From NCBI RefSeq assembly GCF_034355335.1, contig NZ_CP136422.1, positions 685,001 through 749,000 of the forward strand: DNA of 64,000 nt, written 5' to 3'. A program made the translations under genes and the position numbers. Below are positions 1 through 64,000 of this stretch, piece after piece. The notes beneath the pieces were generated by a model, which worked only from the letters and a program-made list of their open reading frames with translations, was not told where the DNA came from and ran no database searches. This DNA comes from Blautia coccoides. Lineage in GTDB: Bacteria > Bacillota > Clostridia > Lachnospirales > Lachnospiraceae. Within the stretch, counting starts at the first letter, position 1; each line of letters opens with the position of its first letter.

Positions 1-2433
<2,433 letters not shown>

Positions 2434-2524
2434 TGAGCACGAAAGTGCAAACGGCGGGTTTGAAAAGAAGGTTTTTGTGTTTTGTATATGCGGTTTTGAA
2501 GGTACGGTGTATCGTTGTATCTAT
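2434..2524 (+). other. 23S-tRNA spacer without a 5S gene
   Basis: These roughly 90 bases separate the 23S 3' end from tRNA-Asn. A 5S rRNA gene needs about 117 bases and recognisable helix I and loop motifs, and none is present. The spacer probably carries only rRNA processing sequence. Confidence 0.7.
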
Positions 2525-2597
2525 TCCTCCTTAGCTCAGTCGGTAGAGCATGCGGCTGTTAACCGCAGTGTCGTTGGTTCGAGTCCAACAGGGGGAG
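2525..2597 (+). tRNA. tRNA-Asn (GTT)
   Basis: It folds as a complete cloverleaf. The 7-bp acceptor pairs TCCTCCT with AGGGGGA, the D-loop has AGCTCAGTCGGTAGAGC, the anticodon loop is CTGTTAA and the T-arm carries GGTTCGAGTCC. It is the first tRNA of the cluster behind the rRNA. Confidence 0.96.
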
Positions 2598-2603
2598 TTT
2601 TTT

Positions 2604-2675
2604 GGCTCCATGGTCAAGCGGTTAAGACACCGCCCTTTCACGGCGGTAACAGGGGTTCAAATCCCCTTGGAGTCA
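2604..2675 (+). tRNA. tRNA-Glu (TTC)
   Basis: The acceptor GGCTCCA pairs with TGGAGTC, the anticodon stem CCGCC/GGCGG encloses TTC, and the T-arm has GGTTCAAATCC. It lies 6 bases after tRNA-Asn, so the two are likely co-transcribed with the rRNA. Confidence 0.96.
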
Positions 2676-2748
2676 CTCAAGAACATAAGTAAGGAAGCTT
2701 CAGCATATTTGGTGAAGGATAGAGTGAAACAATAGGTTAAACAGGTAC

Positions 2749-2821
2749 GCCGATGTGGCTCAATTGGCAGAGCAGCTGATTTGTAATCAGCAGGTTATCG
2801 GTTCGAGTCCGATCATCGGCT
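2749..2821 (+). tRNA. tRNA-Thr (TGT)
   Basis: The acceptor GCCGATG pairs with CATCGGC, the anticodon stem CTGAT/ATCAG encloses TGT, and the T-arm has GGTTCGAGTCC. The cloverleaf is complete. Confidence 0.96.
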
Positions 2822-2825
2822 CTTT

Positions 2826-2899
2826 GGACCTTTAGCTCAGTTGGTTAGAGCAACCGGCTCATAACCGGTCGGTCCTGGGTTCGAGTCCCCGAAGGTCCA
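2826..2899 (+). tRNA. tRNA-Met (CAT), elongator type
   Basis: The acceptor GGACCTT pairs with AAGGTCC, the anticodon stem CCGGC/ACCGG encloses CAT, and the T-arm has GGTTCGAGTCC. The first acceptor pair is G-C, so this is not an initiator tRNA. A lysidine-modified Ile tRNA cannot be fully excluded from sequence alone. Confidence 0.9.
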
Positions 2900-2934
2900 T
2901 TTATTAGTTAAAGGTTATAGTTTCATAAAGTTTT

Positions 2935-3008
2935 GGCCCAGTGGCTCAGTTGGTTAGAGCGCCGCCCTGTCACGGCGGAGGTCGAGAGTTCGAGTCTCTT
3001 CTGGGTCG
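2935..3008 (+). tRNA. tRNA-Asp (GTC)
   Basis: The acceptor GGCCCAG pairs with CTGGGTC (one G-T pair), the anticodon stem CCGCC/GGCGG encloses GTC, and the T-arm has AGTTCGAGTCT. Confidence 0.95.
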
Positions 3009-3012
3009 TTTT

Positions 3013-3080
3013 GCCGCAGTGGCGGAACTGGCAGACGCCCGGGACTTAAAATCCAGTAGGTTTTCAAGTCTCTTTCGGCA
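3013..3080 (+). pseudogene. degenerate tRNA-Leu(TAA) remnant
   Basis: The first half matches a Leu tRNA (TGGCGGAACTGGCAGACGC, then ACTTAAAATCC). The whole is only 68 bases instead of about 85, the 5' half of the T-stem is gone, the anticodon stem has a mismatch and the acceptor barely pairs. The intact Leu tRNA with the same anticodon lies 110 bases on. It could be a decayed duplicate or a scar of an earlier integration or excision in a Leu tRNA. Confidence 0.75.
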
Positions 3081-3190
3081 AAAAACCCAGTGTTTATGCG
3101 GGGTTAAAACTTAATATTTGGTAAGTGTATTTGCATCCCTTCAAAATATCCCTTGAGTTTTGGGAACATAAAAATGATGGATGTACATTT

Positions 3191-3274
3191 GCCGGTGTGG
3201 CGGAATAGGCAGACGCAAGGGACTTAAAATCCCTCGGGAGCAATCCCGTACCGGTTCAAGTCCGGTCACCGGCA
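3191..3274 (+). tRNA. tRNA-Leu (TAA)
   Basis: This is a complete class II tRNA. The acceptor GCCGGTG pairs with CACCGGC, the anticodon stem AGGGA/TCCCT encloses TAA, the long variable arm is CGGGAGCAATCCCG, and the T-arm has GGTTCAAGTCC. The integrase gene begins its 3' end 39 bases downstream, which makes the tRNA 3' half the likely integration target. Confidence 0.96.
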
Positions 3275-3275
3275 T
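3230..3275 (+). other. probable attachment site (att) in the tRNA-Leu 3' half
   Basis: The tRNA 3' end directly abuts an integrase and excisionase pair, a classic arrangement in which the element restores the tRNA 3' end. The exact core cannot be set because no second copy of this stretch was noticed within the 64 kb, so the far boundary is probably outside the window. This is inference from gene order. Confidence 0.45.
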
Positions 3276-3282
3276 TTTTTAG

Positions 3283-3314
3283 AAGACTTAAACATTATGT
3301 TTGAGTCTTTTTTT
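3283..3314. terminator. intrinsic terminator shared by tRNA-Leu and the integrase
   Basis: An 11-bp stem (AAGACTTAAAC pairing with GTTTGAGTCTT, one G-T) with a 5-base loop is followed by a run of T. On the minus strand an A/T-rich flank also follows the hairpin, so it may end both the tRNA transcript and the convergent integrase transcript. Confidence 0.8.
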
Positions 3315-4812
3315 AATAATATGCATTTGCCGATACCAATGGGTAATTTCCCAGGATTGCGTTAGCAGTGTCTATCTTTTTTGTATAATCAAAATGTGTA
3401 TAGATATTTGCTGTAGTTCCAATCGTACTATGCCCTAACCATTCTTGGATTGACTTTAAGTCTACCCCGTTCTCGTACAATAGGGTAGCGCAGCTGTGGC
3501 GAAGGTCATGGAAACGTATTTTACGCAGTCCATTTTTCTTTAGGATTAATGAGAAATGGTCCGATATATATCCTGGCTTCAATCTCTCACCCATATCGTT
3601 TTTGTTGATATAATCAAGGTATTCCAGGCTGTAGTCCTCGCCACATAGTTCTCGTTGGATCTGCTGCTTTTTATAAAGCTCCACCAGAGCAGTCTCAAAT
3701 TGCGGGACAAGCGGAAGTTTACGGGTACTGGATTTTGATTTTGTTTTATCTTTGGAAATGTGCTGGCATTTTCCGTCTAAATAAATATCTGTAACTACAT
3801 GTCTCACAGATATAGTTTTATTCACAAAATCTATACTGGACCATTTTACACCCAAGGCTTCGCTTCGCCTCATACCATAGAAGGAAGCCAGTATTACGCA
3901 TATTTCTATAGGATCTCCACGAAAGACTTTAAACATTTCTGCTAACTCAATAGAATTGTAGTATTGAGCAGAAAAATCATTCTCTTCAGGTCGCTCTACA
4001 CGGTCAGCTGGATTACCTTTCAGCAGATTTATATGGACAGCATATTCCAGGCATTTATGGATATTCGCATGCCGCCGTATAACTGTGTTGGGTTTAACCT
4101 TGTTTTTCTCAAGCTCATATGTGTAATAGTCTTGTATATACTTAGGATTTTCATACAGATCATTTAGTGTGTAACCCTTTTCGCGGAAATAAGGCTCAAT
4201 ACGTTTTTTTACATTGGACTCATATCCGGCATAAGTTGTAATCTGTACTTTGTACTTTATTATGGCCAACCATTCTAAAATGAAATCGGCAAAAAGAATC
4301 TCTGCCTGACCCGTGTTAGGGTCAATATCATCCGCCACATTATGTGCAATCCATTTTGACTGAACTGCATAATCCAATGCACTTAATATAATGCGATGGG
4401 TGGTTTTCAGCAGGTACTTCATACTTCCTGCCTTTTTACGCCTTTTTATGAGTTCATTAAAAAACGCTTCTAAATCTTTTGCAGATAAGCCACCAATAGA
4501 AATAGTGTGATTCGTAAAATACGGTGTAATATAGTTTTCAATGTACTCTTTATACTCTGCATACACTTCAGTCTCAAGAGAGGCATATTTTACCCAATGT
4601 TTGATTAAATCAATTAAAAGTGCATGTTTGTCCCAAATGGGTGGTATAAATTCTTTCTTGGCTTTTGCCAGCAGCATCTCAGCTTTCTTTTTATTTCCCT
4701 TTACCGGTAACTCCGTGCTGATTGATTTGGTGCGCCATTTATTTGAACTATCTTTATAGCTTAGCACCATTTGGTATATTCCATTTTTTTCTCGTAGATG
4801 TCCTGCTACCAT
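3313..4812 (-). CDS. tyrosine site-specific integrase with a doubled core-binding region
   Basis: The 499-residue protein is a phage-type integrase that should insert and excise the element at tRNA-Leu. The N-terminus resembles an AP2-like arm-binding domain (residues about 1-55). Two SAM-like core-binding segments follow (about 65-150 and 175-260). The catalytic domain carries Arg in GMRRSEAL, His-x-x-Arg in HDLRHS, His in LGHS and the nucleophile Tyr in ANIYTHF. An AGGAGGTAAA ribosome site precedes the ATG. The family usually has about 380-400 residues, so the extra core-binding unit makes this one long. It points toward the tRNA and lies next to the excisionase. Confidence 0.93.
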   Translation of the reverse strand: MVAGHLREKNGIYQMVLSYKDSSNKWRTKSISTELPVKGNKKKAEMLLAKAKKEFIPPIWDKHALLIDLIKHWVKYASLETEVYAEYKEYIENYITPYFTNHTISIGGLSAKDLEAFFNELIKRRKKAGSMKYLLKTTHRIILSALDYAVQSKWIAHNVADDIDPNTGQAEILFADFILEWLAIIKYKVQITTYAGYESNVKKRIEPYFREKGYTLNDLYENPKYIQDYYTYELEKNKVKPNTVIRRHANIHKCLEYAVHINLLKGNPADRVERPEENDFSAQYYNSIELAEMFKVFRGDPIEICVILASFYGMRRSEALGVKWSSIDFVNKTISVRHVVTDIYLDGKCQHISKDKTKSKSSTRKLPLVPQFETALVELYKKQQIQRELCGEDYSLEYLDYINKNDMGERLKPGYISDHFSLILKKNGLRKIRFHDLRHSCATLLYENGVDLKSIQEWLGHSTIGTTANIYTHFDYTKKIDTANAILGNYPLVSANAYY

Positions 4813-4860
4813 GACATTTTACCTCCTTTTTTGAGGTAACAGTTATTTTACACCCACTAC

Positions 4861-4879
4861 TGATATAATTATTATATCA
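4861..4879. promoter_or_regulatory. palindrome between integrase and excisionase genes
   Basis: TGATATAAT, one base, then ATTATATCA form a perfect palindrome. CTAC and GTAG flank it and nearly extend the symmetry. It contains a TATAAT that could be the minus-strand -10 box of the integrase. It may be an operator or part of the attachment-site complex; which one is not decidable here. Confidence 0.5.
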
Positions 4880-4913
4880 TGTAGGCATAAATTTGGCACT
4901 GTCTTGTCAAATT

Positions 4914-5129
4914 TTATTTTGGAGGTTCAAGAAGGTTTAAATAGGTAAGTATATGATACTTAGGTACTTTATAAATCCGCCCGATCATAAAATGTTGAAT
5001 GACATTGTTTTTTAGCAATCGATATGCTGTTTTTGTACTAATACCCAACATTTCAGCCATTTGCTCTACGGTTACTACATCCGGATAGTCTTTGAATACG
5101 GATGCATATGTTTCAGATTTTTTTATCAA
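4914..5129 (-). CDS. excisionase / small helix-turn-helix protein
   Basis: About 71 residues. The segment VTVEQMAEMLGISTKTAYRL is the helix-turn-helix of the excisionase (MerR-like) family, followed by a basic wing. I chose the TTG start at 5129 because AGAGGTG lies 6 bases upstream of it; an in-frame ATG at 5165 has no good ribosome site. Excisionases bend DNA and steer the integrase toward excision. It is transcribed ahead of the integrase, about 100 bases away. Confidence 0.82.
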   Translation of the reverse strand: MIKKSETYASVFKDYPDVVTVEQMAEMLGISTKTAYRLLKNNVIQHFMIGRIYKVPKYHILTYLNLLEPPK

Positions 5130-5219
5130 ATGTATCACCTCTATATATTTTTTCACCCGCCACAACCAGTTCCTGTGCCCTTTGAGACCACGTAGAAGGT
5201 GTTACTATGTAGACATCAA

Positions 5220-5254
5220 GCTGCAGGCGTGCAAGGATGCACACTATCTGCAGC
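5220..5254. repeat. nested inverted repeats upstream of the excisionase
   Basis: An outer pair (GCTGCAG / CTGCAGC) encloses an inner pair (GTGCA, 4-base gap, TGCAC). The sequence sits in the non-coding divide between the leftward int/xis genes and the rightward element genes. Such sites often bind recombination accessory proteins or a repressor; the role here is unknown. Confidence 0.45.
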
Positions 5255-5418
5255 GCCTATATCCATTGCAGGGATGTGTATGGAGTTTTCAAGGTGCTTT
5301 TAAGGGATAATAACGAAAAGAAATAAAAAATTTGGAAAAATTATCAAAAATTTATGAATTTTGTAATGCAAAATAGTCAATAGAAACGATAATTATACCA
5401 GATATGCCATTGAATTGA

Positions 5419-5447
5419 TTGACAACAACAATATATTGTGCTACTAT
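5419..5447 (+). promoter_or_regulatory. strong promoter for the rightward element genes
   Basis: TTGACA, an exact 17-base spacer, then TACTAT give a near-consensus sigma-A promoter. Transcription would start near 5454, leaving a leader of about 315 bases before the first gene at 5770. Confidence 0.8.
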
Positions 5448-5453
5448 ACGCCT

Positions 5454-5663
5454 ATAGTTAATTTTATGCACACCCTTTGAGGTGAAATTCGGGATATGAT
5501 GAATCCTGAATCATGAGAGCAGAGCAAAGAGCATCTGCTTGGCATAAGTTGTTTAGGTTTGTATTAAGTGTCATTTTGCGCAGTAAATGGGCAGATGGCG
5601 CTTTTTTTATGTGTTCTTGGATGATTTAGGAAATGTAAGTGTTTCTTAAATCATCCATTTTTT
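5454..5663 (+). ncRNA. candidate leader RNA ending in a terminator
   Basis: The roughly 210 bases between the promoter and the terminator hairpin contain no substantial open frame. CATCTGC (near 5531) can pair with GCAGATG (near 5592), and a second long hairpin follows. It may be a small RNA or an attenuator leader that limits transcription of the recombination operon. Confidence 0.45.
5619..5663 (+). terminator. intrinsic terminator inside the leader
   Basis: A 15-bp stem (GGATGATTTAGGAAA against TTTCTTAAATCATCC, one G-T pair) with an 8-base loop is followed by ATTTTTTAT. It stands between the promoter at 5419 and the gene at 5770, so the genes need read-through, antitermination or another promoter. 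Confidence 0.8.
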
Positions 5664-5769
5664 ATATACGGGAATAAAAAGATATTATCTGTACTTTTGG
5701 GAAATTAGTCTGCCAGATACAGCTTCAGCTGTTTATGGATATAAAAAATTTAAGAAAGGTGGAAAACAA

Positions 5770-6900
5770 ATGAAAGAAGCAAGAGTGTATGCAGATGGGT
5801 TTCAGACCACATTTGCCAACGTGGAGGAGCTGATGCATTTTCTAAAGGAGCGTGCCGGGAGTGCATCCTGGATACGGAAACCAACAAAGGATCTGCGATT
5901 AGTTCCCTTGAAAAAAATGGACATGGAAGAGGAAATTGAAGAAAGAGAGCAGGAGATTCTGAATGATACTAAAAATCATACGAAATTGATGTTGAAAATG
6001 CGCGGACAGACCTATCCGGTACGTGACTGTGCAATTCAAACTATACTGAAACGGGCTGGCATATCCGGCCCAGGTCTTCGGAAGCTGGATAAGGCATATT
6101 ATTCCAAGGTGGTCAATTACTGTCTACAGGTGGCAAAGGGAGAGGCTTTGATAAAGATTGCGGATGGAAAAGTGTCGGCGGTCCATGGTGGTGATTATTG
6201 TGATTACAGCATCCTGGAAATGCAGGATGTATTTGAGACAGTAGTAGAGTATTTGAATAAAAAATATCCAGGCAGCACTTATGTGGAAGGTTCAGGCAGT
6301 TATGACCATTCCGTTGTTACTGCTATGTGGGAACTGGAAGATGAGGAAGTGTTGGAAGTTTATAAAAAGGCGCTTGATGCGCATGGTATTTCCATGAAAG
6401 TTATCAAGCTGGCACTGCGTCTGACGACTTCTGATGTGGCTGCAAGCGGTGCTAATCTTTATCCCATGCTTTTATGTGGGAGTGGAAACCAGACAATCAG
6501 TTTAGGAAATCCCATCCGGTTGACACATAAAGGAGCGAGTATTAAAAAGTTTGAGGAAAACCTGGAACTTCTTTTTTCCAGATATAAAGAAACCTTGATG
6601 GATTTTGCAAAGCTTATGGATATTGAAATTCACCATCCAGCGAATTGCCTTATGGGAATCTTGAACAAACTGGATATGAAAAAGAAAATTAAAAATGAAG
6701 TAGTAGAGCTTTTTAAAGCCCAAAACGGAGATGTACCCTGCAGTGCACATGACCTTTACTATGCGCTCAATGAAGCTGTTTTTTTCGCAGCCTGTGAGGG
6801 TATGAAAAGCCAGGAGATTATCCGGCTGGAGGAAGATATCGCTAAAGTCCTTTCGTATGACTGGGCGGAGTATGATCTTTGCATACCTGTTAAGTGGTAA
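5770..6900 (+). CDS. DUF932-like phage/plasmid protein
   Basis: The 376-residue protein opens the recombination and replication operon, after AAGAAAGGTGG. The middle and end (LRLTTSDVAASGANLYP, followed by a conserved-looking HKGAS segment) resemble DUF932 proteins of phages, plasmids and integrative elements, whose biochemical role is not established. An N-terminal acidic, helical stretch lies at about residues 50-75. There is no signal peptide or membrane segment. The next gene starts 9 bases later, suggesting translational coupling and a shared job in DNA metabolism. The family assignment is by overall resemblance only. Confidence 0.5.
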   Translation: MKEARVYADGFQTTFANVEELMHFLKERAGSASWIRKPTKDLRLVPLKKMDMEEEIEEREQEILNDTKNHTKLMLKMRGQTYPVRDCAIQTILKRAGISGPGLRKLDKAYYSKVVNYCLQVAKGEALIKIADGKVSAVHGGDYCDYSILEMQDVFETVVEYLNKKYPGSTYVEGSGSYDHSVVTAMWELEDEEVLEVYKKALDAHGISMKVIKLALRLTTSDVAASGANLYPMLLCGSGNQTISLGNPIRLTHKGASIKKFEENLELLFSRYKETLMDFAKLMDIEIHHPANCLMGILNKLDMKKKIKNEVVELFKAQNGDVPCSAHDLYYALNEAVFFAACEGMKSQEIIRLEEDIAKVLSYDWAEYDLCIPVKW

Positions 6901-6909
6901 GAATGGGGG

Positions 6910-7962
6910 GTGGACAGTTTGGAAAAGAATAGTGTAATACAATATGAGGCACAAGTGGTTGTGGATATAGATAAGCTTACGAGGGAAGAGTGGCTGAAAT
7001 ACCGAAGAAAAGGAATAGGAGGCAGTGATGTGGCGGCTATTATGGGAATCTCCCCGTTTGCCACTGCATTTGACTTATACAATGACAAAATCGGTGTAAA
7101 GCCAGTAATCGAAGAAGGAAGCAATAACTGGGTTGCATTGGAAGTAGGGCACCGGCTGGAGGATTTAGTTGCAAAGATTTTTTCAGCAAAAACAGGACTG
7201 GAAGTATTTCCAGTCCATAAGATGTTTCGACATCCAAAATATCCTTTTATGCTTGCCGACGTGGATTATTTCATTCGCTTTCCGGATGGCACATTTGGTA
7301 TCTTAGAGTGTAAGACCTGTAACTATAACAGCCAGGATAAGTGGGCAGATGGTCGGATACCAGCTCACTATGTTTATCAGGTACGCCATTACCTCGCTGT
7401 CATGAATCTTAACCAGGCTTATATTGCGTGTCTATATGGTAATAATGCAAATGAATTTTTTATCCGAAAAATTGACCGGGACATGGAGGAAGAGCAGGAG
7501 ATCATTGAGCAGGAAGAGTTCTTCTGGAACGAGTATGTAGAGAAAAGGGTAGAGCCGCAGCTATATGGAAAGCCGGATTTGATTTTAAACAGCATCCGAA
7601 GGTTTGTGGGATATGGAGATAAGTCGCTTCCTGAGCAAAAACTGACGATTGGAAGTGCTAAAAAGCTGGAGCGATATCTGGAACTATCTGAAGAGAAGTC
7701 AATACTTGAAAAAAGAAAACGTGAAATCGAGTCTGAACAGCGGCAGCTTTCTATCCCATTTGTGGAGGAGCTGGGACAAGGCTGCAAAGCTATAGTAGAG
7801 GGAACAGATTGCCGTTACCGGATTACTTATAATCCGATGCTCCGGACACAGATTGCAAAGGATGACATGGAAAAACTGAAAATTCAGCATCCCGATATCT
7901 TTGAGGAATATGCAAAGACAAGTGAAAGCCGGATTTTTCGGGTAAAGAAGGAGGCGGCGTAA
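6910..7962 (+). CDS. YqaJ/lambda-type exonuclease
   Basis: The protein has about 350 residues and starts at GTG (a TTG at 6919 is possible). It contains the YqaJ viral-recombinase core: RKGIGGSDVAAIMG near the N-terminus, then ADVDYF and ILECKT, which supply the Asp and Glu-x-Lys metal-binding residues of the PD-(D/E)xK nuclease fold, and a conserved QVRHYLAV helix. Such enzymes chew one strand of double-stranded DNA so that an annealing protein can pair the other. The annealing-type protein two genes downstream fits that partnership. The C-terminal 100 residues are coiled-coil-like. Confidence 0.88.
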   Translation: MDSLEKNSVIQYEAQVVVDIDKLTREEWLKYRRKGIGGSDVAAIMGISPFATAFDLYNDKIGVKPVIEEGSNNWVALEVGHRLEDLVAKIFSAKTGLEVFPVHKMFRHPKYPFMLADVDYFIRFPDGTFGILECKTCNYNSQDKWADGRIPAHYVYQVRHYLAVMNLNQAYIACLYGNNANEFFIRKIDRDMEEEQEIIEQEEFFWNEYVEKRVEPQLYGKPDLILNSIRRFVGYGDKSLPEQKLTIGSAKKLERYLELSEEKSILEKRKREIESEQRQLSIPFVEELGQGCKAIVEGTDCRYRITYNPMLRTQIAKDDMEKLKIQHPDIFEEYAKTSESRIFRVKKEAA

Positions 7963-7984
7963 CAAGAAGCGGAGGACATAAATA

Positions 7985-10216
7985 ATGAGATGTCGGTTTA
8001 AGCATAAAATTTATCAAAATGAAGAGAACGGATATACAGTGGCGGTATTTATGACTACTGATACGTCTGTTCCGATGTCTGCCAGGGACAGCTACCACAC
8101 AAAGGGAGCGAACATTGGCTTTAGCGCCGTAGGTTATTCACTTCCGTTATCCGATAAAATCGAGGTGGAGATGATTGGCACATGGGAGAATAAAAACCAT
8201 GGGATGCAGTTCCAAGTGGAAAGCTTTTTGGAAGTGGTCCCCCGTACCAGGGAGGGTATCATCGGGTACCTTGCATCTGGCGCTTTGAAGGGAATCCGCC
8301 AAAAGACGGCTGAAATGATATATGACTCCTTTGGGCTGGATACCCTGGAGATCATGGAGCATGATCCGGATCAGCTGCTTAAAATCAAAGGAATCAGTGA
8401 ACGCAAATTAGAGGAGATCAAAGTTGGTTTTGGGAAAAACAAACTGTTTCGTGAGCTGATGACGGCATTGGCACCGTTTAAAATCACGCCGAAGAAAGTA
8501 CAGCGGATTTTGCAGCACTATCATGAACAGTCCCTGGATATTGTCCGTCATAGACCTTATATGCTGGTTGCAGTTGAGGGATTTGGTTTCCTGACTGTAG
8601 ATGAGATTGCAAAGAAATGTGGATGCACCATGAATGACCCTATGCGGATTTCCGGGTGTATCAGCTACATTCTCCATGAGGTGATCACAGATGGACATTT
8701 GTTTCAGGTACGCGAGAAGTTAGTGGCAGACTGTATAGAAGCACTAAACTACGGTTTTGATTATCCGGTTGTCACAAAACGGGAGATAGAGACCGTGCTT
8801 TACCGCCTGGTTATGCAAAAAGATATTGTAGTGGATGAAGAACGGGTATATATTACCCGGCAATTTGATACGGAGAACCTGACTGCATCTATGATAGCCA
8901 AAATGCTTCTGGAAAAAAATATGCCGGTTGATATTGGACCGCTTCTTAACAAGGCACAAAAGGAGCTGGGGATAGAGTTATCCGAACAACAAAAAGCAGC
9001 CGTACAGATGGTGTTTTCCAACCGCTTATCCATTATCACAGGAGGACCGGGAACAGGGAAAACTACCGTGCTTCAGGTCATCCTGTTTATCTATAAGGAA
9101 TTATCACAAGAGGATATCCAGCTAATGGCTCCCACAGGAAGGGCTGCCAGACGTATGTCGGAGGCAACGGGAAATCAAGATGCCACGACCATGCATATGG
9201 CAATGGGTCTTCTGGGAGATATGGGAAATTGTGACTTTGAGTATTTCCAGGCAGGATTTATCAGCATAGACGAAACGTCTATGGTAGATATGCAACTGGC
9301 TTTTGACTTCTTTTTGCGCTTGAAGCCGGGGACAAGGGTTTTGTTTATTGGGGATGTCAATCAGCTGCCTTCAGTTGGTGCTGGTGATGTGTTCCGACAG
9401 CTAATAGGCTGCGGTCTGATTGCAGTTACGGTATTGGATTTAGTATACCGGCAGGGAGCTGAAAGCACTATCCCTGTCAATGCTGAACTTATGCAGGAGA
9501 ATAAGACGCAGCTTTACTTAAACGATGATTTTCAATTTATTGCATGTAAGGGTGCAGAAGCTGCAGCGGAAAAGGTTACAGAAATTTTTGCGAAAGAAGT
9601 GGCAGAACATGGGCTGGATCAGGTACAGATATTGACACCTTACCGACGACGGAGCATGGCAGGCGTCAATCAGCTCAATAAGGTACTGCAGGAAATGGTG
9701 AACCCTGGAGTCAGCGGTAAAAAGGAATTGGCTGTCGGGGAGCATGTGTTCCGTCCGGATGACAAGATACTGCAAAATAAAAATACTGCGGATGCCAGTA
9801 ATGGGGACATGGGCATGCTCATGGATTGTTTTGTGGATTCCGATGGAGAAAGCAAAGCTGTGATACAGTTTTCTGACAGCCGAACAGTGGAATATGATGT
9901 AGAGCAGATAGAGATGATTGAATTGGCCTATGCAACTACAGTGCATAAGGCGCAAGGCTCTGAATATCCGATTGTCATTCTGCCATGGGTAAAGGGATTC
10001 TATCGGATGTTAAAGCGAAATATTCTTTATACAGCGGTCACCAGGGCAAAATCTAAAGTATACATTGTTGGCGAGTGGAGTGCAGTGTGTCAAGCCATTC
10101 ACACAAATGACAGTGGTTCGAGAAACACGGTACTTGGGGAACGCATTGTAGGATATTATCACCAATACCAGAAGCTACCAGAAAAAGAAATGGAACAATT
10201 AAGATTAGCAGTATAA
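7985..10216 (+). CDS. RecD2-type ATP-dependent DNA helicase
   Basis: At 743 residues this matches the RecD2/TraA-like helicases of superfamily 1B. The N-terminal half holds the helix-hairpin-helix region (IKGISERKLEEIK). The motor has Walker A GGPGTGKTT, motif II DETSMVD, motif III GDVNQLPSVGAGD, and motifs V-VI TTVHKAQGSEYP and YTAVTRAK. It should unwind 5'-overhang DNA in recombination or repair with the upstream exonuclease. The ATG follows GGAGG. A plausible weak terminator (AAAAGGCAG with CTGCTTTTT) lies after the stop near 10234-10270. Confidence 0.9.
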   Translation: MRCRFKHKIYQNEENGYTVAVFMTTDTSVPMSARDSYHTKGANIGFSAVGYSLPLSDKIEVEMIGTWENKNHGMQFQVESFLEVVPRTREGIIGYLASGALKGIRQKTAEMIYDSFGLDTLEIMEHDPDQLLKIKGISERKLEEIKVGFGKNKLFRELMTALAPFKITPKKVQRILQHYHEQSLDIVRHRPYMLVAVEGFGFLTVDEIAKKCGCTMNDPMRISGCISYILHEVITDGHLFQVREKLVADCIEALNYGFDYPVVTKREIETVLYRLVMQKDIVVDEERVYITRQFDTENLTASMIAKMLLEKNMPVDIGPLLNKAQKELGIELSEQQKAAVQMVFSNRLSIITGGPGTGKTTVLQVILFIYKELSQEDIQLMAPTGRAARRMSEATGNQDATTMHMAMGLLGDMGNCDFEYFQAGFISIDETSMVDMQLAFDFFLRLKPGTRVLFIGDVNQLPSVGAGDVFRQLIGCGLIAVTVLDLVYRQGAESTIPVNAELMQENKTQLYLNDDFQFIACKGAEAAAEKVTEIFAKEVAEHGLDQVQILTPYRRRSMAGVNQLNKVLQEMVNPGVSGKKELAVGEHVFRPDDKILQNKNTADASNGDMGMLMDCFVDSDGESKAVIQFSDSRTVEYDVEQIEMIELAYATTVHKAQGSEYPIVILPWVKGFYRMLKRNILYTAVTRAKSKVYIVGEWSAVCQAIHTNDSGSRNTVLGERIVGYYHQYQKLPEKEMEQLRLAV

Positions 10217-10298
10217 AAAATTACAGATTAATGGAAAAGGCAGGTTATTACTATGTATATGGTAAAGGCTGCTTTTTATATTGGAAAGGAGCAACAGC

Positions 10299-11174
10299 AT
10301 GAAAGATTTATTGTATAACCAGTCGGATTCTGTGGCTGCACTTAACCATGTAGAGGGATTTGAGCCATTGAAATATATGAGGACTATCCAAAATGAAGGA
10401 CAGGAGGAGCAGCTATACCTGGATGTAAAGTATAGGAAATTATGGTTTCGGCTTGCCTATCCCGTTGGAAAGATCATCAGTAAGATTGTCAGTCTTGCCG
10501 ATCATATGGCGATTGTGGAAGCGAGGATATACTTGGACAAGAACGACCCCGAAGAGCAGTACGTCTCGAATTCTTTTTCCCAGAAGTTCCGGAGTGAAGA
10601 TCCAAAGTTTGGAGACAAGTTTTTGGAGATGGCTGAGACTGCAGCAATCGGGCGGGCGCTTGCAGATGCTGGTTTTGGTATGCAGTTTGCAGATGTAGGG
10701 GAAGAAAACGATCCACAACAGGTGGATGCCGGGATTCCTGCACCATCTGCTACTGCCTCCCAGCCTGCCATGCAGGAAGCAATGCATTCACAGGGGCAGG
10801 CATTTATACCGCAGAGCGGGGTCCAAAAGCCTTCAGTACAGCAAGGCAATTGTGCCATGCAGTATCAGGAGCAAACAGGACCCATGCCGGCTATGAATGG
10901 ATTTTACCAGCAGGCCAATACGGTAGCAAGACAGCCAGTGCCAACATTTCAACCGGGTCTTCCAGTAGAAGAGCTGGTCAGGCAACTGTCTTATGAACAG
11001 GCGGTTCAGGTTGTCATCCCTACTGGCACCCACAATGGAAAGACAATGGGTCAGCTAGCTGTGGACAATCCAGGAAGCGTGAAATGGTACGCGGAGTCAT
11101 ATACTGGGGCGAACCATCTGCTCCAGGCTGCGGCTATAAAAATAATGGAACAGGCAATGCCCTTGGCGGGCTAA
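10299..11174 (+). CDS. putative single-strand-annealing protein with ExoX-like C-terminal domain
   Basis: About 291 residues; the ATG at 10299 has AAGGAG 7 bases upstream. Residues about 20-130 include AETAAIGRALADAGFG, a signature seen in Erf/Sak-like annealing proteins and related phage ssDNA proteins. A Gln/Pro/Met-rich linker follows. The last 60 residues (PTGTHNGKTMGQLA, then a conserved Trp-Tyr) resemble the small C-terminal domain of exonuclease X-like proteins. Sitting beside a YqaJ nuclease, it is probably the annealing half of a two-component recombinase. The assignment rests on motif and context. Confidence 0.6.
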   Translation: MKDLLYNQSDSVAALNHVEGFEPLKYMRTIQNEGQEEQLYLDVKYRKLWFRLAYPVGKIISKIVSLADHMAIVEARIYLDKNDPEEQYVSNSFSQKFRSEDPKFGDKFLEMAETAAIGRALADAGFGMQFADVGEENDPQQVDAGIPAPSATASQPAMQEAMHSQGQAFIPQSGVQKPSVQQGNCAMQYQEQTGPMPAMNGFYQQANTVARQPVPTFQPGLPVEELVRQLSYEQAVQVVIPTGTHNGKTMGQLAVDNPGSVKWYAESYTGANHLLQAAAIKIMEQAMPLAG

Positions 11175-11186
11175 ATAATAAAAAGA

Positions 11187-11213
11187 CCTGCAGCCGGCAT
11201 TTCTGGCTGCAGG
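11187..11213 (+). promoter_or_regulatory. intergenic hairpin between annealing protein and primase genes
   Basis: A perfect 9-bp stem (CCTGCAGCC with GGCTGCAGG) has a 9-base loop but no T-run, and the next gene's ribosome site follows at once. It looks like an mRNA processing or stability element rather than a terminator. Confidence 0.5.
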
Positions 11214-11228
11214 GACAAGGAGGAATCC

Positions 11229-12455
11229 ATGCATGATGTATCCGAATTTCCATTTAATATAACGGATGTGGCACGAATACTAAATCTGCGTATTAGGAGA
11301 AAAATGTCAAATTCCTGGTATGCGGACTGCCCATTTTGTGGGGAAAGAAAAGGAAAGCTGAATATCAATACACAAAAACAGGTATTCCGCTGTAACCGGT
11401 GCGGAGCATCAGGTGGTATGCTAAGGCTGTATGGAGATTTATATAATGTCACACACAAGGAGGCATTTGATGAGATCTGTTCTGCACTGCATTTGGGAAC
11501 AACAAATCAATACGAGGTAAGGCAACAGGAAAAAGCACTTCCGGTGTCAGCAGTAGAGAACGCTGATTTGGCACCTTTAGAGGTGCGGAACCGGACTTAC
11601 TCCTTGCTCTTATCCTATATGAATTTATCCGAAAAGCATCGGGAGGATTTAAAAGCACGGGGGCTGACAGATGAACAGATTGATACGCAGAGGTACCGCA
11701 GCATACCAGTATTTGGCTACAAAAGCCTGGTTAAGAAACTGATGGCAGAAGGATGTGTCGTGGAAGGTGTTCCAGGCTTTTATCTGGATAAGGACGGAGA
11801 ATGGACCATTAATCTAAGCCCTAAAAGAACTGGTTTTTTAATACCGGTTTGCGTCCACGATAAAATTCAAGGCTTTCAAATCCGCCTGGACAGACCGAAA
11901 GAAGGACAGAAGTATATCTGGCTGTCCAGCGTAAATTATAGCCAAGGCGTATCTTCCGGAAGCCCGGTACATGTGATTGGTGATTTGGATAAAAAGGTTA
12001 TCCATATTACAGAAGGAGCTTTAAAAGGAACTATTGCACATTACCTATCAGGAGAAACATATGCCTGCGTAGCCGGAGTGAACCAATACCGAAATTTGGA
12101 ACCATTGCTGTCAGAACTAAAAGGATATGGAATACAGGAAGTATGCGAGGCTTATGATATGGATAAAAAAATGCAGATATTATGTAAAAATGACTATGGA
12201 GAAGCGTGTAAAACCTGTGACAAAAGTGGGTGTCTGTCAGTCTGTGTACATGGATATGGAGAAAAGGAAGTAGCATGCCCAAAGAAGATAAATAAAAGAT
12301 CCATCATTCAAAGCGGCTGCCAGAGATTATACGAAATATGTGAGCACCTGGGACTGCCATATAGACGGATGGTATGGGATCTATCTTCAAATGGTGAATG
12401 GAATGGGAATATCAAAGGTATCGATGACTATTATTATGCATTACAGGAAAATTAA
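11229..12455 (+). CDS. CHC2 zinc-finger primase-like protein
   Basis: The 408-residue protein has an N-terminal zinc finger of primase type (CPFCGERKG, then CNRCGASGG) at about residues 34-65. A later Toprim-like part has HITEGALKG and a downstream Asp pair in AYDMDKK. A second cysteine cluster (CKTCDKSGC, then CVHGYG) at about 320-340 is unusual. It lacks the full DnaG central domain and helicase-binding tail, so it is probably an element-type primase that starts replication of the excised DNA. Confidence 0.75.
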   Translation: MHDVSEFPFNITDVARILNLRIRRKMSNSWYADCPFCGERKGKLNINTQKQVFRCNRCGASGGMLRLYGDLYNVTHKEAFDEICSALHLGTTNQYEVRQQEKALPVSAVENADLAPLEVRNRTYSLLLSYMNLSEKHREDLKARGLTDEQIDTQRYRSIPVFGYKSLVKKLMAEGCVVEGVPGFYLDKDGEWTINLSPKRTGFLIPVCVHDKIQGFQIRLDRPKEGQKYIWLSSVNYSQGVSSGSPVHVIGDLDKKVIHITEGALKGTIAHYLSGETYACVAGVNQYRNLEPLLSELKGYGIQEVCEAYDMDKKMQILCKNDYGEACKTCDKSGCLSVCVHGYGEKEVACPKKINKRSIIQSGCQRLYEICEHLGLPYRRMVWDLSSNGEWNGNIKGIDDYYYALQEN

Positions 12456-12482
12456 ATTGATGATAAAGGGGGATAACAAACC

Positions 12483-12905
12483 ATGATTGATTTTGAATAC
12501 GCAAAGTATATTGCTGGCTTACTAACAGATGAGGATATAACAGAAGACCTAACATCTATGCGGCTTCAGGCGATTATAAAACTCCGCGGTATTATTTCAA
12601 AGTACGAGCAGGATGGCTTTATACCGAGAATTGTAGAGGCAGTATTTTGCAAGAAGGCAGAATTTATCCTTCAGGCAAAGACGAAATCGGCTGTAGAAGA
12701 AATTATAAAGCCATGTGTGCCGTCATATATCTGTGGAACTTTTCAACCAAGGGAGCAATATCACGTGGAAGAGGAAGAACTGCTCTTATGGTCATATGCT
12801 TCTTTGCAGGGACCACTTATTTCAGAGGCACAAAAACGGTATATAGATTTGTTTGAGAAATATTTCAATGAGGAAACTGATGCGTTAGAAACAGAAGTGG
12901 CATAG
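12483..12905 (+). CDS. unknown soluble protein of the replication operon
   Basis: The 140-residue acidic, mainly helical protein has no signal peptide, membrane segment or motif I recognise. Its ATG follows a GGGGGATAAC ribosome site 27 bases after the primase-like gene, and a terminator comes soon after its stop. It is thus the last gene of the recombination and replication operon and may be an accessory protein. Confidence 0.6.
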   Translation: MIDFEYAKYIAGLLTDEDITEDLTSMRLQAIIKLRGIISKYEQDGFIPRIVEAVFCKKAEFILQAKTKSAVEEIIKPCVPSYICGTFQPREQYHVEEEELLLWSYASLQGPLISEAQKRYIDLFEKYFNEETDALETEVA

Positions 12906-12966
12906 CAGATGAAATACTAATGGCAACAAGAAAAACCCATAGAAATGAGAAAGTTAAAGGAACATT

Positions 12967-12994
12967 GGCACTGGCTTATGGCTGGTGCCTTTTT
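12967..12994 (+). terminator. terminator after the replication operon
   Basis: GGCAC pairs with GTGCC around a partly paired interior and is followed by five T. It separates the operon from the partition genes. Confidence 0.65.
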
Positions 12995-13014
12995 AAATGC
13001 ACCGGATATTTTAG

Positions 13015-13044
13015 TTGCACTTTACGTAGAACTATACGTAATTA
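13015..13044 (+). promoter_or_regulatory. parM promoter with an embedded palindrome
   Basis: TTGCAC and TAATTA, 18 bases apart, form a plausible promoter. Between and overlapping them lies a perfect inverted repeat, TTACGTA-GAACTA-TACGTAA (13022-13041). ParR-type proteins bind repeats upstream of their operon, so this is a candidate operator or centromere half-site; only one copy is present here. Confidence 0.5.
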
Positions 13045-13077
13045 ATAAGTAGAAAACGAGAAAAGGAGTGACATTTT

Positions 13078-14028
13078 ATGACAGGACCAATTAAAAACCT
13101 TCGGATTGCGGTGGATCATGGAAACAGGAATATCAAAAGCCTGCATTTTGTTTTTACATCCGGCATAAATGTGCTGGATAAAAAACCGGCAAGAGGTGAG
13201 AAATTTTTACAATATGGAGAAAAATACTACACACTGAGTGAAAAGCGTATTCCATACCAGAGGGATAAAACATCAGATAACCGTTTTTATGTACTTACTT
13301 TATTTGCCATTGCAATGGAATTGGAACATAGTGGAAAGGTACAAGAACAGGATATGGTACAAGTAGATTTACCTATTGGTCTGCCTCCAAAACATTATGC
13401 AGAGCTTTGTGATAGGTATGAGGCGTATTTTAAAGGTGCTGGCACGGTCCAGGATATTAATTATAATGGCAAGCATTATCATGTGTGCATCAGGAAAGTG
13501 TGTGCTTTTCCCCAGGATTATGCGGCTCTGGTTACTGTATTGAATGAAATCAATACAATTCCAAAAGCAGTGGGGATAGACATCGGCGGATTTACCACAG
13601 ACTATCTTTTGATGCGCCGTGGGAAAGCAGATATGGACTACTGTGATTCACTGGAGATGGGAGTAATCACGATGTACAATGAAATACGCTCCAAGATCAA
13701 TAGCGAGTATGATATGCTTCTGGAAGATGGGGACATAGACAGCATCATCAATAGGGAAACGGCATATTATGAGGATTCGGTTGTGAAGCGGGTAGAAAAT
13801 CTGGTACAGGATTTTGTGACGGATCTGTTGGCCAGCATCCGGGAACGGGGGATTGACACTAAATCCACCTATACGATTTTTATTGGTGGTGGTGCATTGC
13901 TTCTGAGACACTTTCTGGAGAAAGCAGATCGGTTAGGAAAGTATCGGTTTGTTGAGGATTTGAAAGCAAATGCGATTGGATTTGATATTTTATATCGAAT
14001 GACGATGGGGCGTGAACTATGTGAGTAA
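13078..14028 (+). CDS. ParM/StbA-like actin-family partition ATPase
   Basis: The 316-residue protein has actin-fold nucleotide motifs: VDHGNRNIK near the N-terminus (phosphate 1), GIDIGGFTTDYLL at about 165 (phosphate 2) and IFIGGGALLL at about 270 (adenosine loop). ParM-type filaments push apart sister copies of low-copy plasmids. Here it would stabilise an element that sometimes exists as a circle. An AGGAG ribosome site precedes the ATG. The next gene overlaps its 3' end by 17 bases, as expected for a parMR pair. Confidence 0.83.
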   Translation: MTGPIKNLRIAVDHGNRNIKSLHFVFTSGINVLDKKPARGEKFLQYGEKYYTLSEKRIPYQRDKTSDNRFYVLTLFAIAMELEHSGKVQEQDMVQVDLPIGLPPKHYAELCDRYEAYFKGAGTVQDINYNGKHYHVCIRKVCAFPQDYAALVTVLNEINTIPKAVGIDIGGFTTDYLLMRRGKADMDYCDSLEMGVITMYNEIRSKINSEYDMLLEDGDIDSIINRETAYYEDSVVKRVENLVQDFVTDLLASIRERGIDTKSTYTIFIGGGALLLRHFLEKADRLGKYRFVEDLKANAIGFDILYRMTMGRELCE

Positions 14029-14389
14029 AAAAAATCCATATAAGTTTACTATAGGATTCGATAGTAAGAATGAAAACCATATAAAAGTTGCAGCGATTCT
14101 CAATGAAGTCGGGAAAGGTATGACACAGCTTATTGTGGATGCTATCTTAGAACATGTCAGTGGGAAAAAGAGTAATGAAACTTCGGCATTAAGTGTAATA
14201 GAGCTGCGTCAGTTGATTAAACAGCTGGTATCCGAAGAAGTAAAACAGGCAAGTAAAACCTTGCAAATCATGGAAAAGGAGCGGATGGAAATTAGCATAT
14301 CTGAGGATGACAATATGTTGGAATTGGAAGATTCAGCAGTTGAAAATATTTTGAATACGTTGGATGCATTTCGCAGCATAGACGGCTGA
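14012..14389 (+). CDS. ParR-like partition adaptor
   Basis: Up to 125 residues, starting at GTG 14012 or GTG 14021 inside the parM-like gene. The first 45 residues (KFTIGFDSKNENHIKVAAIL, then helices) look like a ribbon-helix-helix DNA-binding domain, and the rest is acidic and helical. Position right behind a ParM-like gene is the main reason to call it ParR; sequence similarity within the ParR family is low. Confidence 0.6.
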   Translation: MNYVSKKNPYKFTIGFDSKNENHIKVAAILNEVGKGMTQLIVDAILEHVSGKKSNETSALSVIELRQLIKQLVSEEVKQASKTLQIMEKERMEISISEDDNMLELEDSAVENILNTLDAFRSIDG

Positions 14390-14523
14390 AGGATGTAGTG
14401 TGGAGAAAAAATGTTATATTATAAGAACTCATTCCTGATTAAGTAAATCATGTATATCTGCGGCTAAAGTGGATTGCTATGGTACCGGGGAGATGGCTTG
14501 AAGATTGAGGTGTCTATCTGTCT

Positions 14524-14552
14524 TTGCCAGATTTCCTGGCTAATGGTATAAT
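14524..14552 (+). promoter_or_regulatory. promoter of the double-GntR gene with internal operator
   Basis: TTGCCA, exactly 17 bases, TATAAT, with TG one base before the -10 box. The spacer holds GCCAG-N5-CTGGC (14526-14540), a palindrome overlapping the -35 box. Because the downstream gene encodes a GntR regulator, self-repression through this site is likely but inferred. Confidence 0.75.
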
Positions 14553-14583
14553 AAACAAAACAGATGAAAATGGGGAATGCTAA

Positions 14584-16002
14584 ATGGAAAAACAGACGGA
14601 CACCTATTACTATAGCGTATATAGAGATATTATTGTACAGATTTACACAGGTACATACCAAAAGGGGGATGTACTTCCGAGCTTAAAGGAACTCTGTTAT
14701 ATTTATGGGGTCGGGAGGAATACAGTGAGGTCAGCATTACATTTGCTGCAGGAACATGGATACGTGACAATGGAACCAAGAAAACAGGCGGTAATTTCTT
14801 TTGATATCGATAATCCCAAATATCAAAAATTTTATTTAGCTGAAGTGGTGGGAAGAAAGGAGGCGGTTTTACAGGTCTATGATTTTATGGAGCTGATAAT
14901 GCCGGAGATTTTTGTTTATATTCAAAAAATGCTTTCTCGAAGTCTCCGCAATGAGATTGCAGGGCTTGTTGGCTTTTTTGCCGAGAACTTATCTGTAAAG
15001 ACAGAAGCAAAGCTGCAAGCTGGTATTCTGCAGCTGTTCCGGCTGATTATTGCCTTACCGAATAACCATTTGCTGGAACAATTATTTGCTGCGCTAATTT
15101 CTTACGTACAGCTTCCGGTCAGCAGTAGTGAATGGGATAAACTAAAGTTCCAGGCTATAGCCCCTTTTTTTAAAACTACGTTCAAAAAGTTTGAAAAACT
15201 AGTTATTGCACAGGAGCATGAAAAACTGAAGAAACAGATTGGTTTATTCTGTCAGATGATGAAGAAAAAAAGTGACAGATATTTAACAAGGATTGGAAAA
15301 AAAATAGAGAGTGAAGATGTGAACAGTGCTTTTAACTTCACTTGGTCGCTCACAGGAAAATCTGATTATGTACAGCTGGCATCGATTCTGATATCTAAAA
15401 TAGGAAGGGAGGAATATAAGAATGGAGATATCTTGCCGTCTTATGCACAGCTTGCACAAGAAAATGGTGTGTCAGTAATAACTTCTCGAAACGCGATAGA
15501 AATTTTGGGGAGACTTGAGCTGGTTTCAACGATTAATGGTGTTGGGACAAAAGTCAAGGGCTTTGATTTGACGAGCCGAGAGCTATTTTTTAAGGATATG
15601 GAAATGCGAAAGAATATTGTATCTTACTTTGAAGCTTTGCAGCTGATTATAATCATAAGCAGACCTATTTTGCACCGTGCGGAAGAGGTGATGACAGAAA
15701 AAGATAAAGCGGATTTAAAAGGTCAGTTCCTGAATCAAGGACTTACAAGTTGTTTTGAAGTTATGTTAAAATATGCCGGACTGCCGGCTGCGTTGCCTGT
15801 CTTTGAATGTTTAAAAAATGAACTCGCCTGGGGATATTTGATAAACTTTGACATAGAGAAAGATAAGGCAGCTAAAGAGCAGCTGATTAAACAAGAGAGT
15901 TCTATAGCAGAGTGGGTATATGCAGGGTGTCAGAACTATTACCAATACGCAAGAAAAATTGCCAGGGAAAATTTCATAGAGATACCGTTTTCCATTTTAT
16001 AA
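14584..16002 (+). CDS. GntR-family regulator with two DNA-binding domains
   Basis: The 472-residue protein has a GntR winged helix at residues about 5-75 (GDVLPSLKELCYIYGVGRNT). A second, separate one lies at about 265-335 (GDILPSYAQLAQENGVSVIT). About 190 residues of helical, possibly ligand-binding sequence follow each. Normal GntR proteins have one winged helix. The internal duplication suggests binding of two half-sites within one chain. It sits between the partition genes and the switch recombinase and could regulate either. Confidence 0.8.
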   Translation: MEKQTDTYYYSVYRDIIVQIYTGTYQKGDVLPSLKELCYIYGVGRNTVRSALHLLQEHGYVTMEPRKQAVISFDIDNPKYQKFYLAEVVGRKEAVLQVYDFMELIMPEIFVYIQKMLSRSLRNEIAGLVGFFAENLSVKTEAKLQAGILQLFRLIIALPNNHLLEQLFAALISYVQLPVSSSEWDKLKFQAIAPFFKTTFKKFEKLVIAQEHEKLKKQIGLFCQMMKKKSDRYLTRIGKKIESEDVNSAFNFTWSLTGKSDYVQLASILISKIGREEYKNGDILPSYAQLAQENGVSVITSRNAIEILGRLELVSTINGVGTKVKGFDLTSRELFFKDMEMRKNIVSYFEALQLIIIISRPILHRAEEVMTEKDKADLKGQFLNQGLTSCFEVMLKYAGLPAALPVFECLKNELAWGYLINFDIEKDKAAKEQLIKQESSIAEWVYAGCQNYYQYARKIARENFIEIPFSIL

Positions 16003-16119
16003 TGCCTTTAATTGATGAGAAATTGATACTTATTTATACAAGGATATTTAGGCTTAAATTAAGTGAAAGGTATAATATATCATATCGATGATATGCAATT
16101 TCCTGAAAAATGTTAAAAA

Positions 16120-16148
16120 TTGACAGAAATACTAGAGAATGATAAAAT
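16120..16148 (+). promoter_or_regulatory. near-consensus promoter upstream of the switch recombinase
   Basis: TTGACA, exactly 17 bases, TAAAAT. Its transcript would start near 16155, run over a 32-codon frame (16214-16312) and meet a terminator at 16381-16414 before the recombinase gene at 16578. Confidence 0.8.
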
Positions 16149-16213
16149 AATATTGATACCAATAAATGCAAGCAAAACGCCTAGACATTTGTACATACAA
16201 AGGGGTGGGAGCA

Positions 16214-16312
16214 ATGTGCGATAAAAAGAACTACAGTAGGAAATGCAGAAGAACCAGTCTAAAAAGAATATCATTCATGATGGGAGATATGCAACGAATT
16301 CCGAATGATTGA
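16214..16312 (+). CDS. possible 32-residue leader peptide
   Basis: The frame begins with ATG after GGGGTGGGA and encodes a strongly basic, cysteine-containing peptide (starting MCDKKNYSRKCRR). It lies between a strong promoter and a terminator. It could be a real small protein or a leader peptide controlling read-through to the recombinase. No family is recognised. Confidence 0.35.
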   Translation: MCDKKNYSRKCRRTSLKRISFMMGDMQRIPND

Positions 16313-16380
16313 GCACGATGGGTTTCTGTTATGTACATCGATACGCCATTGGAAGGGCAGAGGCGGGTATTTTCAGATTC

Positions 16381-16414
16381 AGCTGACTGGTATACTAACC
16401 GGTGAGCTTTTTTT
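16381..16414 (+). terminator. terminator in the leader of the switch recombinase
   Basis: AGCTGACTGGT pairs with ACCGGTGAGCT (one mismatch, one G-T) around a 6-base loop and is followed by seven T. It would cap transcription from the 16120 promoter unless antitermination occurs. The remaining 160 bases to the next gene show no other clear signal. Confidence 0.78.
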
Positions 16415-16577
16415 ACGCTTAAATTTATGGTAAATGGTATTTTAATAGTTTATTACTGGATGAAAGGCAGAAATCAAAGGCAAGAGTCACTAGAAAAAAA
16501 TGGAATAACGATAGAATAAGATATATGCGGATAGTTTTCTGGCAATAATAACTGTTAAAGAAAAGGAGAGTTGTTAT

Positions 16578-17426
16578 ATGGAACAGAAATTAATCGCTAC
16601 TAATGAGCTGTTGGAAGAATTTGTAAGATACTTACTGGAAGAGGAACGAAGCAAGGCTACAGTAGAAAAGTACGAAAGAGACGTGAAACATTTTATAAAA
16701 TATCTTGGGATTGATAACATTATAACAAAGGAGAGGGTACTAGAATATAAAGAATCAATACTCTTAGAGTATAGCGTTACAAGTGTTAATTCTATGCTGG
16801 CAGCTTTAAATCAATTCCTGATGTTTATAGGTGCATTTAATTTTAAAGTAAGGCGGATTAAAGTACAGAAGCCGGTTTTTCGAGAGGAAGAACGGGATCT
16901 GACAGAGGAAGAGTATAAAAATATGGTACAGAAGGCATATGAAGCGGGGAAAATACGGCTGGCCCTTATTATGGAAACCATCTGTTCTACAGGAATCCGC
17001 ATCAGTGAACTGCAATATTTCACGGTCAAAGCAGTAAAAACAGGACGGATTGAAATCCACAATAAAGGAAAGGTCAGAATCATTCTTGTACCGGAGCAGT
17101 TAAAAAAGAAGCTGCTTTGTTATATTGTTAAGATGAAAATAAAGAGTGGGAGTATATTTATCACATCTGGAGGCAAGGCAGTTGACCGAAGCAACATCTG
17201 GCGGGAGATGAAGAAGTTAGGATCTGAAATAAAGGTTTTGGAAAAGAAAATATTTCCCCATAACCTACGGCATCTTTTCGCAGTAATCTATTACAAAGCA
17301 TACAGAGATATCATAAGCCTTGCGGATATTCTGGGGCATTCCAGCGTGGAGACGACAAGGATATATACTGCTACCACTGGAGCAGTGTATAAGAAACGGC
17401 TAGAAAGTTTAAGCTTAGTCTTATAA
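16578..17426 (+). CDS. tyrosine recombinase, probable invertase of the adjacent promoter switch
   Basis: The compact 282-residue enzyme has a SAM-like core-binding domain (residues about 8-90). The catalytic domain carries Arg in GIRISEL, Lys in NKGKVR, His-x-x-Arg in HNLRHL, His in LGHSS and nucleophile Tyr in RIYTATT. It lacks the arm-binding domain of integrases, like XerD and the phase-variation invertases. Its stop codon is 7 bases from the left inverted repeat of an invertible segment. AAAGGAGAG precedes the ATG. It is unlike the element's tRNA integrase and probably acts only on the repeats beside it. Confidence 0.9.
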   Translation: MEQKLIATNELLEEFVRYLLEEERSKATVEKYERDVKHFIKYLGIDNIITKERVLEYKESILLEYSVTSVNSMLAALNQFLMFIGAFNFKVRRIKVQKPVFREEERDLTEEEYKNMVQKAYEAGKIRLALIMETICSTGIRISELQYFTVKAVKTGRIEIHNKGKVRIILVPEQLKKKLLCYIVKMKIKSGSIFITSGGKAVDRSNIWREMKKLGSEIKVLEKKIFPHNLRHLFAVIYYKAYRDIISLADILGHSSVETTRIYTATTGAVYKKRLESLSLVL

Positions 17427-17433
17427 TAAAAAA

Positions 17434-17458
17434 ACAACATAATTATAGTTATGTTGTA
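17434..17458. repeat. left inverted repeat (recombination site) of the promoter switch
   Basis: The 25-bp sequence has 9-bp palindromic arms, ACAACATAA and TTATGTTGT, around an asymmetric 6-bp core, TTATAG. It is the exact reverse complement of the site at 17828-17852. Palindromic arms with an asymmetric core are the design of tyrosine-recombinase crossover sites. Confidence 0.93.
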
Positions 17459-17489
17459 TGAATTGCTAAAACCATCTGTAATTGGAACT

Positions 17490-17518
17490 ATCTTATCATA
17501 TTTGACAAAAATCGTCAA
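17490..17518 (-). promoter_or_regulatory. invertible promoter, here facing leftward
   Basis: On the minus strand: TTGACG (17513-17518), exactly 17 bases, TAAGAT (17490-17495), with TG at the extended -10 position. Transcription would start near 17483, only about 25 bases inside the left repeat, so after inversion it would read across the repeat into the 17887 gene. In the present state it would run antisense into the recombinase gene. No comparable rightward promoter was seen near 17828. Confidence 0.8.
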
Positions 17519-17827
17519 TACATATTTTTCTATATTCTACTTACATTTCAGTGATTTTCTCTGATTTCCACAAACGTAATGAATAAAATCCATCATTTCA
17601 GAAACTTAGCAGGAATACCAGCTCATTATAGCAGGATTTAAAGGAAATTGAATACACGAAATACCGGACTTATGTGAAAGAGCGTACTCGAATTAAAACC
17701 TTAAGATTGTTTAAAAATCAAAAGGCTTTTTTTATGCCATCCTTTATTAATTTCGATACATCACGCTCGTATCGGTTATTTTTTTGAAATTTTATGGTGC
17801 GTGAATGGCTCTCCGCCGGGGTATGAG

Positions 17828-17852
17828 TACAACATAACTATAATTATGTTGT
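17828..17852. repeat. right inverted repeat (recombination site) of the promoter switch
   Basis: This 25-bp site is the perfect reverse complement of 17434-17458: arms ACAACATAA and TTATGTTGT with core CTATAA. It lies 34 bases upstream of the ATG of the first surface gene, so it would be part of the leader RNA in the ON state. Confidence 0.93.
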
Positions 17853-17886
17853 AGCTTAATTCTATATGAGGGAAAGGAGAACAGGC

Positions 17887-20800
17887 ATGAAGGAGTCTGG
17901 GAAGGAAAAGAAAAAGAATATAGGTTCCGTTTGCAAAAGAGGATTAGTAGGACTATTGACATTGTCAGTAATAGCTGGGAATGTTTCAGGAGCTTTTGCG
18001 GTGGAGGGTGGTTCTGAAAAAGCAGAAACTGTTTTACTTTATGAAAATACGGAGGCAGTAAATGAATTGCTTAATTATCTTCCCACTGAAGAGGCTGTGA
18101 AGCAATGGGATCTTAGTTTTCTGGCATTTAGAGATTTTCTTATGGAGAAGGGATACACAGATGTATTAGAAGCATTTGATGAAAATAACATGATTTATGT
18201 TTCGGAATACATAGAAAATACAGAGGAAGTTCCAATTTATATGTCTGGAACAAATGATATGGAAGAAATACCAGAGGGGGCTCAGCTTTATGATGGCAGT
18301 GGTGGCGAATTCTATATATGGCGCCTGTGTAAAGCACTGAGAACTTCTGAAGATGGCGAGAATGTCGAATATTACTGGGTCAGGACGCAAGATAAAATCA
18401 CATTAGAAAAAAATACAGAATCTAATGAGGATAAAGAAAACGGGCAGGTTAAAGAAAATCTGAACATTAATGATATTGATTCAAATATAGAGATGAGCGA
18501 GGAATCTTCGCAGGAAGGGATGGAGCAGGAGGAAGCGAAACAGGAATTACAAGGCGATGCTGCCGAGGGAGTAGAAGCTGAGCTTAGTGTAGCAGCTTCT
18601 GAATCTGGGGTGATAACGGTTTCAAACTTTGCTGAACTTAAAACAAGTATAGAAAATGCAACAAGTAATATTTCAATCAACGTCGTCGGTAACTTGAATG
18701 TAACTAGCACCATTAATGTAACGAAGTCTGTTACGGTTACATTGAATGGCGGTGGAACGTTGAACAGAACGGCTGCTTTTAACGGGAGTGTGTTCTATCT
18801 GGCTAACAAAGGATCAGAATTGGTTCTTGAGGATGTCACATTGTTTGGAAATTATCTTGACTCTTCTTCGGCGGCTATAAGAGTGTATGATGATGCGAAT
18901 TTAATTATGAAAGATGGCGGAATCATAAAGGGATTTTATACTGTAGCAGGTTCATATCTTGGTGGAGGAGTGCTCCTGGAAAATGGGGGAAGATTTTTTA
19001 TGGAAGGTGGCATTATTGAAGAATGTCGTGGTGGTGCAGGTGCTGCAGTACAAATATCTTCCTACGGTTATTTTGAAATGTCTGGAGGAAAAATTTGGCA
19101 CAATATGGATAATGATGAGGCTGTTGTTGATGTCTATGATGGAAGGGGCGGTAATTGGGTAATTACCGGTGGAGAAATTGTAGACAATTATGCTCAAGGA
19201 TTGGCTTGGGAGTGTGGCATATTGACACCAAGAGATAGAGCCACTTTTAACGGTACTAATACAGCCAGAGTATTTTCGATAGACGAATTGCATGAGATGT
19301 TGAGAAATGGCGTATTGAAAGGTGGCAAATTGCTTACAAACTATTCGTATGTAGGAGGAGCTGCAATACTTGCAAACAATTATATGAATACAGGGGTAAA
19401 TCCTTACGTTGCAAATATCAGATGGAATAACATGGCAGCTGGAATAAAGGGTAATGCAATTGTTGAGTCCGGATTGTCTGGTTATGAAAATGGATTTCAT
19501 GGAAAAACAACAATAGGCCCAATGAGCAATTTAGGAGAAATTGCTCATTGCGAAGGCTACACAGATCCGGTTTATACGGGAGGCCATGTTAATACAAATT
19601 GGCATGGACAAGATAATAGCAGAAATAATTTTGCTCGTATAGTGAACTCAGAATATAGAAGAGATTTACGTGGTTTTCAATCAGAAGTATATAAAAAGAA
19701 TAAGTCACAGATTCGTGTTGCAGAAAATTATAGAAGAGGAAATTCGGATTACACAACATGGATACCTGCGGCAGATGGTTTTCTGTATTGGATAGCTGAT
19801 ACACCGGGACAATTCTTTAATACGACAAAAGTTAAGTTAGTTGATCAGAATGGACGTGAATTGCCATACACAGGTGGTGCGGCAATTACTGAAGCAACTA
19901 CTGCGACCAGTGCGCCATCGGCCAGCGGAAATGCGTACAAAATTAATGAGAACACTATCGCATATGATAATGGAATCTGGGAAGCAAATACTGTAGCGGC
20001 AAAGACTTTTTACGCACCGGATTTATCTGCACATGGATTTGCGTTTACAGGGGAGTACAGCGTTGATGGTGGAAAAAAAATTGCTGGAAAAAATTACAAT
20101 GTGTCGGACTATAAGAATGCTCATGAGATTACCTTCTATTATAACGCAGATTATTATGAAATCAAATATGACGGTAATGGCGGCACAGTGGATCGAGAGA
20201 CTGATTCGGTTAGAATAGGAGAAAAAATAACACTGCCAAATGCAACTAAAAATGGGTATGGTTTTGCGGGATGGTATACCGAAAAAGAAGGTGGAGAAAA
20301 AATAGGTGATGCTGGTATGGAGCATACTCCACAGTCCGGGGGTACTTATTTTGCGCATTGGAATGCCAACGAATATACGGTGCGGTATGACATAAATAAA
20401 CCGGAAGGCGTTACTACAGAGGTAAAAGAACCAGATAGTGAATCCGTTACCCATGACAGTTCATATACGATAAAGGCACCAACAACTGAAATATTAGAAG
20501 CGTATGGAAAAACCTATAAATTTGCTGGATGGGATGCTGGAGAGGGGAATATTTACCAAGTAAACGATGAAATATCTATAAGTGGAGATGTAACACTGAA
20601 AGCAGTATGGGATGAAAGTATAAATGAGTATTCCATTAAGTATGAAATTAATAAACCACAGGATGTTTCAACAGAAGTGATGAATCCAAGTGATGCTAAA
20701 GTGATTCACGAAAAGACGTATACATTTAGTGCACCTGAAACTGAAAGATTGGAAGGTGAAGGGAAAATCTATATTTTCGGCGGATGGGAAGATGAGTCTG

Positions 20801-21714
20801 GGAACACTTATCAACCTAGTCAGGAGATAACTGTTGTCAGCAATATGACACTATCAGGTAAGTGGATTGCAAAATATAGTGTTACTTATCAGCTTAATGG
20901 GGGTAATGGTGCTTTGCCGCTAAACACCTTGTTTGAGGAAGGCGAAAACGTTACTACAGTAAAAGAGGATGCTGTAAAACCACCGCAAAATAAACTTTTT
21001 GATGGTTGGGAGAGTAATGTTCCAGTAACTGTAAATGGTGTAGAGACTACACGATTGGCAGGAGGAGATGTTTTTATAATGCCTGGTCAAAATGTAGTTT
21101 TAACGGCTGTTTGGAAAAACGACAGTGTTGATATAACATTTGAAGGCGTGGACGAGGGGCAGGATGCAGTTATAAAAGTAATCAACAAAGCAGGCGAGAC
21201 ATTGACGAAGAATTTCCCGAAGGTAATGGTAAATGGAGAAGAGGCGACGCCGGAGCAGTTGGAAAAGCTCACATATACATATGAACTATATACGAGAACT
21301 AGAATAAATGGATCTTATGTGTACGATTGGTCAGGAGAGGTATTGACAGAGGATAAAGATAAGGATGCTATTGAAACCTTGCCACTTGCTGTTGTAAAAC
21401 CGACCACTGAAAACTCAAGAATCGCAGCATCTACAAAAGTCGGTAAATCTGGCATTTTAAGGGTCACTTTAAGCTATGGAGAAACGGGAAAGAAAGCCAG
21501 CTGTATCGTTATTGCATCAGGGGATGTTGATTTGAATGCGTCGATTAGAAATAGCGATATTGAATTGCTGACCAATTACGTGATTGGCGAAGCGGCATTG
21601 GATAAATACTCCTATCAACCACTTATGGGAGATATGAATAGTGAAGCAGTAACAGGAAGAACCGTAATTACATGGCAAGATGTAGAATTGTTGGAAGCAT
21701 TTATTACTTATTAA
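17887..21714 (+). CDS. giant secreted surface protein with beta-helix, InlB-type repeats and dockerin-like end
   Basis: About 1275 residues; the ATG at 17887 follows AAAGGAGAAC. A signal peptide ends near AFA at residue 38. A Glu-rich stretch spans about 150-230. A pectate-lyase-like beta-helix region follows at about 230-480 (repeated LNGGGT, MKDGGIIKG, MEGGIIEE rungs). At about 755-1075 are four Listeria-Bacteroides (InlB-B) type repeats (YDGNGGTVDRE, GFAGWYTE, FAGWD, FGGWE). The last 65 residues hold two Asp/Asn segments (GDVDLNASIRNSDIELL, GDMNSEAV) resembling a divergent type I dockerin. No LPxTG signal is present. It leads the phase-variable operon and is probably an adhesin. Confidence 0.85.
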   Translation: MKESGKEKKKNIGSVCKRGLVGLLTLSVIAGNVSGAFAVEGGSEKAETVLLYENTEAVNELLNYLPTEEAVKQWDLSFLAFRDFLMEKGYTDVLEAFDENNMIYVSEYIENTEEVPIYMSGTNDMEEIPEGAQLYDGSGGEFYIWRLCKALRTSEDGENVEYYWVRTQDKITLEKNTESNEDKENGQVKENLNINDIDSNIEMSEESSQEGMEQEEAKQELQGDAAEGVEAELSVAASESGVITVSNFAELKTSIENATSNISINVVGNLNVTSTINVTKSVTVTLNGGGTLNRTAAFNGSVFYLANKGSELVLEDVTLFGNYLDSSSAAIRVYDDANLIMKDGGIIKGFYTVAGSYLGGGVLLENGGRFFMEGGIIEECRGGAGAAVQISSYGYFEMSGGKIWHNMDNDEAVVDVYDGRGGNWVITGGEIVDNYAQGLAWECGILTPRDRATFNGTNTARVFSIDELHEMLRNGVLKGGKLLTNYSYVGGAAILANNYMNTGVNPYVANIRWNNMAAGIKGNAIVESGLSGYENGFHGKTTIGPMSNLGEIAHCEGYTDPVYTGGHVNTNWHGQDNSRNNFARIVNSEYRRDLRGFQSEVYKKNKSQIRVAENYRRGNSDYTTWIPAADGFLYWIADTPGQFFNTTKVKLVDQNGRELPYTGGAAITEATTATSAPSASGNAYKINENTIAYDNGIWEANTVAAKTFYAPDLSAHGFAFTGEYSVDGGKKIAGKNYNVSDYKNAHEITFYYNADYYEIKYDGNGGTVDRETDSVRIGEKITLPNATKNGYGFAGWYTEKEGGEKIGDAGMEHTPQSGGTYFAHWNANEYTVRYDINKPEGVTTEVKEPDSESVTHDSSYTIKAPTTEILEAYGKTYKFAGWDAGEGNIYQVNDEISISGDVTLKAVWDESINEYSIKYEINKPQDVSTEVMNPSDAKVIHEKTYTFSAPETERLEGEGKIYIFGGWEDESGNTYQPSQEITVVSNMTLSGKWIAKYSVTYQLNGGNGALPLNTLFEEGENVTTVKEDAVKPPQNKLFDGWESNVPVTVNGVETTRLAGGDVFIMPGQNVVLTAVWKNDSVDITFEGVDEGQDAVIKVINKAGETLTKNFPKVMVNGEEATPEQLEKLTYTYELYTRTRINGSYVYDWSGEVLTEDKDKDAIETLPLAVVKPTTENSRIAASTKVGKSGILRVTLSYGETGKKASCIVIASGDVDLNASIRNSDIELLTNYVIGEAALDKYSYQPLMGDMNSEAVTGRTVITWQDVELLEAFITY

Positions 21715-21727
21715 GGCGGTGGTTACG

Positions 21728-24700
21728 ATGACGATTAAAAAGAAATCAATATTTAAAAAAATTTCAGCATTAATATTATGTGGTTTAGTGCTTCTGACAA
21801 CAGTTATGCAGGTGTTTGCGGTCAGTGAAGAAAAATATGTTCCTGAGGTTCCAGCAGATGAATATGGAATGGATTTTACTGTTTTCGATGAAACGATGAC
21901 ACCCGGAGAAAATGGGACATACAATGCAACTATGACAGCAAGAATGACAGGCAACAGTGACACTACCACAGGGATACAAGGTGGAGCAGTACAATGGTTT
22001 TGGTCAAGTAATCTTCCAACTCCTACTTTAAGTAATACACCAGAGCTGGGGGCTTTTAATCCAGTCACGGAAGATGCGGAAAAAAACATGAAAGAGCAAA
22101 GAGTTGTTTTCCGCTATTATAGGGACAGCGATCATGGAGCATATATACAAGGCGAAAACAGAACAGGTTATAAGACATTTAATCTTAATTTTGCGAATGT
22201 GAATGCAATCCCGGGGCAAGCCTTTGATGTTATTGTGCAAGATTATTACAGCCCTTCACTTGGTGAATCTACATTATTGCTATATCCATCAAACGGGGAA
22301 GAGGAAGTTCCGCTTGTCAGAGGCAATGTAACAGGAGGCCAGTTGCGTGCACCAGGTCGAACAATTACTTACAAGTCAAATGCTGAGGGAACAGAAACTT
22401 ATATTCAACAGTATATGACGGATGAAGAACTTACTGGAAAAAGAATATTGTCTTTAGAAGAAGTTGGGTTTACACCTGTTGAAGATAAGAATTTTTTGGG
22501 GTGGAGTATCTATTCAGATTCTATAAATCAAATTCAATATCGCCCGGGTATGTCATTGGAGGAAAAGGATGCAAATGGAAGATATAAGATCCAGAATGTA
22601 ACACTTTATCCGGTGTACCAAGGTGATGAACACCTGGATGGGAACTGGGTTGATTACATTGTATATGACACTGTTGCGGATACCGATCCGACATTAGCAA
22701 AAGGCCGCTATAATGCCACATTGAATGCCCGCTTGTTGACGGATATGGCAAAGCATGTAGAAATCACTGGAAGTGTTTTAGAGTGGTCATGGCCGTCAAG
22801 ACTCCCAGCTCCGGAACTGCAGAATATGCCAGAGAGTACAGATGACATAATTCCGGATTATCAATTGCCTGAGGATGATGGATTAGATTTAATAACTCAT
22901 CGCCGTGGATATAAATGGTATCGAAATCCTGATCATGGTGCGTTAACGCCGACAAATGATGGGACGGGATATGGTTATCATGAGTTTCAAATGTATTTTT
23001 ATAATTTTGCAGCAGAGCCTGGAGAAGTAATAAAAAATATTCGTTTGAGAGATTATTTCCATAAAGAACAGGAAATATCTATGACAAATGGTACGTCGCC
23101 TACAGGAGAAGAAACCATAACTGAAAGGTGCCATGTTATTACCGGAAGTATAACTATCCCAGGAAGGAAAATTATCTACAAAGCTGATAATTCTGAAAAT
23201 TCCAAGACCTACGAACAGGTATATTATTCGGATGCTGAGATGGCAGATGCTACCATACTAGAAAATGACCCAACACAGAATCCTAATCAGCCGCTTACGA
23301 AACCAAATTTTGATGCACCGGCTGGTAAAGAATTTGGTGGTTGGAGTGTTGAGGTAAACGCAGCAGAAGCTATGTATCAGCCAGGTGAAGCATTAACAGA
23401 ATTAAAAAATATGACTTTGTATCCTGTGTGGGTTGCAAAAAATTCTTACACAGTCACATACAATGGCAATGGAGGAACTCCAGAAAAAGATTTTGATGAG
23501 GTTTTGATTGGTGATGCATTGGGAGAACTTCCATCTGCTACACATCCAGAGGGTTATATATTTTTAGGATGGTATACAAAGGCGGAAGGCGGTAATAAGG
23601 TACAAGCTCCATTTACGCCTGTTGAAAACACGGAATTATACGCGCATTGGGAAACGACTTATAAGGTTTCATACCTGGCAGGAAATGGTTCTGGCGAGGT
23701 GAAAGATGAGAGCAGCCCATATAGAAAAGATGCTTATGTAATAGTTAAAAAACCTGATGGATTAAACTCCCCGGGCGAAGGGTGGATATTTGCTGGTTGG
23801 GAGAGCAATTTGGCTGTTACAGTAGGATCTTCTCAAAAGACTATATTGAATCCGGATGATATCTTCCGGATGCCGGAACAAGATATAACATTGACAGCTC
23901 TGTGGGATAATACGATTTCTGATGTATGTCCAATTGTTCTGGATTTAACAGAGGAAAGTTTAAAGAATAAGAAAGGCGAGGATATTGATACAGGCTTTGT
24001 TGCAAGCAGATCTGTTATTGCAGTGACAGGCGATGCGTTTAAAGGATGTAACGCTAATCACACACATGAGTTGATTATTAAGGGGACTACTACAAAGGAA
24101 GTGTCTATTGAAGGAAATAAAACAAAAGAATTCAATGTATTTGTCAATGGAGTGCAAGCAAAAATTTTAAACCTGGATTCTAATGGAACAGTTACTTTTG
24201 GCAGCGATGGAGCAACAATGACAAATCTGTTCAACAGCATGAGTGGCGAAGGACTTATATTTGGAAATGATGTTCATGAAGTCAAAATAAATGATGGCGT
24301 AACGGTTCTCTCTGTCAGTGCTGCAAAAGAGAAAAATCCAGTAACCGGAACAGACGGAAAAGTTAAAGTTCTTGACTTGACAATGCATGAGGTTTCAGAA
24401 GCAGATAAACAACTTGTGGTTAACGGAAAGGATATTTTATTACCATCAAATTATCTGAGAATTGTGATGTTAGACAATAATGAGGGTACTTGGCTCCAAG
24501 GAAAGATACAAGTGACTGATACAGATGGCAATGAATATGTCCGTGGCATAGCAGAGAATTCTGAGGATACCGAGTATATTGATTCAAATTATAGCGATCA
24601 AAATATATATGGCAATACGTTTGATCTAACAGGGACGGGCATAACTCCTTCGGATGCTGGAGAAAAGGGTATGTACGGGGAAGTACATATTCCAGTTAAG

Positions 24701-25279
24701 GTAAATCAGCTAAAAGTAACAGTACCCACAAGAATTGTATTTAATATTTATACAGATGGAATCAATGAAGCAAATCACGGCTTTATTGCCCCCACTGTTA
24801 AGTTGACAAATGAAAGTGAAACTTTCATGGATTCAATTAAATTACAAACATCATCTGGTTTAATCGTAAAAAATTATGGCGGAGAAAACCATAAGGCCAA
24901 TGTTGGATACATGGGAATTATAGAAGACGGTGTTTCTTCTTATACTTTGGAATCCTATGCGGATATGACTGTTGAACAGATGAACCAGTCTGTAACAAAG
25001 CCAGTCGTATGTATTGAAGCGGAAGCTAAGATTGATTCCAATCCGAGGATTAAATTAAAGCAAGAAGTTGATTATTCAACAGTTCCAGTATTTTGGTTCG
25101 CAGCTAAAAGAGGAGATACAGCCCTGCAGCTAAAGGTACCCAGTGATTATGAAAATGGATCAAATACTAAAAGATATTATCAAATCCCTAAGGATGTGAT
25201 AAACGATCGGGATGGTAATACCATTCTTTACGGATATCACAAAATGCGTCTTTCTTTCGCAATGGGGGACGCAGAATAA
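21728..25279 (+). CDS. second giant secreted surface protein with tandem novel domain and InlB-type repeat
   Basis: About 1183 residues; the ATG at 21728 follows AAGGCGGTGG, 13 bases after the previous stop. A signal peptide ends near VFA at residue 31. Two copies of an unrecognised domain follow (about residues 45-180 and 305-450); both carry YNAT, W-x-W-x-S-x-LP-x-P, Y-R-x-x-DHGA and GTGY or TGY motifs. A single InlB-B type repeat (YNGNGGTPEKD, FLGWYTK) lies at about 575-645. The C-terminal part contains VTVPTRIVF and ends in a beta motif (MRLSFAMGDA) that recalls WxL-protein ends with the Trp replaced. No sorting signal. Probably a surface partner of the preceding protein. Confidence 0.8.
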   Translation: MTIKKKSIFKKISALILCGLVLLTTVMQVFAVSEEKYVPEVPADEYGMDFTVFDETMTPGENGTYNATMTARMTGNSDTTTGIQGGAVQWFWSSNLPTPTLSNTPELGAFNPVTEDAEKNMKEQRVVFRYYRDSDHGAYIQGENRTGYKTFNLNFANVNAIPGQAFDVIVQDYYSPSLGESTLLLYPSNGEEEVPLVRGNVTGGQLRAPGRTITYKSNAEGTETYIQQYMTDEELTGKRILSLEEVGFTPVEDKNFLGWSIYSDSINQIQYRPGMSLEEKDANGRYKIQNVTLYPVYQGDEHLDGNWVDYIVYDTVADTDPTLAKGRYNATLNARLLTDMAKHVEITGSVLEWSWPSRLPAPELQNMPESTDDIIPDYQLPEDDGLDLITHRRGYKWYRNPDHGALTPTNDGTGYGYHEFQMYFYNFAAEPGEVIKNIRLRDYFHKEQEISMTNGTSPTGEETITERCHVITGSITIPGRKIIYKADNSENSKTYEQVYYSDAEMADATILENDPTQNPNQPLTKPNFDAPAGKEFGGWSVEVNAAEAMYQPGEALTELKNMTLYPVWVAKNSYTVTYNGNGGTPEKDFDEVLIGDALGELPSATHPEGYIFLGWYTKAEGGNKVQAPFTPVENTELYAHWETTYKVSYLAGNGSGEVKDESSPYRKDAYVIVKKPDGLNSPGEGWIFAGWESNLAVTVGSSQKTILNPDDIFRMPEQDITLTALWDNTISDVCPIVLDLTEESLKNKKGEDIDTGFVASRSVIAVTGDAFKGCNANHTHELIIKGTTTKEVSIEGNKTKEFNVFVNGVQAKILNLDSNGTVTFGSDGATMTNLFNSMSGEGLIFGNDVHEVKINDGVTVLSVSAAKEKNPVTGTDGKVKVLDLTMHEVSEADKQLVVNGKDILLPSNYLRIVMLDNNEGTWLQGKIQVTDTDGNEYVRGIAENSEDTEYIDSNYSDQNIYGNTFDLTGTGITPSDAGEKGMYGEVHIPVKVNQLKVTVPTRIVFNIYTDGINEANHGFIAPTVKLTNESETFMDSIKLQTSSGLIVKNYGGENHKANVGYMGIIEDGVSSYTLESYADMTVEQMNQSVTKPVVCIEAEAKIDSNPRIKLKQEVDYSTVPVFWFAAKRGDTALQLKVPSDYENGSNTKRYYQIPKDVINDRDGNTILYGYHKMRLSFAMGDAE

Positions 25280-25344
25280 GACAGGATTAAGTGCATAATG
25301 CATTAATCATAAAGCCAATACAAAATCAAACAGGAGGAAAAAAA

Positions 25345-26283
25345 ATGAGGAGATTAAAAAAATTTGCAGCATTAGGATTAAGCTGCGCCATGATTTCTTC
25401 AATGGCAGTAGGAGTTTCAGCTGCTGAAAACAAAATTGAGGATAAGGCAGCAGGTAAGGCAACAGTGGAATCAAAAGCAGACATTGACGTGGATGGATAC
25501 ATTACAAAGGATGCAGTGATTGATACAAGCGGAAATCCGATTGATCCTAGCTTGCCAACGTATTCAGAGTCTCATATGGCATCAACAGTAGTGCCGACTC
25601 AGACTGTATCAAACGGTCAGACAATCACGACAGATGTTCCAACTATGACCGCTACCAGTAACCTTCCGTCTTCATGGGGAGATGTTGATGCGGATTCTAC
25701 AAATCTGTTAATTACAGCACCCACTAAATTATCGTTTTTTGCTGCCGGTGATGGAGAGGACGCAAATATCCAGCTGACTTCAGAAGGACTTAGCGTAAAG
25801 GGAAAAATATACAACCAGTCCTGTTATGTCTCCCCAGACGGTGATGTAATTCCAAAAGAAGTTGCTGTAACTGGTCAGCGTAATGATCCTACAACTAAAG
25901 AATTTGAACTCGTGGCTGCTGATGGGACATTCTCTGAAGGAACGAATGCTGTAAAAGGTGTACATTTACAGGTCAGAGGTATGAGCAAGGATGATGATTC
26001 ATCTGCAATTGCAGGTTCCGACAGAAGATATGACTTTGCAAAACTTAATGCAGCAACTGATCTTGGCTATTTAGCAGCAGGCACACGCAGTATTGCGGGT
26101 AATGAGCAGGCGGTGAACCCATCTATGACAGAATTATCATTTACAGATGCAGATGGAAAAGCGACTGGAGTATCTACACAGTTTGCCGGTAACTATGATG
26201 ATGGGCAGAAGCTTCACACATCTTATAAACTTTCTTTAACTTATAGTGTGGATGGTGCAAGAAGCAATGGGCTCTCATACTAA
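25345..26283 (+). CDS. small secreted pilin-like/WxL-like surface protein
   Basis: About 312 residues; AGGAGGAAAA precedes the ATG at 25345. A signal peptide ends near VSAA (about residue 25). A short DIDVDGYI motif follows, shared with the next gene's product (EIDVEGHVE). The middle has ITAPTKLSFF, parallel to VTVPTRIVF of the upstream giant. The C-terminus YKLSLTYSVDGA is reminiscent of the second WxL motif with Trp changed to Tyr. There is no sortase signal. Its size, abundance-type ribosome site and place suggest the major subunit of the surface structure. Function is inferred. Confidence 0.65.
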   Translation: MRRLKKFAALGLSCAMISSMAVGVSAAENKIEDKAAGKATVESKADIDVDGYITKDAVIDTSGNPIDPSLPTYSESHMASTVVPTQTVSNGQTITTDVPTMTATSNLPSSWGDVDADSTNLLITAPTKLSFFAAGDGEDANIQLTSEGLSVKGKIYNQSCYVSPDGDVIPKEVAVTGQRNDPTTKEFELVAADGTFSEGTNAVKGVHLQVRGMSKDDDSSAIAGSDRRYDFAKLNAATDLGYLAAGTRSIAGNEQAVNPSMTELSFTDADGKATGVSTQFAGNYDDGQKLHTSYKLSLTYSVDGARSNGLSY

Positions 26284-26360
26284 AAACAAGTAGAGATTAA
26301 GTACATAGATGTATTGGCTGATCAAATTAAAGTTTTAAACGGGGCGGGGGTTACTCCGCT

Positions 26361-26406
26361 CCCTTGGAAAAGGGTTGAAATAGTAGTTTCAATATTTTTC
26401 CAAGGG
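26361..26406 (+). promoter_or_regulatory. long hairpin A of a candidate attenuator
   Basis: CCCTTGGAAAA pairs perfectly with TTTTCCAAGGG, and inside it TTGAAA pairs with TTTCAA around TAGTAG. It lies between the small secreted protein gene and the AKTGD protein gene. Its right arm is also the left arm of hairpin B, so the two cannot form together. Confidence 0.75.
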
Positions 26407-26436
26407 ATTTTCATGTAGATGAAACCCTTGATTTTT
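26401..26436 (+). terminator. hairpin B, alternative terminator-like structure
   Basis: CAAGGG pairs with CCCTTG and TTTCAT with ATGAAA around GTAG, followed by ATTTTTAT. It competes with hairpin A for 26401-26406. The pair could lower or tune expression of the genes behind the abundant subunit. Confidence 0.6.
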
Positions 26437-26472
26437 ATGGAGACGAATGAAATTAGAAAGAGAGGGTAAGAG

Positions 26473-26898
26473 ATGCAATACACAAAAACAGCAAAAAAAA
26501 GAAGATATAAGTTTATCGTTAAAAACTTGTGTCTAATGATGCTGACGCTCTTTTGGCTTTTTGCAATGCAGAAGTCAGTGCTTGCTGAAACTAATATTTC
26601 GTCCATGTCAAGTGGAAGAGCTGAAATGCAAAGAGAAGAGGAAATTGATGTAGAAGGACATGTGGAAAATGACGAATCATTAAAGAATTCAAGTCAGGCA
26701 ACCAATAGTTCGGGCGCTACCTTAAACAGTACGAAACCGTCCACGAATAATGTTGGAAATGGGTTAAACGATAAAGTATCAGCTAATGCCAAGACGGGCG
26801 ACTTTTTCAGCGGAAAAAACCTGGTGATTTTCCTGTTAGCAGCCGGCGGCATAATTGTGATCATTAATTTGAGAAAAGGTAAAAATGCTGAAAGGTAA
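26473..26898 (+). CDS. small sortase-anchored protein with AKTGD sorting signal
   Basis: The 141-residue protein has a signal peptide (cleaved near VLAE, about residue 38). An EIDVEGHVE motif follows, shared with the preceding gene product, then a Ser/Asn/Thr-rich spacer. The C-terminus has NAKTGDFFSG, a hydrophobic segment (LVIFLLAAGGIIVII) and a basic tail. This is a variant cell-wall sorting signal, and the class B sortase seven kilobases downstream is the natural processing enzyme. It may be the wall anchor for the secreted proteins encoded upstream. Confidence 0.75.
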   Translation: MQYTKTAKKRRYKFIVKNLCLMMLTLFWLFAMQKSVLAETNISSMSSGRAEMQREEEIDVEGHVENDESLKNSSQATNSSGATLNSTKPSTNNVGNGLNDKVSANAKTGDFFSGKNLVIFLLAAGGIIVIINLRKGKNAER

Positions 26899-26970
26899 GT
26901 CTTATAAAAGGGTGTGATTCAGCAACGAGAGTTACATCCTTTTTTGTCGCAAATAAATTGGTGGAAAGGT

Positions 26971-27588
26971 ATGAGTATGGAAAAGAATTCAGTATTAGAA
27001 GAACTGGAGAAGGAGTTCGAGCAATCCGTAAAGTCTGGAGATAATATAAATAAAACCAGGAAACGTTCTAAGATTACTAGTAATCAGGGGTTTTTGTTAT
27101 GGATTAAGCAAAGAAGAAAAGTTTTGTCGGGTGTTCTCATCTTGCTGGTTATTGCTTTCTCAGTATTGGCGGGCAGTCATTTTCTAAAAGGAAAGAATCC
27201 TAGTGAAATAAAAAATGGAATGCCTGCATTTCTTACAGAATCTGAAAAAGAAGATTGGAATAACAAGGAAGTGGACTTCAATGAAATATATATATACGTT
27301 AATACAAATCTGAACATAGAGGATGGAAACAAGATTCAACTACGTTTGGCTAATCCTCCGTATTGTGCATATCCTATCAAGATTTCCATTCAAGATGAGG
27401 CAAAAGGGGAAGTCTATTATACTTCTGGAATTTTAAAACCCGGAGAGAGCCTGGAGGAAGTGGAACTATCTAAAGTGCCAGAACAGTCGGGGAATTATCC
27501 AGTTACCATAGTATATACGTTTTATGACAGCAAGTCGAAAGATACAGTAGTAGGTGAGCATGCGGTAAGTGCAGAACTGATTAAGTAG
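26971..27588 (+). CDS. single-pass membrane protein, family A (first of three paralogues)
   Basis: About 205 residues; the ATG at 26971 follows GGTGGAAAGG. A cytoplasmic, charged N-terminus (about 50 residues) leads to one membrane segment (VLSGVLILLVIAFSVLAG) and an outer beta-rich domain with PGESLEEVELSK and YPVTIVYTFYD. The same pattern recurs in the products at 27608 and 39945. I know no named family for it. It may form a membrane-anchored scaffold or chaperone for the secreted subunits. Confidence 0.7.
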   Translation: MSMEKNSVLEELEKEFEQSVKSGDNINKTRKRSKITSNQGFLLWIKQRRKVLSGVLILLVIAFSVLAGSHFLKGKNPSEIKNGMPAFLTESEKEDWNNKEVDFNEIYIYVNTNLNIEDGNKIQLRLANPPYCAYPIKISIQDEAKGEVYYTSGILKPGESLEEVELSKVPEQSGNYPVTIVYTFYDSKSKDTVVGEHAVSAELIK

Positions 27589-27607
27589 AAAAGCAGGAGG
27601 GATAAAA

Positions 27608-28207
27608 ATGACATTAGAAGAAATAAATCAGGCTTATGAAGAGGAAATTCAAAAGATAGATGAGCCGGAAGTGCAGGAGTTAGAAAAGAAAAGCAAGAAA
27701 AAGTGGATATTCCTTGTGTTGGCTGTAGTAGTGTTAGGAGCTGGAGCCGCTGCGATGAATCATAAATATAACAGTTCTTCTTTGCCAGATGAGGAGGAAA
27801 TTGCAGCCGCAGAAGGGGAATTGATCCGTGAAATTCCGGAAGGGATGAAGGAAGGTGAGTATGGGGACTTGCTTCAGCAGCAGATAGAAGATTCTATGTT
27901 TACCATAAATGTGCGCTCTACACCGGTATTTACGAATGGAGTATCTAAAGGTGTAATTGATATTGTAAATAATCCAAGTAATAGTTTTCCATGCAAGGTC
28001 GTTCTTGAGTTGGATGATTCAGAGGAGGAAATATATCGCTGTGATGACCTGATTTATCCAGGGCAATATATCAGTGAGATTAAACTGACTAAAAGCCTTG
28101 AGAAGGGGGCATATCCTGCAACATTGACCTATTTTGTATACGACGAGGATGGGAAGGAAAGTATTGGGCTTATTAAGGCAGGAATTACAATTGCGATACA
28201 AAATTAG
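27608..28207 (+). CDS. single-pass membrane protein, family A (second paralogue)
   Basis: The 199-residue protein has an acidic cytoplasmic start, one membrane segment (WIFLVLAVVVLGAGAAAM, about residues 36-53) and an outer domain with VNNPSNSFPCKVVLEL, PGQYISEIKLTK and YPATLTYFVYD. It follows the first paralogue by 20 bases with an AGGAGGG ribosome site. Its 3' end overlaps the signal peptidase gene, implying coupled translation. Confidence 0.7.
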   Translation: MTLEEINQAYEEEIQKIDEPEVQELEKKSKKKWIFLVLAVVVLGAGAAAMNHKYNSSSLPDEEEIAAAEGELIREIPEGMKEGEYGDLLQQQIEDSMFTINVRSTPVFTNGVSKGVIDIVNNPSNSFPCKVVLELDDSEEEIYRCDDLIYPGQYISEIKLTKSLEKGAYPATLTYFVYDEDGKESIGLIKAGITIAIQN

Positions 28208-28745
28208 TAAGTCAGGAATAAAATGTTGGGTTGAACGATTGCTGTTTACAGTTTTGCAGATGCTGGTGTTGATATTTTCCATAATTATCATCAATGGTGC
28301 AGTTTGTGGATTTTCAGTGGTGCATGGTGAAAGTATGCAGCCAACTCTTTTGGAAGGAGATATTCTTCTGTGCATTAAGCTTTTTTATCAGCCAGCCAGA
28401 GGTGATATTGTAATCTGCCGAACAGGAAAAGGTTATGAAAATGAAATGGTAAAAAGGGTAATCGGAATGCCAGGAGATGAAATTTTCATAGATAGTAATA
28501 CGGGAATTTTGTATATCAACGGACACCCGTTGGAGGAACCCTACTGTAAGGAGAAGACATTCCAGATTGGTGATAATGTATATCCAGTGATTGTACCAAA
28601 AGAACAGTATTTTGTCCTAGGTGATAACCGGGAAGTATCTATGGATAGCCGTTACAGTGAAATAGGAACAATTGATTCAAAAAAGATAGACGGACATGTG
28701 GTATTTAGGGCTAGTTTGGTAAAAAAAGAAAAATACAATGAGTGA
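28191..28745 (+). CDS. type I signal peptidase dedicated to the surface operon
   Basis: About 184 residues from a TTG at 28191 that has AAGGCAGGA 7 bases upstream; upstream in-frame starts lack a ribosome site. One N-terminal membrane segment (LFTVLQMLVLIFSIIII) is followed by the catalytic Ser48 in HGESMQPTL and Lys88 in MVKRVIGMPGDE, then the conserved VLGDNREVSMDSR. It cleaves signal peptides outside the membrane. Being inside an operon of secreted proteins, it probably serves them, as operon-borne SipA-like peptidases do in pilus islands. Confidence 0.9.
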   Translation: MRYKISKSGIKCWVERLLFTVLQMLVLIFSIIIINGAVCGFSVVHGESMQPTLLEGDILLCIKLFYQPARGDIVICRTGKGYENEMVKRVIGMPGDEIFIDSNTGILYINGHPLEEPYCKEKTFQIGDNVYPVIVPKEQYFVLGDNREVSMDSRYSEIGTIDSKKIDGHVVFRASLVKKEKYNE

Positions 28746-28756
28746 GGAAATTTGAA

Positions 28757-31519
28757 ATGGAGTCAAAAGATAAAACGAGTTTTAAGATAAAATTCAGGGA
28801 TTGGATCAGTGAACATAAAGTTAGTCTGATGGCTTTTTTTGGCGTAAGCACCGTATTGCTCATAATTGCGATGGCCAGGGGATATGCGCCATTTGGTGAC
28901 AGTTCCTTACTCATGAATGATGCTATCCACCAGTACTATCCTTTGTTTGGACAGTATCGTGACAGGATTTTAAACGGAGATGGAATATTTTATTCTGCGG
29001 GAGGAGGGCTTGGGTTTAATTTTTATGCATTGTGGACTTATTATCTTTCCTCGCCTTTGAATCTGCTGATTTTGCTATTTCCATCTGGAGAGATGGATGC
29101 TGCTATGGATATGCTTATTATGCTGAAAACTGCACTTGCAGCTGGAACTTTCGCGTACTATTTGGAGTGGAAAGTTGCCAAGAGAAGAGTAAGTATTCTG
29201 CCGTTTGCCTTTGGATATGCACTGTCAACATTCATGATTGGCTATGGATATAACATTATGTGGCTGGACAGCATCATGCTGCTTCCTATTTTACTGATGG
29301 GGCTTGAGAAATTGATCCAACAAGGAAAATGGAAACTCTATACACTGGCTCTTGCATTGTCCTTATGGTGTAGCTTTTATATTGGTTTCATGGTCTGTTT
29401 ATTTGCCGTTATTTGGTTTTTATTTCAAACGCATTCTTCTTACCTGGCATTCTTAAAACGAGGAATACAGTTTGCTGGAGCATCGCTCTTAGGAGCAGGA
29501 CTGGCGTGTGTAGTGCTCCTGCCAGCGTATATGGGGATTGTCAAGACTACAGGCAGTTCATCCTTCCCGGACTTTGAGTGGATGGCAAAATTTTCTGAGA
29601 TATTTGCTGGCAAGGAAGGTGGCATCTTTGCGTTTTCGGACCCGTTATCCATAAACAACCAAGCAGCATATCCAGCCAACCTTTATTGTGGAACTTTTGT
29701 TATCGGACTGGTTTTTTTATATTTTTTATTAAAAGATATTGCACCCATCCAAAAAATAAAAGCGGCATGGCTGATAATCTTCCTGGTGATTAGTCTGAAT
29801 AACCAAGGATTGAACTATATTTGGCATGGTTTCCATTATCAGGTGGGAATTCCTAATCGGTTTGTCTTTTTGCTTCATTTCTTCTTGCTTCTTTTGGCAT
29901 GTCAGGCATTTCAGCGGCTAAAGGATTGCAGGAGGTGGCAATTGGTTTGTGTAGGCGCCGGTATGCTTCTGATTTACAGCACCCTCTATTTTTTACAGAA
30001 TGATAATGTGACTACACAAATGCTTATTTCTACATTATCAGCGGTTATAATTTACTCTTGTTTTTGGATGCTTTATCGGAAGGAAGAGGGAAAGCTGTGG
30101 AGGAATCTTTTATTGTTTTCCATGTGTTTAGAAATAAGCACCAGCGCATATTACGGATATGTAAAGCAGGGAGGCGTCATCTCAGATGATTTTTACCGTA
30201 GCAAAGAGGCCATTCAAGAAGCAGCGGATAAACTGCCAAATGACCAGTATCGTGCAGAATTGTCTAATCCTACGGTGAAAAATGAAGGAGCGGCATATAA
30301 TCTTCGAGGCTGTGGCATATTTAGCTCTACGACCAATATTAATACCATTGCGTTGCTAAAATCAATTGGATTTTCTGCCAGCAGTAATTCTTATTCTCCT
30401 GCGGGCGGGACACCGGTTTTAAATACACTTTTTGGAATTAAAAACTATTTGATAATACAAAACGATGCCAATCGTCTGGATCATAGTTACAACGAGACTG
30501 ATGAAGGAGAAGAAGTTAAAGTATATGAAAACAAAAAAGTGCTGCCTATTGGATATTTATGCGAAAAAGGAGTAAATGACTGGTCATCTTTAACTAAGGA
30601 TTTTTTCCAAAACCAAATGGAACTAATTCAGTTAATGACTGGTAAAGAATACCGAATATTCACAGAACAAAAATTTGCGTTAAAGGAAGTAAATGATATC
30701 GAGGTAAAATCACTTGACGAAAAACAACAATTCAGTTATCTCTCGCCAGAAGGAATTAGAAATGATCATGTTGTATTTGAGGCTGTGGCCGAAGAGGACG
30801 AAGACTTATATATCAGACTGCAAGCTGCTTATTCAAACAAGATTACAGTTATGGTCAATGAAGTGGCAATTGCCTATAAAGACCTAAGTTCTTCTTTTTA
30901 TCATGTGGGAAATGTAAATAAGGGTGACCGGGTTACTATTCAAGTCGGTATGCAGGAGGATTGTCCTACGTACGGGAAAATCAGCATGTCTATGTATGCG
31001 TTTGATCAGGAGGAAATGGACCGCGCGTATGAGGATTTATCGTCTGGCAGCATGGATGTCACGGAATGGAAGGAAGGATATATTGCGGGCAGAGTAAAAG
31101 CCAACAATGGGAGGAATGTGCTTTTTACAACAGTTCCGTATGATAAAGGCTGGTCTGTGTATGTTGATGGTAAAAAGCAAAAGACGGAAACCGTGCAAGG
31201 GGGATTTCTAAAGATAGATTTAGAGGATGGAGAACATAAAATTATTTTTAAATACGCAGTTCCCGGTCTGAAGATTGGATTTGCAGTAAGTTTGGTAAGC
31301 TTGGCAATATTACTGATTTTTGTATCTAATGCAAAAAAAGGATGGATTGCAGCAAGAGAGGAAAGGAAGGGCGAGCGCAATGCGGAACAAAAAGAATCTA
31401 TTCTCGGAAATGAAGATATTCCGGAAAAGGCTGCTTCGACTGGCAGCATTGATGCTTGCAGTTATGTTGGTCAGCAGGTGTCTGATACAAGTGAATACAA
31501 GCCAGATACAGTGGATTGA
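28757..31519 (+). CDS. YfhO-family multi-pass membrane protein
   Basis: About 920 residues (ATG 28757; GTG 28742 is also possible). Roughly a dozen membrane segments are followed by an outer region and a C-terminal membrane helix. The conserved start of the family is visible (GDSSLLMNDAIHQYYPLFG, then GGGLGFNFYALWTYYLSSP). YfhO proteins are GT-C-like and help glycosylate cell-wall polymers such as lipoteichoic acid. In this operon it likely adds sugars to the exported proteins or envelope polymer, together with the GtrA/GT2/GT39-like genes downstream. Confidence 0.85.
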   Translation: MESKDKTSFKIKFRDWISEHKVSLMAFFGVSTVLLIIAMARGYAPFGDSSLLMNDAIHQYYPLFGQYRDRILNGDGIFYSAGGGLGFNFYALWTYYLSSPLNLLILLFPSGEMDAAMDMLIMLKTALAAGTFAYYLEWKVAKRRVSILPFAFGYALSTFMIGYGYNIMWLDSIMLLPILLMGLEKLIQQGKWKLYTLALALSLWCSFYIGFMVCLFAVIWFLFQTHSSYLAFLKRGIQFAGASLLGAGLACVVLLPAYMGIVKTTGSSSFPDFEWMAKFSEIFAGKEGGIFAFSDPLSINNQAAYPANLYCGTFVIGLVFLYFLLKDIAPIQKIKAAWLIIFLVISLNNQGLNYIWHGFHYQVGIPNRFVFLLHFFLLLLACQAFQRLKDCRRWQLVCVGAGMLLIYSTLYFLQNDNVTTQMLISTLSAVIIYSCFWMLYRKEEGKLWRNLLLFSMCLEISTSAYYGYVKQGGVISDDFYRSKEAIQEAADKLPNDQYRAELSNPTVKNEGAAYNLRGCGIFSSTTNINTIALLKSIGFSASSNSYSPAGGTPVLNTLFGIKNYLIIQNDANRLDHSYNETDEGEEVKVYENKKVLPIGYLCEKGVNDWSSLTKDFFQNQMELIQLMTGKEYRIFTEQKFALKEVNDIEVKSLDEKQQFSYLSPEGIRNDHVVFEAVAEEDEDLYIRLQAAYSNKITVMVNEVAIAYKDLSSSFYHVGNVNKGDRVTIQVGMQEDCPTYGKISMSMYAFDQEEMDRAYEDLSSGSMDVTEWKEGYIAGRVKANNGRNVLFTTVPYDKGWSVYVDGKKQKTETVQGGFLKIDLEDGEHKIIFKYAVPGLKIGFAVSLVSLAILLIFVSNAKKGWIAAREERKGERNAEQKESILGNEDIPEKAASTGSIDACSYVGQQVSDTSEYKPDTVD

Positions 31520-33518
31520 TGGAAATTACACGGATGTTACTCTGGATCAGTCAGGTAGCTTGATTCTTGTAGTAGATGCAAAAACGAACCTTGCCGGTGC
31601 GCTTAATCTGGAAGGCGAAGTTGTAATTCCAATAGAGAACAACATCTTTGATCCTTGGGATGGGGGTCTTATTACTGGGCTTAGACAGGAAGGGGGACTA
31701 TTTTGGGTTATTAAAAAAAATAAGGTAGGAATCGTAAATCGGAAGAATGAAACGGTAATTCCACAGGAGTATGGATATTTGAAGCGGGCCCAGGAAGATC
31801 AGTTTATCGCTGGGACAGGACAAATATCAAATGTAGTTATGGACGGCGGTTCTTACACGCATAAATCGTATGGTGTGATTTCGGAATCGGGAGAGACTGT
31901 GATTCCCTTGGACTATGATTCCGTCAAATTGCAGGATGATGGGAAATATGTTGCTGTAGCTGAGGAAAATACAAGGCTGATTACCCGTACTTTTTTTGCT
32001 AATGGGAATTTAGATAAGGAAGAAATAGAAGAAAAGACATCAGAAGAGTTGCCAGCAGAAGAGGAAGAACCCTCGGAGGAGATAAGTGAAAAATCAAATT
32101 CGGATGTGCCTGAAGTACCAGTGTCAGTCAAACAGGATGAGCAGGAACCACAGATACCAGATGATGCTCCGGCTAGAGAAGACAGCGGGATTGAAGATTA
32201 CGAAGGCCCAGGAGGCAGTTATGAAGTTGTCAATTTTTATGAAGTCGGGGATAACACAAAACTGCATTTGGAAGGTGATGTCTGTACCTTGGAAGATGAG
32301 CAGGGAAATGTACTGACTACTTTTGAAGGCAGTCGTGTACAGGCAAACATGCCCAAATTTGCAAAACAGGCGAAGCTGGTCATAGATCAGGGTGAGAAAT
32401 TTTTCCGTATTTATAATGCCGGAACAGGTTCCATCCTCTGCGATGTATCCAAAGAATCAGAGTGTATTTTGACAGACAGTCTGATTGCATATGAACATGC
32501 AGGTTCTGAATACATAGTTAAAAATTTTCATAACACGGAAATATTTCGTGTGAAGAAAGGAGATAAAGATAAGTTTCTTAATTCACCCAATGAGCGGGCA
32601 AGGTTTGTTTTTCAAGATTCCTATTTTGTCTATCAGGCGGATGATGGAAGAACATTGATCACAAACACAGGTGTAGTGGTTTCGCAGGGGCTCACAAGTA
32701 TCTCATTCAACGATGAGAATAATAACAAAGAGAGTGCTGAGGAAAAGATTTTTATCTGTGAAAAGGATGGAAAATATGGTGCTTTCAATGCAGCTGGAGA
32801 TAAGATTTTAGATTTTCTGTACGAGAATATTGAATTTTTTAATGGTCATGTTAGCGCGCTTCGTGTCACTGAAAGCCGGAATCATGTAGGAATTGTTGAT
32901 TATAGAGGTCAGGTAATAATTCCTTTGGAGTATGAGAGCGTTGGTTACGGAAGTCATATAGAGGAAGTGGACAGTAGTTCAATTGTTGAATATGAACTGC
33001 TGAACAGCAACACAAGCAAATATTATGGAAAAACAGGAGATAACATTTACTATCTGGACAATGAGGGAAATATTGCTGAGGAAGTACACTATGTAAGGAT
33101 AGAGGAACGAGGGAAGGATTTAAATGACTACATAGCGATAGGCAGGTCTGCGGAATCTCCCCGGGAATACAGGACAACAGGTAATCTCTTAATTATGGAC
33201 AACACTTATTCTGGCAGTTGGCAATTTGGTAGAAGTGTTATTTACACAAATGTGGAAAAGAATAAGATGCAGTTCCTGTTTGTGGATCAGACAAATGAGA
33301 AAATTGGAGTTTATGAATATTACTTCGGAAAATTCACATTAATGGGATTCCAACATATTTTTTGGTATGTCTGGATGGTAAGCAGTCGCATTTTTATGCT
33401 CCTTTTAGCTGGTATCTTAATCAGCATACTTCCGTATGAAAGAATTTCGGACTGGTTTTATTTTTGGAGGCTGGATGCCATAAAGAAAAGAAAAAAGAAA
33501 GGAAATCAAAATGGATGA
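31380..33518 (+). CDS. membrane-anchored WG-repeat protein
   Basis: About 712 residues; the ATG at 31380 follows AGGAAGGGCG and overlaps the YfhO gene by 140 bases. An N-terminal membrane segment (LLRLAALMLAVMLVS) is followed by WG-type beta repeats (GGLFWVIKKNKVGIVNRK, GYKYGAF-like units, VIPLEYESV, VIPLDYDSV). An acidic Glu/Pro insert lies at about 215-290, and a C-terminal membrane helix and basic tail close the protein. WG repeats are thought to form propeller-like binding platforms. It would present a large outer domain held at both ends in the membrane. Confidence 0.75.
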   Translation: MRNKKNLFSEMKIFRKRLLRLAALMLAVMLVSRCLIQVNTSQIQWIDGNYTDVTLDQSGSLILVVDAKTNLAGALNLEGEVVIPIENNIFDPWDGGLITGLRQEGGLFWVIKKNKVGIVNRKNETVIPQEYGYLKRAQEDQFIAGTGQISNVVMDGGSYTHKSYGVISESGETVIPLDYDSVKLQDDGKYVAVAEENTRLITRTFFANGNLDKEEIEEKTSEELPAEEEEPSEEISEKSNSDVPEVPVSVKQDEQEPQIPDDAPAREDSGIEDYEGPGGSYEVVNFYEVGDNTKLHLEGDVCTLEDEQGNVLTTFEGSRVQANMPKFAKQAKLVIDQGEKFFRIYNAGTGSILCDVSKESECILTDSLIAYEHAGSEYIVKNFHNTEIFRVKKGDKDKFLNSPNERARFVFQDSYFVYQADDGRTLITNTGVVVSQGLTSISFNDENNNKESAEEKIFICEKDGKYGAFNAAGDKILDFLYENIEFFNGHVSALRVTESRNHVGIVDYRGQVIIPLEYESVGYGSHIEEVDSSSIVEYELLNSNTSKYYGKTGDNIYYLDNEGNIAEEVHYVRIEERGKDLNDYIAIGRSAESPREYRTTGNLLIMDNTYSGSWQFGRSVIYTNVEKNKMQFLFVDQTNEKIGVYEYYFGKFTLMGFQHIFWYVWMVSSRIFMLLLAGILISILPYERISDWFYFWRLDAIKKRKKKGNQNG

Positions 33519-34300
33519 AAAGAAGAAGGAATGTTTTATTAAATTTCATTTTGATTCTTTTATTGATAATTGCCGCATGTACAGGCTACCAAATATTCGA
33601 CAGTCACCAAAAGTACCAGGATGGTGAAAATTATTATGAAAAATTAAAAGAAGATGTGGCAGTTGTAAAACATGAAGTAATTAATGAAAAGGATGAAATA
33701 GTTAGCTATATAAAAAAAAATAGGCAGAAGGCTCCGCTGGATTTAAATTTTGGTGGCCTAAAGCGGAGGCTGGGAGAGAATGTGCGGGGATGGTTATATG
33801 TGGAAGCAGTAGATATCAGCTATCCAATTATGCAGGGGAATGATAATCAATATTACCTACATAGAAATGCAGAAGGAAGTTATGAATATGCCGGTTCGGT
33901 TTTTCTGGATTCTCAGAATTCACCGGACTTTACGGATAGAAACAGTATTATTTTCGGACATAATATGGCGGATGGAAGTATGTTTGGAAAACTTAAAAGG
34001 TTTAGTCTCGATGGAGCGATAGAAACAAGCCCTTATATATGGGTGTTGACAGAAAAGGCTGACTATTGCTATCAGATTATATCTGCACAGACAGCAACGG
34101 TGAGCAGTGAGTGTTACACCTTGTTTTCTGGTAATGATAATGGATTCGTGGATTTTTTGGAACGCATGAGTTTGAATTCAGGAATTGCCACTGGACAATG
34201 GGAATTCAATAATCAGGACAAGCTTTTAACTCTGTCTACCTGTAATGGGGATGGAAATGAGGATAGTCGCTATGTGGTGCAGGCGGTAAGGATTCAATAA
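33515..34300 (+). CDS. class B sortase
   Basis: 261 residues; the ATG at 33515 overlaps the preceding TGA (ATGA). One N-terminal membrane helix leads to the sortase beta barrel with catalytic His149 (IIFGHNM), Cys243 (LSTC) and Arg252 (DSRYVV). The long region between strands and the TLSTCNG context are typical of class B. It probably links the AKTGD-bearing protein of this operon to the wall. It differs from the class C sortases of the second pilus locus (51742 and 52572). Confidence 0.92.
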   Translation: MKRRRNVLLNFILILLLIIAACTGYQIFDSHQKYQDGENYYEKLKEDVAVVKHEVINEKDEIVSYIKKNRQKAPLDLNFGGLKRRLGENVRGWLYVEAVDISYPIMQGNDNQYYLHRNAEGSYEYAGSVFLDSQNSPDFTDRNSIIFGHNMADGSMFGKLKRFSLDGAIETSPYIWVLTEKADYCYQIISAQTATVSSECYTLFSGNDNGFVDFLERMSLNSGIATGQWEFNNQDKLLTLSTCNGDGNEDSRYVVQAVRIQ

Positions 34301-34334
34301 AAATTAAGAAAGAATAAGAAAGGAGATATATATC

Positions 34335-35408
34335 ATGAAAAAGGTGAATTTTGCAGAAGAGAGGCGTGGATATGACAAAACGCAAGTGGAAAAATATGTA
34401 TCTATGCTTCAGTCTGCTGTGGAGGAATTAGAAAAGGAAGCCGAAAGAAAATTAGAGGAATTTACGGAAACACAGAAAGAGCTGGAACAGGCAACAACAG
34501 AAATCAAAAGCTTAAAGCAGGAAATTTTCCTTAGAAATCAACAGATTGATGAAATGAAGGAAATGAATGTAGCCAGGCTTAGTGAGTTGAGCGGTGAAAT
34601 TTCAGAGAAGGATCAAGAAGTGTCAAACCTGAAGAAAACGATCACTAGTCTTCAGACAACTATAAAAGAACTTCAGAAACAGATAAATGTAAAAGAAGAA
34701 CGAATCATTATGTTATCAGAGGAACTGGAAAGGAGCAGAGGCGATGTATCTAAAGGGGCGGGTATACCAGCAGATTCTTCAGTTGCAGGAGAGGAGATCA
34801 ATATTGCTGCATTACTTTCTCAATTAGAGGAAATTACCCGTGAGAGAGATTCACTGAAAGAGGAAATACAGAACAGTAAGGATGCATTCGGAAGTGAAAA
34901 AACATCTGCCAAAGGAATGGAAGAACTATTTCGGCAAGCCAAGGAGACAGCAGATGCCTATGTAAAGAGTATAAAGAGCCAGGTTCAGGCAGAAAGGGAG
35001 AGTATCCAAAAAGAAAATGAAAAGATGATCAATGATGCCAGAGAAGAAGCTGAGAGGATTATAGAAGAAGCACGTTCTGTAAAACAGATGGAATTGGATG
35101 AGAAATTATCTCAGCTGTCAAAACTGGAGGAAGAGAAGAAATCAGAAGTAAGTGAATTGATTCAAAATGCTAAAGATGAACTGGAAAGTGCGCAGATCGA
35201 AGCGGAAGGAATCCGTGTCCAAGCGAAACAGGTACTGGAGCAGGCAGAAAAACGGCGTGAAAAAATACTGATGAGGGCTCGTGAAAAAGCAGAACAGGTG
35301 TCCGGCCCAGTGAGAGAAGATTGCGATAAGTTGAAAAAGGAAATGGCTGAAGCGGCGGACAGATTTGCGGAGTTTTTCAAAAAGCTCAACGTAACAGATG
35401 AAGAGTAA
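34335..35408 (+). CDS. DivIVA-like coiled-coil protein
   Basis: The 357-residue protein opens with VNFAEERRGYDKTQVEKYVS, the N-terminal DivIVA membrane-curvature motif (Arg-Gly-Tyr then a heptad helix). Almost the entire rest is coiled coil rich in Glu, Lys and Gln. DivIVA proteins mark cell poles or septa from the inside. In this operon it may place the surface machine at a particular site on the cell. An AGGAG ribosome site precedes the ATG. Confidence 0.8.
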   Translation: MKKVNFAEERRGYDKTQVEKYVSMLQSAVEELEKEAERKLEEFTETQKELEQATTEIKSLKQEIFLRNQQIDEMKEMNVARLSELSGEISEKDQEVSNLKKTITSLQTTIKELQKQINVKEERIIMLSEELERSRGDVSKGAGIPADSSVAGEEINIAALLSQLEEITRERDSLKEEIQNSKDAFGSEKTSAKGMEELFRQAKETADAYVKSIKSQVQAERESIQKENEKMINDAREEAERIIEEARSVKQMELDEKLSQLSKLEEEKKSEVSELIQNAKDELESAQIEAEGIRVQAKQVLEQAEKRREKILMRAREKAEQVSGPVREDCDKLKKEMAEAADRFAEFFKKLNVTDEE

Positions 35409-35432
35409 ATAAGATACCAGGAGGAAGACAAG

Positions 35433-36965
35433 TTGCGGAAGGTAGTGATAATAGGGGCGGGACCGGCAGGACTGACGGCAGCGTATGAACTATTGAAGCA
35501 GTCCAAGGAGGAATTTGAGGTTACTGTTCTGGAGGAATCCAGATGGATCGGTGGAATCTCCAGGACCGTAGAGTATCAGGGAAACCGAATGGACATTGGT
35601 GGACACCGTTTTTTTTCTAAGGATGAGCGGATAATGGAGTGGTGGAAGGAAATCCTGCCCTTGCAAGGGTCGCCTTCCTATGACGACAGCATACTTCATA
35701 GGGAAAGACCGCTTGCGGAAGGCGGGCCGAATCCAGAAAGGGATGATCGAGTGATGCTGGTAAGGCAGCGGGTATCCCGAATTTATTATAATAAGAAATT
35801 TTTTGATTACCCTATATCCATGAAACCAGAAACATTTATAAACATGGGTCTTGTCCAGACTCTAAAAGCTGGCATGAGCTATCTTCTCTCCTGTGTACAT
35901 AAATTACCTGAAGAATCTCTGGAGAACTTTTATATTAACCGTTTTGGAAAGGTATTATATTCTATGTTCTTTGAGGGATATACAGAGAAGGTGTGGGGAC
36001 GGCATCCGAAAGAAATCTCAGCTGATTGGGGGGCGCAAAGAGTAAAAGGGCTTTCCATTCTTGCGTTAATCCAAAACATGTTCTCGTCCGGTGAGAAGGA
36101 AACATCACTGATCGAGGAATTCTGGTATCCAAAATATGGACCCGGTCAATTATGGGAGTGTGTTGCGGATAAGATTGAACAGATGGGCGGTAAAATTATA
36201 AAAGGTGCAAAAGTAAAAGAGGTGTCTCTGACCGGGGATAGAGTGGTAAGCGTTTCCTATTTTCTGGGGGAAAAGTCAATAATAGCAGACACAGATTTTC
36301 TGCTTTCATCTATGTCATTAAAAGATTTGGTAGGATGCATGGGAGAAGCAATTCCCCGATGTATTAGGGCGATTGCCCAAGGCCTGCCTTACCGTGATTT
36401 CGTAACAGTGGGGCTTTTGGTAGATAAATTGTCCCTAAAAAATGAGACAAAGATAAAGACACTAAATAATATTGTTCCAGATTGTTGGATTTATGTTCAG
36501 GACGTAGGTGTAAAAATGGGCAGGATACAGATCTTTAACAACTGGTCGCCTTATCTGTTAGAAGATGTGGAACATAACGTGTGGATTGGGCTGGAGTATT
36601 TCTGTACTGAGGGGGATGCTTTCTGGGAAATGGAGGAGGAAGCCTGCGTTAATTTTGCTATTGATGAGTTGATTTCCATAGGGCTTATCTCAGGTTGGGA
36701 AGATGTAAAGAAAACCCACCGGGAGCGTGTGAAAAAGGCATATCCTGCTTACTTTGACACGTATAACCAGATTGAAAAAGTGATTGAGAGTATGGATTCC
36801 TGCAGGAATCTGTATTGTATCGGAAGAAACGGGCAGCACAGATACAATAACATGGATCACTCCATGGCAACTGCTTTTGCGGCAGTGAATCATATTCTGA
36901 ATGGAGGAAATAAATCAGCAATTTGGAATATCAATACTGAAAAATCATACCATGAGAAAAATTAA
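35433..36965 (+). CDS. FAD-dependent oxidoreductase of the UDP-galactopyranose mutase/amine oxidase type
   Basis: 510 residues from TTG 35433 with AGGAGGAAG upstream. The N-terminus has the dinucleotide-binding [14 protein letters not shown], then [12 protein letters not shown] and [11 protein letters not shown], and a late FAD-contact region ([16 protein letters not shown]). Such flavoproteins are commonly encoded next to GtrA and GT2 genes and modify lipid-linked or nucleotide sugars. The exact substrate is unknown. It begins the glycosylation part of the operon. Confidence 0.82.
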
Positions 36966-36975
36966 GAGGTAAGAA

Positions 36976-37380
36976 ATGAAACAGATAATTATACAAATGT
37001 TTAAGTTTGGAGTGGTAGGGGGGATTTGTTTCGCCGTAGATTACGGGTTGCTTGCTTTAGCCACAGAACTTCTGGGTATGCATTACCTCGTTTCGGGGAT
37101 TTTGTCATTCACAGTGTCTGTGACAGTCAACTATCTGTTAAGCAGAAAATTTGTTTTTGCCATGGGGCAAATGGAAGCCAGAAAAGAATTTGCTTTGTTT
37201 GTAATATTAAGTATTATCGGTCTGGGTATCAATGAAGTTTGCATGGCAGGATTTGTAGAATTGGCAGGTCTCCATTATCTGATTTCAAAATTTATCGCTA
37301 CAGCAGTAGTGATGGTATATAACTTCATCAGCCGTAAATTGCTGATGGAGCAAAGAGAAGGGAATACAGCCCATGTATGA
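36976..37380 (+). CDS. GtrA-family membrane protein
   Basis: 134 residues with four membrane helices and the GtrA pattern (FGVVGGICFAVDYGLL, then SVTVNYLLSRKFVF and VYNFISRKLL). GtrA proteins are thought to flip polyprenyl-phosphate-linked sugars across the membrane, paired with a GT2 enzyme such as the one at 38963. The downstream gene overlaps its end by 8 bases. Confidence 0.88.
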   Translation: MKQIIIQMFKFGVVGGICFAVDYGLLALATELLGMHYLVSGILSFTVSVTVNYLLSRKFVFAMGQMEARKEFALFVILSIIGLGINEVCMAGFVELAGLHYLISKFIATAVVMVYNFISRKLLMEQREGNTAHV

Positions 37381-38932
37381 AATATTAAATTTAAAAAAGA
37401 AAGATAGTAATGGAGCAGAATGTGTATTAGGAATTCTGTTGTTATGTGCGACATTCTGGGTGATTTCATCAGTTGATTTTCTTCGGGAAGTAATACTTCA
37501 ATCCCGTTTTTTTATATTCCTTATGGGTTTTTTACTGATTATCTGTTTTTTGGGATACCGGAAGTGGGAGAAGAAGTTGACGGAAGCAGAGGTTGTTGTT
37601 GGGATATTTTTAGCTGCTTTTTTGATAAGAGGAATGTTAGTTCTTATTGTTCCTTATAATCAAGCGCAGCATGATACTCACTTCTTTGGAGAATGGAATG
37701 GAGATGCCATAGGAAGTGGACATTTTGGTTATATTCAATACCTTATGAAGTTTAAAAAGCTACCAGATTTTGATCCAAGACAGGTATGGAGTTTTTATAA
37801 TCCGCCTTTGCATCATATTTTGTGCGCAGTATGGATGAAATTTAACGCTATGTTTGGAATGGGCTATGATGCCTGTGCAGAAAACCTGCAGCTACTGACC
37901 CTGTTTTATTCAAGTATGACATCATATACAGGATACAGAATATTGAAAGAATTTTCGCTGAAGGGCAGTGCCTTATTTCTTACGTTTGGGCTGCTGGCAT
38001 TTCATCCTATATTCGCTGTTTTGAACCTTTCTTTAAACAATGATGCCCTGGCGGTACTGTTTTCCGCTATAGCTATTCTTTATACTGTCCGATGGCATAA
38101 GGAGCAGAAAATGCGTTATATCTTGTGCATTGCTTTATCTATCGGTTTGGGAATGATGACAAAATTATCTGTAGGCTTGCTTTCTCCGGCGATTGGATTT
38201 GTATTCCTGATGGTTACTATTAGGAAGAGAGATAACTTGAAAAATTTGATAGGGCAGTTCGTTGGTTTTGGAATACTGTGTTTCCCACTGGGATTATTTT
38301 GGCCAGTGCGCTGTAAAGTGTTATTTGATATCCCATTTAATTATGTACAGCCGTTGGGCGAGGGCGATATGTGGCAGTATATAGGAAATTACAATTTGTG
38401 GCAGAGACTTGGAATCCCGTCTTTGGCACCTATACTTAAAAATCCTTGGTATATCGGTGATCCGGCGGAACAACATAATACCTGGCTGGAAATGTTTCGG
38501 ACTTCGATTTTGGATGAATGGACATTTCAACTGCCTCTAAAGCCTTATATGATAGTGGCCACTGTTCTGGTGCTGTTCAGTATATTTCTGGGAATTGGAA
38601 TATGTGTACTATTTATCTGGACGTTAATACATAAAGGAACCATGGATAAGGCAATGAAAGGATTTTGTGGAATCGGTTATTGGGGACTGGTTGGATTCTT
38701 TGTAAAATTCACCTTTGATTATCCGTTTATCTGTAGTATGAATTTTCGCTATATTGTTCCTACATTTCTTTTCTCCGTGTTGGGACTGGGAATCTGGCTG
38801 CAGGACGAACACACAAGTAAAACGGGGAGAGGTGTTGCGATGGCTGCCAATATGACTTTTTTAGCATTATCTGTTGTATTGCTTGTTGCCTATTGTCTGT
38901 TATTTATACAGTCGGATGTTCAAAATCTATAG
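37373..38932 (+). CDS. GT39-like multi-pass membrane glycosyltransferase
   Basis: 519 residues with about eleven membrane helices. The first outer loop carries acidic residues (QHDTHFFGEWNGD), as in GT-C enzymes that use polyprenyl-phosphate sugars, and a conserved NPPLHH segment follows. It would move the sugar flipped by GtrA onto an acceptor outside the cell, perhaps the surface proteins of this operon. The specific donor and acceptor cannot be read from the sequence. Confidence 0.75.
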   Translation: MYEILNLKKKDSNGAECVLGILLLCATFWVISSVDFLREVILQSRFFIFLMGFLLIICFLGYRKWEKKLTEAEVVVGIFLAAFLIRGMLVLIVPYNQAQHDTHFFGEWNGDAIGSGHFGYIQYLMKFKKLPDFDPRQVWSFYNPPLHHILCAVWMKFNAMFGMGYDACAENLQLLTLFYSSMTSYTGYRILKEFSLKGSALFLTFGLLAFHPIFAVLNLSLNNDALAVLFSAIAILYTVRWHKEQKMRYILCIALSIGLGMMTKLSVGLLSPAIGFVFLMVTIRKRDNLKNLIGQFVGFGILCFPLGLFWPVRCKVLFDIPFNYVQPLGEGDMWQYIGNYNLWQRLGIPSLAPILKNPWYIGDPAEQHNTWLEMFRTSILDEWTFQLPLKPYMIVATVLVLFSIFLGIGICVLFIWTLIHKGTMDKAMKGFCGIGYWGLVGFFVKFTFDYPFICSMNFRYIVPTFLFSVLGLGIWLQDEHTSKTGRGVAMAANMTFLALSVVLLVAYCLLFIQSDVQNL

Positions 38933-38962
38933 AACATACCTTAGGAAAGGGGGAATGGCTAA

Positions 38963-39931
38963 ATGGAGTTATTAACAGGTGGTGATGAACAAATACCTTT
39001 GTGTAGTATCATAGTTCCCTGCTACAACGAGGAGAAAGCCTTGCCAATTTTTTATAACACATTACTGCCGGTGATAAACGAGATAAAGGAAACATATAGC
39101 GTTATGGACTGGGAAGTTTGGTTTATCGATGACGGAAGCAAGGACTCTACGTTGGAGATAGCAAAGGCACTTCATCAAAAAGATACCCATATTCATTATC
39201 TTTCGTTCTCACGGAATTTTGGTAAGGAGGCGGCGATCTATGCAGGGATTCAGAATGCAAGGGGCGATTATGTGGTGACAATGGATGTGGATTTGCAAGA
39301 CCCACCATCTCTTTTGCCAATTATGTATCGGGCTGTGGTAGAAGAAGGCTATGATTGTGTTGCTACCAGGCGTGTAAGCCGGAAAGGGGAACCACGGGTT
39401 CGTTCTTTTTTTGCCAGAAGATTCTACCGACTCATGAATCGGATCTCCAATACAGGGGTAGTGGACGGAGCAAGGGACTTTCGCTTTATGACACGTAAAG
39501 TGGTGGATGCAATTTTGCAGATGAGAGAATATAACCGTTTTACTAAGGGGATATATGAATGGGTAGGGTTTCGGACAAAATACCTGGAATTTGAAAATGT
39601 GGAGAGGAGTGCAGGAGAGACCAAATGGTCATTCTGGAAGTTATTTAAATATTCTTTGGAAGGAATAGTTGCATTTTCTACCGTTCCTCTGGCTCTTGCT
39701 TCTATAGGTGGAATTGTTCTGTGTGTTATTTCGTTTATAACGATTATGTTCCTTATTATAAGAGCATTGTTGTTTGGAGATCCAGTTGCAGGATGGCCGT
39801 CCATGGCTTGTATCATCATCTTTTTAGGTGGAATCCAGCTTTTTAGCTCTGGGATTTTAGGCATGTATCTGGCAAGGACCTATCTGGAATGTAAGAAGCG
39901 TCCCATTTATATAGAGAAGGAACGTGCATAG
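38963..39931 (+). CDS. GT2 polyprenyl-phosphate glycosyltransferase (GtrB/DPM-like)
   Basis: 322 residues. The GT2 catalytic domain shows IIVPCYNEEKALP, FIDDGSKDST and MDVDLQDPP (metal-binding Asp). Two C-terminal membrane helices follow (residues about 235-300). It should transfer a sugar from a nucleotide to polyprenyl phosphate on the inner face, supplying GtrA and the GT39-like enzyme encoded just upstream. GGAAAGGGGG precedes the ATG. Confidence 0.9.
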   Translation: MELLTGGDEQIPLCSIIVPCYNEEKALPIFYNTLLPVINEIKETYSVMDWEVWFIDDGSKDSTLEIAKALHQKDTHIHYLSFSRNFGKEAAIYAGIQNARGDYVVTMDVDLQDPPSLLPIMYRAVVEEGYDCVATRRVSRKGEPRVRSFFARRFYRLMNRISNTGVVDGARDFRFMTRKVVDAILQMREYNRFTKGIYEWVGFRTKYLEFENVERSAGETKWSFWKLFKYSLEGIVAFSTVPLALASIGGIVLCVISFITIMFLIIRALLFGDPVAGWPSMACIIIFLGGIQLFSSGILGMYLARTYLECKKRPIYIEKERA

Positions 39932-39944
39932 GGAAATGAAACTG

Positions 39945-40493
39945 ATGGAAATTGGTGAACAGTATAATGAGTGGCTGGTCACACAGATGCAAAGACTGCA
40001 GAAAACATGCAGAAGAGGACGAATTTTGGTTTGGTGTTTAGGGATAACTAATCTAGCCTGTTTGGGAGTTCTGGTTTTGCCGGAGTATGAGGTGCCGGAC
40101 ATACTGCAGGCAAGCTTCCAGGTTCCGGATTCTGTTATTTATGAAGAGTCTGAAATCAGGTCCGGGATTCTTAGCAATAATATTATTAATGTCTCAGGTT
40201 GCACAGCAGATTTACAGCTATGCATTCCACCAGAAATGGATGGCAGATACCAAATATTAATTTATATAGAAGAAAAATTATTTTATCAGTCCGATATTCT
40301 ATACCCAGGGACAAATCTTCCGATGGTTGAATTATCAAAAAAACCTGAGATTGGAACATACCGGGGAAGGATTGTCGTACGCGATTTAGCATTTGATAGA
40401 GAGGTGGTATATCAGCAAAGAAACATAACCCTTATTTGTGGAGGTGATGAAAAGGATGAACAGCCTCATGTGATAGAGGGTGGGAGAGGATAG
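39945..40493 (+). CDS. single-pass membrane protein, family A (third paralogue)
   Basis: About 182 residues; the ATG at 39945 has AGGGAAA upstream, while 39936 is also possible. A short cytoplasmic part leads to one membrane segment (ILVWCLGITNLACLGVLVLP). The outer domain has LQLCIPPEMDGRYQ, YQSDILYPG and PGTNLPMVELSK, matching the products at 26971 and 27608. It is more diverged and lies 12 kb from its relatives but in the same gene string. Confidence 0.65.
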   Translation: MEIGEQYNEWLVTQMQRLQKTCRRGRILVWCLGITNLACLGVLVLPEYEVPDILQASFQVPDSVIYEESEIRSGILSNNIINVSGCTADLQLCIPPEMDGRYQILIYIEEKLFYQSDILYPGTNLPMVELSKKPEIGTYRGRIVVRDLAFDREVVYQQRNITLICGGDEKDEQPHVIEGGRG

Positions 40494-40525
40494 AAGAGAG
40501 GGTAGACATAAGAGGAGGTAATGAA

Positions 40526-43015
40526 ATGCATTATAAGAAACTATTGAAAAACGGAGTTACCTGTGTGTTGGCAGTTAGTTTATTTGCGTCGGGTGTTTCC
40601 GTAGAAGTCAATGCGAAAAACATAGAGAAGGTACCTGTCAGCCAATTGGTACAGAAAAGTGGAAGCCTGGCAGCTACGGAAACATTCAAACCAGCCGAAC
40701 CAACTGCTCCCTCAGAGACGCCATCCACAGAGGGGACTATGCCGCCAGAAGAAGGAAACTCTCCAGAGGAGGCAAACCCTCCAGAAGACATAACCCCTTC
40801 AGAGGATCCTGAATCACCAGAAACGAAGCCCCCTGAAGAAATAGTACCTCCGGAAGAAAGCACTTCTCCAGAAGAAACGAAGCCCCCAGAAGAAACACAG
40901 CCGCCCCAGGAGACCGAGGAGCCAGATAAGCCAGAGGAAGGAGAAACGCCTGAAGAGCCAGTAACGCCAGGTGAGACGGAGATACCAAATGAAACGGAGA
41001 TACCAAATGAAACGGAGGAACCGGAGAATGACAAGAAGCCACAGGCAGAAAGCCCTGTAGAACCGGAAGCCGTCGAACCAGAAGATGGGAGCGATACGAA
41101 ATATTTGACCAACGATGCCTTAATTCAGGCACAGGAGATTATTGAAGCACCTACTATTATGGAAGATTTTCGCTTTGTTACGGTGGAAAAAGTTTATGCC
41201 CTGGCGAATATAGAATCGGTAAAAGTATATGAGGAGATGAATGAAACATCCAGGGTAGTAGGGCAAATGGCAAAAGGGGATGTATGTTTTCTCTTAAAAG
41301 AGGAAAACCAATGGATTTATATTGAATCGGGTGTTGTCAGGGGATTTGTAAAAAGGGAATCTCTTCTTTTAGGGGAGGAAGCTCAAAAAGCAGTAAATAA
41401 GAAAAAAGAGAAGCATGTCAGTCTTACACTTGAACTTCAATCGTTACAGAAAAGAGAGGTGATAGAGCAAGAAGAACAAAAGGAGACAGAGCCATCATCA
41501 GAACTTCCGTCAGAGACGCAAGCGGTGCAGACAAGCAGTAGCGAAGTACAGGCTGGAGAAATTTATAAAAGAAACGATGCAGAGGAAAGCGCACGTTATA
41601 CGGTTGCTATTACGGATTTAACACATAACGGGCAAGTGGCTTATTCTTTGAAGCTGGATGAAATTAGAAAAGAGAATCAGGAGATTGAACAGCCAGAAAC
41701 AAAGAAGACTCAGACGGAGAAGAAAACATCGGAAGCTGTGATTTCGGATTTTTCAAACGAAGAGTCTGTAGGCAATGAAACAAGAGAAATGGAACGGAAA
41801 AGGGTTGTGGATATTCAGGAGCGGCTGGAGCAGGAAAAGGAAGCACTGCTTGGGGAGTTGAAAAAAAGCGAGCTTACTTTTGCAAAAGCAGTTGTGAAAC
41901 CAATTGAAAATACAGCGTTGAGCTACACCAGAACAACCGTGAAAGAGACGGTTGTAGAGAAAAGATTGGTGATTGCTACAGGAGAAACGAATATTCGTGC
42001 TGGGGATAACGAAGAGGCACAGGTTGTAGGGGTTCTTCCCGAAAACGGAATGGCTTATATACTTGCAGATATTGAGAAACCCTGGATATACATAGAGTCT
42101 GGTGATGTAAGGGGATTTGTATCACGTACACAGCTATTACTTGGAGATGCTGCTAAAGAAGTTGTGGAAAAGGCTGGGGAGGAAACACTCAAGACCGCCA
42201 GAGAATCTGTGAAACCACAAGAAAACCCAGCACTGTATTATACCCTGACTTCCATCAAAGAGGGGAAGATATCCAGCGCTATCCGGGAGTCAGTTGTAAA
42301 TTTTGCAAGGCAGTTTATCGGTAACCCTTATGTGTGGGGTGGGACAAGCTTGACAAATGGAGCGGATTGTTCTGGGTTTGTACAAACCATCTTTAATAAT
42401 TATTATGGATACAGCTTGCCAAGGGTGGCAGAAGATCAGGCACAATACGGCACTAAGATCCGTGTGGAGGATGCCCAACCCGGTGACTTAATCTTCTATG
42501 CAAAAAATGGGTATATCTATCATGTAGTCATGTACGCTGGTGATGGAAAAACCATAGAGGCGCAAAGTACAAATACTGGCATTGTGGAAGGTCAGGTAGA
42601 TACTGGGAATGCTGTATGGGCAACCCGGTTCATAGATGATACGGATGATGCAGTTATTACTTCTGTAAATCAAAGAGCAGAAGATTCGGGAATGGCGGTG
42701 GAGCCTCAGACTGCATCCAGCAGCCAGCTGGGAGAGCTTTTAGGAAACTTTAAATTGACTTCATACTGCAATTGTGAGCTATGCTGCGGACAATGGGCAG
42801 GAGGACCTACTGCATCCGGAACAGAACCAACGCAAGGAAGAACCGTTGCTATGGGAGGGATCCCATTCGGAACCAAGTTGGTGATTAACGGACAGATTTA
42901 TACAGTAGAAGACAGAGGGACACCTTACGGGCATATTGATATCTACAGGAATAGTCATGATGAGTGCAATCAGTTCGGTGTACAGTATGCAAATGTATAC
43001 CTGTTAAAAGAGTAA
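40526..43015 (+). CDS. secreted cell-wall hydrolase with SH3b, NlpC/P60 and 3D domains
   Basis: 829 residues. After a signal peptide (cut near VNAK, residue 30) comes a long Pro/Glu/Thr region of PPEE-type repeats (about 55-185), then two SH3b-like domains (about 220-285 and 485-550). An NlpC/P60 peptidase follows (about 590-705) with the catalytic Cys in GADCSGFV and His in IYHVVMY. A C-terminal 3D domain (about 735-829) has CNCELCCG, VAMGG and DRG. It likely opens peptidoglycan for assembly of the surface apparatus. It is the last gene of the string. Confidence 0.9.
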   Translation: MHYKKLLKNGVTCVLAVSLFASGVSVEVNAKNIEKVPVSQLVQKSGSLAATETFKPAEPTAPSETPSTEGTMPPEEGNSPEEANPPEDITPSEDPESPETKPPEEIVPPEESTSPEETKPPEETQPPQETEEPDKPEEGETPEEPVTPGETEIPNETEIPNETEEPENDKKPQAESPVEPEAVEPEDGSDTKYLTNDALIQAQEIIEAPTIMEDFRFVTVEKVYALANIESVKVYEEMNETSRVVGQMAKGDVCFLLKEENQWIYIESGVVRGFVKRESLLLGEEAQKAVNKKKEKHVSLTLELQSLQKREVIEQEEQKETEPSSELPSETQAVQTSSSEVQAGEIYKRNDAEESARYTVAITDLTHNGQVAYSLKLDEIRKENQEIEQPETKKTQTEKKTSEAVISDFSNEESVGNETREMERKRVVDIQERLEQEKEALLGELKKSELTFAKAVVKPIENTALSYTRTTVKETVVEKRLVIATGETNIRAGDNEEAQVVGVLPENGMAYILADIEKPWIYIESGDVRGFVSRTQLLLGDAAKEVVEKAGEETLKTARESVKPQENPALYYTLTSIKEGKISSAIRESVVNFARQFIGNPYVWGGTSLTNGADCSGFVQTIFNNYYGYSLPRVAEDQAQYGTKIRVEDAQPGDLIFYAKNGYIYHVVMYAGDGKTIEAQSTNTGIVEGQVDTGNAVWATRFIDDTDDAVITSVNQRAEDSGMAVEPQTASSSQLGELLGNFKLTSYCNCELCCGQWAGGPTASGTEPTQGRTVAMGGIPFGTKLVINGQIYTVEDRGTPYGHIDIYRNSHDECNQFGVQYANVYLLKE

Positions 43016-43098
43016 AGATACATTCATGAGGCGGGCATGCAAAATGAAAGTGGGTAGCAATTGTAATAAGGGGTAAAAAATATTAGGGAGGTAGTTTT

Positions 43099-44433
43099 AT
43101 GGGAAGCAAACAAGATGTGGGGATTCAAAACATTTATAAGCTGGATGGTCTAGTGCCTTTAGGGAGAGCCATTCCTTTCGGATTACAGCACGTATTGGCA
43201 ATGTTTGTGGCAAACCTGGCACCGATTACCATTGTGGGAGCATCAGCAGGGCTTAAGGATAAAGAATTGGCGATACTTTTACAGAATGCGATGTTTGTAG
43301 CAGGAATCGCAACTTTGATCCAGTTGTTCCCCTTGTGGAGAATTGGAGCCAGACTGCCAATTGTTATGGGCGTAAGCTTTACCTTTGTTACAATCCTGTC
43401 CTATGTGGGCGCGACATATGGTTATCCTACGCTTATCGGTGCTGTTCTCGTTGGAGGATTAATCGAAGGATGTCTGGGGCTCTTCGCAAAATACTGGAAG
43501 AGGATCATCACTCCGGTAGTAGCGGCTTCGGTAGTAACCGCTATTGGGTATTCGCTGTTTACAGTTGGCACGCGTTCTTTCGGAGGAGGGTATGCAGAAG
43601 ATTTTGGCTCTGCACAGAATCTGACACTCGGCGTAGTCACTTTGGCAGCCTGTCTGCTTTTTAACATTTTTGCGAAATCTTATTGGAAACAGCTTTCTGT
43701 TTTGTTTGGATTGATTGTTGGTTACATATTAGCAATATTTATGGGAAAGGTAGATTTGTCGGCTGTTTTTTCAGGAGGCTTCCTGGCTTTGCCGCATCCC
43801 CTTCCTTATAGACCAGTGTTTAACTTATCCGCTATCGTTGCCGTAACTATTATTTTTCTGGTGTCCGCCGCTGAGACGATTGGTGATACCACCGCTATGG
43901 TAGCGACGGGACTGAACCGGGAAATAACCGAAAAAGAAATCTCTGGTTCCCTGGCCTGTGACGGTTTTGCAAGTACATTCTCCAGCATATTTGGATGTCC
44001 GCCTGTGACATCGTTCAGCCAGAATGTGGGTTTGATTGCCATGACAAAGGTTGTGAACCGTTTTACGATTATGACTGGTGCCGTATGTATGATCTTAGCT
44101 GGTTTGCTGCCGCCTATTGGGAATTTCTTTTCCAGTCTGCCAGAGGCGGTGCTGGGGGGATGTACCGTCATGATGTTTGGTTCCATCATGGTCAGCGGCA
44201 TCCAGATGCTATCAAGAGCGGGGTTTACCCAGAGGAATATCACTATTGCGGCATTGTCTTTGGCTATTGGGATTGGGTTTACAACCGCTAGTGAAACAGA
44301 GATTTGGAGCATTTTCCCACAAATTGCGAGGGATGTTTTTGCAGGTAATTGTGTGGCTGTAGTCTTTGTGATTTCTGTTGTATTGAGCATTATGCTACCA
44401 AAAGATATGGAAATTAAGAAGGTAGAGGAATAA
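43099..44433 (+). CDS. NCS2-family purine/uracil permease
   Basis: 444 residues with about 14 membrane segments. Family signatures are visible: FGLQHVLAMFVANLAPI near the start, SAAETIGDTTAM (the substrate-site Glu) and the NCS2 motif near SQNVGLIAMTKVVNR with GCPPVTSFSQN just before. The xanthine/uric acid and uracil branches share these, so the substrate is not fixed. AGGGAGG precedes the ATG. Its link to the surface genes is unclear; it may be cargo. Confidence 0.88.
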   Translation: MGSKQDVGIQNIYKLDGLVPLGRAIPFGLQHVLAMFVANLAPITIVGASAGLKDKELAILLQNAMFVAGIATLIQLFPLWRIGARLPIVMGVSFTFVTILSYVGATYGYPTLIGAVLVGGLIEGCLGLFAKYWKRIITPVVAASVVTAIGYSLFTVGTRSFGGGYAEDFGSAQNLTLGVVTLAACLLFNIFAKSYWKQLSVLFGLIVGYILAIFMGKVDLSAVFSGGFLALPHPLPYRPVFNLSAIVAVTIIFLVSAAETIGDTTAMVATGLNREITEKEISGSLACDGFASTFSSIFGCPPVTSFSQNVGLIAMTKVVNRFTIMTGAVCMILAGLLPPIGNFFSSLPEAVLGGCTVMMFGSIMVSGIQMLSRAGFTQRNITIAALSLAIGIGFTTASETEIWSIFPQIARDVFAGNCVAVVFVISVVLSIMLPKDMEIKKVEE

Positions 44434-44502
44434 GCTACAGTTTGCATTTACAGCATAAAATGGATTATTTAATTATGTTGAAAGCTTTCAAATTCTGCCA
44501 TT

Positions 44503-44571
44503 AGAAACAGCAATGAGAAATATAACCAGTTTGGGGTGCAGTATGCGGATGTGTATCTACTTAGATACTAG
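44503..44571 (+). pseudogene. remnant of a 3D-domain protein C-terminus
   Basis: The frame encodes RNSNEKYNQFGVQYADVY followed by LLRY and a stop. This closely copies the end of the hydrolase at 40526-43015 (RNSHDECNQFGVQYANVY). Nothing upstream continues the domain. It is therefore a broken relic of a second copy. Confidence 0.8.
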
Positions 44572-44619
44572 CATTTGGTAATGACTGAATAAGCGATACC
44601 ATATAACTTCATCTACAAA

Positions 44620-44946
44620 TTGATAGTACAGCTTATACAGTAACAGTCCGCATTCTGAATGGTGAAGAAGGTGGGATGGGTTAAAAGCAGAAATATGGGC
44701 TGTTAATGAGATAACCCAGAATAAAGCAGGTAATATTTAGTTTGCAAATCAGTATCAAAAACCAGTCACTGGAAAGGAAACAAACGAGTGCATATTGGTG
44801 GAAAGAAATCAACGCCTGTAAAGACAGGAGATGAATCGGACAGGCTTTTCTGGCTGGGTATATTTGCGCTTTCTGGAACACTGATGGTTTGGAACAGTGC
44901 GAAAATAAGGAGGAAACCTCAAAAATTGCATAAGGGCATGAGATAA
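44620..44946 (+). pseudogene. remnant of a sortase-anchored surface protein
   Basis: An in-frame stretch from 44761 ends with TPVKTGDESDR, a hydrophobic run (LFWLGIFALSGTLMVW) and a basic tail (KIRRKPQK) before the stop at 44946. That is a complete cell-wall sorting signal without a protein in front. A second scrap near 44620-44690 reads like a beta-strand fragment (AYTVTVRILNGEEGG) in another frame. Together with the 3D remnant it marks deletion and decay between the permease and the catalase. Confidence 0.65.
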
Positions 44947-44963
44947 GAAATAGGAGGAGCTAC

Positions 44964-46487
44964 ATGAGAAAAACAGAGATGAATGAACAGCAAAAAAAAT
45001 TAACCAATGAAGCGGGGGCTCCAGTTGCAGAAAATGAAAATTCCCTTACCGCAGGTCCCCGTGGACCAGTGGCGCTGCAGGATGTGTGGCTGCTGGAGAA
45101 GCTGGCGCATTTTGACCGTGAGGTCATCCCGGAACGGCGGATGCATGCCAAAGGGTGGGGTGCCTACGGTACCTTTACCTGTACGCATGATATTTCTCGG
45201 TGGACACGGGCAAAGGTGCTGCAAAAGGGAATGAAAACAGATGTGTTTGTGCGTTTTTCCACTGTGGCAGGGGAGCGGGGAGCTGCGGACGCAGAGCGTG
45301 ATATCCGTGGTGTTGCGGTGAAATTTTATACAGAGGAAGGCAATTGGGATTTGGTGGGCAACAATACGCCTACATTTTTCCTGCGGGATGTGCATAACTT
45401 CCCTGACTTAAACCGTGCAGTGAAGCGTGACCCACGGACTGGTATGCGCTCTGCCCAGAATAACTGGGATTTTTGGACGCTGCTCCCGGAGACGTTCCAT
45501 CAGACCACGATTTTAATGTCTAACAGGGGAATCCCGGCATCATTTCGGAATATGCATTTTTACGGAGAGCACACATTCTCCTTTTACAATGAAAAAAATG
45601 AGCGGGTATGGTGCAAGTTTCATTTTAAGACACAGCAGGGGATTAAAAACCTCACAGATGAAGAGGCGGAGATGCTGATCGCAAAAGACAGGGAAAGCCA
45701 TGGAAGGGATTTGTTCGGTGCTATTGAAAAAGGAGACTATCCGAGATGGGTGATGTATGTACAGATCATGACAGAAGAACAGGCATTCTATCATTACGAA
45801 AATCCTTTTGATATTACAAAAATCTGGAAGCACAGTGAATATCCTCTTCACGAAGTGGGGGTGCTGGAACTGAACCGGAATCCAGAAAACTATTTTGCTG
45901 AGGTGGAGCAGGCAGCATTCACCCCGGCCCATGTGGTACCCGGTATTGGATTTTCGCCGGATAAGTTTCTACAGGGACGGTTATTTGTCTACGGAGACGC
46001 TCAAAGATATCGCCTGGGTGTGAATTACAACCAGATTCCGGTCAACAGACCAAAAGTTGAAGTTCATGATTACCATCGGGACGGTTGTATGCGTACAGAT
46101 GGTAACTATGGCGGTGCACCGGCTTACAGCCCAAACAGTATGGGAGAGTGGGCGGCACAGCCGGAGGTAATGGAACCGCCGTTGGATCTTTCTGGTTCTA
46201 TGTATGCGTATGACCCAAAGGATGACCCGACAGATGACTGCTTTCGGGCAGGAGGGGATTTATGGCGGGTTATGACCGAAGAGAAACGAGCGCTGCTTAT
46301 AGAAAATACGGCAAGAAATATCGAACCAGTAACAGAAAATATCAAGTACCGCCATGCGGTTCACTGCTACTGGGCTGATAAAGAATATGGAAAACAGATG
46401 GTACAAGCACTGCGCCTTTCCTGGGATAAGGTCAAGCAGTATTCCCATCTGACGCAGGCGCAGTTGGTTGAGGAAACAAGGCATTAA
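44964..46487 (+). CDS. katA: monofunctional haem catalase
   Basis: 507 residues, typical of small-subunit (clade 3) catalases. The active site shows His in [12 protein letters not shown], Asn in [13 protein letters not shown] and proximal Tyr in [14 protein letters not shown]. It converts hydrogen peroxide to water and oxygen. AATAGGAGG precedes the ATG 18 bases after the decayed region. It ends convergently with the XRE regulator gene, overlapping by 4 bases. A catalase is a notable cargo for a presumed strict anaerobe. Confidence 0.95.
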
Positions 46488-46786
46488 TCTGTGGGAAGCT
46501 GATTCGGATCTGCTTCATAAGGTGGCACATCCCGGAAGAATTCTGAGAAATCGACCTGATAGATCTGCTGTAGGGCAACAAGATCAGTAACCTTGATATT
46601 CCGGTGGTCATTCTCAATAGACGCATACGTATTGCGGTGAATGGTGCTGCCAAGCAGGTTCATCCTGCGGACAACTTCACTTTTGGTGTAGTGGTGTTCT
46701 TTGCGCAGCCGGATGATGTTATCCCGGAAGGCTTCAGAATTGGCAATTATTTTCATGGTATGTTCTATATTCTTATGTTCATTCAT
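46484..46786 (-). CDS. XRE-type repressor, likely regulator of the pilus operon
   Basis: 100 residues (ATG 46786; 46756 also possible). The helix-turn-helix spans about residues 20-75 ([20 protein letters not shown], then ASIEND). It is divergently oriented to the pilus operon. The intergenic space holds three copies of a palindrome related to AACGCTATATAGCGTT, its probable operator. By analogy with other XRE regulators it may repress both its own promoter and the pilus promoter. Confidence 0.8.
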
Positions 46787-46876
46787 GGAAGATACACTCC
46801 TTTGTTTTATGATTTAGCATTCACAGGAAATGCCAGTTTTATGATTAGAAGTATACAGAATTTTAGTGAACATAAT

Positions 46877-46892
46877 AACGCTGTATAGCGTC
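46877..46892. promoter_or_regulatory. operator copy 1 (XRE site)
   Basis: AACGCTGTATAGCGTC, a 16-bp near-palindrome and the copy closest to the regulator gene. A plausible minus-strand promoter for that gene (TTATTA, 17 bases, TATACT) overlaps it at its -35 side. Confidence 0.75.
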
Positions 46893-46907
46893 AAAAATCG
46901 AAATAAT

Positions 46908-46923
46908 AACGTCGGATAGCGTT
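46908..46923. promoter_or_regulatory. operator copy 2 (XRE site)
   Basis: AACGTCGGATAGCGTT, the most diverged copy, 31 bases from copy 1 (close to three helical turns). It ends 8 bases before the pilus -35 box. Confidence 0.7.
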
Positions 46924-46931
46924 AAAAATGC

Positions 46932-46960
46932 TTGTCGTATACATATTAATATGCTAAAAT
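46932..46960 (+). promoter_or_regulatory. pilus operon promoter
   Basis: TTGTCG, exactly 17 bases, TAAAAT. It lies between operator copies 2 and 3, so a bound regulator would cover both flanks. Transcription would begin within copy 3, giving a leader of about 230 bases. Confidence 0.75.
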
Positions 46961-46976
46961 AACGCTATATAGCGTT
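46961..46976. promoter_or_regulatory. operator copy 3 (XRE site), perfect palindrome
   Basis: AACGCTATATAGCGTT is a perfect 16-bp palindrome directly abutting the -10 box and covering the start of transcription, an ideal place for repression. Confidence 0.8.
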
Positions 46977-47069
46977 ATATAGACGGAAAAATAGAAAAGT
47001 ATTCCATAGTAGGTTTCAAGCAGATAAGGGGGTGATGCCGGATAACAGGTTGTTTAATACAAAAAGCAT

Positions 47070-47125
47070 CAGGCAAGGCCTGAGATACCATATGGTATCT
47101 CAGTGTAAGAGAGACCTCTCTTACA
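47070..47125 (+). promoter_or_regulatory. three tandem hairpins in the pilus leader
   Basis: In order: CAGGC-AAG-GCCTG (47070-47082); a 22-bp perfect palindrome starting TGAGATACCAT (47081-47102); and TGTAAGAGAG-AC-CTCTCTTACA (47104-47125). None has a T-run. They may fold the leader for stability, translational control or protein binding. Confidence 0.6.
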
Positions 47126-47201
47126 TGAAAGGGATTGGCGGCGAAACAAAGATTAAAGAGGCAAGGAGGCGAAATCCGAGCAAAAGAAAGGAGGAGACTT
47201 T

Positions 47202-50102
47202 TTGAAAAATATCAAACGCACCATTGCACTGCTTTTATGTACAATTATATGTTTCAGCGCAGCAATGGGCGACATAGTGCCAGTACGGGCTGGTGGAACC
47301 ATGCAGGAAACTGAAACAGATGTAGGGGTTCCTAAGCCGGAAGAGGACACAACAAGTGTTAAAGAACCGGAGGCGGGACATGGCTCACCGGGAGGGCAGG
47401 AAGAGAGCAGCGTTCCTAAGCCGACGGAGAGTGAGGAGCAGAAAGAGCAGCCTGCGCCGGAAGAGAACGTGGACAGCGTACCAGAGGAACCAGATCAGAA
47501 GCCTCTGGAAAATGAACCGGTTACTGAGAAAACTCCGGCTGTTGAGAATGAGACAGATGGAATACCTCCTGCTGAGGATACAGTTACCAGTGCGCAGGAG
47601 TCAGCAGTGGCTACAGCACCAAAGAGTTCAGCCGTTGTGTTTACAGTGGAGAATATTAAAAATGCGGGTATCGAAGACGGGAATTTTGCACAGGCAATTT
47701 ATGACTCTATTACTGCGCAGAGTGGAGCTTTTCTGGATGGCTATACATTAGAGAATAACCCGTATACCACCATGAAAGAACTTTTGAATAATTTCAATGG
47801 CGAAATTAAGGCAAATAAAAAGGGAATAGAGTCTATAATCGGTATTCCGATGTTGAAATCTTGTACAAAAATAGATTTATCGTTTAATCAAATCAAAGAT
47901 ATAAGACCTATTTCCGTTACAAGTGCAATTAATGGGGGTGAAGTTAATTTAGAAGACCAGATTTATTATGGAACTAGAGGGAAAAACTTAGTTTTTAGTT
48001 TCATGGGAAATCCCATCCGACAGTATCCTGTTCAGGTTGGAGGACGTATTTTATTTCAGCCTGAATTATCAAATAACTCTTCACTTTTAAACGATTATAG
48101 TTTTTCGTTTATTATGGCTGATACCGGTGGTACTTACGAAGTAGAGATACCGCTTGACTTGTATAGAGGGTCTGAACGGGTTGATTTGTTTACAGGGTTT
48201 TTAGATGATGGCCTTTTGTATTATTATGATGAATCTGGGACTCTAAGAGCAAAACATGAAACGGATAAAGAAACGGATGCTCAACTTGTTTCAAATATAT
48301 CAGGAACTCTTCCAAGCATAAAAGTTGACAGCATAAGGAAATCAGGTGTATTTTCACTTGACTTGGGAATAGACCAGGCGCAACAAGGGATGGGTTATCA
48401 CACGGTAAGAAACGCAGCTTCAGATAGAGTAACAGGAACATCACAAACCTTAGGATGGATTTTACCTGTTGAGGTAAAGTTGTATACAAAGGTAGAGAAA
48501 GATTCCATTGAAACAAAACATTCTGTGAACTTGAAAAAATTGGGTCTGGATGACGGAGCAGTTAAGAAAGGGGCAAAATATTCCTTATATAAAAAAGGTA
48601 GTGAGGCTGATAAGGATGTGAAACTGGGTGAATATACCACAGATGAAAATGGACAGATATCCGTACCTGATCTTAAAGCTGGAGAATACTATTTTCAGGA
48701 AAATGCAGATGGGGCTCCGAATGGGTATTTAGTCAACCCAGAACCTGTTGAATTCATTCTTACGGATGGAACAATTGCGCTTGTGAATAAGTCAGGCAGT
48801 GTGATTGATTTGGGCGAAGGAACATTATCGCCGGAAATTAACGGTTCTTATGTCTTGGGAGGAGATGAAGCAGATAGCGTCCATTTAACAGTTACCCCTC
48901 CGGCAGAAGGTGGGAGTCTGGATAGTTTGACTCTTAAATGGACCGAGGGAAACCAGGGCGGCTCACCCGGCACTAAGAAAATTGTGGTAGGTACAGGAAA
49001 TGATTCAGATATCATCTATGTAGTGGATCAAGAGGAGGCAATTACAAAAGCAGAAGAATTATTAAAAAATTGCCAAAAGCTTGGACAGAATGCCACTATT
49101 TCTGTCTCATTTAAGCAGGATATAGAACTGGAGCAGAAGGACTCATTAGCTCCCATCCAGGTAAGCTTAGAAGCAGTAAAAAAATTAAGGTATGCAAGTG
49201 GTGAAGAGATTTTAGAAGTACCAGAAGGGAAATTCAATTTTGTGTTGAAGAATGACCCTGCGTACCCCAATGAGCCGGATATTGGGATAATTGAAGCAGT
49301 AAATGGTGGACCAGATGGAAAAAAAGTTATGTTTGATCCGTTTTCAATTGGTAATGAAATTACAGTTGATACGCCAAAGGACGCAGACGGAAACTATTTA
49401 TATCACTATGTGATCAGCGAGAATAACGATGGTGATCCAAACTATACCTATGACAGTGAAATCGTCAAAGCAGAGGTCACAATCGGCAAAAAAGAAAGTT
49501 CCGATGACCTGGAAATAAAGAAAATAGTGTATAAAAAAGGAACGCTGGAGACGGAGAGCAACGAGTTTGCCAATACCCTTCTGGCACTACCTTTTGAATT
49601 TACAAAGGTAGACGGGACAAATCATAAGACTGTGTTGGAAGGAGTTAAATTTGCACTTTATGAGTGCAGGAACAATAACGCTGACCACGCGCATAAGGAA
49701 ATGGTAACTAAGGATATAGCGGATTGCTGGACGCTTCTGGAAGAAACTATAAGCAATAGAGATGGTCTGGTAAAATTTAAAGATTTGCCAAGCGGCAGCT
49801 ATCAGCTCGTGGAGACGGCTACTAACCCCGCATACGAACTGCCATTAGGGCAGTGGCGGATTCAGGTAGATGTTGCTGCGAATACAGTGGTAATTGAAGC
49901 AAAAGGCTCAGATAGGCCCCCAGCTTTTTTTACAGATACACAGGACAGTGAGAAACGGATGCTGCCAAACTACAAGAAAAAGGTACTGCCCATGGCCGGT
50001 GGCAGAGGAACAGCAGGATTTACTTTTATCGGTCTGGGAATAGTTATTACCGGTCTTGCCATGTTTGGATGCACGGGAAAGAAAAGGAGAAGAAAATGTT
50101 AA
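47202..50102 (+). CDS. pilus adhesin / ancillary pilin with LPMAG sorting signal
   Basis: 966 residues from TTG 47202 with GGAGGAG upstream. The order is: signal peptide (about residue 30), Pro/Glu linker, an LRR-like piece (TKIDLSFNQIKDIRPI), a Cna-B-like domain (GEYYFQENADGAPNGYL), a Spy0128/FctA-type isopeptide domain (YLYHYVISEN then YTYDSEIVKAEV), another Cna-B domain (FEFTKVDG through YQLVETATNP), and the C-terminal LPMAGGRGTAGF, hydrophobic segment and basic tail. The Thr of LPxTG is replaced by Ala, so sorting may need one of the neighbouring class C sortases. Confidence 0.88.
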   Translation: MKNIKRTIALLLCTIICFSAAMGDIVPVRAGGTMQETETDVGVPKPEEDTTSVKEPEAGHGSPGGQEESSVPKPTESEEQKEQPAPEENVDSVPEEPDQKPLENEPVTEKTPAVENETDGIPPAEDTVTSAQESAVATAPKSSAVVFTVENIKNAGIEDGNFAQAIYDSITAQSGAFLDGYTLENNPYTTMKELLNNFNGEIKANKKGIESIIGIPMLKSCTKIDLSFNQIKDIRPISVTSAINGGEVNLEDQIYYGTRGKNLVFSFMGNPIRQYPVQVGGRILFQPELSNNSSLLNDYSFSFIMADTGGTYEVEIPLDLYRGSERVDLFTGFLDDGLLYYYDESGTLRAKHETDKETDAQLVSNISGTLPSIKVDSIRKSGVFSLDLGIDQAQQGMGYHTVRNAASDRVTGTSQTLGWILPVEVKLYTKVEKDSIETKHSVNLKKLGLDDGAVKKGAKYSLYKKGSEADKDVKLGEYTTDENGQISVPDLKAGEYYFQENADGAPNGYLVNPEPVEFILTDGTIALVNKSGSVIDLGEGTLSPEINGSYVLGGDEADSVHLTVTPPAEGGSLDSLTLKWTEGNQGGSPGTKKIVVGTGNDSDIIYVVDQEEAITKAEELLKNCQKLGQNATISVSFKQDIELEQKDSLAPIQVSLEAVKKLRYASGEEILEVPEGKFNFVLKNDPAYPNEPDIGIIEAVNGGPDGKKVMFDPFSIGNEITVDTPKDADGNYLYHYVISENNDGDPNYTYDSEIVKAEVTIGKKESSDDLEIKKIVYKKGTLETESNEFANTLLALPFEFTKVDGTNHKTVLEGVKFALYECRNNNADHAHKEMVTKDIADCWTLLEETISNRDGLVKFKDLPSGSYQLVETATNPAYELPLGQWRIQVDVAANTVVIEAKGSDRPPAFFTDTQDSEKRMLPNYKKKVLPMAGGRGTAGFTFIGLGIVITGLAMFGCTGKKRRRKC

Positions 50103-51691
50103 AAAAGAACAAACTAAGAAAATTGGGAACTGCAATGATAACAGCCCTGATGCTGGTCAGCACACTTGCTACATCAGCGGCAGCTGCTAATCCGGATGGA
50201 GTTACATCTTTGCCGGACAATAGCTCAGAGAGAAAAGTTACGATTCATAAGTATGCTCCAAGTGCAGATGGAGACCTTGAAGGTGATGGTACAGAAATTA
50301 CTGATGGTTCTCTAAATGACAGAACGCCATTGGGAAATGTGGAATTTGAAATATGGTCTGTCCCAGATAATCAAGAAACTTCAGAAGCTCCAACAGCAGC
50401 CGAAATCGCTGCAATTACAACAGGAAATACACCTGTAATAGTAACAACAGATGCTGATGGAGTAACAAGCCATAGGTTTGGCGCAGGAACGAGTAAGGAT
50501 GGTAAATATTTAATTATAGAAAAAGATAACCCAGCTGTCGCTGCAGATGGAAAATCTGATCCGTTCTATTTAAGTGTACCGCTTACAAATCCTGAAGGAA
50601 ATGGATGGTTATATGATATCCATGTATACCCGAAAAACAATGTAAAAGAGGGTCCAAAAGTAAATAAAGACGTTACAGAAATTGACAAAAAGAGTGATAC
50701 AGCTGATATGGACGAGGATGTTCAGTGGATTATACGTGGAGAGATACCGGAAGACTTATACTACAAATCTACTGATGGGAAAGATACAGACGTCTATGCA
50801 CAGAAATATTCTTTGACAGATGTACTGGACACAGCGCTTTCTTATGTTGCAGGGAGTGTAGAAGTGAAAGTGGCAGATAAAACCGGTACAGAAAAAGCTA
50901 CAGCATTAACAAAAGGAGCAGACTATACGCTGACAGAGCCAACAAAAACAAAAGGTGGAACTCTGAAGGTTGAACTGACAGATGCAGGTAAAAAACGCGT
51001 GATGGAACTTTTAGGAACTTGGGAAGCGGGAGCAGAAATCCGGGTGTATTTTAAGGCTAATATCAATAATAGCGCAATTCTTGGAACAGAAATCCCTAAT
51101 AATGTTGTATTGGATTACAAAAACTCTGTAGGAAAAGAATTTGCGCCTACTGATGTTCCAGAAGATAATAGACCAGAAGTACATACAGGTGGAACATCTA
51201 TCTATAAAGTAGATGGCAAGACTAATGCAAAACTTCCAGGAGCAAAATTTAAAGTAGCCAGAGAAGCCACAGAGGCAGAAAAAACAGATAATACCGTTCA
51301 AAAGTATACAATTACAGTTGGTGGTAATGACTTACAGGTTGTCTATGTTGATTTTTATAACAGCACAACTGCTACAACAAGAATAGAGGAAGTTACCACT
51401 GATGCAAGCGGTAAGGCAATCATTCGCGGACTGGCTTACGGACAATATTATTTTGTTGAAACACAGGCACCCGATGGATATAATCTGCTTTCAGAACCGA
51501 GACCTGTAACAATAGATGAAAACAGCCATAAGGATGAAAAGGTAGTTACAGTAGCCAACAATAAAGGCTTTACGCTTCCAAAAACAGGCGGTATCGGCAC
51601 CATCCTCTTTACAGCAACTGGTATCGCAGTTCTGGCAGCTGCATTTGGCTTAATCGTGGTATCTCTGAAAAAGAGAAAGCACAGTGCATAA
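50096..51691 (+). CDS. major pilin with LPKTG
   Basis: About 531 residues; the ATG at 50096 overlaps the previous gene by 7 bases after AAAGGAGAAG. A signal peptide ends near TSAAAA (residue 30). The pilin motif is VYPKNN (the Lys used in polymerisation), the D2-type isopeptide domain follows, and a Cna-B/SpaA domain has the E-box YYFVETQAPDGY. The end is LPKTGGIG, membrane span and KKRKH tail. The next two genes encode class C sortases that should polymerise it. Confidence 0.93.
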   Translation: MLKKNKLRKLGTAMITALMLVSTLATSAAAANPDGVTSLPDNSSERKVTIHKYAPSADGDLEGDGTEITDGSLNDRTPLGNVEFEIWSVPDNQETSEAPTAAEIAAITTGNTPVIVTTDADGVTSHRFGAGTSKDGKYLIIEKDNPAVAADGKSDPFYLSVPLTNPEGNGWLYDIHVYPKNNVKEGPKVNKDVTEIDKKSDTADMDEDVQWIIRGEIPEDLYYKSTDGKDTDVYAQKYSLTDVLDTALSYVAGSVEVKVADKTGTEKATALTKGADYTLTEPTKTKGGTLKVELTDAGKKRVMELLGTWEAGAEIRVYFKANINNSAILGTEIPNNVVLDYKNSVGKEFAPTDVPEDNRPEVHTGGTSIYKVDGKTNAKLPGAKFKVAREATEAEKTDNTVQKYTITVGGNDLQVVYVDFYNSTTATTRIEEVTTDASGKAIIRGLAYGQYYFVETQAPDGYNLLSEPRPVTIDENSHKDEKVVTVANNKGFTLPKTGGIGTILFTATGIAVLAAAFGLIVVSLKKRKHSA

Positions 51692-51700
51692 TGCATTTGC

Positions 51701-51725
51701 ATGGCAGGGGGATTTCCCCTGCCAT
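51701..51725 (+). promoter_or_regulatory. hairpin between pilin and sortase genes
   Basis: ATGGCAGGGG pairs perfectly with CCCCTGCCAT around a 5-base loop. There is no T-run, only TATTAAAAGG leading to the sortase ribosome site. It probably sets the ratio of pilin to sortase mRNA by processing, stabilisation or partial termination. Confidence 0.65.
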
Positions 51726-51741
51726 TATTAAAAGGTGACAA

Positions 51742-52575
51742 ATGAAAAGAGCTATCTTAATCATACTGCTTATTATTACCGGACTGGGAATTTTCTTTTA
51801 TCCATACGTGAGTAACTGGCTGATAGAGAAAAATGCATCTTATATCATTGAGACTTATGACCAGGCCGTAGAAGCAAGCGGTAATCAGGAAATTGAAAAG
51901 GAATGGAAGAAAGCGAAAGAATATAATGACAGCTTGGAAGGCACAGTGCTAAAAGATCCATTCATAGAAGGAAGCGGCATGGCATTGCAGGATAATTATA
52001 AGGAGCTTCTGAATATAGACGGTATTATGGGATATGTGGAAATCCCTGCAATCGATGTAAAGTTGTCAATTTTTCATGGCACCAGTGATGCAACCCTGCA
52101 AAAAGGAATCGGGCATCTGGAAGGAAGTTCCCTTCCCATAGGGGGATCGGGCACCCATGCAATCCTGACGGGACATACAGGCCTGTCTAAAGCAAAATTC
52201 TTTACTGATCTTGTAGAACTGAAGGAGGGTGACAGATTCTATCTTCGTATATTGGATAAAACTCTGGCTTATCTGGTAGACCAGATTAAAGTAGTCGAGC
52301 CAGAGAATACCAAAGATTTGCAGAGTATATCCGGGAAAGACTACGTGACGCTTCTTACTTGTACCCCATATGGGGTAAATAGCCATCGGCTTTTAGTACG
52401 TGGAGTGCGCACGGAATACCATCCGGAAGAAAAAACAGAAGTCCAGGACATAAAGAAAACCCTGACAAAAGAGCAAAGAATGTTGATTCTTACAGCGGTA
52501 ACCTCCTTAGTTACAGTACTGCTGCTTATATGCATTGTATGGGTTGTACGCAGAAAGAGGAGACAGAAGCGATGA
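51742..52575 (+). CDS. class C (pilus) sortase, first copy
   Basis: 277 residues with membrane helices at both ends. A lid DPF motif lies at residues 72-74. The catalytic triad is His145 (LTGHTG), Cys207 (LLTCTPYGVNSHR) and Arg216. Class C enzymes join pilin subunits through the pilin-motif Lys. The gene overlaps the next sortase by four bases. Confidence 0.94.
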   Translation: MKRAILIILLIITGLGIFFYPYVSNWLIEKNASYIIETYDQAVEASGNQEIEKEWKKAKEYNDSLEGTVLKDPFIEGSGMALQDNYKELLNIDGIMGYVEIPAIDVKLSIFHGTSDATLQKGIGHLEGSSLPIGGSGTHAILTGHTGLSKAKFFTDLVELKEGDRFYLRILDKTLAYLVDQIKVVEPENTKDLQSISGKDYVTLLTCTPYGVNSHRLLVRGVRTEYHPEEKTEVQDIKKTLTKEQRMLILTAVTSLVTVLLLICIVWVVRRKRRQKR

Positions 52576-53312
52576 AGATAAAAAGAAAAGGTATCTTTCG
52601 GATGGGAATTGTACTTGCTGTTATAGGCGCCGGGATACTGCTTTATCCACTTTTGTCACAACAGATGTATGATCTGGAATCAAAAAAAAGAATCAGGGAG
52701 TTTGAAGAACGGGTGGAAGAGATAAATAAGGAACCGGATCAAAATGACCCGGAGAATCAGATAGCTGGAAAGCCTAACAGTTTTTTTGAAAAACTGCTAA
52801 AAAAAGTACAGGAATATAATAATGATTTATACCGGTCTGGACAAGAGGAGCTGGTGGATCCATTTTCCTACCAACAGGTAGCCTTTAGTTTAAGGCAGTG
52901 GGGATTTGATGAGGACATCATCGGTAGTATTGAAATTCCCCGTATGGGAATCGAACTTCCTATATATTTGGGGGCGACAGACGAAAATATGGCAAGGGGT
53001 GCGGCGCATCTTTCACAGACTTCACTGCCCGTGGGAGGAGAAAATACAAATGCAGTCATTGCAGCGCACCGAGGCTATAGCAGGGCTGCTATGTTCCGGG
53101 ATATCGAAGTTCTTCAAACCGGAGATGAAGTAATTATCAAAAATTTCCATAATACATTGATTTATCAGGTATCGGAGATAAAAATCCTAAAGCCCACGGA
53201 CATCGATATGATCCTGATACAACCGGGGCGGGATTTGGTTACTTTAATCACTTGTCATCCTTATCGGCATAATTACCAGAGGTATGCTGTTTATTGTGAA
53301 CGCGTTAAGTGA
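52572..53312 (+). CDS. class C (pilus) sortase, second copy
   Basis: 246 residues; the ATG at 52572 overlaps the preceding TGA. One N-terminal membrane helix, lid DPF at 96-98, His166 (AAHRGYS), Cys228 (LITCHPYRHNYQR) and Arg237. Unlike the first copy it lacks a C-terminal membrane helix. Two class C sortases beside two LPxTG-type substrates suggest division of labour between LPKTG and LPMAG. Confidence 0.93.
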   Translation: MKIKRKGIFRMGIVLAVIGAGILLYPLLSQQMYDLESKKRIREFEERVEEINKEPDQNDPENQIAGKPNSFFEKLLKKVQEYNNDLYRSGQEELVDPFSYQQVAFSLRQWGFDEDIIGSIEIPRMGIELPIYLGATDENMARGAAHLSQTSLPVGGENTNAVIAAHRGYSRAAMFRDIEVLQTGDEVIIKNFHNTLIYQVSEIKILKPTDIDMILIQPGRDLVTLITCHPYRHNYQRYAVYCERVK

Positions 53313-53349
53313 ATCGGACAGAGAATGGCTGACATTGGAGGTGAGGTGA

Positions 53350-54450
53350 TTGTCGAAAGAAAATTTGAAAGGAATGATATTTGGAGACTTGGAGGTATTG
53401 GAGGAGATAAAAGAGCGTGAGAGAGGCTACGCTGTCTGGAAATGCCGCTGCAAATTGTGTGGCGGAGAGATACATGTAAGCTCAAAAAAACTGAAGCGGC
53501 TTACTGTGACAAACTGTGGCTGTGTATCAAAGGATACTGCAAAAAATGGACCAATTGCTGAAGACCTCACCGGTCGTCATTTTGGAGAGTGGAAAGTGCT
53601 TAACAGGGCGCCTAACCGTAATGGGAGGGTAATGTGGAACTGCCGCTGCTCTTGCGGAACCCTGAGAATAATATCGGCACATGATTTAAAAGCAGGCAAG
53701 ACACAAAGCTGCCGAAGCAAAGTTCACGCAAAGTTGCATAACCGGAAAGATTTGACAAACAGAGAATTTGGACGGCTAAAGGCACTATACCCAACAGAAG
53801 CCAGGGATAAAAAGGGGTCGATTTACTGGCACTGTATCCGCAGCTGCAAAAGGGAGCTGGATGTGACAGAGGATGCGCTTGTCCATGGTCGTTATCGTAG
53901 TTGTGGATGCCTCAGAGATGAAATTCAGAAGAACATAAAGAATACCCTGCATAGGATTGACGGGACTTGCGTGGAAGTGCTTGAAAAAAGAAAAAGCCGT
54001 AAGGATAATACCAGTGGCTTTCGGGGCGTGTATAAGGATAAACAGGGAAAATACAGAGTGGATATTGGATTCAAGAGAAGATCCTATTATTTAGGAAAAT
54101 TTGAAAGTTTTCAGGAAGCAGTGGAGGTCCGCCTGGAAGCGGAACATTTAGTCCATGATGGATTCGTAAAAGCATATAAGCTATGGCAGGAAAAAAACAC
54201 GGAAAATCCCGGATGGGGAAAGAGCCATCCTTTGATTTTTGAGGTGGAAAAGGTGAATGGCAGCCTTGAAGTGTTCACGAACTTAAGGGAACTGGATGAT
54301 GGCTGTGAGTTTTTGGAGAAACCTGTCTGGCAGGGGCGCTGTCTTTCAGATACAATCCCTGTCGTGGAAACGGCAGCGGAATCCAATAGGATACTAGGAC
54401 TTCGGTTGGTCAGGATAAAGAATTGTCAGAAGGGAGCTGTCCAATATTGA
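53350..54450 (+). CDS. AP2-domain protein with three tandem zinc-ribbon-like repeats
   Basis: 366 residues from TTG 53350 with GGAGGTGAGG upstream. Three repeats of about 60 residues start FGDLEVL, FGEWKVL and FGRLKAL and carry C-x-C-x2-C or similar and a closing SCGC-type pair; repeats 2 and 3 have lost some cysteines. An AP2 DNA-binding domain follows at about 225-280 (SGFRGVYKDKQGKYR, YYLGKFES). The last 80 residues are unassigned. AP2/zinc proteins in bacteria often belong to phages or mobile elements. It may be a transcription or DNA-binding factor. Confidence 0.78.
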   Translation: MSKENLKGMIFGDLEVLEEIKERERGYAVWKCRCKLCGGEIHVSSKKLKRLTVTNCGCVSKDTAKNGPIAEDLTGRHFGEWKVLNRAPNRNGRVMWNCRCSCGTLRIISAHDLKAGKTQSCRSKVHAKLHNRKDLTNREFGRLKALYPTEARDKKGSIYWHCIRSCKRELDVTEDALVHGRYRSCGCLRDEIQKNIKNTLHRIDGTCVEVLEKRKSRKDNTSGFRGVYKDKQGKYRVDIGFKRRSYYLGKFESFQEAVEVRLEAEHLVHDGFVKAYKLWQEKNTENPGWGKSHPLIFEVEKVNGSLEVFTNLRELDDGCEFLEKPVWQGRCLSDTIPVVETAAESNRILGLRLVRIKNCQKGAVQY

Positions 54451-54465
54451 AAGGAGGAAGCCCTG

Positions 54466-54843
54466 ATGGAATATAAAAATCACCCGATGATTTATCTTTT
54501 GATAAGTAAAAAAGACAATAGGCTGGAGGGATACTATACAAATGCTGAGCTTGCAGAGTTTTATCCATTTTCAGGGTGGGATAATCTGGTAGCCCAGCTC
54601 AGACTGCGTGTCAATGAACCATACTTTGAGGCAGAAATGCAGCCACCACGACAGTGTTTGCAGAAAGGACGCCCAACATTCAGCCGATTGTTTGTTGTTG
54701 AAATAATGTATCAGCAGCATGGAGATTGGCAGGGCTGTATTCATGGGCTGAAATGCGGCACTATGCCATTTAAAAGCAGGGAAGACTTGAAGGAAAAATT
54801 GCTCAATGAAAATATAAAGGACATGACGGATAAGGCTGTTTAA
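54466..54843 (+). CDS. unknown 125-residue protein
   Basis: It has a good ribosome site (AAAGGAGG) 15 bases behind the AP2 gene. The sequence is soluble, with aromatic and charged residues and two cysteines in GDWQGCIHGLKCG. I recognise no domain. Position suggests it belongs to the same small operon. Confidence 0.55.
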   Translation: MEYKNHPMIYLLISKKDNRLEGYYTNAELAEFYPFSGWDNLVAQLRLRVNEPYFEAEMQPPRQCLQKGRPTFSRLFVVEIMYQQHGDWQGCIHGLKCGTMPFKSREDLKEKLLNENIKDMTDKAV

Positions 54844-54851
54844 AAATGAGA

Positions 54852-54881
54852 CCGCACTTTGTGTGAAATTACCAAGTGTGG
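54852..54881 (+). promoter_or_regulatory. hairpin upstream of the HU gene
   Basis: CCGCACTT pairs with AAGTGTGG (one G-T) around a 14-base loop, 22 bases before the HU start. No T-run follows. Confidence 0.4.
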
Positions 54882-54903
54882 CATGAAACTAAGGAGAACA
54901 AAA

Positions 54904-55185
54904 ATGAACAAAAATGAGTTAATTAAAGCGGTAGCAGTGAAAGCCCAGTTGACAGATGAGCAGAGCAAAAAGGCGCTGAATGCTTTTAGCGAAATTGTGA
55001 AAGTGACTTTGGCAAAGAATGAAAAAATCCAGTTTGCCGGATTTGGAACTTTTGACACAGTGTTAAGAGAAGGAAGAAGCGGAAGAAATCCGCAGACGGG
55101 TGCTCCGATGGAGATACCAGCACAAAGAGGCTTAAAATTTAAACCAGGAAAATCGCTGAAGGAAAGCCTCAGGGAAACGAAGTAA
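54904..55185 (+). CDS. HU-family DNA-binding protein
   Basis: 93 residues; the ATG at 54904 follows AAGGAG. It is standard HU length with the signature IQFAGFGTFDTV, then GRNPQTGAPMEIPA, and a basic beta-arm. HU bends and compacts DNA. An element-borne copy may assist site-specific recombination or replication of the element. Confidence 0.93.
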   Translation: MNKNELIKAVAVKAQLTDEQSKKALNAFSEIVKVTLAKNEKIQFAGFGTFDTVLREGRSGRNPQTGAPMEIPAQRGLKFKPGKSLKESLRETK

Positions 55186-55232
55186 ATAGAAATATTGGGG
55201 GGTTGTAAAAGAATAGATAGAGAGTGAGAAAT

Positions 55233-55676
55233 ATGCGGCAGATAGCTGGAAGTTTGGAAATAAATGTGCTCATTTATGCAGATGAAAAAGAAACGCTGTG
55301 GTCATATCGGAATATGCTCTATGACATCCGCAAGAAAAAGCCATATCGGCTGGAACTAACCCTGACAAAATCGTTGTCTACATTAATAAATGTAGCTAGC
55401 TTTTTACATGGAGGCGTGGACTTACTCTGTTTTATGGCACCGACAGGACCAGAGACCCTGGACAGACTCCAAAGCCTGGCTTGTGAGCAGGAGAGCGTTA
55501 TGCTGGTAGTATACGAAGCAGGGGAGCTGCTTTGGGAATATTACCAAGGTGGCAGTAAGAGAGGGGCAGGACGTTTATCTGTTATAAATGATACACAGGA
55601 TTTACGGAATATAGCGGAGAATTTATGTGATTGTTTGGTTGAAAAAAAGAGCGTACTCAGACAGTTAACAGAATAG
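55233..55676 (+). CDS. unknown 147-residue protein
   Basis: The start is ATG 55233 or GTG 55224. Alternating hydrophobic strands and helices (INVLIYADE, VDLLCFMAPTG, VMLVVYEAGELLWEYY) suggest an alpha/beta fold. No motif is recognised. It is followed 10 bases later by another small gene. Confidence 0.5.
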   Translation: MRQIAGSLEINVLIYADEKETLWSYRNMLYDIRKKKPYRLELTLTKSLSTLINVASFLHGGVDLLCFMAPTGPETLDRLQSLACEQESVMLVVYEAGELLWEYYQGGSKRGAGRLSVINDTQDLRNIAENLCDCLVEKKSVLRQLTE

Positions 55677-55686
55677 GAGAGTGGAC

Positions 55687-55992
55687 ATGGTTTCTAGGAT
55701 AGAAGCAGATACAACAGCAGAGGGTCTTTATGCTTATTATGCAAATAAATCCATACTTGGAGAGATTGTAAGGGCTAAAATGCTTGGGAACAAAGAGAAG
55801 GTTGCGTATGAATTAACGTTATTTGACAATATGGGGAACACATTGACGATTGTTTCCGGACTGTCCTCCGGTTACTGGGGTGAAGGACCAAGTGGCACAT
55901 TGGAGGTTTTGAAAGATGCAGGGTTTCAGGTGGAAAGGGAATTCATCGAGGATCATGCTTCCTTTGATATTTTGAAAGTGGACAGGTCTTGA
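55687..55992 (+). CDS. unknown 101-residue protein
   Basis: The start is ATG 55687 (GTG 55681 possible) with AGGAGAG upstream. Soluble, mixed alpha/beta, with a Gly-rich turn (GLSSGYWGEGPSGT). No family recognised. Confidence 0.5.
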   Translation: MVSRIEADTTAEGLYAYYANKSILGEIVRAKMLGNKEKVAYELTLFDNMGNTLTIVSGLSSGYWGEGPSGTLEVLKDAGFQVEREFIEDHASFDILKVDRS

Positions 55993-56095
55993 ATGGGGCT
56001 ATGCAGAGAGCATATTTATCATTCAAGGTAAGGCGGATATTGTAGATAAATCACATGGAAACATACCCCCAGGAACCCGGATGGGGGAGTTCAAG

Positions 56096-56356
56096 ATGAA
56101 AGAGGAAAAAATGAAACAGAGATATGATTTAAAAGGTCAGCAATGCCAGGACACGGCTCCGGATACCACAACAGAATCCATTTCTTGTTGGTGTCTGCCG
56201 GCAACAATAAAAAATAGGTTTTATAAAAACGACATCCATGATGTGTATCAGGTGGCGGCTTGCTCAAAATTAAATTTAATGGAAATGGGATTTAATGAGT
56301 TTGAAATTGCACTGGTTGTGTGTACTCTCCGGGAGTATGGATTGGACCTTAGATGA
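56096..56356 (+). CDS. unknown 86-residue protein
   Basis: ATG 56096 follows GGGGGAG. The N-terminus is charged; the rest (CWCLPATIKNRFYKNDI, then a helical end) is well structured but matches nothing I know. It belongs to a run of small same-strand element genes. Confidence 0.45.
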   Translation: MKEEKMKQRYDLKGQQCQDTAPDTTTESISCWCLPATIKNRFYKNDIHDVYQVAACSKLNLMEMGFNEFEIALVVCTLREYGLDLR

Positions 56357-56417
56357 GTAAATAACCGCAATTAAGGTAGTATTTGTAAAAATTCTTTCCA
56401 TAAGTGGGGTGGAAGAC

Positions 56418-56660
56418 ATGGCAGCATTGATCGATGACTTATATCAGAAGACAAAACTGGATTATCTTTCGGACATGCATTGTGAATATAACTGGATAGC
56501 TGTTTTGAATGTGGTAAGGGAAATACCGGAAGAGGAATATCCTCAAAAGGAGTGGGCGGAGGTTTATCAGTATATAACCGGAAATAATGATTTGAAGAAT
56601 TGTGGAAGAACAGAGTTGTTGAGGACTTTATGTTTAGGCGCAAAGAACAAAGCTACTTAA
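56418..56660 (+). CDS. unknown 80-residue protein
   Basis: ATG 56418 has GGGGTGG upstream. Acidic and helical with many Tyr and Trp. No recognised family. Confidence 0.45.
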   Translation: MAALIDDLYQKTKLDYLSDMHCEYNWIAVLNVVREIPEEEYPQKEWAEVYQYITGNNDLKNCGRTELLRTLCLGAKNKAT

Positions 56661-56687
56661 ACCATCAAGAGAAAGGGGGCAGAAAAA

Positions 56688-56858
56688 TTGGGTGTTGGGT
56701 TAATAGGTTTTATACTGGGCGGTATCTGCGGGATGACAGCAATGGCTTTCGTACAGGCACACCGTGTGCTCGAGTTCAATGAAAAGGTACGGCTGTGGGA
56801 AGAAACCCATATATTGGATACACACAGTGATCTGTTCAAGGGCAATAAGAATTTATAA
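56688..56858 (+). CDS. 56-residue single-pass membrane protein, DUF3789-like
   Basis: A TTG start has AAAGGGGGC 7-8 bases upstream. The first 20 residues form one membrane helix (GVGLIGFILGGICGMTAMAF) and the rest is a charged soluble tail. It resembles the tiny DUF3789 proteins common in Firmicute integrative elements; function unknown. Confidence 0.55.
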   Translation: MGVGLIGFILGGICGMTAMAFVQAHRVLEFNEKVRLWEETHILDTHSDLFKGNKNL

Positions 56859-57042
56859 TTGAAAATTGTTAAAAGGAATAAGAGATATGCAGGCATTTTT
56901 CGCATCTATAAATATGTGAAAATACTGCAGATATAAAAGAAAGATAGCAAGAGGCAGTCAGATAACAATATGGAAATGTCTGACCATAAAGAAGAAGTGT
57001 AGCATAATCAGGATATGTCAGTGGAACATGGGGAGATACGGT

Positions 57043-57528
57043 ATGGACAGAGAAAATATATTGCAGAAAAATGAACGGGAGATGTATCAGGCTGTCTTCT
57101 ATTTTAATAGAAGTGCAGTCATTCACGAAGAATATTTATCTACCACATGTTTCTGTTTATTGATTTTGTCAGGCTTTTTTATATCCGGTTGGATTACGGA
57201 GTTAACAGGGATAGAAGAATGGATTTATATAAACTATTTTTTGACCGGTTTTCTTTTATGCATTCCAGTGATGATAATCAGCGTATCATGGCATCACAGG
57301 CACTGCTTGGACAAGGTTGTATTTGAAAAAGAGGGAGTTGCTGTAAACCAACGTTTTTTTCTGGTAACGGATATCCGGAAGCTGGCGATACAAGGGGAGT
57401 ATTTAAAACTGGAAACAGTCCAGGAGAAAACGTATTTTTACTGGGTTGGTCCCCGGTTTCCGGCAATCATAAAAAAGAAGTTTCTTTTTGAAATCAAAAA
57501 TCTGAATGTAGTGCCTGTGCATGATTGA
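57043..57528 (+). CDS. unknown two-helix membrane protein
   Basis: About 161 residues; ATG 57043 has GGGAG 7 bases upstream. Two membrane helices (CFCLLILSGFFISGWI, and YFLTGFLLCIPVMIISV) are followed by about 80 residues of beta-rich soluble sequence, perhaps a PH-like fold. No known family. Confidence 0.5.
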   Translation: MDRENILQKNEREMYQAVFYFNRSAVIHEEYLSTTCFCLLILSGFFISGWITELTGIEEWIYINYFLTGFLLCIPVMIISVSWHHRHCLDKVVFEKEGVAVNQRFFLVTDIRKLAIQGEYLKLETVQEKTYFYWVGPRFPAIIKKKFLFEIKNLNVVPVHD

Positions 57529-57588
57529 TATAGATGAATATATAGGAGCAGCGAGTATGGTGCGGTAAACCAGAGTGGAGAAAGAAGG

Positions 57589-57870
57589 ATGTATCCAAAG
57601 GAGAAAAAACAGAATAGCCGGAATAAAAGGAACAGCAAAGTATTAGTATTAACACCTGTTGTAGATGATAAGTATGAAATAATCAAACATAGTATATATC
57701 AATTGGTAATTATGAATTTAATGAAACTTCATGGAAACGAAAAGCAAAGAGTTATGGATTTTATTTTTGGGGCAGCATATGCTTTGGATTTGCAGGTTGT
57801 GTCTGTTGCACCGGACATATATCTGGTGGCTCCAAAGAACATATACATTGGTGAGGATAATAACGTTTGA
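57589..57870 (+). CDS. short SepF-like cell-division protein
   Basis: 93 residues. After a basic N-terminus the sequence follows the SepF core: a central helix, then QRVMDFIFGAAYALDLQ and DIYLVAPKNIYI, matching the conserved Gly-Ala-x-Tyr-Ala-Leu and Pro-x-Asn positions of SepF. Chromosomal SepF has about 150 residues with an amphipathic N-terminal helix, so this is a shortened form. SepF tethers FtsZ to the membrane. An element copy could modulate host division. A GGAGAAAG ribosome site precedes it. Confidence 0.65.
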   Translation: MYPKEKKQNSRNKRNSKVLVLTPVVDDKYEIIKHSIYQLVIMNLMKLHGNEKQRVMDFIFGAAYALDLQVVSVAPDIYLVAPKNIYIGEDNNV

Positions 57871-58007
57871 TTAATAAGGTTAGGGGACAGCCCCAGTCAT
57901 AACCTACACCTTACTGGGTACTATTGAGAGTGTCACCAATAAAACAGGAAGTGTAACACGAAAAAGACAACACAGAATGGATTTATTTAAATGATAGAAA
58001 GGGCATT

Positions 58008-58325
58008 ATGAATACTGTTCTATTTATGCATTTTCCAGGTGAAAAGGATGCACGTTTGTACAGTGAAAAATACCGCGATATGGCCGTGGAATATTGTAAA
58101 GAGTATGGGGCTAATTTGTTGATTATTTTAGAAGGCAATGGACCTGATAACAAAAAGAGCCAGGCTGCAGTCCAATGGTTAATCAAAGATGAGTTAATAG
58201 AAGAGGTGCTCTTTCCTAATTTGTTTACGATTGCTTTAGATTATAAAGTGGCAGGCAAACTGGTGGAAATGTTAAGTGCTTTCAATATAAAAATAAGGTT
58301 CCTTGATTACATGAAGCAGGAGTAA
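58008..58325 (+). CDS. unknown 105-residue protein, weakly resolvase-like fold
   Basis: Starts MNTVLFMHFPGEKDARLYS and alternates strands and helices, vaguely like the N-terminal domain of serine recombinases. The catalytic Ser and Arg residues are not in place, so I do not assign it. Confidence 0.4.
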   Translation: MNTVLFMHFPGEKDARLYSEKYRDMAVEYCKEYGANLLIILEGNGPDNKKSQAAVQWLIKDELIEEVLFPNLFTIALDYKVAGKLVEMLSAFNIKIRFLDYMKQE

Positions 58326-58363
58326 AACAAGAGAAAATCACATAAGAGGAAAATCTTAAGCGT

Positions 58364-59422
58364 ATGAGAAAATTAAGGAAAAAGAGATTACTAATTTGTT
58401 TGGGAATCCTTCTGGCTGTTCTGGCAGTACCTATTGTGATTAACCATTTCGGAACAAGCTATACAAGCCTAAACAAAACAGACCAGGCAATCATAGGCGA
58501 AATAGATACATACTTCAAAAAGAATAAGGAAGAAAATATATGGGAGGGATACCACCTGGAAGATAAGACGGTCGTTGTGGTGAATAAACGTCTGGGGAAT
58601 CTGTATCTTTTTAATCCTAAAGAAGAGGTTCACAGTCCTTTAGCAGCCAAAATCACCATGCCAGGGAGTTCACAGCTTGCGGTATACCGCCTTTGTATAC
58701 TAACACCAGAGACAATACCGATACGATTTAACATTGGCTCTTTTAATGGCATAGGAGAACATTATAAGCTGTTTGGCAATGAAGTATATTTTTTAAGATA
58801 CAACCAGGAAGAATCTGTAGAAGCATCATATTCTTCCAAGCATTTCATCACATTACTTACACATGAAGCGTTTCATTACTATATGCAAGATAAGTGGGCA
58901 GGTGGAAGCCGTTTTTCCAAGGAACTATCGGAGCAGGATTTGGAATTATTGAAACAGGAAAATGTACTGCTTACGGACATACAGACGGAACTATCGAAAG
59001 AAAAACTATCAAAGGCACAATTACTCCAGTATGCAAAAGAGTATGCCAAGCTAATGAGGGCACGTATTGCAGATAATACAGACTACCTGAAAGCAGAATT
59101 GTCTATGGAGACAGCAGAGGGAACCGCTCAGTATATTGGGATAAAAGCATCTGAGATGGTAGGATATGATTATGGCGTGATGTATTTTGATAATATGAAG
59201 GATGTACCCTTTTCAGAAACCAACATTCTGTTAGAGAAAGAGGGCATAGATAAAAGTTTTCTGGCTAACAGAATGCCTTATGAAACAGGCGCCTTACTAT
59301 GTCTGTTGCTGGATGAGCTTGAAGTAAAGGGCTGGAAAGAAAAACTCAATGAACAGACACTGGATCATCCAGTTACACTTTGTTCGATTCTCCTTGAATA
59401 TGTGGAGAAAAACGGACTTTGA
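58364..59422 (+). CDS. putative membrane-anchored HExxH metallopeptidase
   Basis: 352 residues. One N-terminal membrane segment (LLICLGILLAVLAVPIVI) is followed by an outer domain. At about residue 168 is THEAFHYY, an HExxH zinc motif. About 80 residues later MEAT-like ETAEGTAQYIG provides a plausible third ligand Glu. The rest matches no family I recall. It could process surface or signalling peptides outside the cell; this is inference from the motif. Confidence 0.6.
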   Translation: MRKLRKKRLLICLGILLAVLAVPIVINHFGTSYTSLNKTDQAIIGEIDTYFKKNKEENIWEGYHLEDKTVVVVNKRLGNLYLFNPKEEVHSPLAAKITMPGSSQLAVYRLCILTPETIPIRFNIGSFNGIGEHYKLFGNEVYFLRYNQEESVEASYSSKHFITLLTHEAFHYYMQDKWAGGSRFSKELSEQDLELLKQENVLLTDIQTELSKEKLSKAQLLQYAKEYAKLMRARIADNTDYLKAELSMETAEGTAQYIGIKASEMVGYDYGVMYFDNMKDVPFSETNILLEKEGIDKSFLANRMPYETGALLCLLLDELEVKGWKEKLNEQTLDHPVTLCSILLEYVEKNGL

Positions 59423-59470
59423 AGAAGAATATATTGTATATTTAATGGGAGAAAGAAAGGAGAAATAGCA

Positions 59471-60256
59471 GTGAGAAAGAAAACGATAAGAAAAAGAGGG
59501 TTATTATTTATCATGTGTGCAGCAGTGGCAATGAGCAGCATGGTGGGTTGCGGCAAGCAGGATCCTAAGGCAGAGTTGAGTAAAGTGATGGAGCAGGCTT
59601 CAAAAGCAGGGGATATAGATATGACCTCATCAATGAACATTCACATGGAGAACAAAGGTGAGAAGTTCGATATGCCAATGGAAATCGCTGTCAAAACCAA
59701 AGACAGTAAGAATGATAAGCTGACAATGGAGATGGCTGTTGATATGGAAATAAACGGACAAAAAATGCAGATGCAGACTTATTACGCAGAAGGATATTAT
59801 TATATGGACGTGAGCGGTTCAAAATTAAAATATGCTATGGATATTGAGGAGATAAAAAAGCAGCTGGAGTCCAGCACAAATTATCGGGAACTTGCTGCTG
59901 ATATGTTCCAGGATGTTTCTATGGAAGAAAAAGGTGATACGAAGGTCTTTGCTTTTAAGGGTAATCTTGATAAAATGTCGGCTTACTTAGAAAAATCACT
60001 CACTTCATTTGAAAATGCAATGTCCCAGGATTTAACATATGAGTTTTCAGATATTGAAGGGACGATAACTGCGGATGAAAATGGTGAGATGAAAGAAATG
60101 ACGATGAACTTTGGTATGGATTTGTCAGCGCAGGGAGAAAAAGTCAGCGCAATTGTTGATATGACAAGCAAAATCCTTGCAACGGATGAGGGAGTGAAAT
60201 TGAATTTGCCTGATTTTAAAGAATACCAGGAAATAAAAGTTCCAGCAGCGCAGTAG
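59471..60256 (+). CDS. secreted lipoprotein, DUF6612-like
   Basis: 261 residues from GTG 59471 with AAAGGAG upstream. A lipobox (MVGCGK) places the lipidated Cys at about residue 28. The mature protein is Met- and Lys-rich, beta-strand patterned (QTYYAEGYYYMDV), and resembles LppX/DUF6612-type lipoproteins, which may bind lipids. No further role is known. Confidence 0.7.
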   Translation: MRKKTIRKRGLLFIMCAAVAMSSMVGCGKQDPKAELSKVMEQASKAGDIDMTSSMNIHMENKGEKFDMPMEIAVKTKDSKNDKLTMEMAVDMEINGQKMQMQTYYAEGYYYMDVSGSKLKYAMDIEEIKKQLESSTNYRELAADMFQDVSMEEKGDTKVFAFKGNLDKMSAYLEKSLTSFENAMSQDLTYEFSDIEGTITADENGEMKEMTMNFGMDLSAQGEKVSAIVDMTSKILATDEGVKLNLPDFKEYQEIKVPAAQ

Positions 60257-60306
60257 GCATGCTGTCTATAAGATGATCACAGCATGAACGTAACGAGGTA
60301 TAGTTT

Positions 60307-60741
60307 ATGGAGCAGTTAGTAAAAAATTATCTGGAGAAGGTTAAGATTGGAATATCGTCAGGAATTTCCTATGAGGAAAGTATAGAGTTGAGGAAGAAAC
60401 TGGTTATTATGGAGGAAATTGGTTTGCTTTCAGGAGAGGAAGTAAGAGAACTAGATAAAGAGATTTTTGAACACATTGATGAAAAAGTGGAGGAACTGCA
60501 TTTGTCAGTAAGAGCTTACAATTCTCTTGATCGGGCTGGCATCCGTACTAGAAATCAACTAAGAAGTAAGATCCTTAATGGGCGACTTCTGGATATCAGG
60601 AATATAGGGATTGGGACAGCCAGAGAGATTCTGTTAAAAGCAGTTAAAGAAGGTATTGTGAAGTTAGACGAACTTTCCAATATACGAATGACTAAGAGAT
60701 GGGAAAAAGCAACAGCAGATTTGCAGGCAGAGTTAGAATAG
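60307..60741 (+). CDS. RNA polymerase alpha C-terminal-domain-like protein
   Basis: 144 residues. The second half (LHLSVRAYNSLDRAGIRTRN, then IRNIGIGTAREI) is a close match to the alpha-CTD helix-hairpin-helix fold that contacts UP elements and activators. The assembly domain of alpha is absent. The first half is acidic and helical. It may act as a transcription adaptor for element genes, next to two DNA-binding regulators. Confidence 0.75.
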   Translation: MEQLVKNYLEKVKIGISSGISYEESIELRKKLVIMEEIGLLSGEEVRELDKEIFEHIDEKVEELHLSVRAYNSLDRAGIRTRNQLRSKILNGRLLDIRNIGIGTAREILLKAVKEGIVKLDELSNIRMTKRWEKATADLQAELE

Positions 60742-60803
60742 TATAGGGTTAAGAAAACGAGCGGATACCAGGAAAGCAGATGGCTGATAACAAAGGAGGT
60801 GCT

Positions 60804-61136
60804 ATGATGCGTAAAAAAATTTTTCCGGAATATGAGCCTGAACTGACAATTGGAGAGTTGAAGATTGATCCCATGAGTTATAGCGTCATATATAAGGGAG
60901 CATCTGTTGCACTTACCTCAAAAGAGTTTGAAGTGCTGTATTTACTGGCACAGCGACCAAAGTTTATTTTTCCGAAGCGTATCATTTATACAGCGGTGTG
61001 GGGAGAGGACAGCTCCAATATTCCATATCAAACGGTGGAAAATACCATTTGGAAAATCAGAAAAAAAATGGGGTATGATATAATTAGAACGAAAATTGCA
61101 GTTGGATATGGACTCGGAATTGAGGATATTGAATAG
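60804..61136 (+). CDS. orphan OmpR/PhoB-type winged-helix protein
   Basis: About 110 residues; ATG 60804 or 60807 after AAAGGAGGT. The entire protein is the effector domain of OmpR-type regulators (LTSKEFEVLYLLAQRP, RIIYTAVWGED, VENTIWKIRKKMG). The phosphorylated receiver domain is missing. It could bind DNA constitutively or with the alpha-CTD-like neighbour. Confidence 0.82.
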   Translation: MMRKKIFPEYEPELTIGELKIDPMSYSVIYKGASVALTSKEFEVLYLLAQRPKFIFPKRIIYTAVWGEDSSNIPYQTVENTIWKIRKKMGYDIIRTKIAVGYGLGIEDIE

Positions 61137-61270
61137 AAGTTTTCTGGTGAAAAATGGCTGCTGGGCGGAGAAAAAATTGGGAGATGAATGGGAGATGAAG
61201 GTGAAATAAATGGGAAACCAGCTGTGTATAATGTTCTCCGTGTTTAAACTATGACAAGGGAGATGGCAGA

Positions 61271-61633
61271 ATGCAGGAGAAATTATGGCAGTTAGCAGAT
61301 ATGATAAAGGAACTCCGGAAAGAGCGGGGGCTTACCCAGGAACAGCTGGCAGAGATGGCAGGAATATCCGTTTCGCATCTTGCCCAAATTGAGTCACATT
61401 TTCGGACGGCGGGCATTCGGACGTATTTAAAACTTATGGAGACATTGGATGCCCCTAAGGAAAAACAACTGGCTTTACTGGAAACGAAATCTGAAAGACG
61501 TTTGCTGCAGCAGAAATTTTGGCGTCTGGTCAAAGACTGCAATACAAAAGAAATGAATATTATATTACATACTATGGGAAGCCTGAAAGAAGTAATTCGA
61601 GAAGAGTATACTCCGAAATTCAGGAAAAAATAA
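61271..61633 (+). CDS. XRE-family regulator
   Basis: 120 residues. The helix-turn-helix spans about residues 6-60 (LRKERGLTQEQLAEMAGISV, then SHLAQIE). The C-terminal half is helical with Lys/Arg-rich ends. AAGGGAG precedes the ATG. It is the third DNA-binding protein in a row here. Confidence 0.85.
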   Translation: MQEKLWQLADMIKELRKERGLTQEQLAEMAGISVSHLAQIESHFRTAGIRTYLKLMETLDAPKEKQLALLETKSERRLLQQKFWRLVKDCNTKEMNIILHTMGSLKEVIREEYTPKFRKK

Positions 61634-61753
61634 GTGAGCCACACAGATACCGGGATTTATTTTGAGGATATAAGCTGATATGTATGGAATTGCTTATGCT
61701 GGATGACCGGTGTATAATATCAGAAAAATCAAAAGATTGAGGACTGCAGTGTG

Positions 61754-62491
61754 ATGAAGGTAGCGATTTGCGATGACGAATTAAGCCATTGCGGTACCCT
61801 GGAGAGATATCTGATGAAAATTTCGGAAAAGTATATCAATCTCACAGTGGACATAGACGTGTATCAGTCTGGCGAAGAGATGCTGCGGGTGATAGAGACC
61901 GAAAAAGCAAGACCGCAGATCTTGTTTCTTGACATGGAGATGGATGGGATGAATGGAATAGAAACGGCCAGGAAACTCAGAGACAGGGACCGCAGTATGC
62001 TGATTATATATGTGACCAGTTATGATAAGTACACCATGGACAGCTTTGAGGTATCCCCATTTCGGTACCTGCTAAAACCAGTTGATTATGAAAGGATTGA
62101 ACAGGTATTTTCGGCCGCTGTGGATGAGATTTTGAATAATCATGCCAGCCTGTTCTTCAAGCGCAATAATGAGCAGGTTCAAATAAACTGTGAAGAAATC
62201 ATTTCTATCATTTCGGAGAATGGACGCATGCTCCGGGTAATTACCAGGGAGGAACAGCCAGAGGATTTATTTTACGCAAAGTTAAAGGATATTGAGAAAC
62301 AGCTGAATCCTTTTGTTTTCGTTAAAGTAAACCAGGGGACGATAATAAACTTAAACTTTGTCCATATCATTTCAAGTGAAGAGGTTCATTTGACTAGCGG
62401 AGAGATGGTTCCAATCAGCCGTGGGAGGAAGAAAGCAGTGAAGGAGGCATATAGCCTCTATGTGAAAAGGAAGGCTGGCATATGTCCATAA
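61754..62491 (+). CDS. LytTR response regulator (AgrA-like)
   Basis: About 245 residues (ATG 61754; GTG 61751 possible). Receiver domain residues 1-125 have the acidic pocket CDDE, phospho-acceptor Asp in LFLDMEMDG and Lys in LLKPVD. A LytTR DNA-binding domain follows (about 140-240). It should answer the sensor kinase encoded next, whose start overlaps its end by 10 bases. LytTR proteins bind direct repeats about 21-22 bp apart; such repeats occur at 63807-63838. Confidence 0.92.
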   Translation: MKVAICDDELSHCGTLERYLMKISEKYINLTVDIDVYQSGEEMLRVIETEKARPQILFLDMEMDGMNGIETARKLRDRDRSMLIIYVTSYDKYTMDSFEVSPFRYLLKPVDYERIEQVFSAAVDEILNNHASLFFKRNNEQVQINCEEIISIISENGRMLRVITREEQPEDLFYAKLKDIEKQLNPFVFVKVNQGTIINLNFVHIISSEEVHLTSGEMVPISRGRKKAVKEAYSLYVKRKAGICP

Positions 62492-63765
62492 TTGAAATTA
62501 GTTTATTTTATTTTCTGGTTATTTTAATAACAATATTACAGAGTGCTACTGCTTATATATATTTCACAGGATTTTTCGGTTTCCGGCTGGGAAAAAGGCT
62601 TTTTCTTGCGCTCACCGTTTTCTATATGCTTGCAATCAAATTTTTACCCGGGGAGATATTGGTTCGGATTGTAATGCTGCTTATTTTCCTCTTTATACTG
62701 ACCGCAGCGGCTTTATTTGGTTCGATTGAGAAGAAGGTTTACCATGTTTTGTCTTTTACATTTAGCCTGACTCTGTGCGAGCTTACATTTTCGACTCTCA
62801 ATGGCGAGGGTGGGATGGATATACAGACAGAGTATTTAAAATGGATGGCAGTTTATTTCCTGATCAACATCCTGTTCTGCCTCTTTGTCATTGTAATTAT
62901 AAAGATCCTGATGTATTTCCGGGAAGAAAACAGCGAGGGCTTGACAGAAAAAGAATACCTGCTTTTGTCCATTATACCACTGGCGTCACTTATTATTATC
63001 TACGTTTCGGCAGATATGCCTTACCTGCCAAAGATCATGAGCTGTGTATGCCTTATTTTCATCAATCTGAGTTATATTGTCATATATGACAGGATTGCCA
63101 AGAAAAACTATGAAATACACAGGTTTTCTGTAATTGAGGAACAAAATCATTATTATCAGGAGCGGATTACGAATCAGCAGGAACTTGCAAGGATGAGGCA
63201 TGATTTGAAAAATATCCTGATTACCATTGATTCCTGTATAGTAAAGAACGACGTCCAGGCAGCCAAAGAACAGTTAAGTGCATTGCTGGAGACAAAGGCT
63301 CTTTGCCACGATGAATTTACTGGATGTGTGGCGGTAGATTCAATATTAAATGTTAAAATACAAAAAATCAAGGAACATGGCATCACATACAATCTTAACC
63401 TTCAAATTCCCAGTGATCTGAAGGTTAAGGATAACAATATACTGGATGTCAGCGCCATTTTAGGAAATCTGTTGGACAATGCAATCGAGGCTGTGCTCCG
63501 GATCGGGAAGGATAAGGAAAGAAAAATTGATATTGTGATACAGTATAATAATGGTAAGCTGATATTTAATCTTCAGAATACCTCGAACCAGATCCTGACG
63601 GATTTTACCCATATACTGATCAGATCAGAAAAGGGTAAGGAAAGATATGGCATAGGCATCAGCAGTATCAAGGAGCGTGTTGACCGTCTCAAAGGGTATT
63701 ATGATTTTGGCTATGAGGGAGGGCAGTATACCGCACTGATTGTAATTCCAATTGAAAATAGTTGA
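62482..63765 (+). CDS. GHKL sensor histidine kinase (AgrC-like)
   Basis: 427 residues. Six membrane helices occupy about residues 5-205, the peptide-sensing layout of AgrC. The phospho-accepting His is in RMRHDLKNIL, and the ATPase has LLDNAIEAV (N box) and GIGISSIKERV (G box). It likely senses a secreted peptide. No AgrB- or AgrD-like gene is seen in this window. Confidence 0.92.
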   Translation: MSIIEISLFYFLVILITILQSATAYIYFTGFFGFRLGKRLFLALTVFYMLAIKFLPGEILVRIVMLLIFLFILTAAALFGSIEKKVYHVLSFTFSLTLCELTFSTLNGEGGMDIQTEYLKWMAVYFLINILFCLFVIVIIKILMYFREENSEGLTEKEYLLLSIIPLASLIIIYVSADMPYLPKIMSCVCLIFINLSYIVIYDRIAKKNYEIHRFSVIEEQNHYYQERITNQQELARMRHDLKNILITIDSCIVKNDVQAAKEQLSALLETKALCHDEFTGCVAVDSILNVKIQKIKEHGITYNLNLQIPSDLKVKDNNILDVSAILGNLLDNAIEAVLRIGKDKERKIDIVIQYNNGKLIFNLQNTSNQILTDFTHILIRSEKGKERYGIGISSIKERVDRLKGYYDFGYEGGQYTALIVIPIENS

Positions 63766-63771
63766 TTTTAG

Positions 63772-63803
63772 GCTTCCGAAATTTCATCGGGAGCTATTTT
63801 TTT
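63772..63803 (+). terminator. terminator after the two-component operon
   Basis: GCTTCCGA pairs with TCGGGAGC (one G-T) around a 7-base loop and is followed by seven or more T. Confidence 0.85.
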
Positions 63804-63806
63804 ATC

Positions 63807-63875
63807 AAATACTACATTGTTTTTTACCAAATACTACAACTTCAGGCACAGCAGCAGTTTTTAAGATATACTACA
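63807..63875 (+). promoter_or_regulatory. candidate LytTR operator: direct repeats upstream of the last gene
   Basis: AAATACTACA occurs at 63807-63816 and again at 63829-63838, exactly 22 bases apart, with a related ATATACTACA at 63866-63875. Two helical turns between direct repeats is the spacing used by LytTR regulators. The regulator gene lies just upstream, and a TATACT at the third copy could be the -10 box. Confidence 0.6.
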
Positions 63876-63903
63876 AACATCTTAAGAGAGGAACACAAAA
63901 CAG

Positions 63904-64000
63904 ATGAATGAATCTTGGAAAAGAAAATATTCACTGCTGATTGCAATTGCTATTTCAGTGATTTCCGCATTTATGCTTCTCTTCCTGATGATATGCTTTG
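63904..64000 (+). CDS. membrane protein, cut by the window end
   Basis: The ATG follows AAGAGAGG and the frame stays open to the window edge. The visible 32 residues have a basic start and one hydrophobic helix (SLLIAIAISVISAFMLLF). It may be a target of the two-component system; the family cannot be told. Confidence 0.6.
   Translation, partial: MNESWKRKYSLLIAIAISVISAFMLLFLMICF

Follow-up and report, generated by a model that had tools for sequence, protein, structure and literature searches.

A locus in Blautia coccoides is very likely a promoter-inversion switch (inverton) that acts in cis through its own dedicated recombinase, captured in its OFF state in this assembly. The window, by which we mean the whole 64,000-nucleotide stretch of DNA that was analysed, contains the following features, listed with coordinates, strand and basis.

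16578..17426, plus strand: tyrosine recombinase (invertase) of 282 aa with a SAM-like N-domain and a Phage_integrase domain (Pfam, phmmer).
17434..17458, plus strand: left recombination site, ACAACATAA-TTATAG-TTATGTTGT followed by A (sequence, repeat scans).
17427..17458, minus strand: the left site read leftwards, a hairpin and then seven T, a possible terminator (sequence, fold, T-run asymmetry of the family).
17459..17827, no strand: predicted invertible segment, 369 bp between the repeats (bounded by the sites; segments of homologous switches occur in both orientations).
17490..17518, minus strand: candidate promoter TTGACG-17-TAAGAT with an extended -10 (TG before the -10), facing the recombinase (promoter scan, family position).
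17699..17733, plus strand, opposite to that of the promoter: weak terminator-like hairpin with a run of seven T (centroid -5.3 kcal/mol, z -0.34, not above shuffles).
17754..17785, plus strand: second weak terminator-like hairpin, CGATAC...GTATCG and then a T-run (-6.1 kcal/mol).
17828..17852, minus strand: right recombination site, an exact inverted copy of the left (sequence, repeat scans).
17887..21714, plus strand: putative first gene of the controlled operon, secreted-type, with List_Bact (InlB-type) repeats (Pfam; signal peptide by eye).
21719..28745, plus strand: second large InlB-repeat protein, four smaller ORFs and a signal peptidase I at 28134-28745 (Pfam, NCBIfam).
28742..33518, plus strand: YfhO-family membrane protein and WG-repeat protein (gene spacing).

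The anatomy of the two sites is exactly as the first-pass annotation had described it. The two repeats are reverse complements of each other at all 25 positions, the left one starts at 17434 and is separated by 7 bp from the recombinase stop codon that ends at 17426, and 9-bp arms (ACAACATAA and TTATGTTGT) enclose the asymmetric 6-bp core TTATAG. Each site is therefore a 24-bp unit of arm, core and arm plus one base, and the two inverted units are spaced ∼395 bp from start to start. A search of the 6.10-Mb single contig with up to three mismatches found no copies of the 25-bp repeat beyond these two, and within the 5-kb region the observed inverted-repeat score of 25 compares with a maximum of 16 in 200 dinucleotide shuffles. 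The locus has the short segment with inverted repeats at both ends by which promoter invertons are recognized.

The enzyme encoded beside the left site has the Phage_integrase domain and the conserved R, HxxR, H, and Y of a tyrosine recombinase. Pfam assigned PF00589 (1.2e-22) and PF02899 (3.8e-9), and phmmer aligned the protein over its full length with XerA (5hxy, 1.8e-22), including the R, HxxRH, and C-terminal H...Y region, whose R, HxxRH, H, and Y we take to be the catalytic residues. Matches to the NCBIfam XerA, XerC, and XerD models fall well under the curated cut-offs, which indicates an Xer-like relative rather than an Xer protein proper. The genome contains six close copies of the recombinase (E ≤1e-69, the window's included) and a matched site pair lies beside all six, one of which (L034/L151) yields its pair by the arms search described below and none by an ungapped repeat scan. 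When the genome was scanned for the site with at most two mismatches, ten places were found, nine of them in the pairs of the six copies and one a lone match, as compared to five for a reversed control pattern; the recombinase may also act on more distant sites. Relatives are found at 1e-30 in 8 of 20 genomes of the genus and, with up to eight candidates scored per genome, at E ≤1e-50 in 60 of the 299 family genomes; both counts include the own genome. The recombinase/site family is present in named genomes that include Hespellia, Merdimonas, and Lachnoclostridium. The query found no relatives in viral contigs, the closest listed relative in phage records has 38% identity (best 10 of 54 matches), and those listed from plasmid records reach 50% (best 10 of 178 matches).

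The link between this recombinase and its sites was followed through 154 recombinase loci, the DNA downstream of which was searched for two matches to ACNACATAA-N6-TTATGTNGT without use of the core. Each site had to match at 10 or more of 16 scored positions, with 14 or more scored. A pair was found in 127 loci and, in 114 of them, the two cores are identical at 6/6 positions in inverted orientation. When both arms match at 12 or more positions, the 6/6 core appears in 109 of 110 loci, and the sole miss (L025) is a wrong pick for which the repeat scan found a repeat with a matching core. Among loci with at least 600 bp of downstream sequence, a core-matched 9-6-9 pair follows the gene in 112 of 129; two of the 17 loci in which the arms search found no such pair (L022 and L025) have repeats by the repeat scan. 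In the control comparison at threshold 12, a matched pair was present in 110 of the 154 stretches near a recombinase, whereas 706,926 bp of flanking DNA gave four pairs, none core-matched, and 20 shuffled sets gave 0.2 pairs per set, again with no core match.

The matched pairs carry 74 distinct cores, none of them palindromic, as expected for inversion with fixed polarity. Clustering the recombinases at 70% identity reduced the 114 loci to 77 clusters with 57 distinct cores (one member each, a core and its reverse complement taken as one). Two double-counted loci (L091/L113 and L016/L137) were left in the counts, so 112 of the 114 are unique, and the picture is unchanged by them. The counts leave out L028, at 32% identity, and L035-L041, which are distant recombinases encoded in the own genome; no core-matched pair was seen for these among the matches listed. 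L048 (31% identity), by contrast, was retained in the 154. Longer sequence of the same places replaced L029-L034, L045, L046, L051, L052, L055-L058, and L059-L086, and the family-search places G042:C69 and G131:C1 are not among the loci surveyed. We also considered that distinct cores might prevent cross-talk between switches of one genome. This idea was rejected, since five core collisions occur among 105 within-genome pairs versus 1.26 expected; one of these, in G285, comes from a locus that entered the count twice, and without it 4 of 104 remain.

Relatives of the locus exist in both orientations. In 29 pairs of loci the alignment of the inner segments covers half their length or more (two of the 24 non-reversed pairs are double-counted loci), and in five pairs the segment is reversed between flanks that keep the same orientation. 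In four of these five, both flanks align the same way; for the fifth, L013/L103, this holds for the upstream flank only. The pairs L149/L158 and L156/L158 share one event, so the number of independent reversals is four. Global alignment scores for the five pairs are 86.5, 103, 109, 89.5, and 4.5 with one segment flipped and -15.5, 2.5, 12, -19.5, and -43.5 in the same orientation, and the flipped alignment is the better one and exceeds the shuffle maximum in all five. For L013/L103 the case for reversal is weak, with no downstream match and a low global score. The two pairs with L158 in common also have an unflipped alignment slightly above shuffles, an excess that is probably explained by an inner palindrome in L158 and L156 (the same places as L052 and L058). 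The promoter call flips along with the segment in the two reversed pairs that have a call in both members (L047 + and L050 -, L013 + and L103 -), and the flipped trio L149, L156, and L158 has no orientation call. In addition, the contig breaks off within 300 bp of the recombinase gene on the downstream side in 19 of 131 loci versus on the upstream side in 5 of 131 (p 0.004). This excess is consistent with assemblies broken by mixed orientations and could also have other causes.

The promoter that had been proposed inside the segment, TTGACG and an extended TAAGAT at 17-bp spacing, is present on the minus strand (17518-17490); however, the distance from the left repeat inward to the end of its -10 is 31 bp and not ∼25 bp. 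It had further been called a good promoter, and the sequence match is there, but taken alone it is not above chance (8 in the regional scan versus 8.7 expected in shuffles). It is credible only because such promoters hold the same position family-wide. Promoters scoring at least 10 occur in 78 of 114 segments versus 29.1 in shuffles (maximum 39, 30 sets), which leaves 36 segments with none, and those lying 35-85 bp from a segment end occur in 72 segments versus 5.8 in shuffles (maximum 10), a zone that was fixed after a first look at the data. The candidate promoter is directed at the recombinase and away from the surface-protein operon, as had been read before, and the assembly is on this basis OFF; after inversion, the -10 would sit at 17791-17796 and face the operon. 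The same orientation prevails in relatives, where the promoter faces the recombinase in 55 of the 72 calls and the operon in 17 (33 versus 14 with one locus per cluster, p 0.008), so that the OFF state dominates in assemblies. In the own genome three of the six copies have an orientation call and all three, the window's among them, are OFF.

These family data also bear on a different mode of control, that of the RecV-controlled cwpV and flg switches, in which an upstream promoter is used and terminators inside the segment decide the outcome once transcription has started. Terminator-like hairpins do lie inside 44 of the 72 oriented segments, and the window has its two weak ones. However, the hairpins have no clear one-strand bias (25 forward and 31 reverse, versus 9.3 and 11 in shuffles), for which reason they look like insulators, and promoters at a fixed place inside the segments far exceed the shuffles. 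We therefore regard control after initiation as unlikely. The narrower notion of one-way terminators in the segment as a general OFF insulator is likewise unsupported, with hairpins enriched on both strands.

Under the preferred reading, promoter inversion, the recombinase would bind the four 9-bp arms of the two 24-bp sites and exchange strands across the 6-bp cores, which would be required to match, and the 369-bp segment would be inverted. In the OFF state transcription from the promoter would run toward the 3' end of the recombinase gene, and the segment would supply the operon with no promoter. In the ON state the same promoter would come to lie ∼90 bp upstream of the ATG at 17887 and drive the surface-protein operon. 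The first-pass claim of a promoter-inversion switch with its own recombinase is well supported by the homologues (four independent reversals, one of them weak, and a matched pair in 112 of 129 loci). For the locus itself no inversion was observed, since a second copy of it was not found in 19 other genomes of the genus, in plasmids, or in viral contigs, and the opposite state was not found there. A former switch that is now locked OFF, with sites and recombinase that persist in an inactive form, would also account for this failure to find an inverted copy and for an assembly in one fixed state. Against this, the two sites match perfectly across all 25 bp, core included, where decay would be expected to leave mismatches, and the recombinase has an intact reading frame whose conserved active-site region aligns, so we consider a locked switch very unlikely.

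Two further alternatives are highly improbable. That the repeats serve as a bidirectional terminator or as palindromes bound by a protein, with no role in inversion, would fit the palindromic form of both sites and the T-run that follows the left one on the minus strand, but not head-to-head pairs with identical asymmetric cores in 109 of 110 loci or homologous segments reversed between unreversed flanks. That the recombinase mainly integrates or resolves a mobile element, with the repeats as its att sites, is suggested by the integrase-type element with ParM-like and primase-type genes that lies upstream; however, this element has its own 499-aa integrase (3313-4812), the sites are inverted ∼395 bp apart, and the 114 matched pairs of the family stand head to head (cores compared in that arrangement only). 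A search for att repeats found no 16-bp exact match to 3191-3330 elsewhere within the window.

The operon that promoter inversion would control begins with a gene whose likely start is the ATG at 17887, preceded by AAAGGAGAA, in an ORF that can be extended to 17866. In the stretch that follows, the four smaller ORFs have no Pfam match and look secreted or membrane-bound by eye, an 1186-aa protein has no relative at E 1e-20 in 60 other genomes, and the structure model of the protein at 25291 was of no use (pLDDT 31). The YfhO-family and WG-repeat genes probably belong to the same operon, as judged from their spacing. Across the family, 98 of the 108 loci with 900 bp or more past the site have their first downstream ORF on the same strand; the ORF was chosen automatically, and a spurious one was sometimes picked. 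From the 114 loci, 92 downstream proteins were selected, skipping loci without a close ORF of 150 codons and repeats of the same protein, and 90 were scanned. The scan matched 73 Pfam families, and among the 25 listed are SpaA pilin-type folds, CpsB/CapC, signal peptidase, BTAD activators, choline-binding repeats, InlB-type repeats, and Rrf2, with 2 to 5 members apiece. One kind of switch would in this way govern surface proteins, capsule-type enzymes, and regulators.

The left site has an additional property. Of the 114 loci, 43 have an outward T-run (at least 6 of 8 bases T) beside the left site and 5 have one beside the right site (25 and 3 of 77 with one locus per cluster), leaving 71 loci in which the left-site run is missing. 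Mean outward T counts are 4.2 at the left site and 2.2 at the right, versus 2.6 in a control stretch 32-40 bp further left, and the T-rich stretch beside the left site is limited to about the first ten bases. This asymmetry is suggestive of a left site that could act as a terminator for the OFF transcript, and in the window the left-site hairpin folds weakly in its context (-7.5 kcal/mol, z only -1.4). As a tentative reading, possible and still rather doubtful, the family may consist of portable cassettes with one 24-bp site architecture in which the left site doubles as a one-way terminator. Such a cassette would combine conserved 9-bp arms with a free 6-bp core that is identical within a locus; its OFF transcript would halt at the left site before the recombinase gene, and its ON transcript would pass the right site. 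If this is true, one DNA element would be both a recombination site and an orientation-reading terminator. No paper with the site rule or the left-site terminator feature was noticed among the matches listed in a literature search, nor were these noticed in the portions of PMC10939037 and PMC5903667 that were available.

The survey delimits a well-bounded family of promoter switches, in which a simple site rule lets the switches be found and their likely state be read from sequence. Near-constant arms together with many locus-specific cores also make the family a natural set for testing the core-homology check of tyrosine recombinases.

Invertible promoters were reportedly surveyed in Science in 2019. 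The dif-type sites of Xer recombinases have two recombinase-binding arms around a 6-bp core, and Xer resolves dimers between direct sites. The sites described here share the layout of arms and 6-bp core, but are inverted and paired per locus. The Escherichia coli fim switch (FimB/FimE acting on fimS), as far as its description was consulted, shares a promoter-bearing invertible segment, recombinase genes in the locus, and control of a surface structure. It differs in having two recombinases and other repeats, whereas the locus here has one XerA-like enzyme directly beside the site.

The locus had also been labeled RecV-type, and this label finds no support in the parts of two reports consulted. 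In the two RecV switches of Clostridioides difficile, cwpV and flg, the repeats are 21 bp, the segment contains no promoter, control is exerted after transcription start, and recV is not near cwpV (PMC2784873, PMC5386303). The flg repeat given there, AAGTT(A/G)CTAT(A/T)TTACAAAAAA, differs by eye from ACAACATAA-TTATAG-TTATGTTGT. Whereas recV is remote from cwpV, each of the six close copies here adjoins its own pair. The segment here holds a promoter-like sequence, a candidate of a kind enriched family-wide.

The closest published match, compared by description only, is Clostridia inverton group 139 together with tyrosine invertase group 35 (Microbiome 2025, PMC11892184). In the sections of that report consulted, 32 of the 33 members of group 139 are from Clostridia and nearly all have a group 35 tyrosine recombinase nearby; two examples with coordinates span 255-257 bp, one example changes orientation between passages, and another also differs between mucin-attached and free cells (PMC11892184). 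The same sections make no mention of a 9-6-9 site, core matching, or a terminator feature (PMC11892184). The locus is one member of a widespread family, a promoter-inversion switch of a kind already known, and the details added here are a single site architecture that accommodates many locus-specific cores, a bias of assemblies toward OFF, and the frequent terminator-like look of the left site.

Directly 5' of the switch, window positions 3190-16002 contain a tRNA-Leu gene followed by a 499-aa integrase gene and further genes:

tRNA-Leu, preceding the integrase gene
integrase of 499 aa, next after the tRNA-Leu
YqaJ-type recombinase gene
helicase-like ORF, recognized by eye
primase-type zinc finger gene
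ParM-like actin gene
GntR regulator gene

Based on this gene content, the region is probably an integrative element that adjoins the switch on its upstream side. A search of the 64-kb window for an att repeat belonging to this element found none. Another switch of the same genome, at recombinase locus L151, likewise has a ParM-like gene less than 10 kb away (contig G000:C1, positions 1577857 and 1587402), so these switches may be carried along with elements of this sort.

The stretch separating the recombinase gene from the GntR gene (16120-16410) contains three predicted features:

within 16120-16410, promoter TTGACA-17-TAAAAT, rated good in a promoter sequence scan
start at ~16214, 32-codon ORF with a ribosome site judged plausible by eye
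~16381-16408, strong terminator hairpin (fold -14.7 kcal/mol, z -4.9)

These could constitute a small gene or a leader of the recombinase gene. Further along the window, at 47202-52575, a catalase gene is followed downstream by SpaA/FctA-type pilin genes and a sortase gene.

Across the 114 recombinase loci with a core-matched site pair, mismatches between the left and right sites, summed over the nine positions of each arm, totaled 150 in the outer arms and 75 in the inner arms. A single genome, G159, carries eight recombinase copies, all with matched site pairs, and the promoter TTGCAA-16-TATAAT is present at an almost identical position in seven of them.
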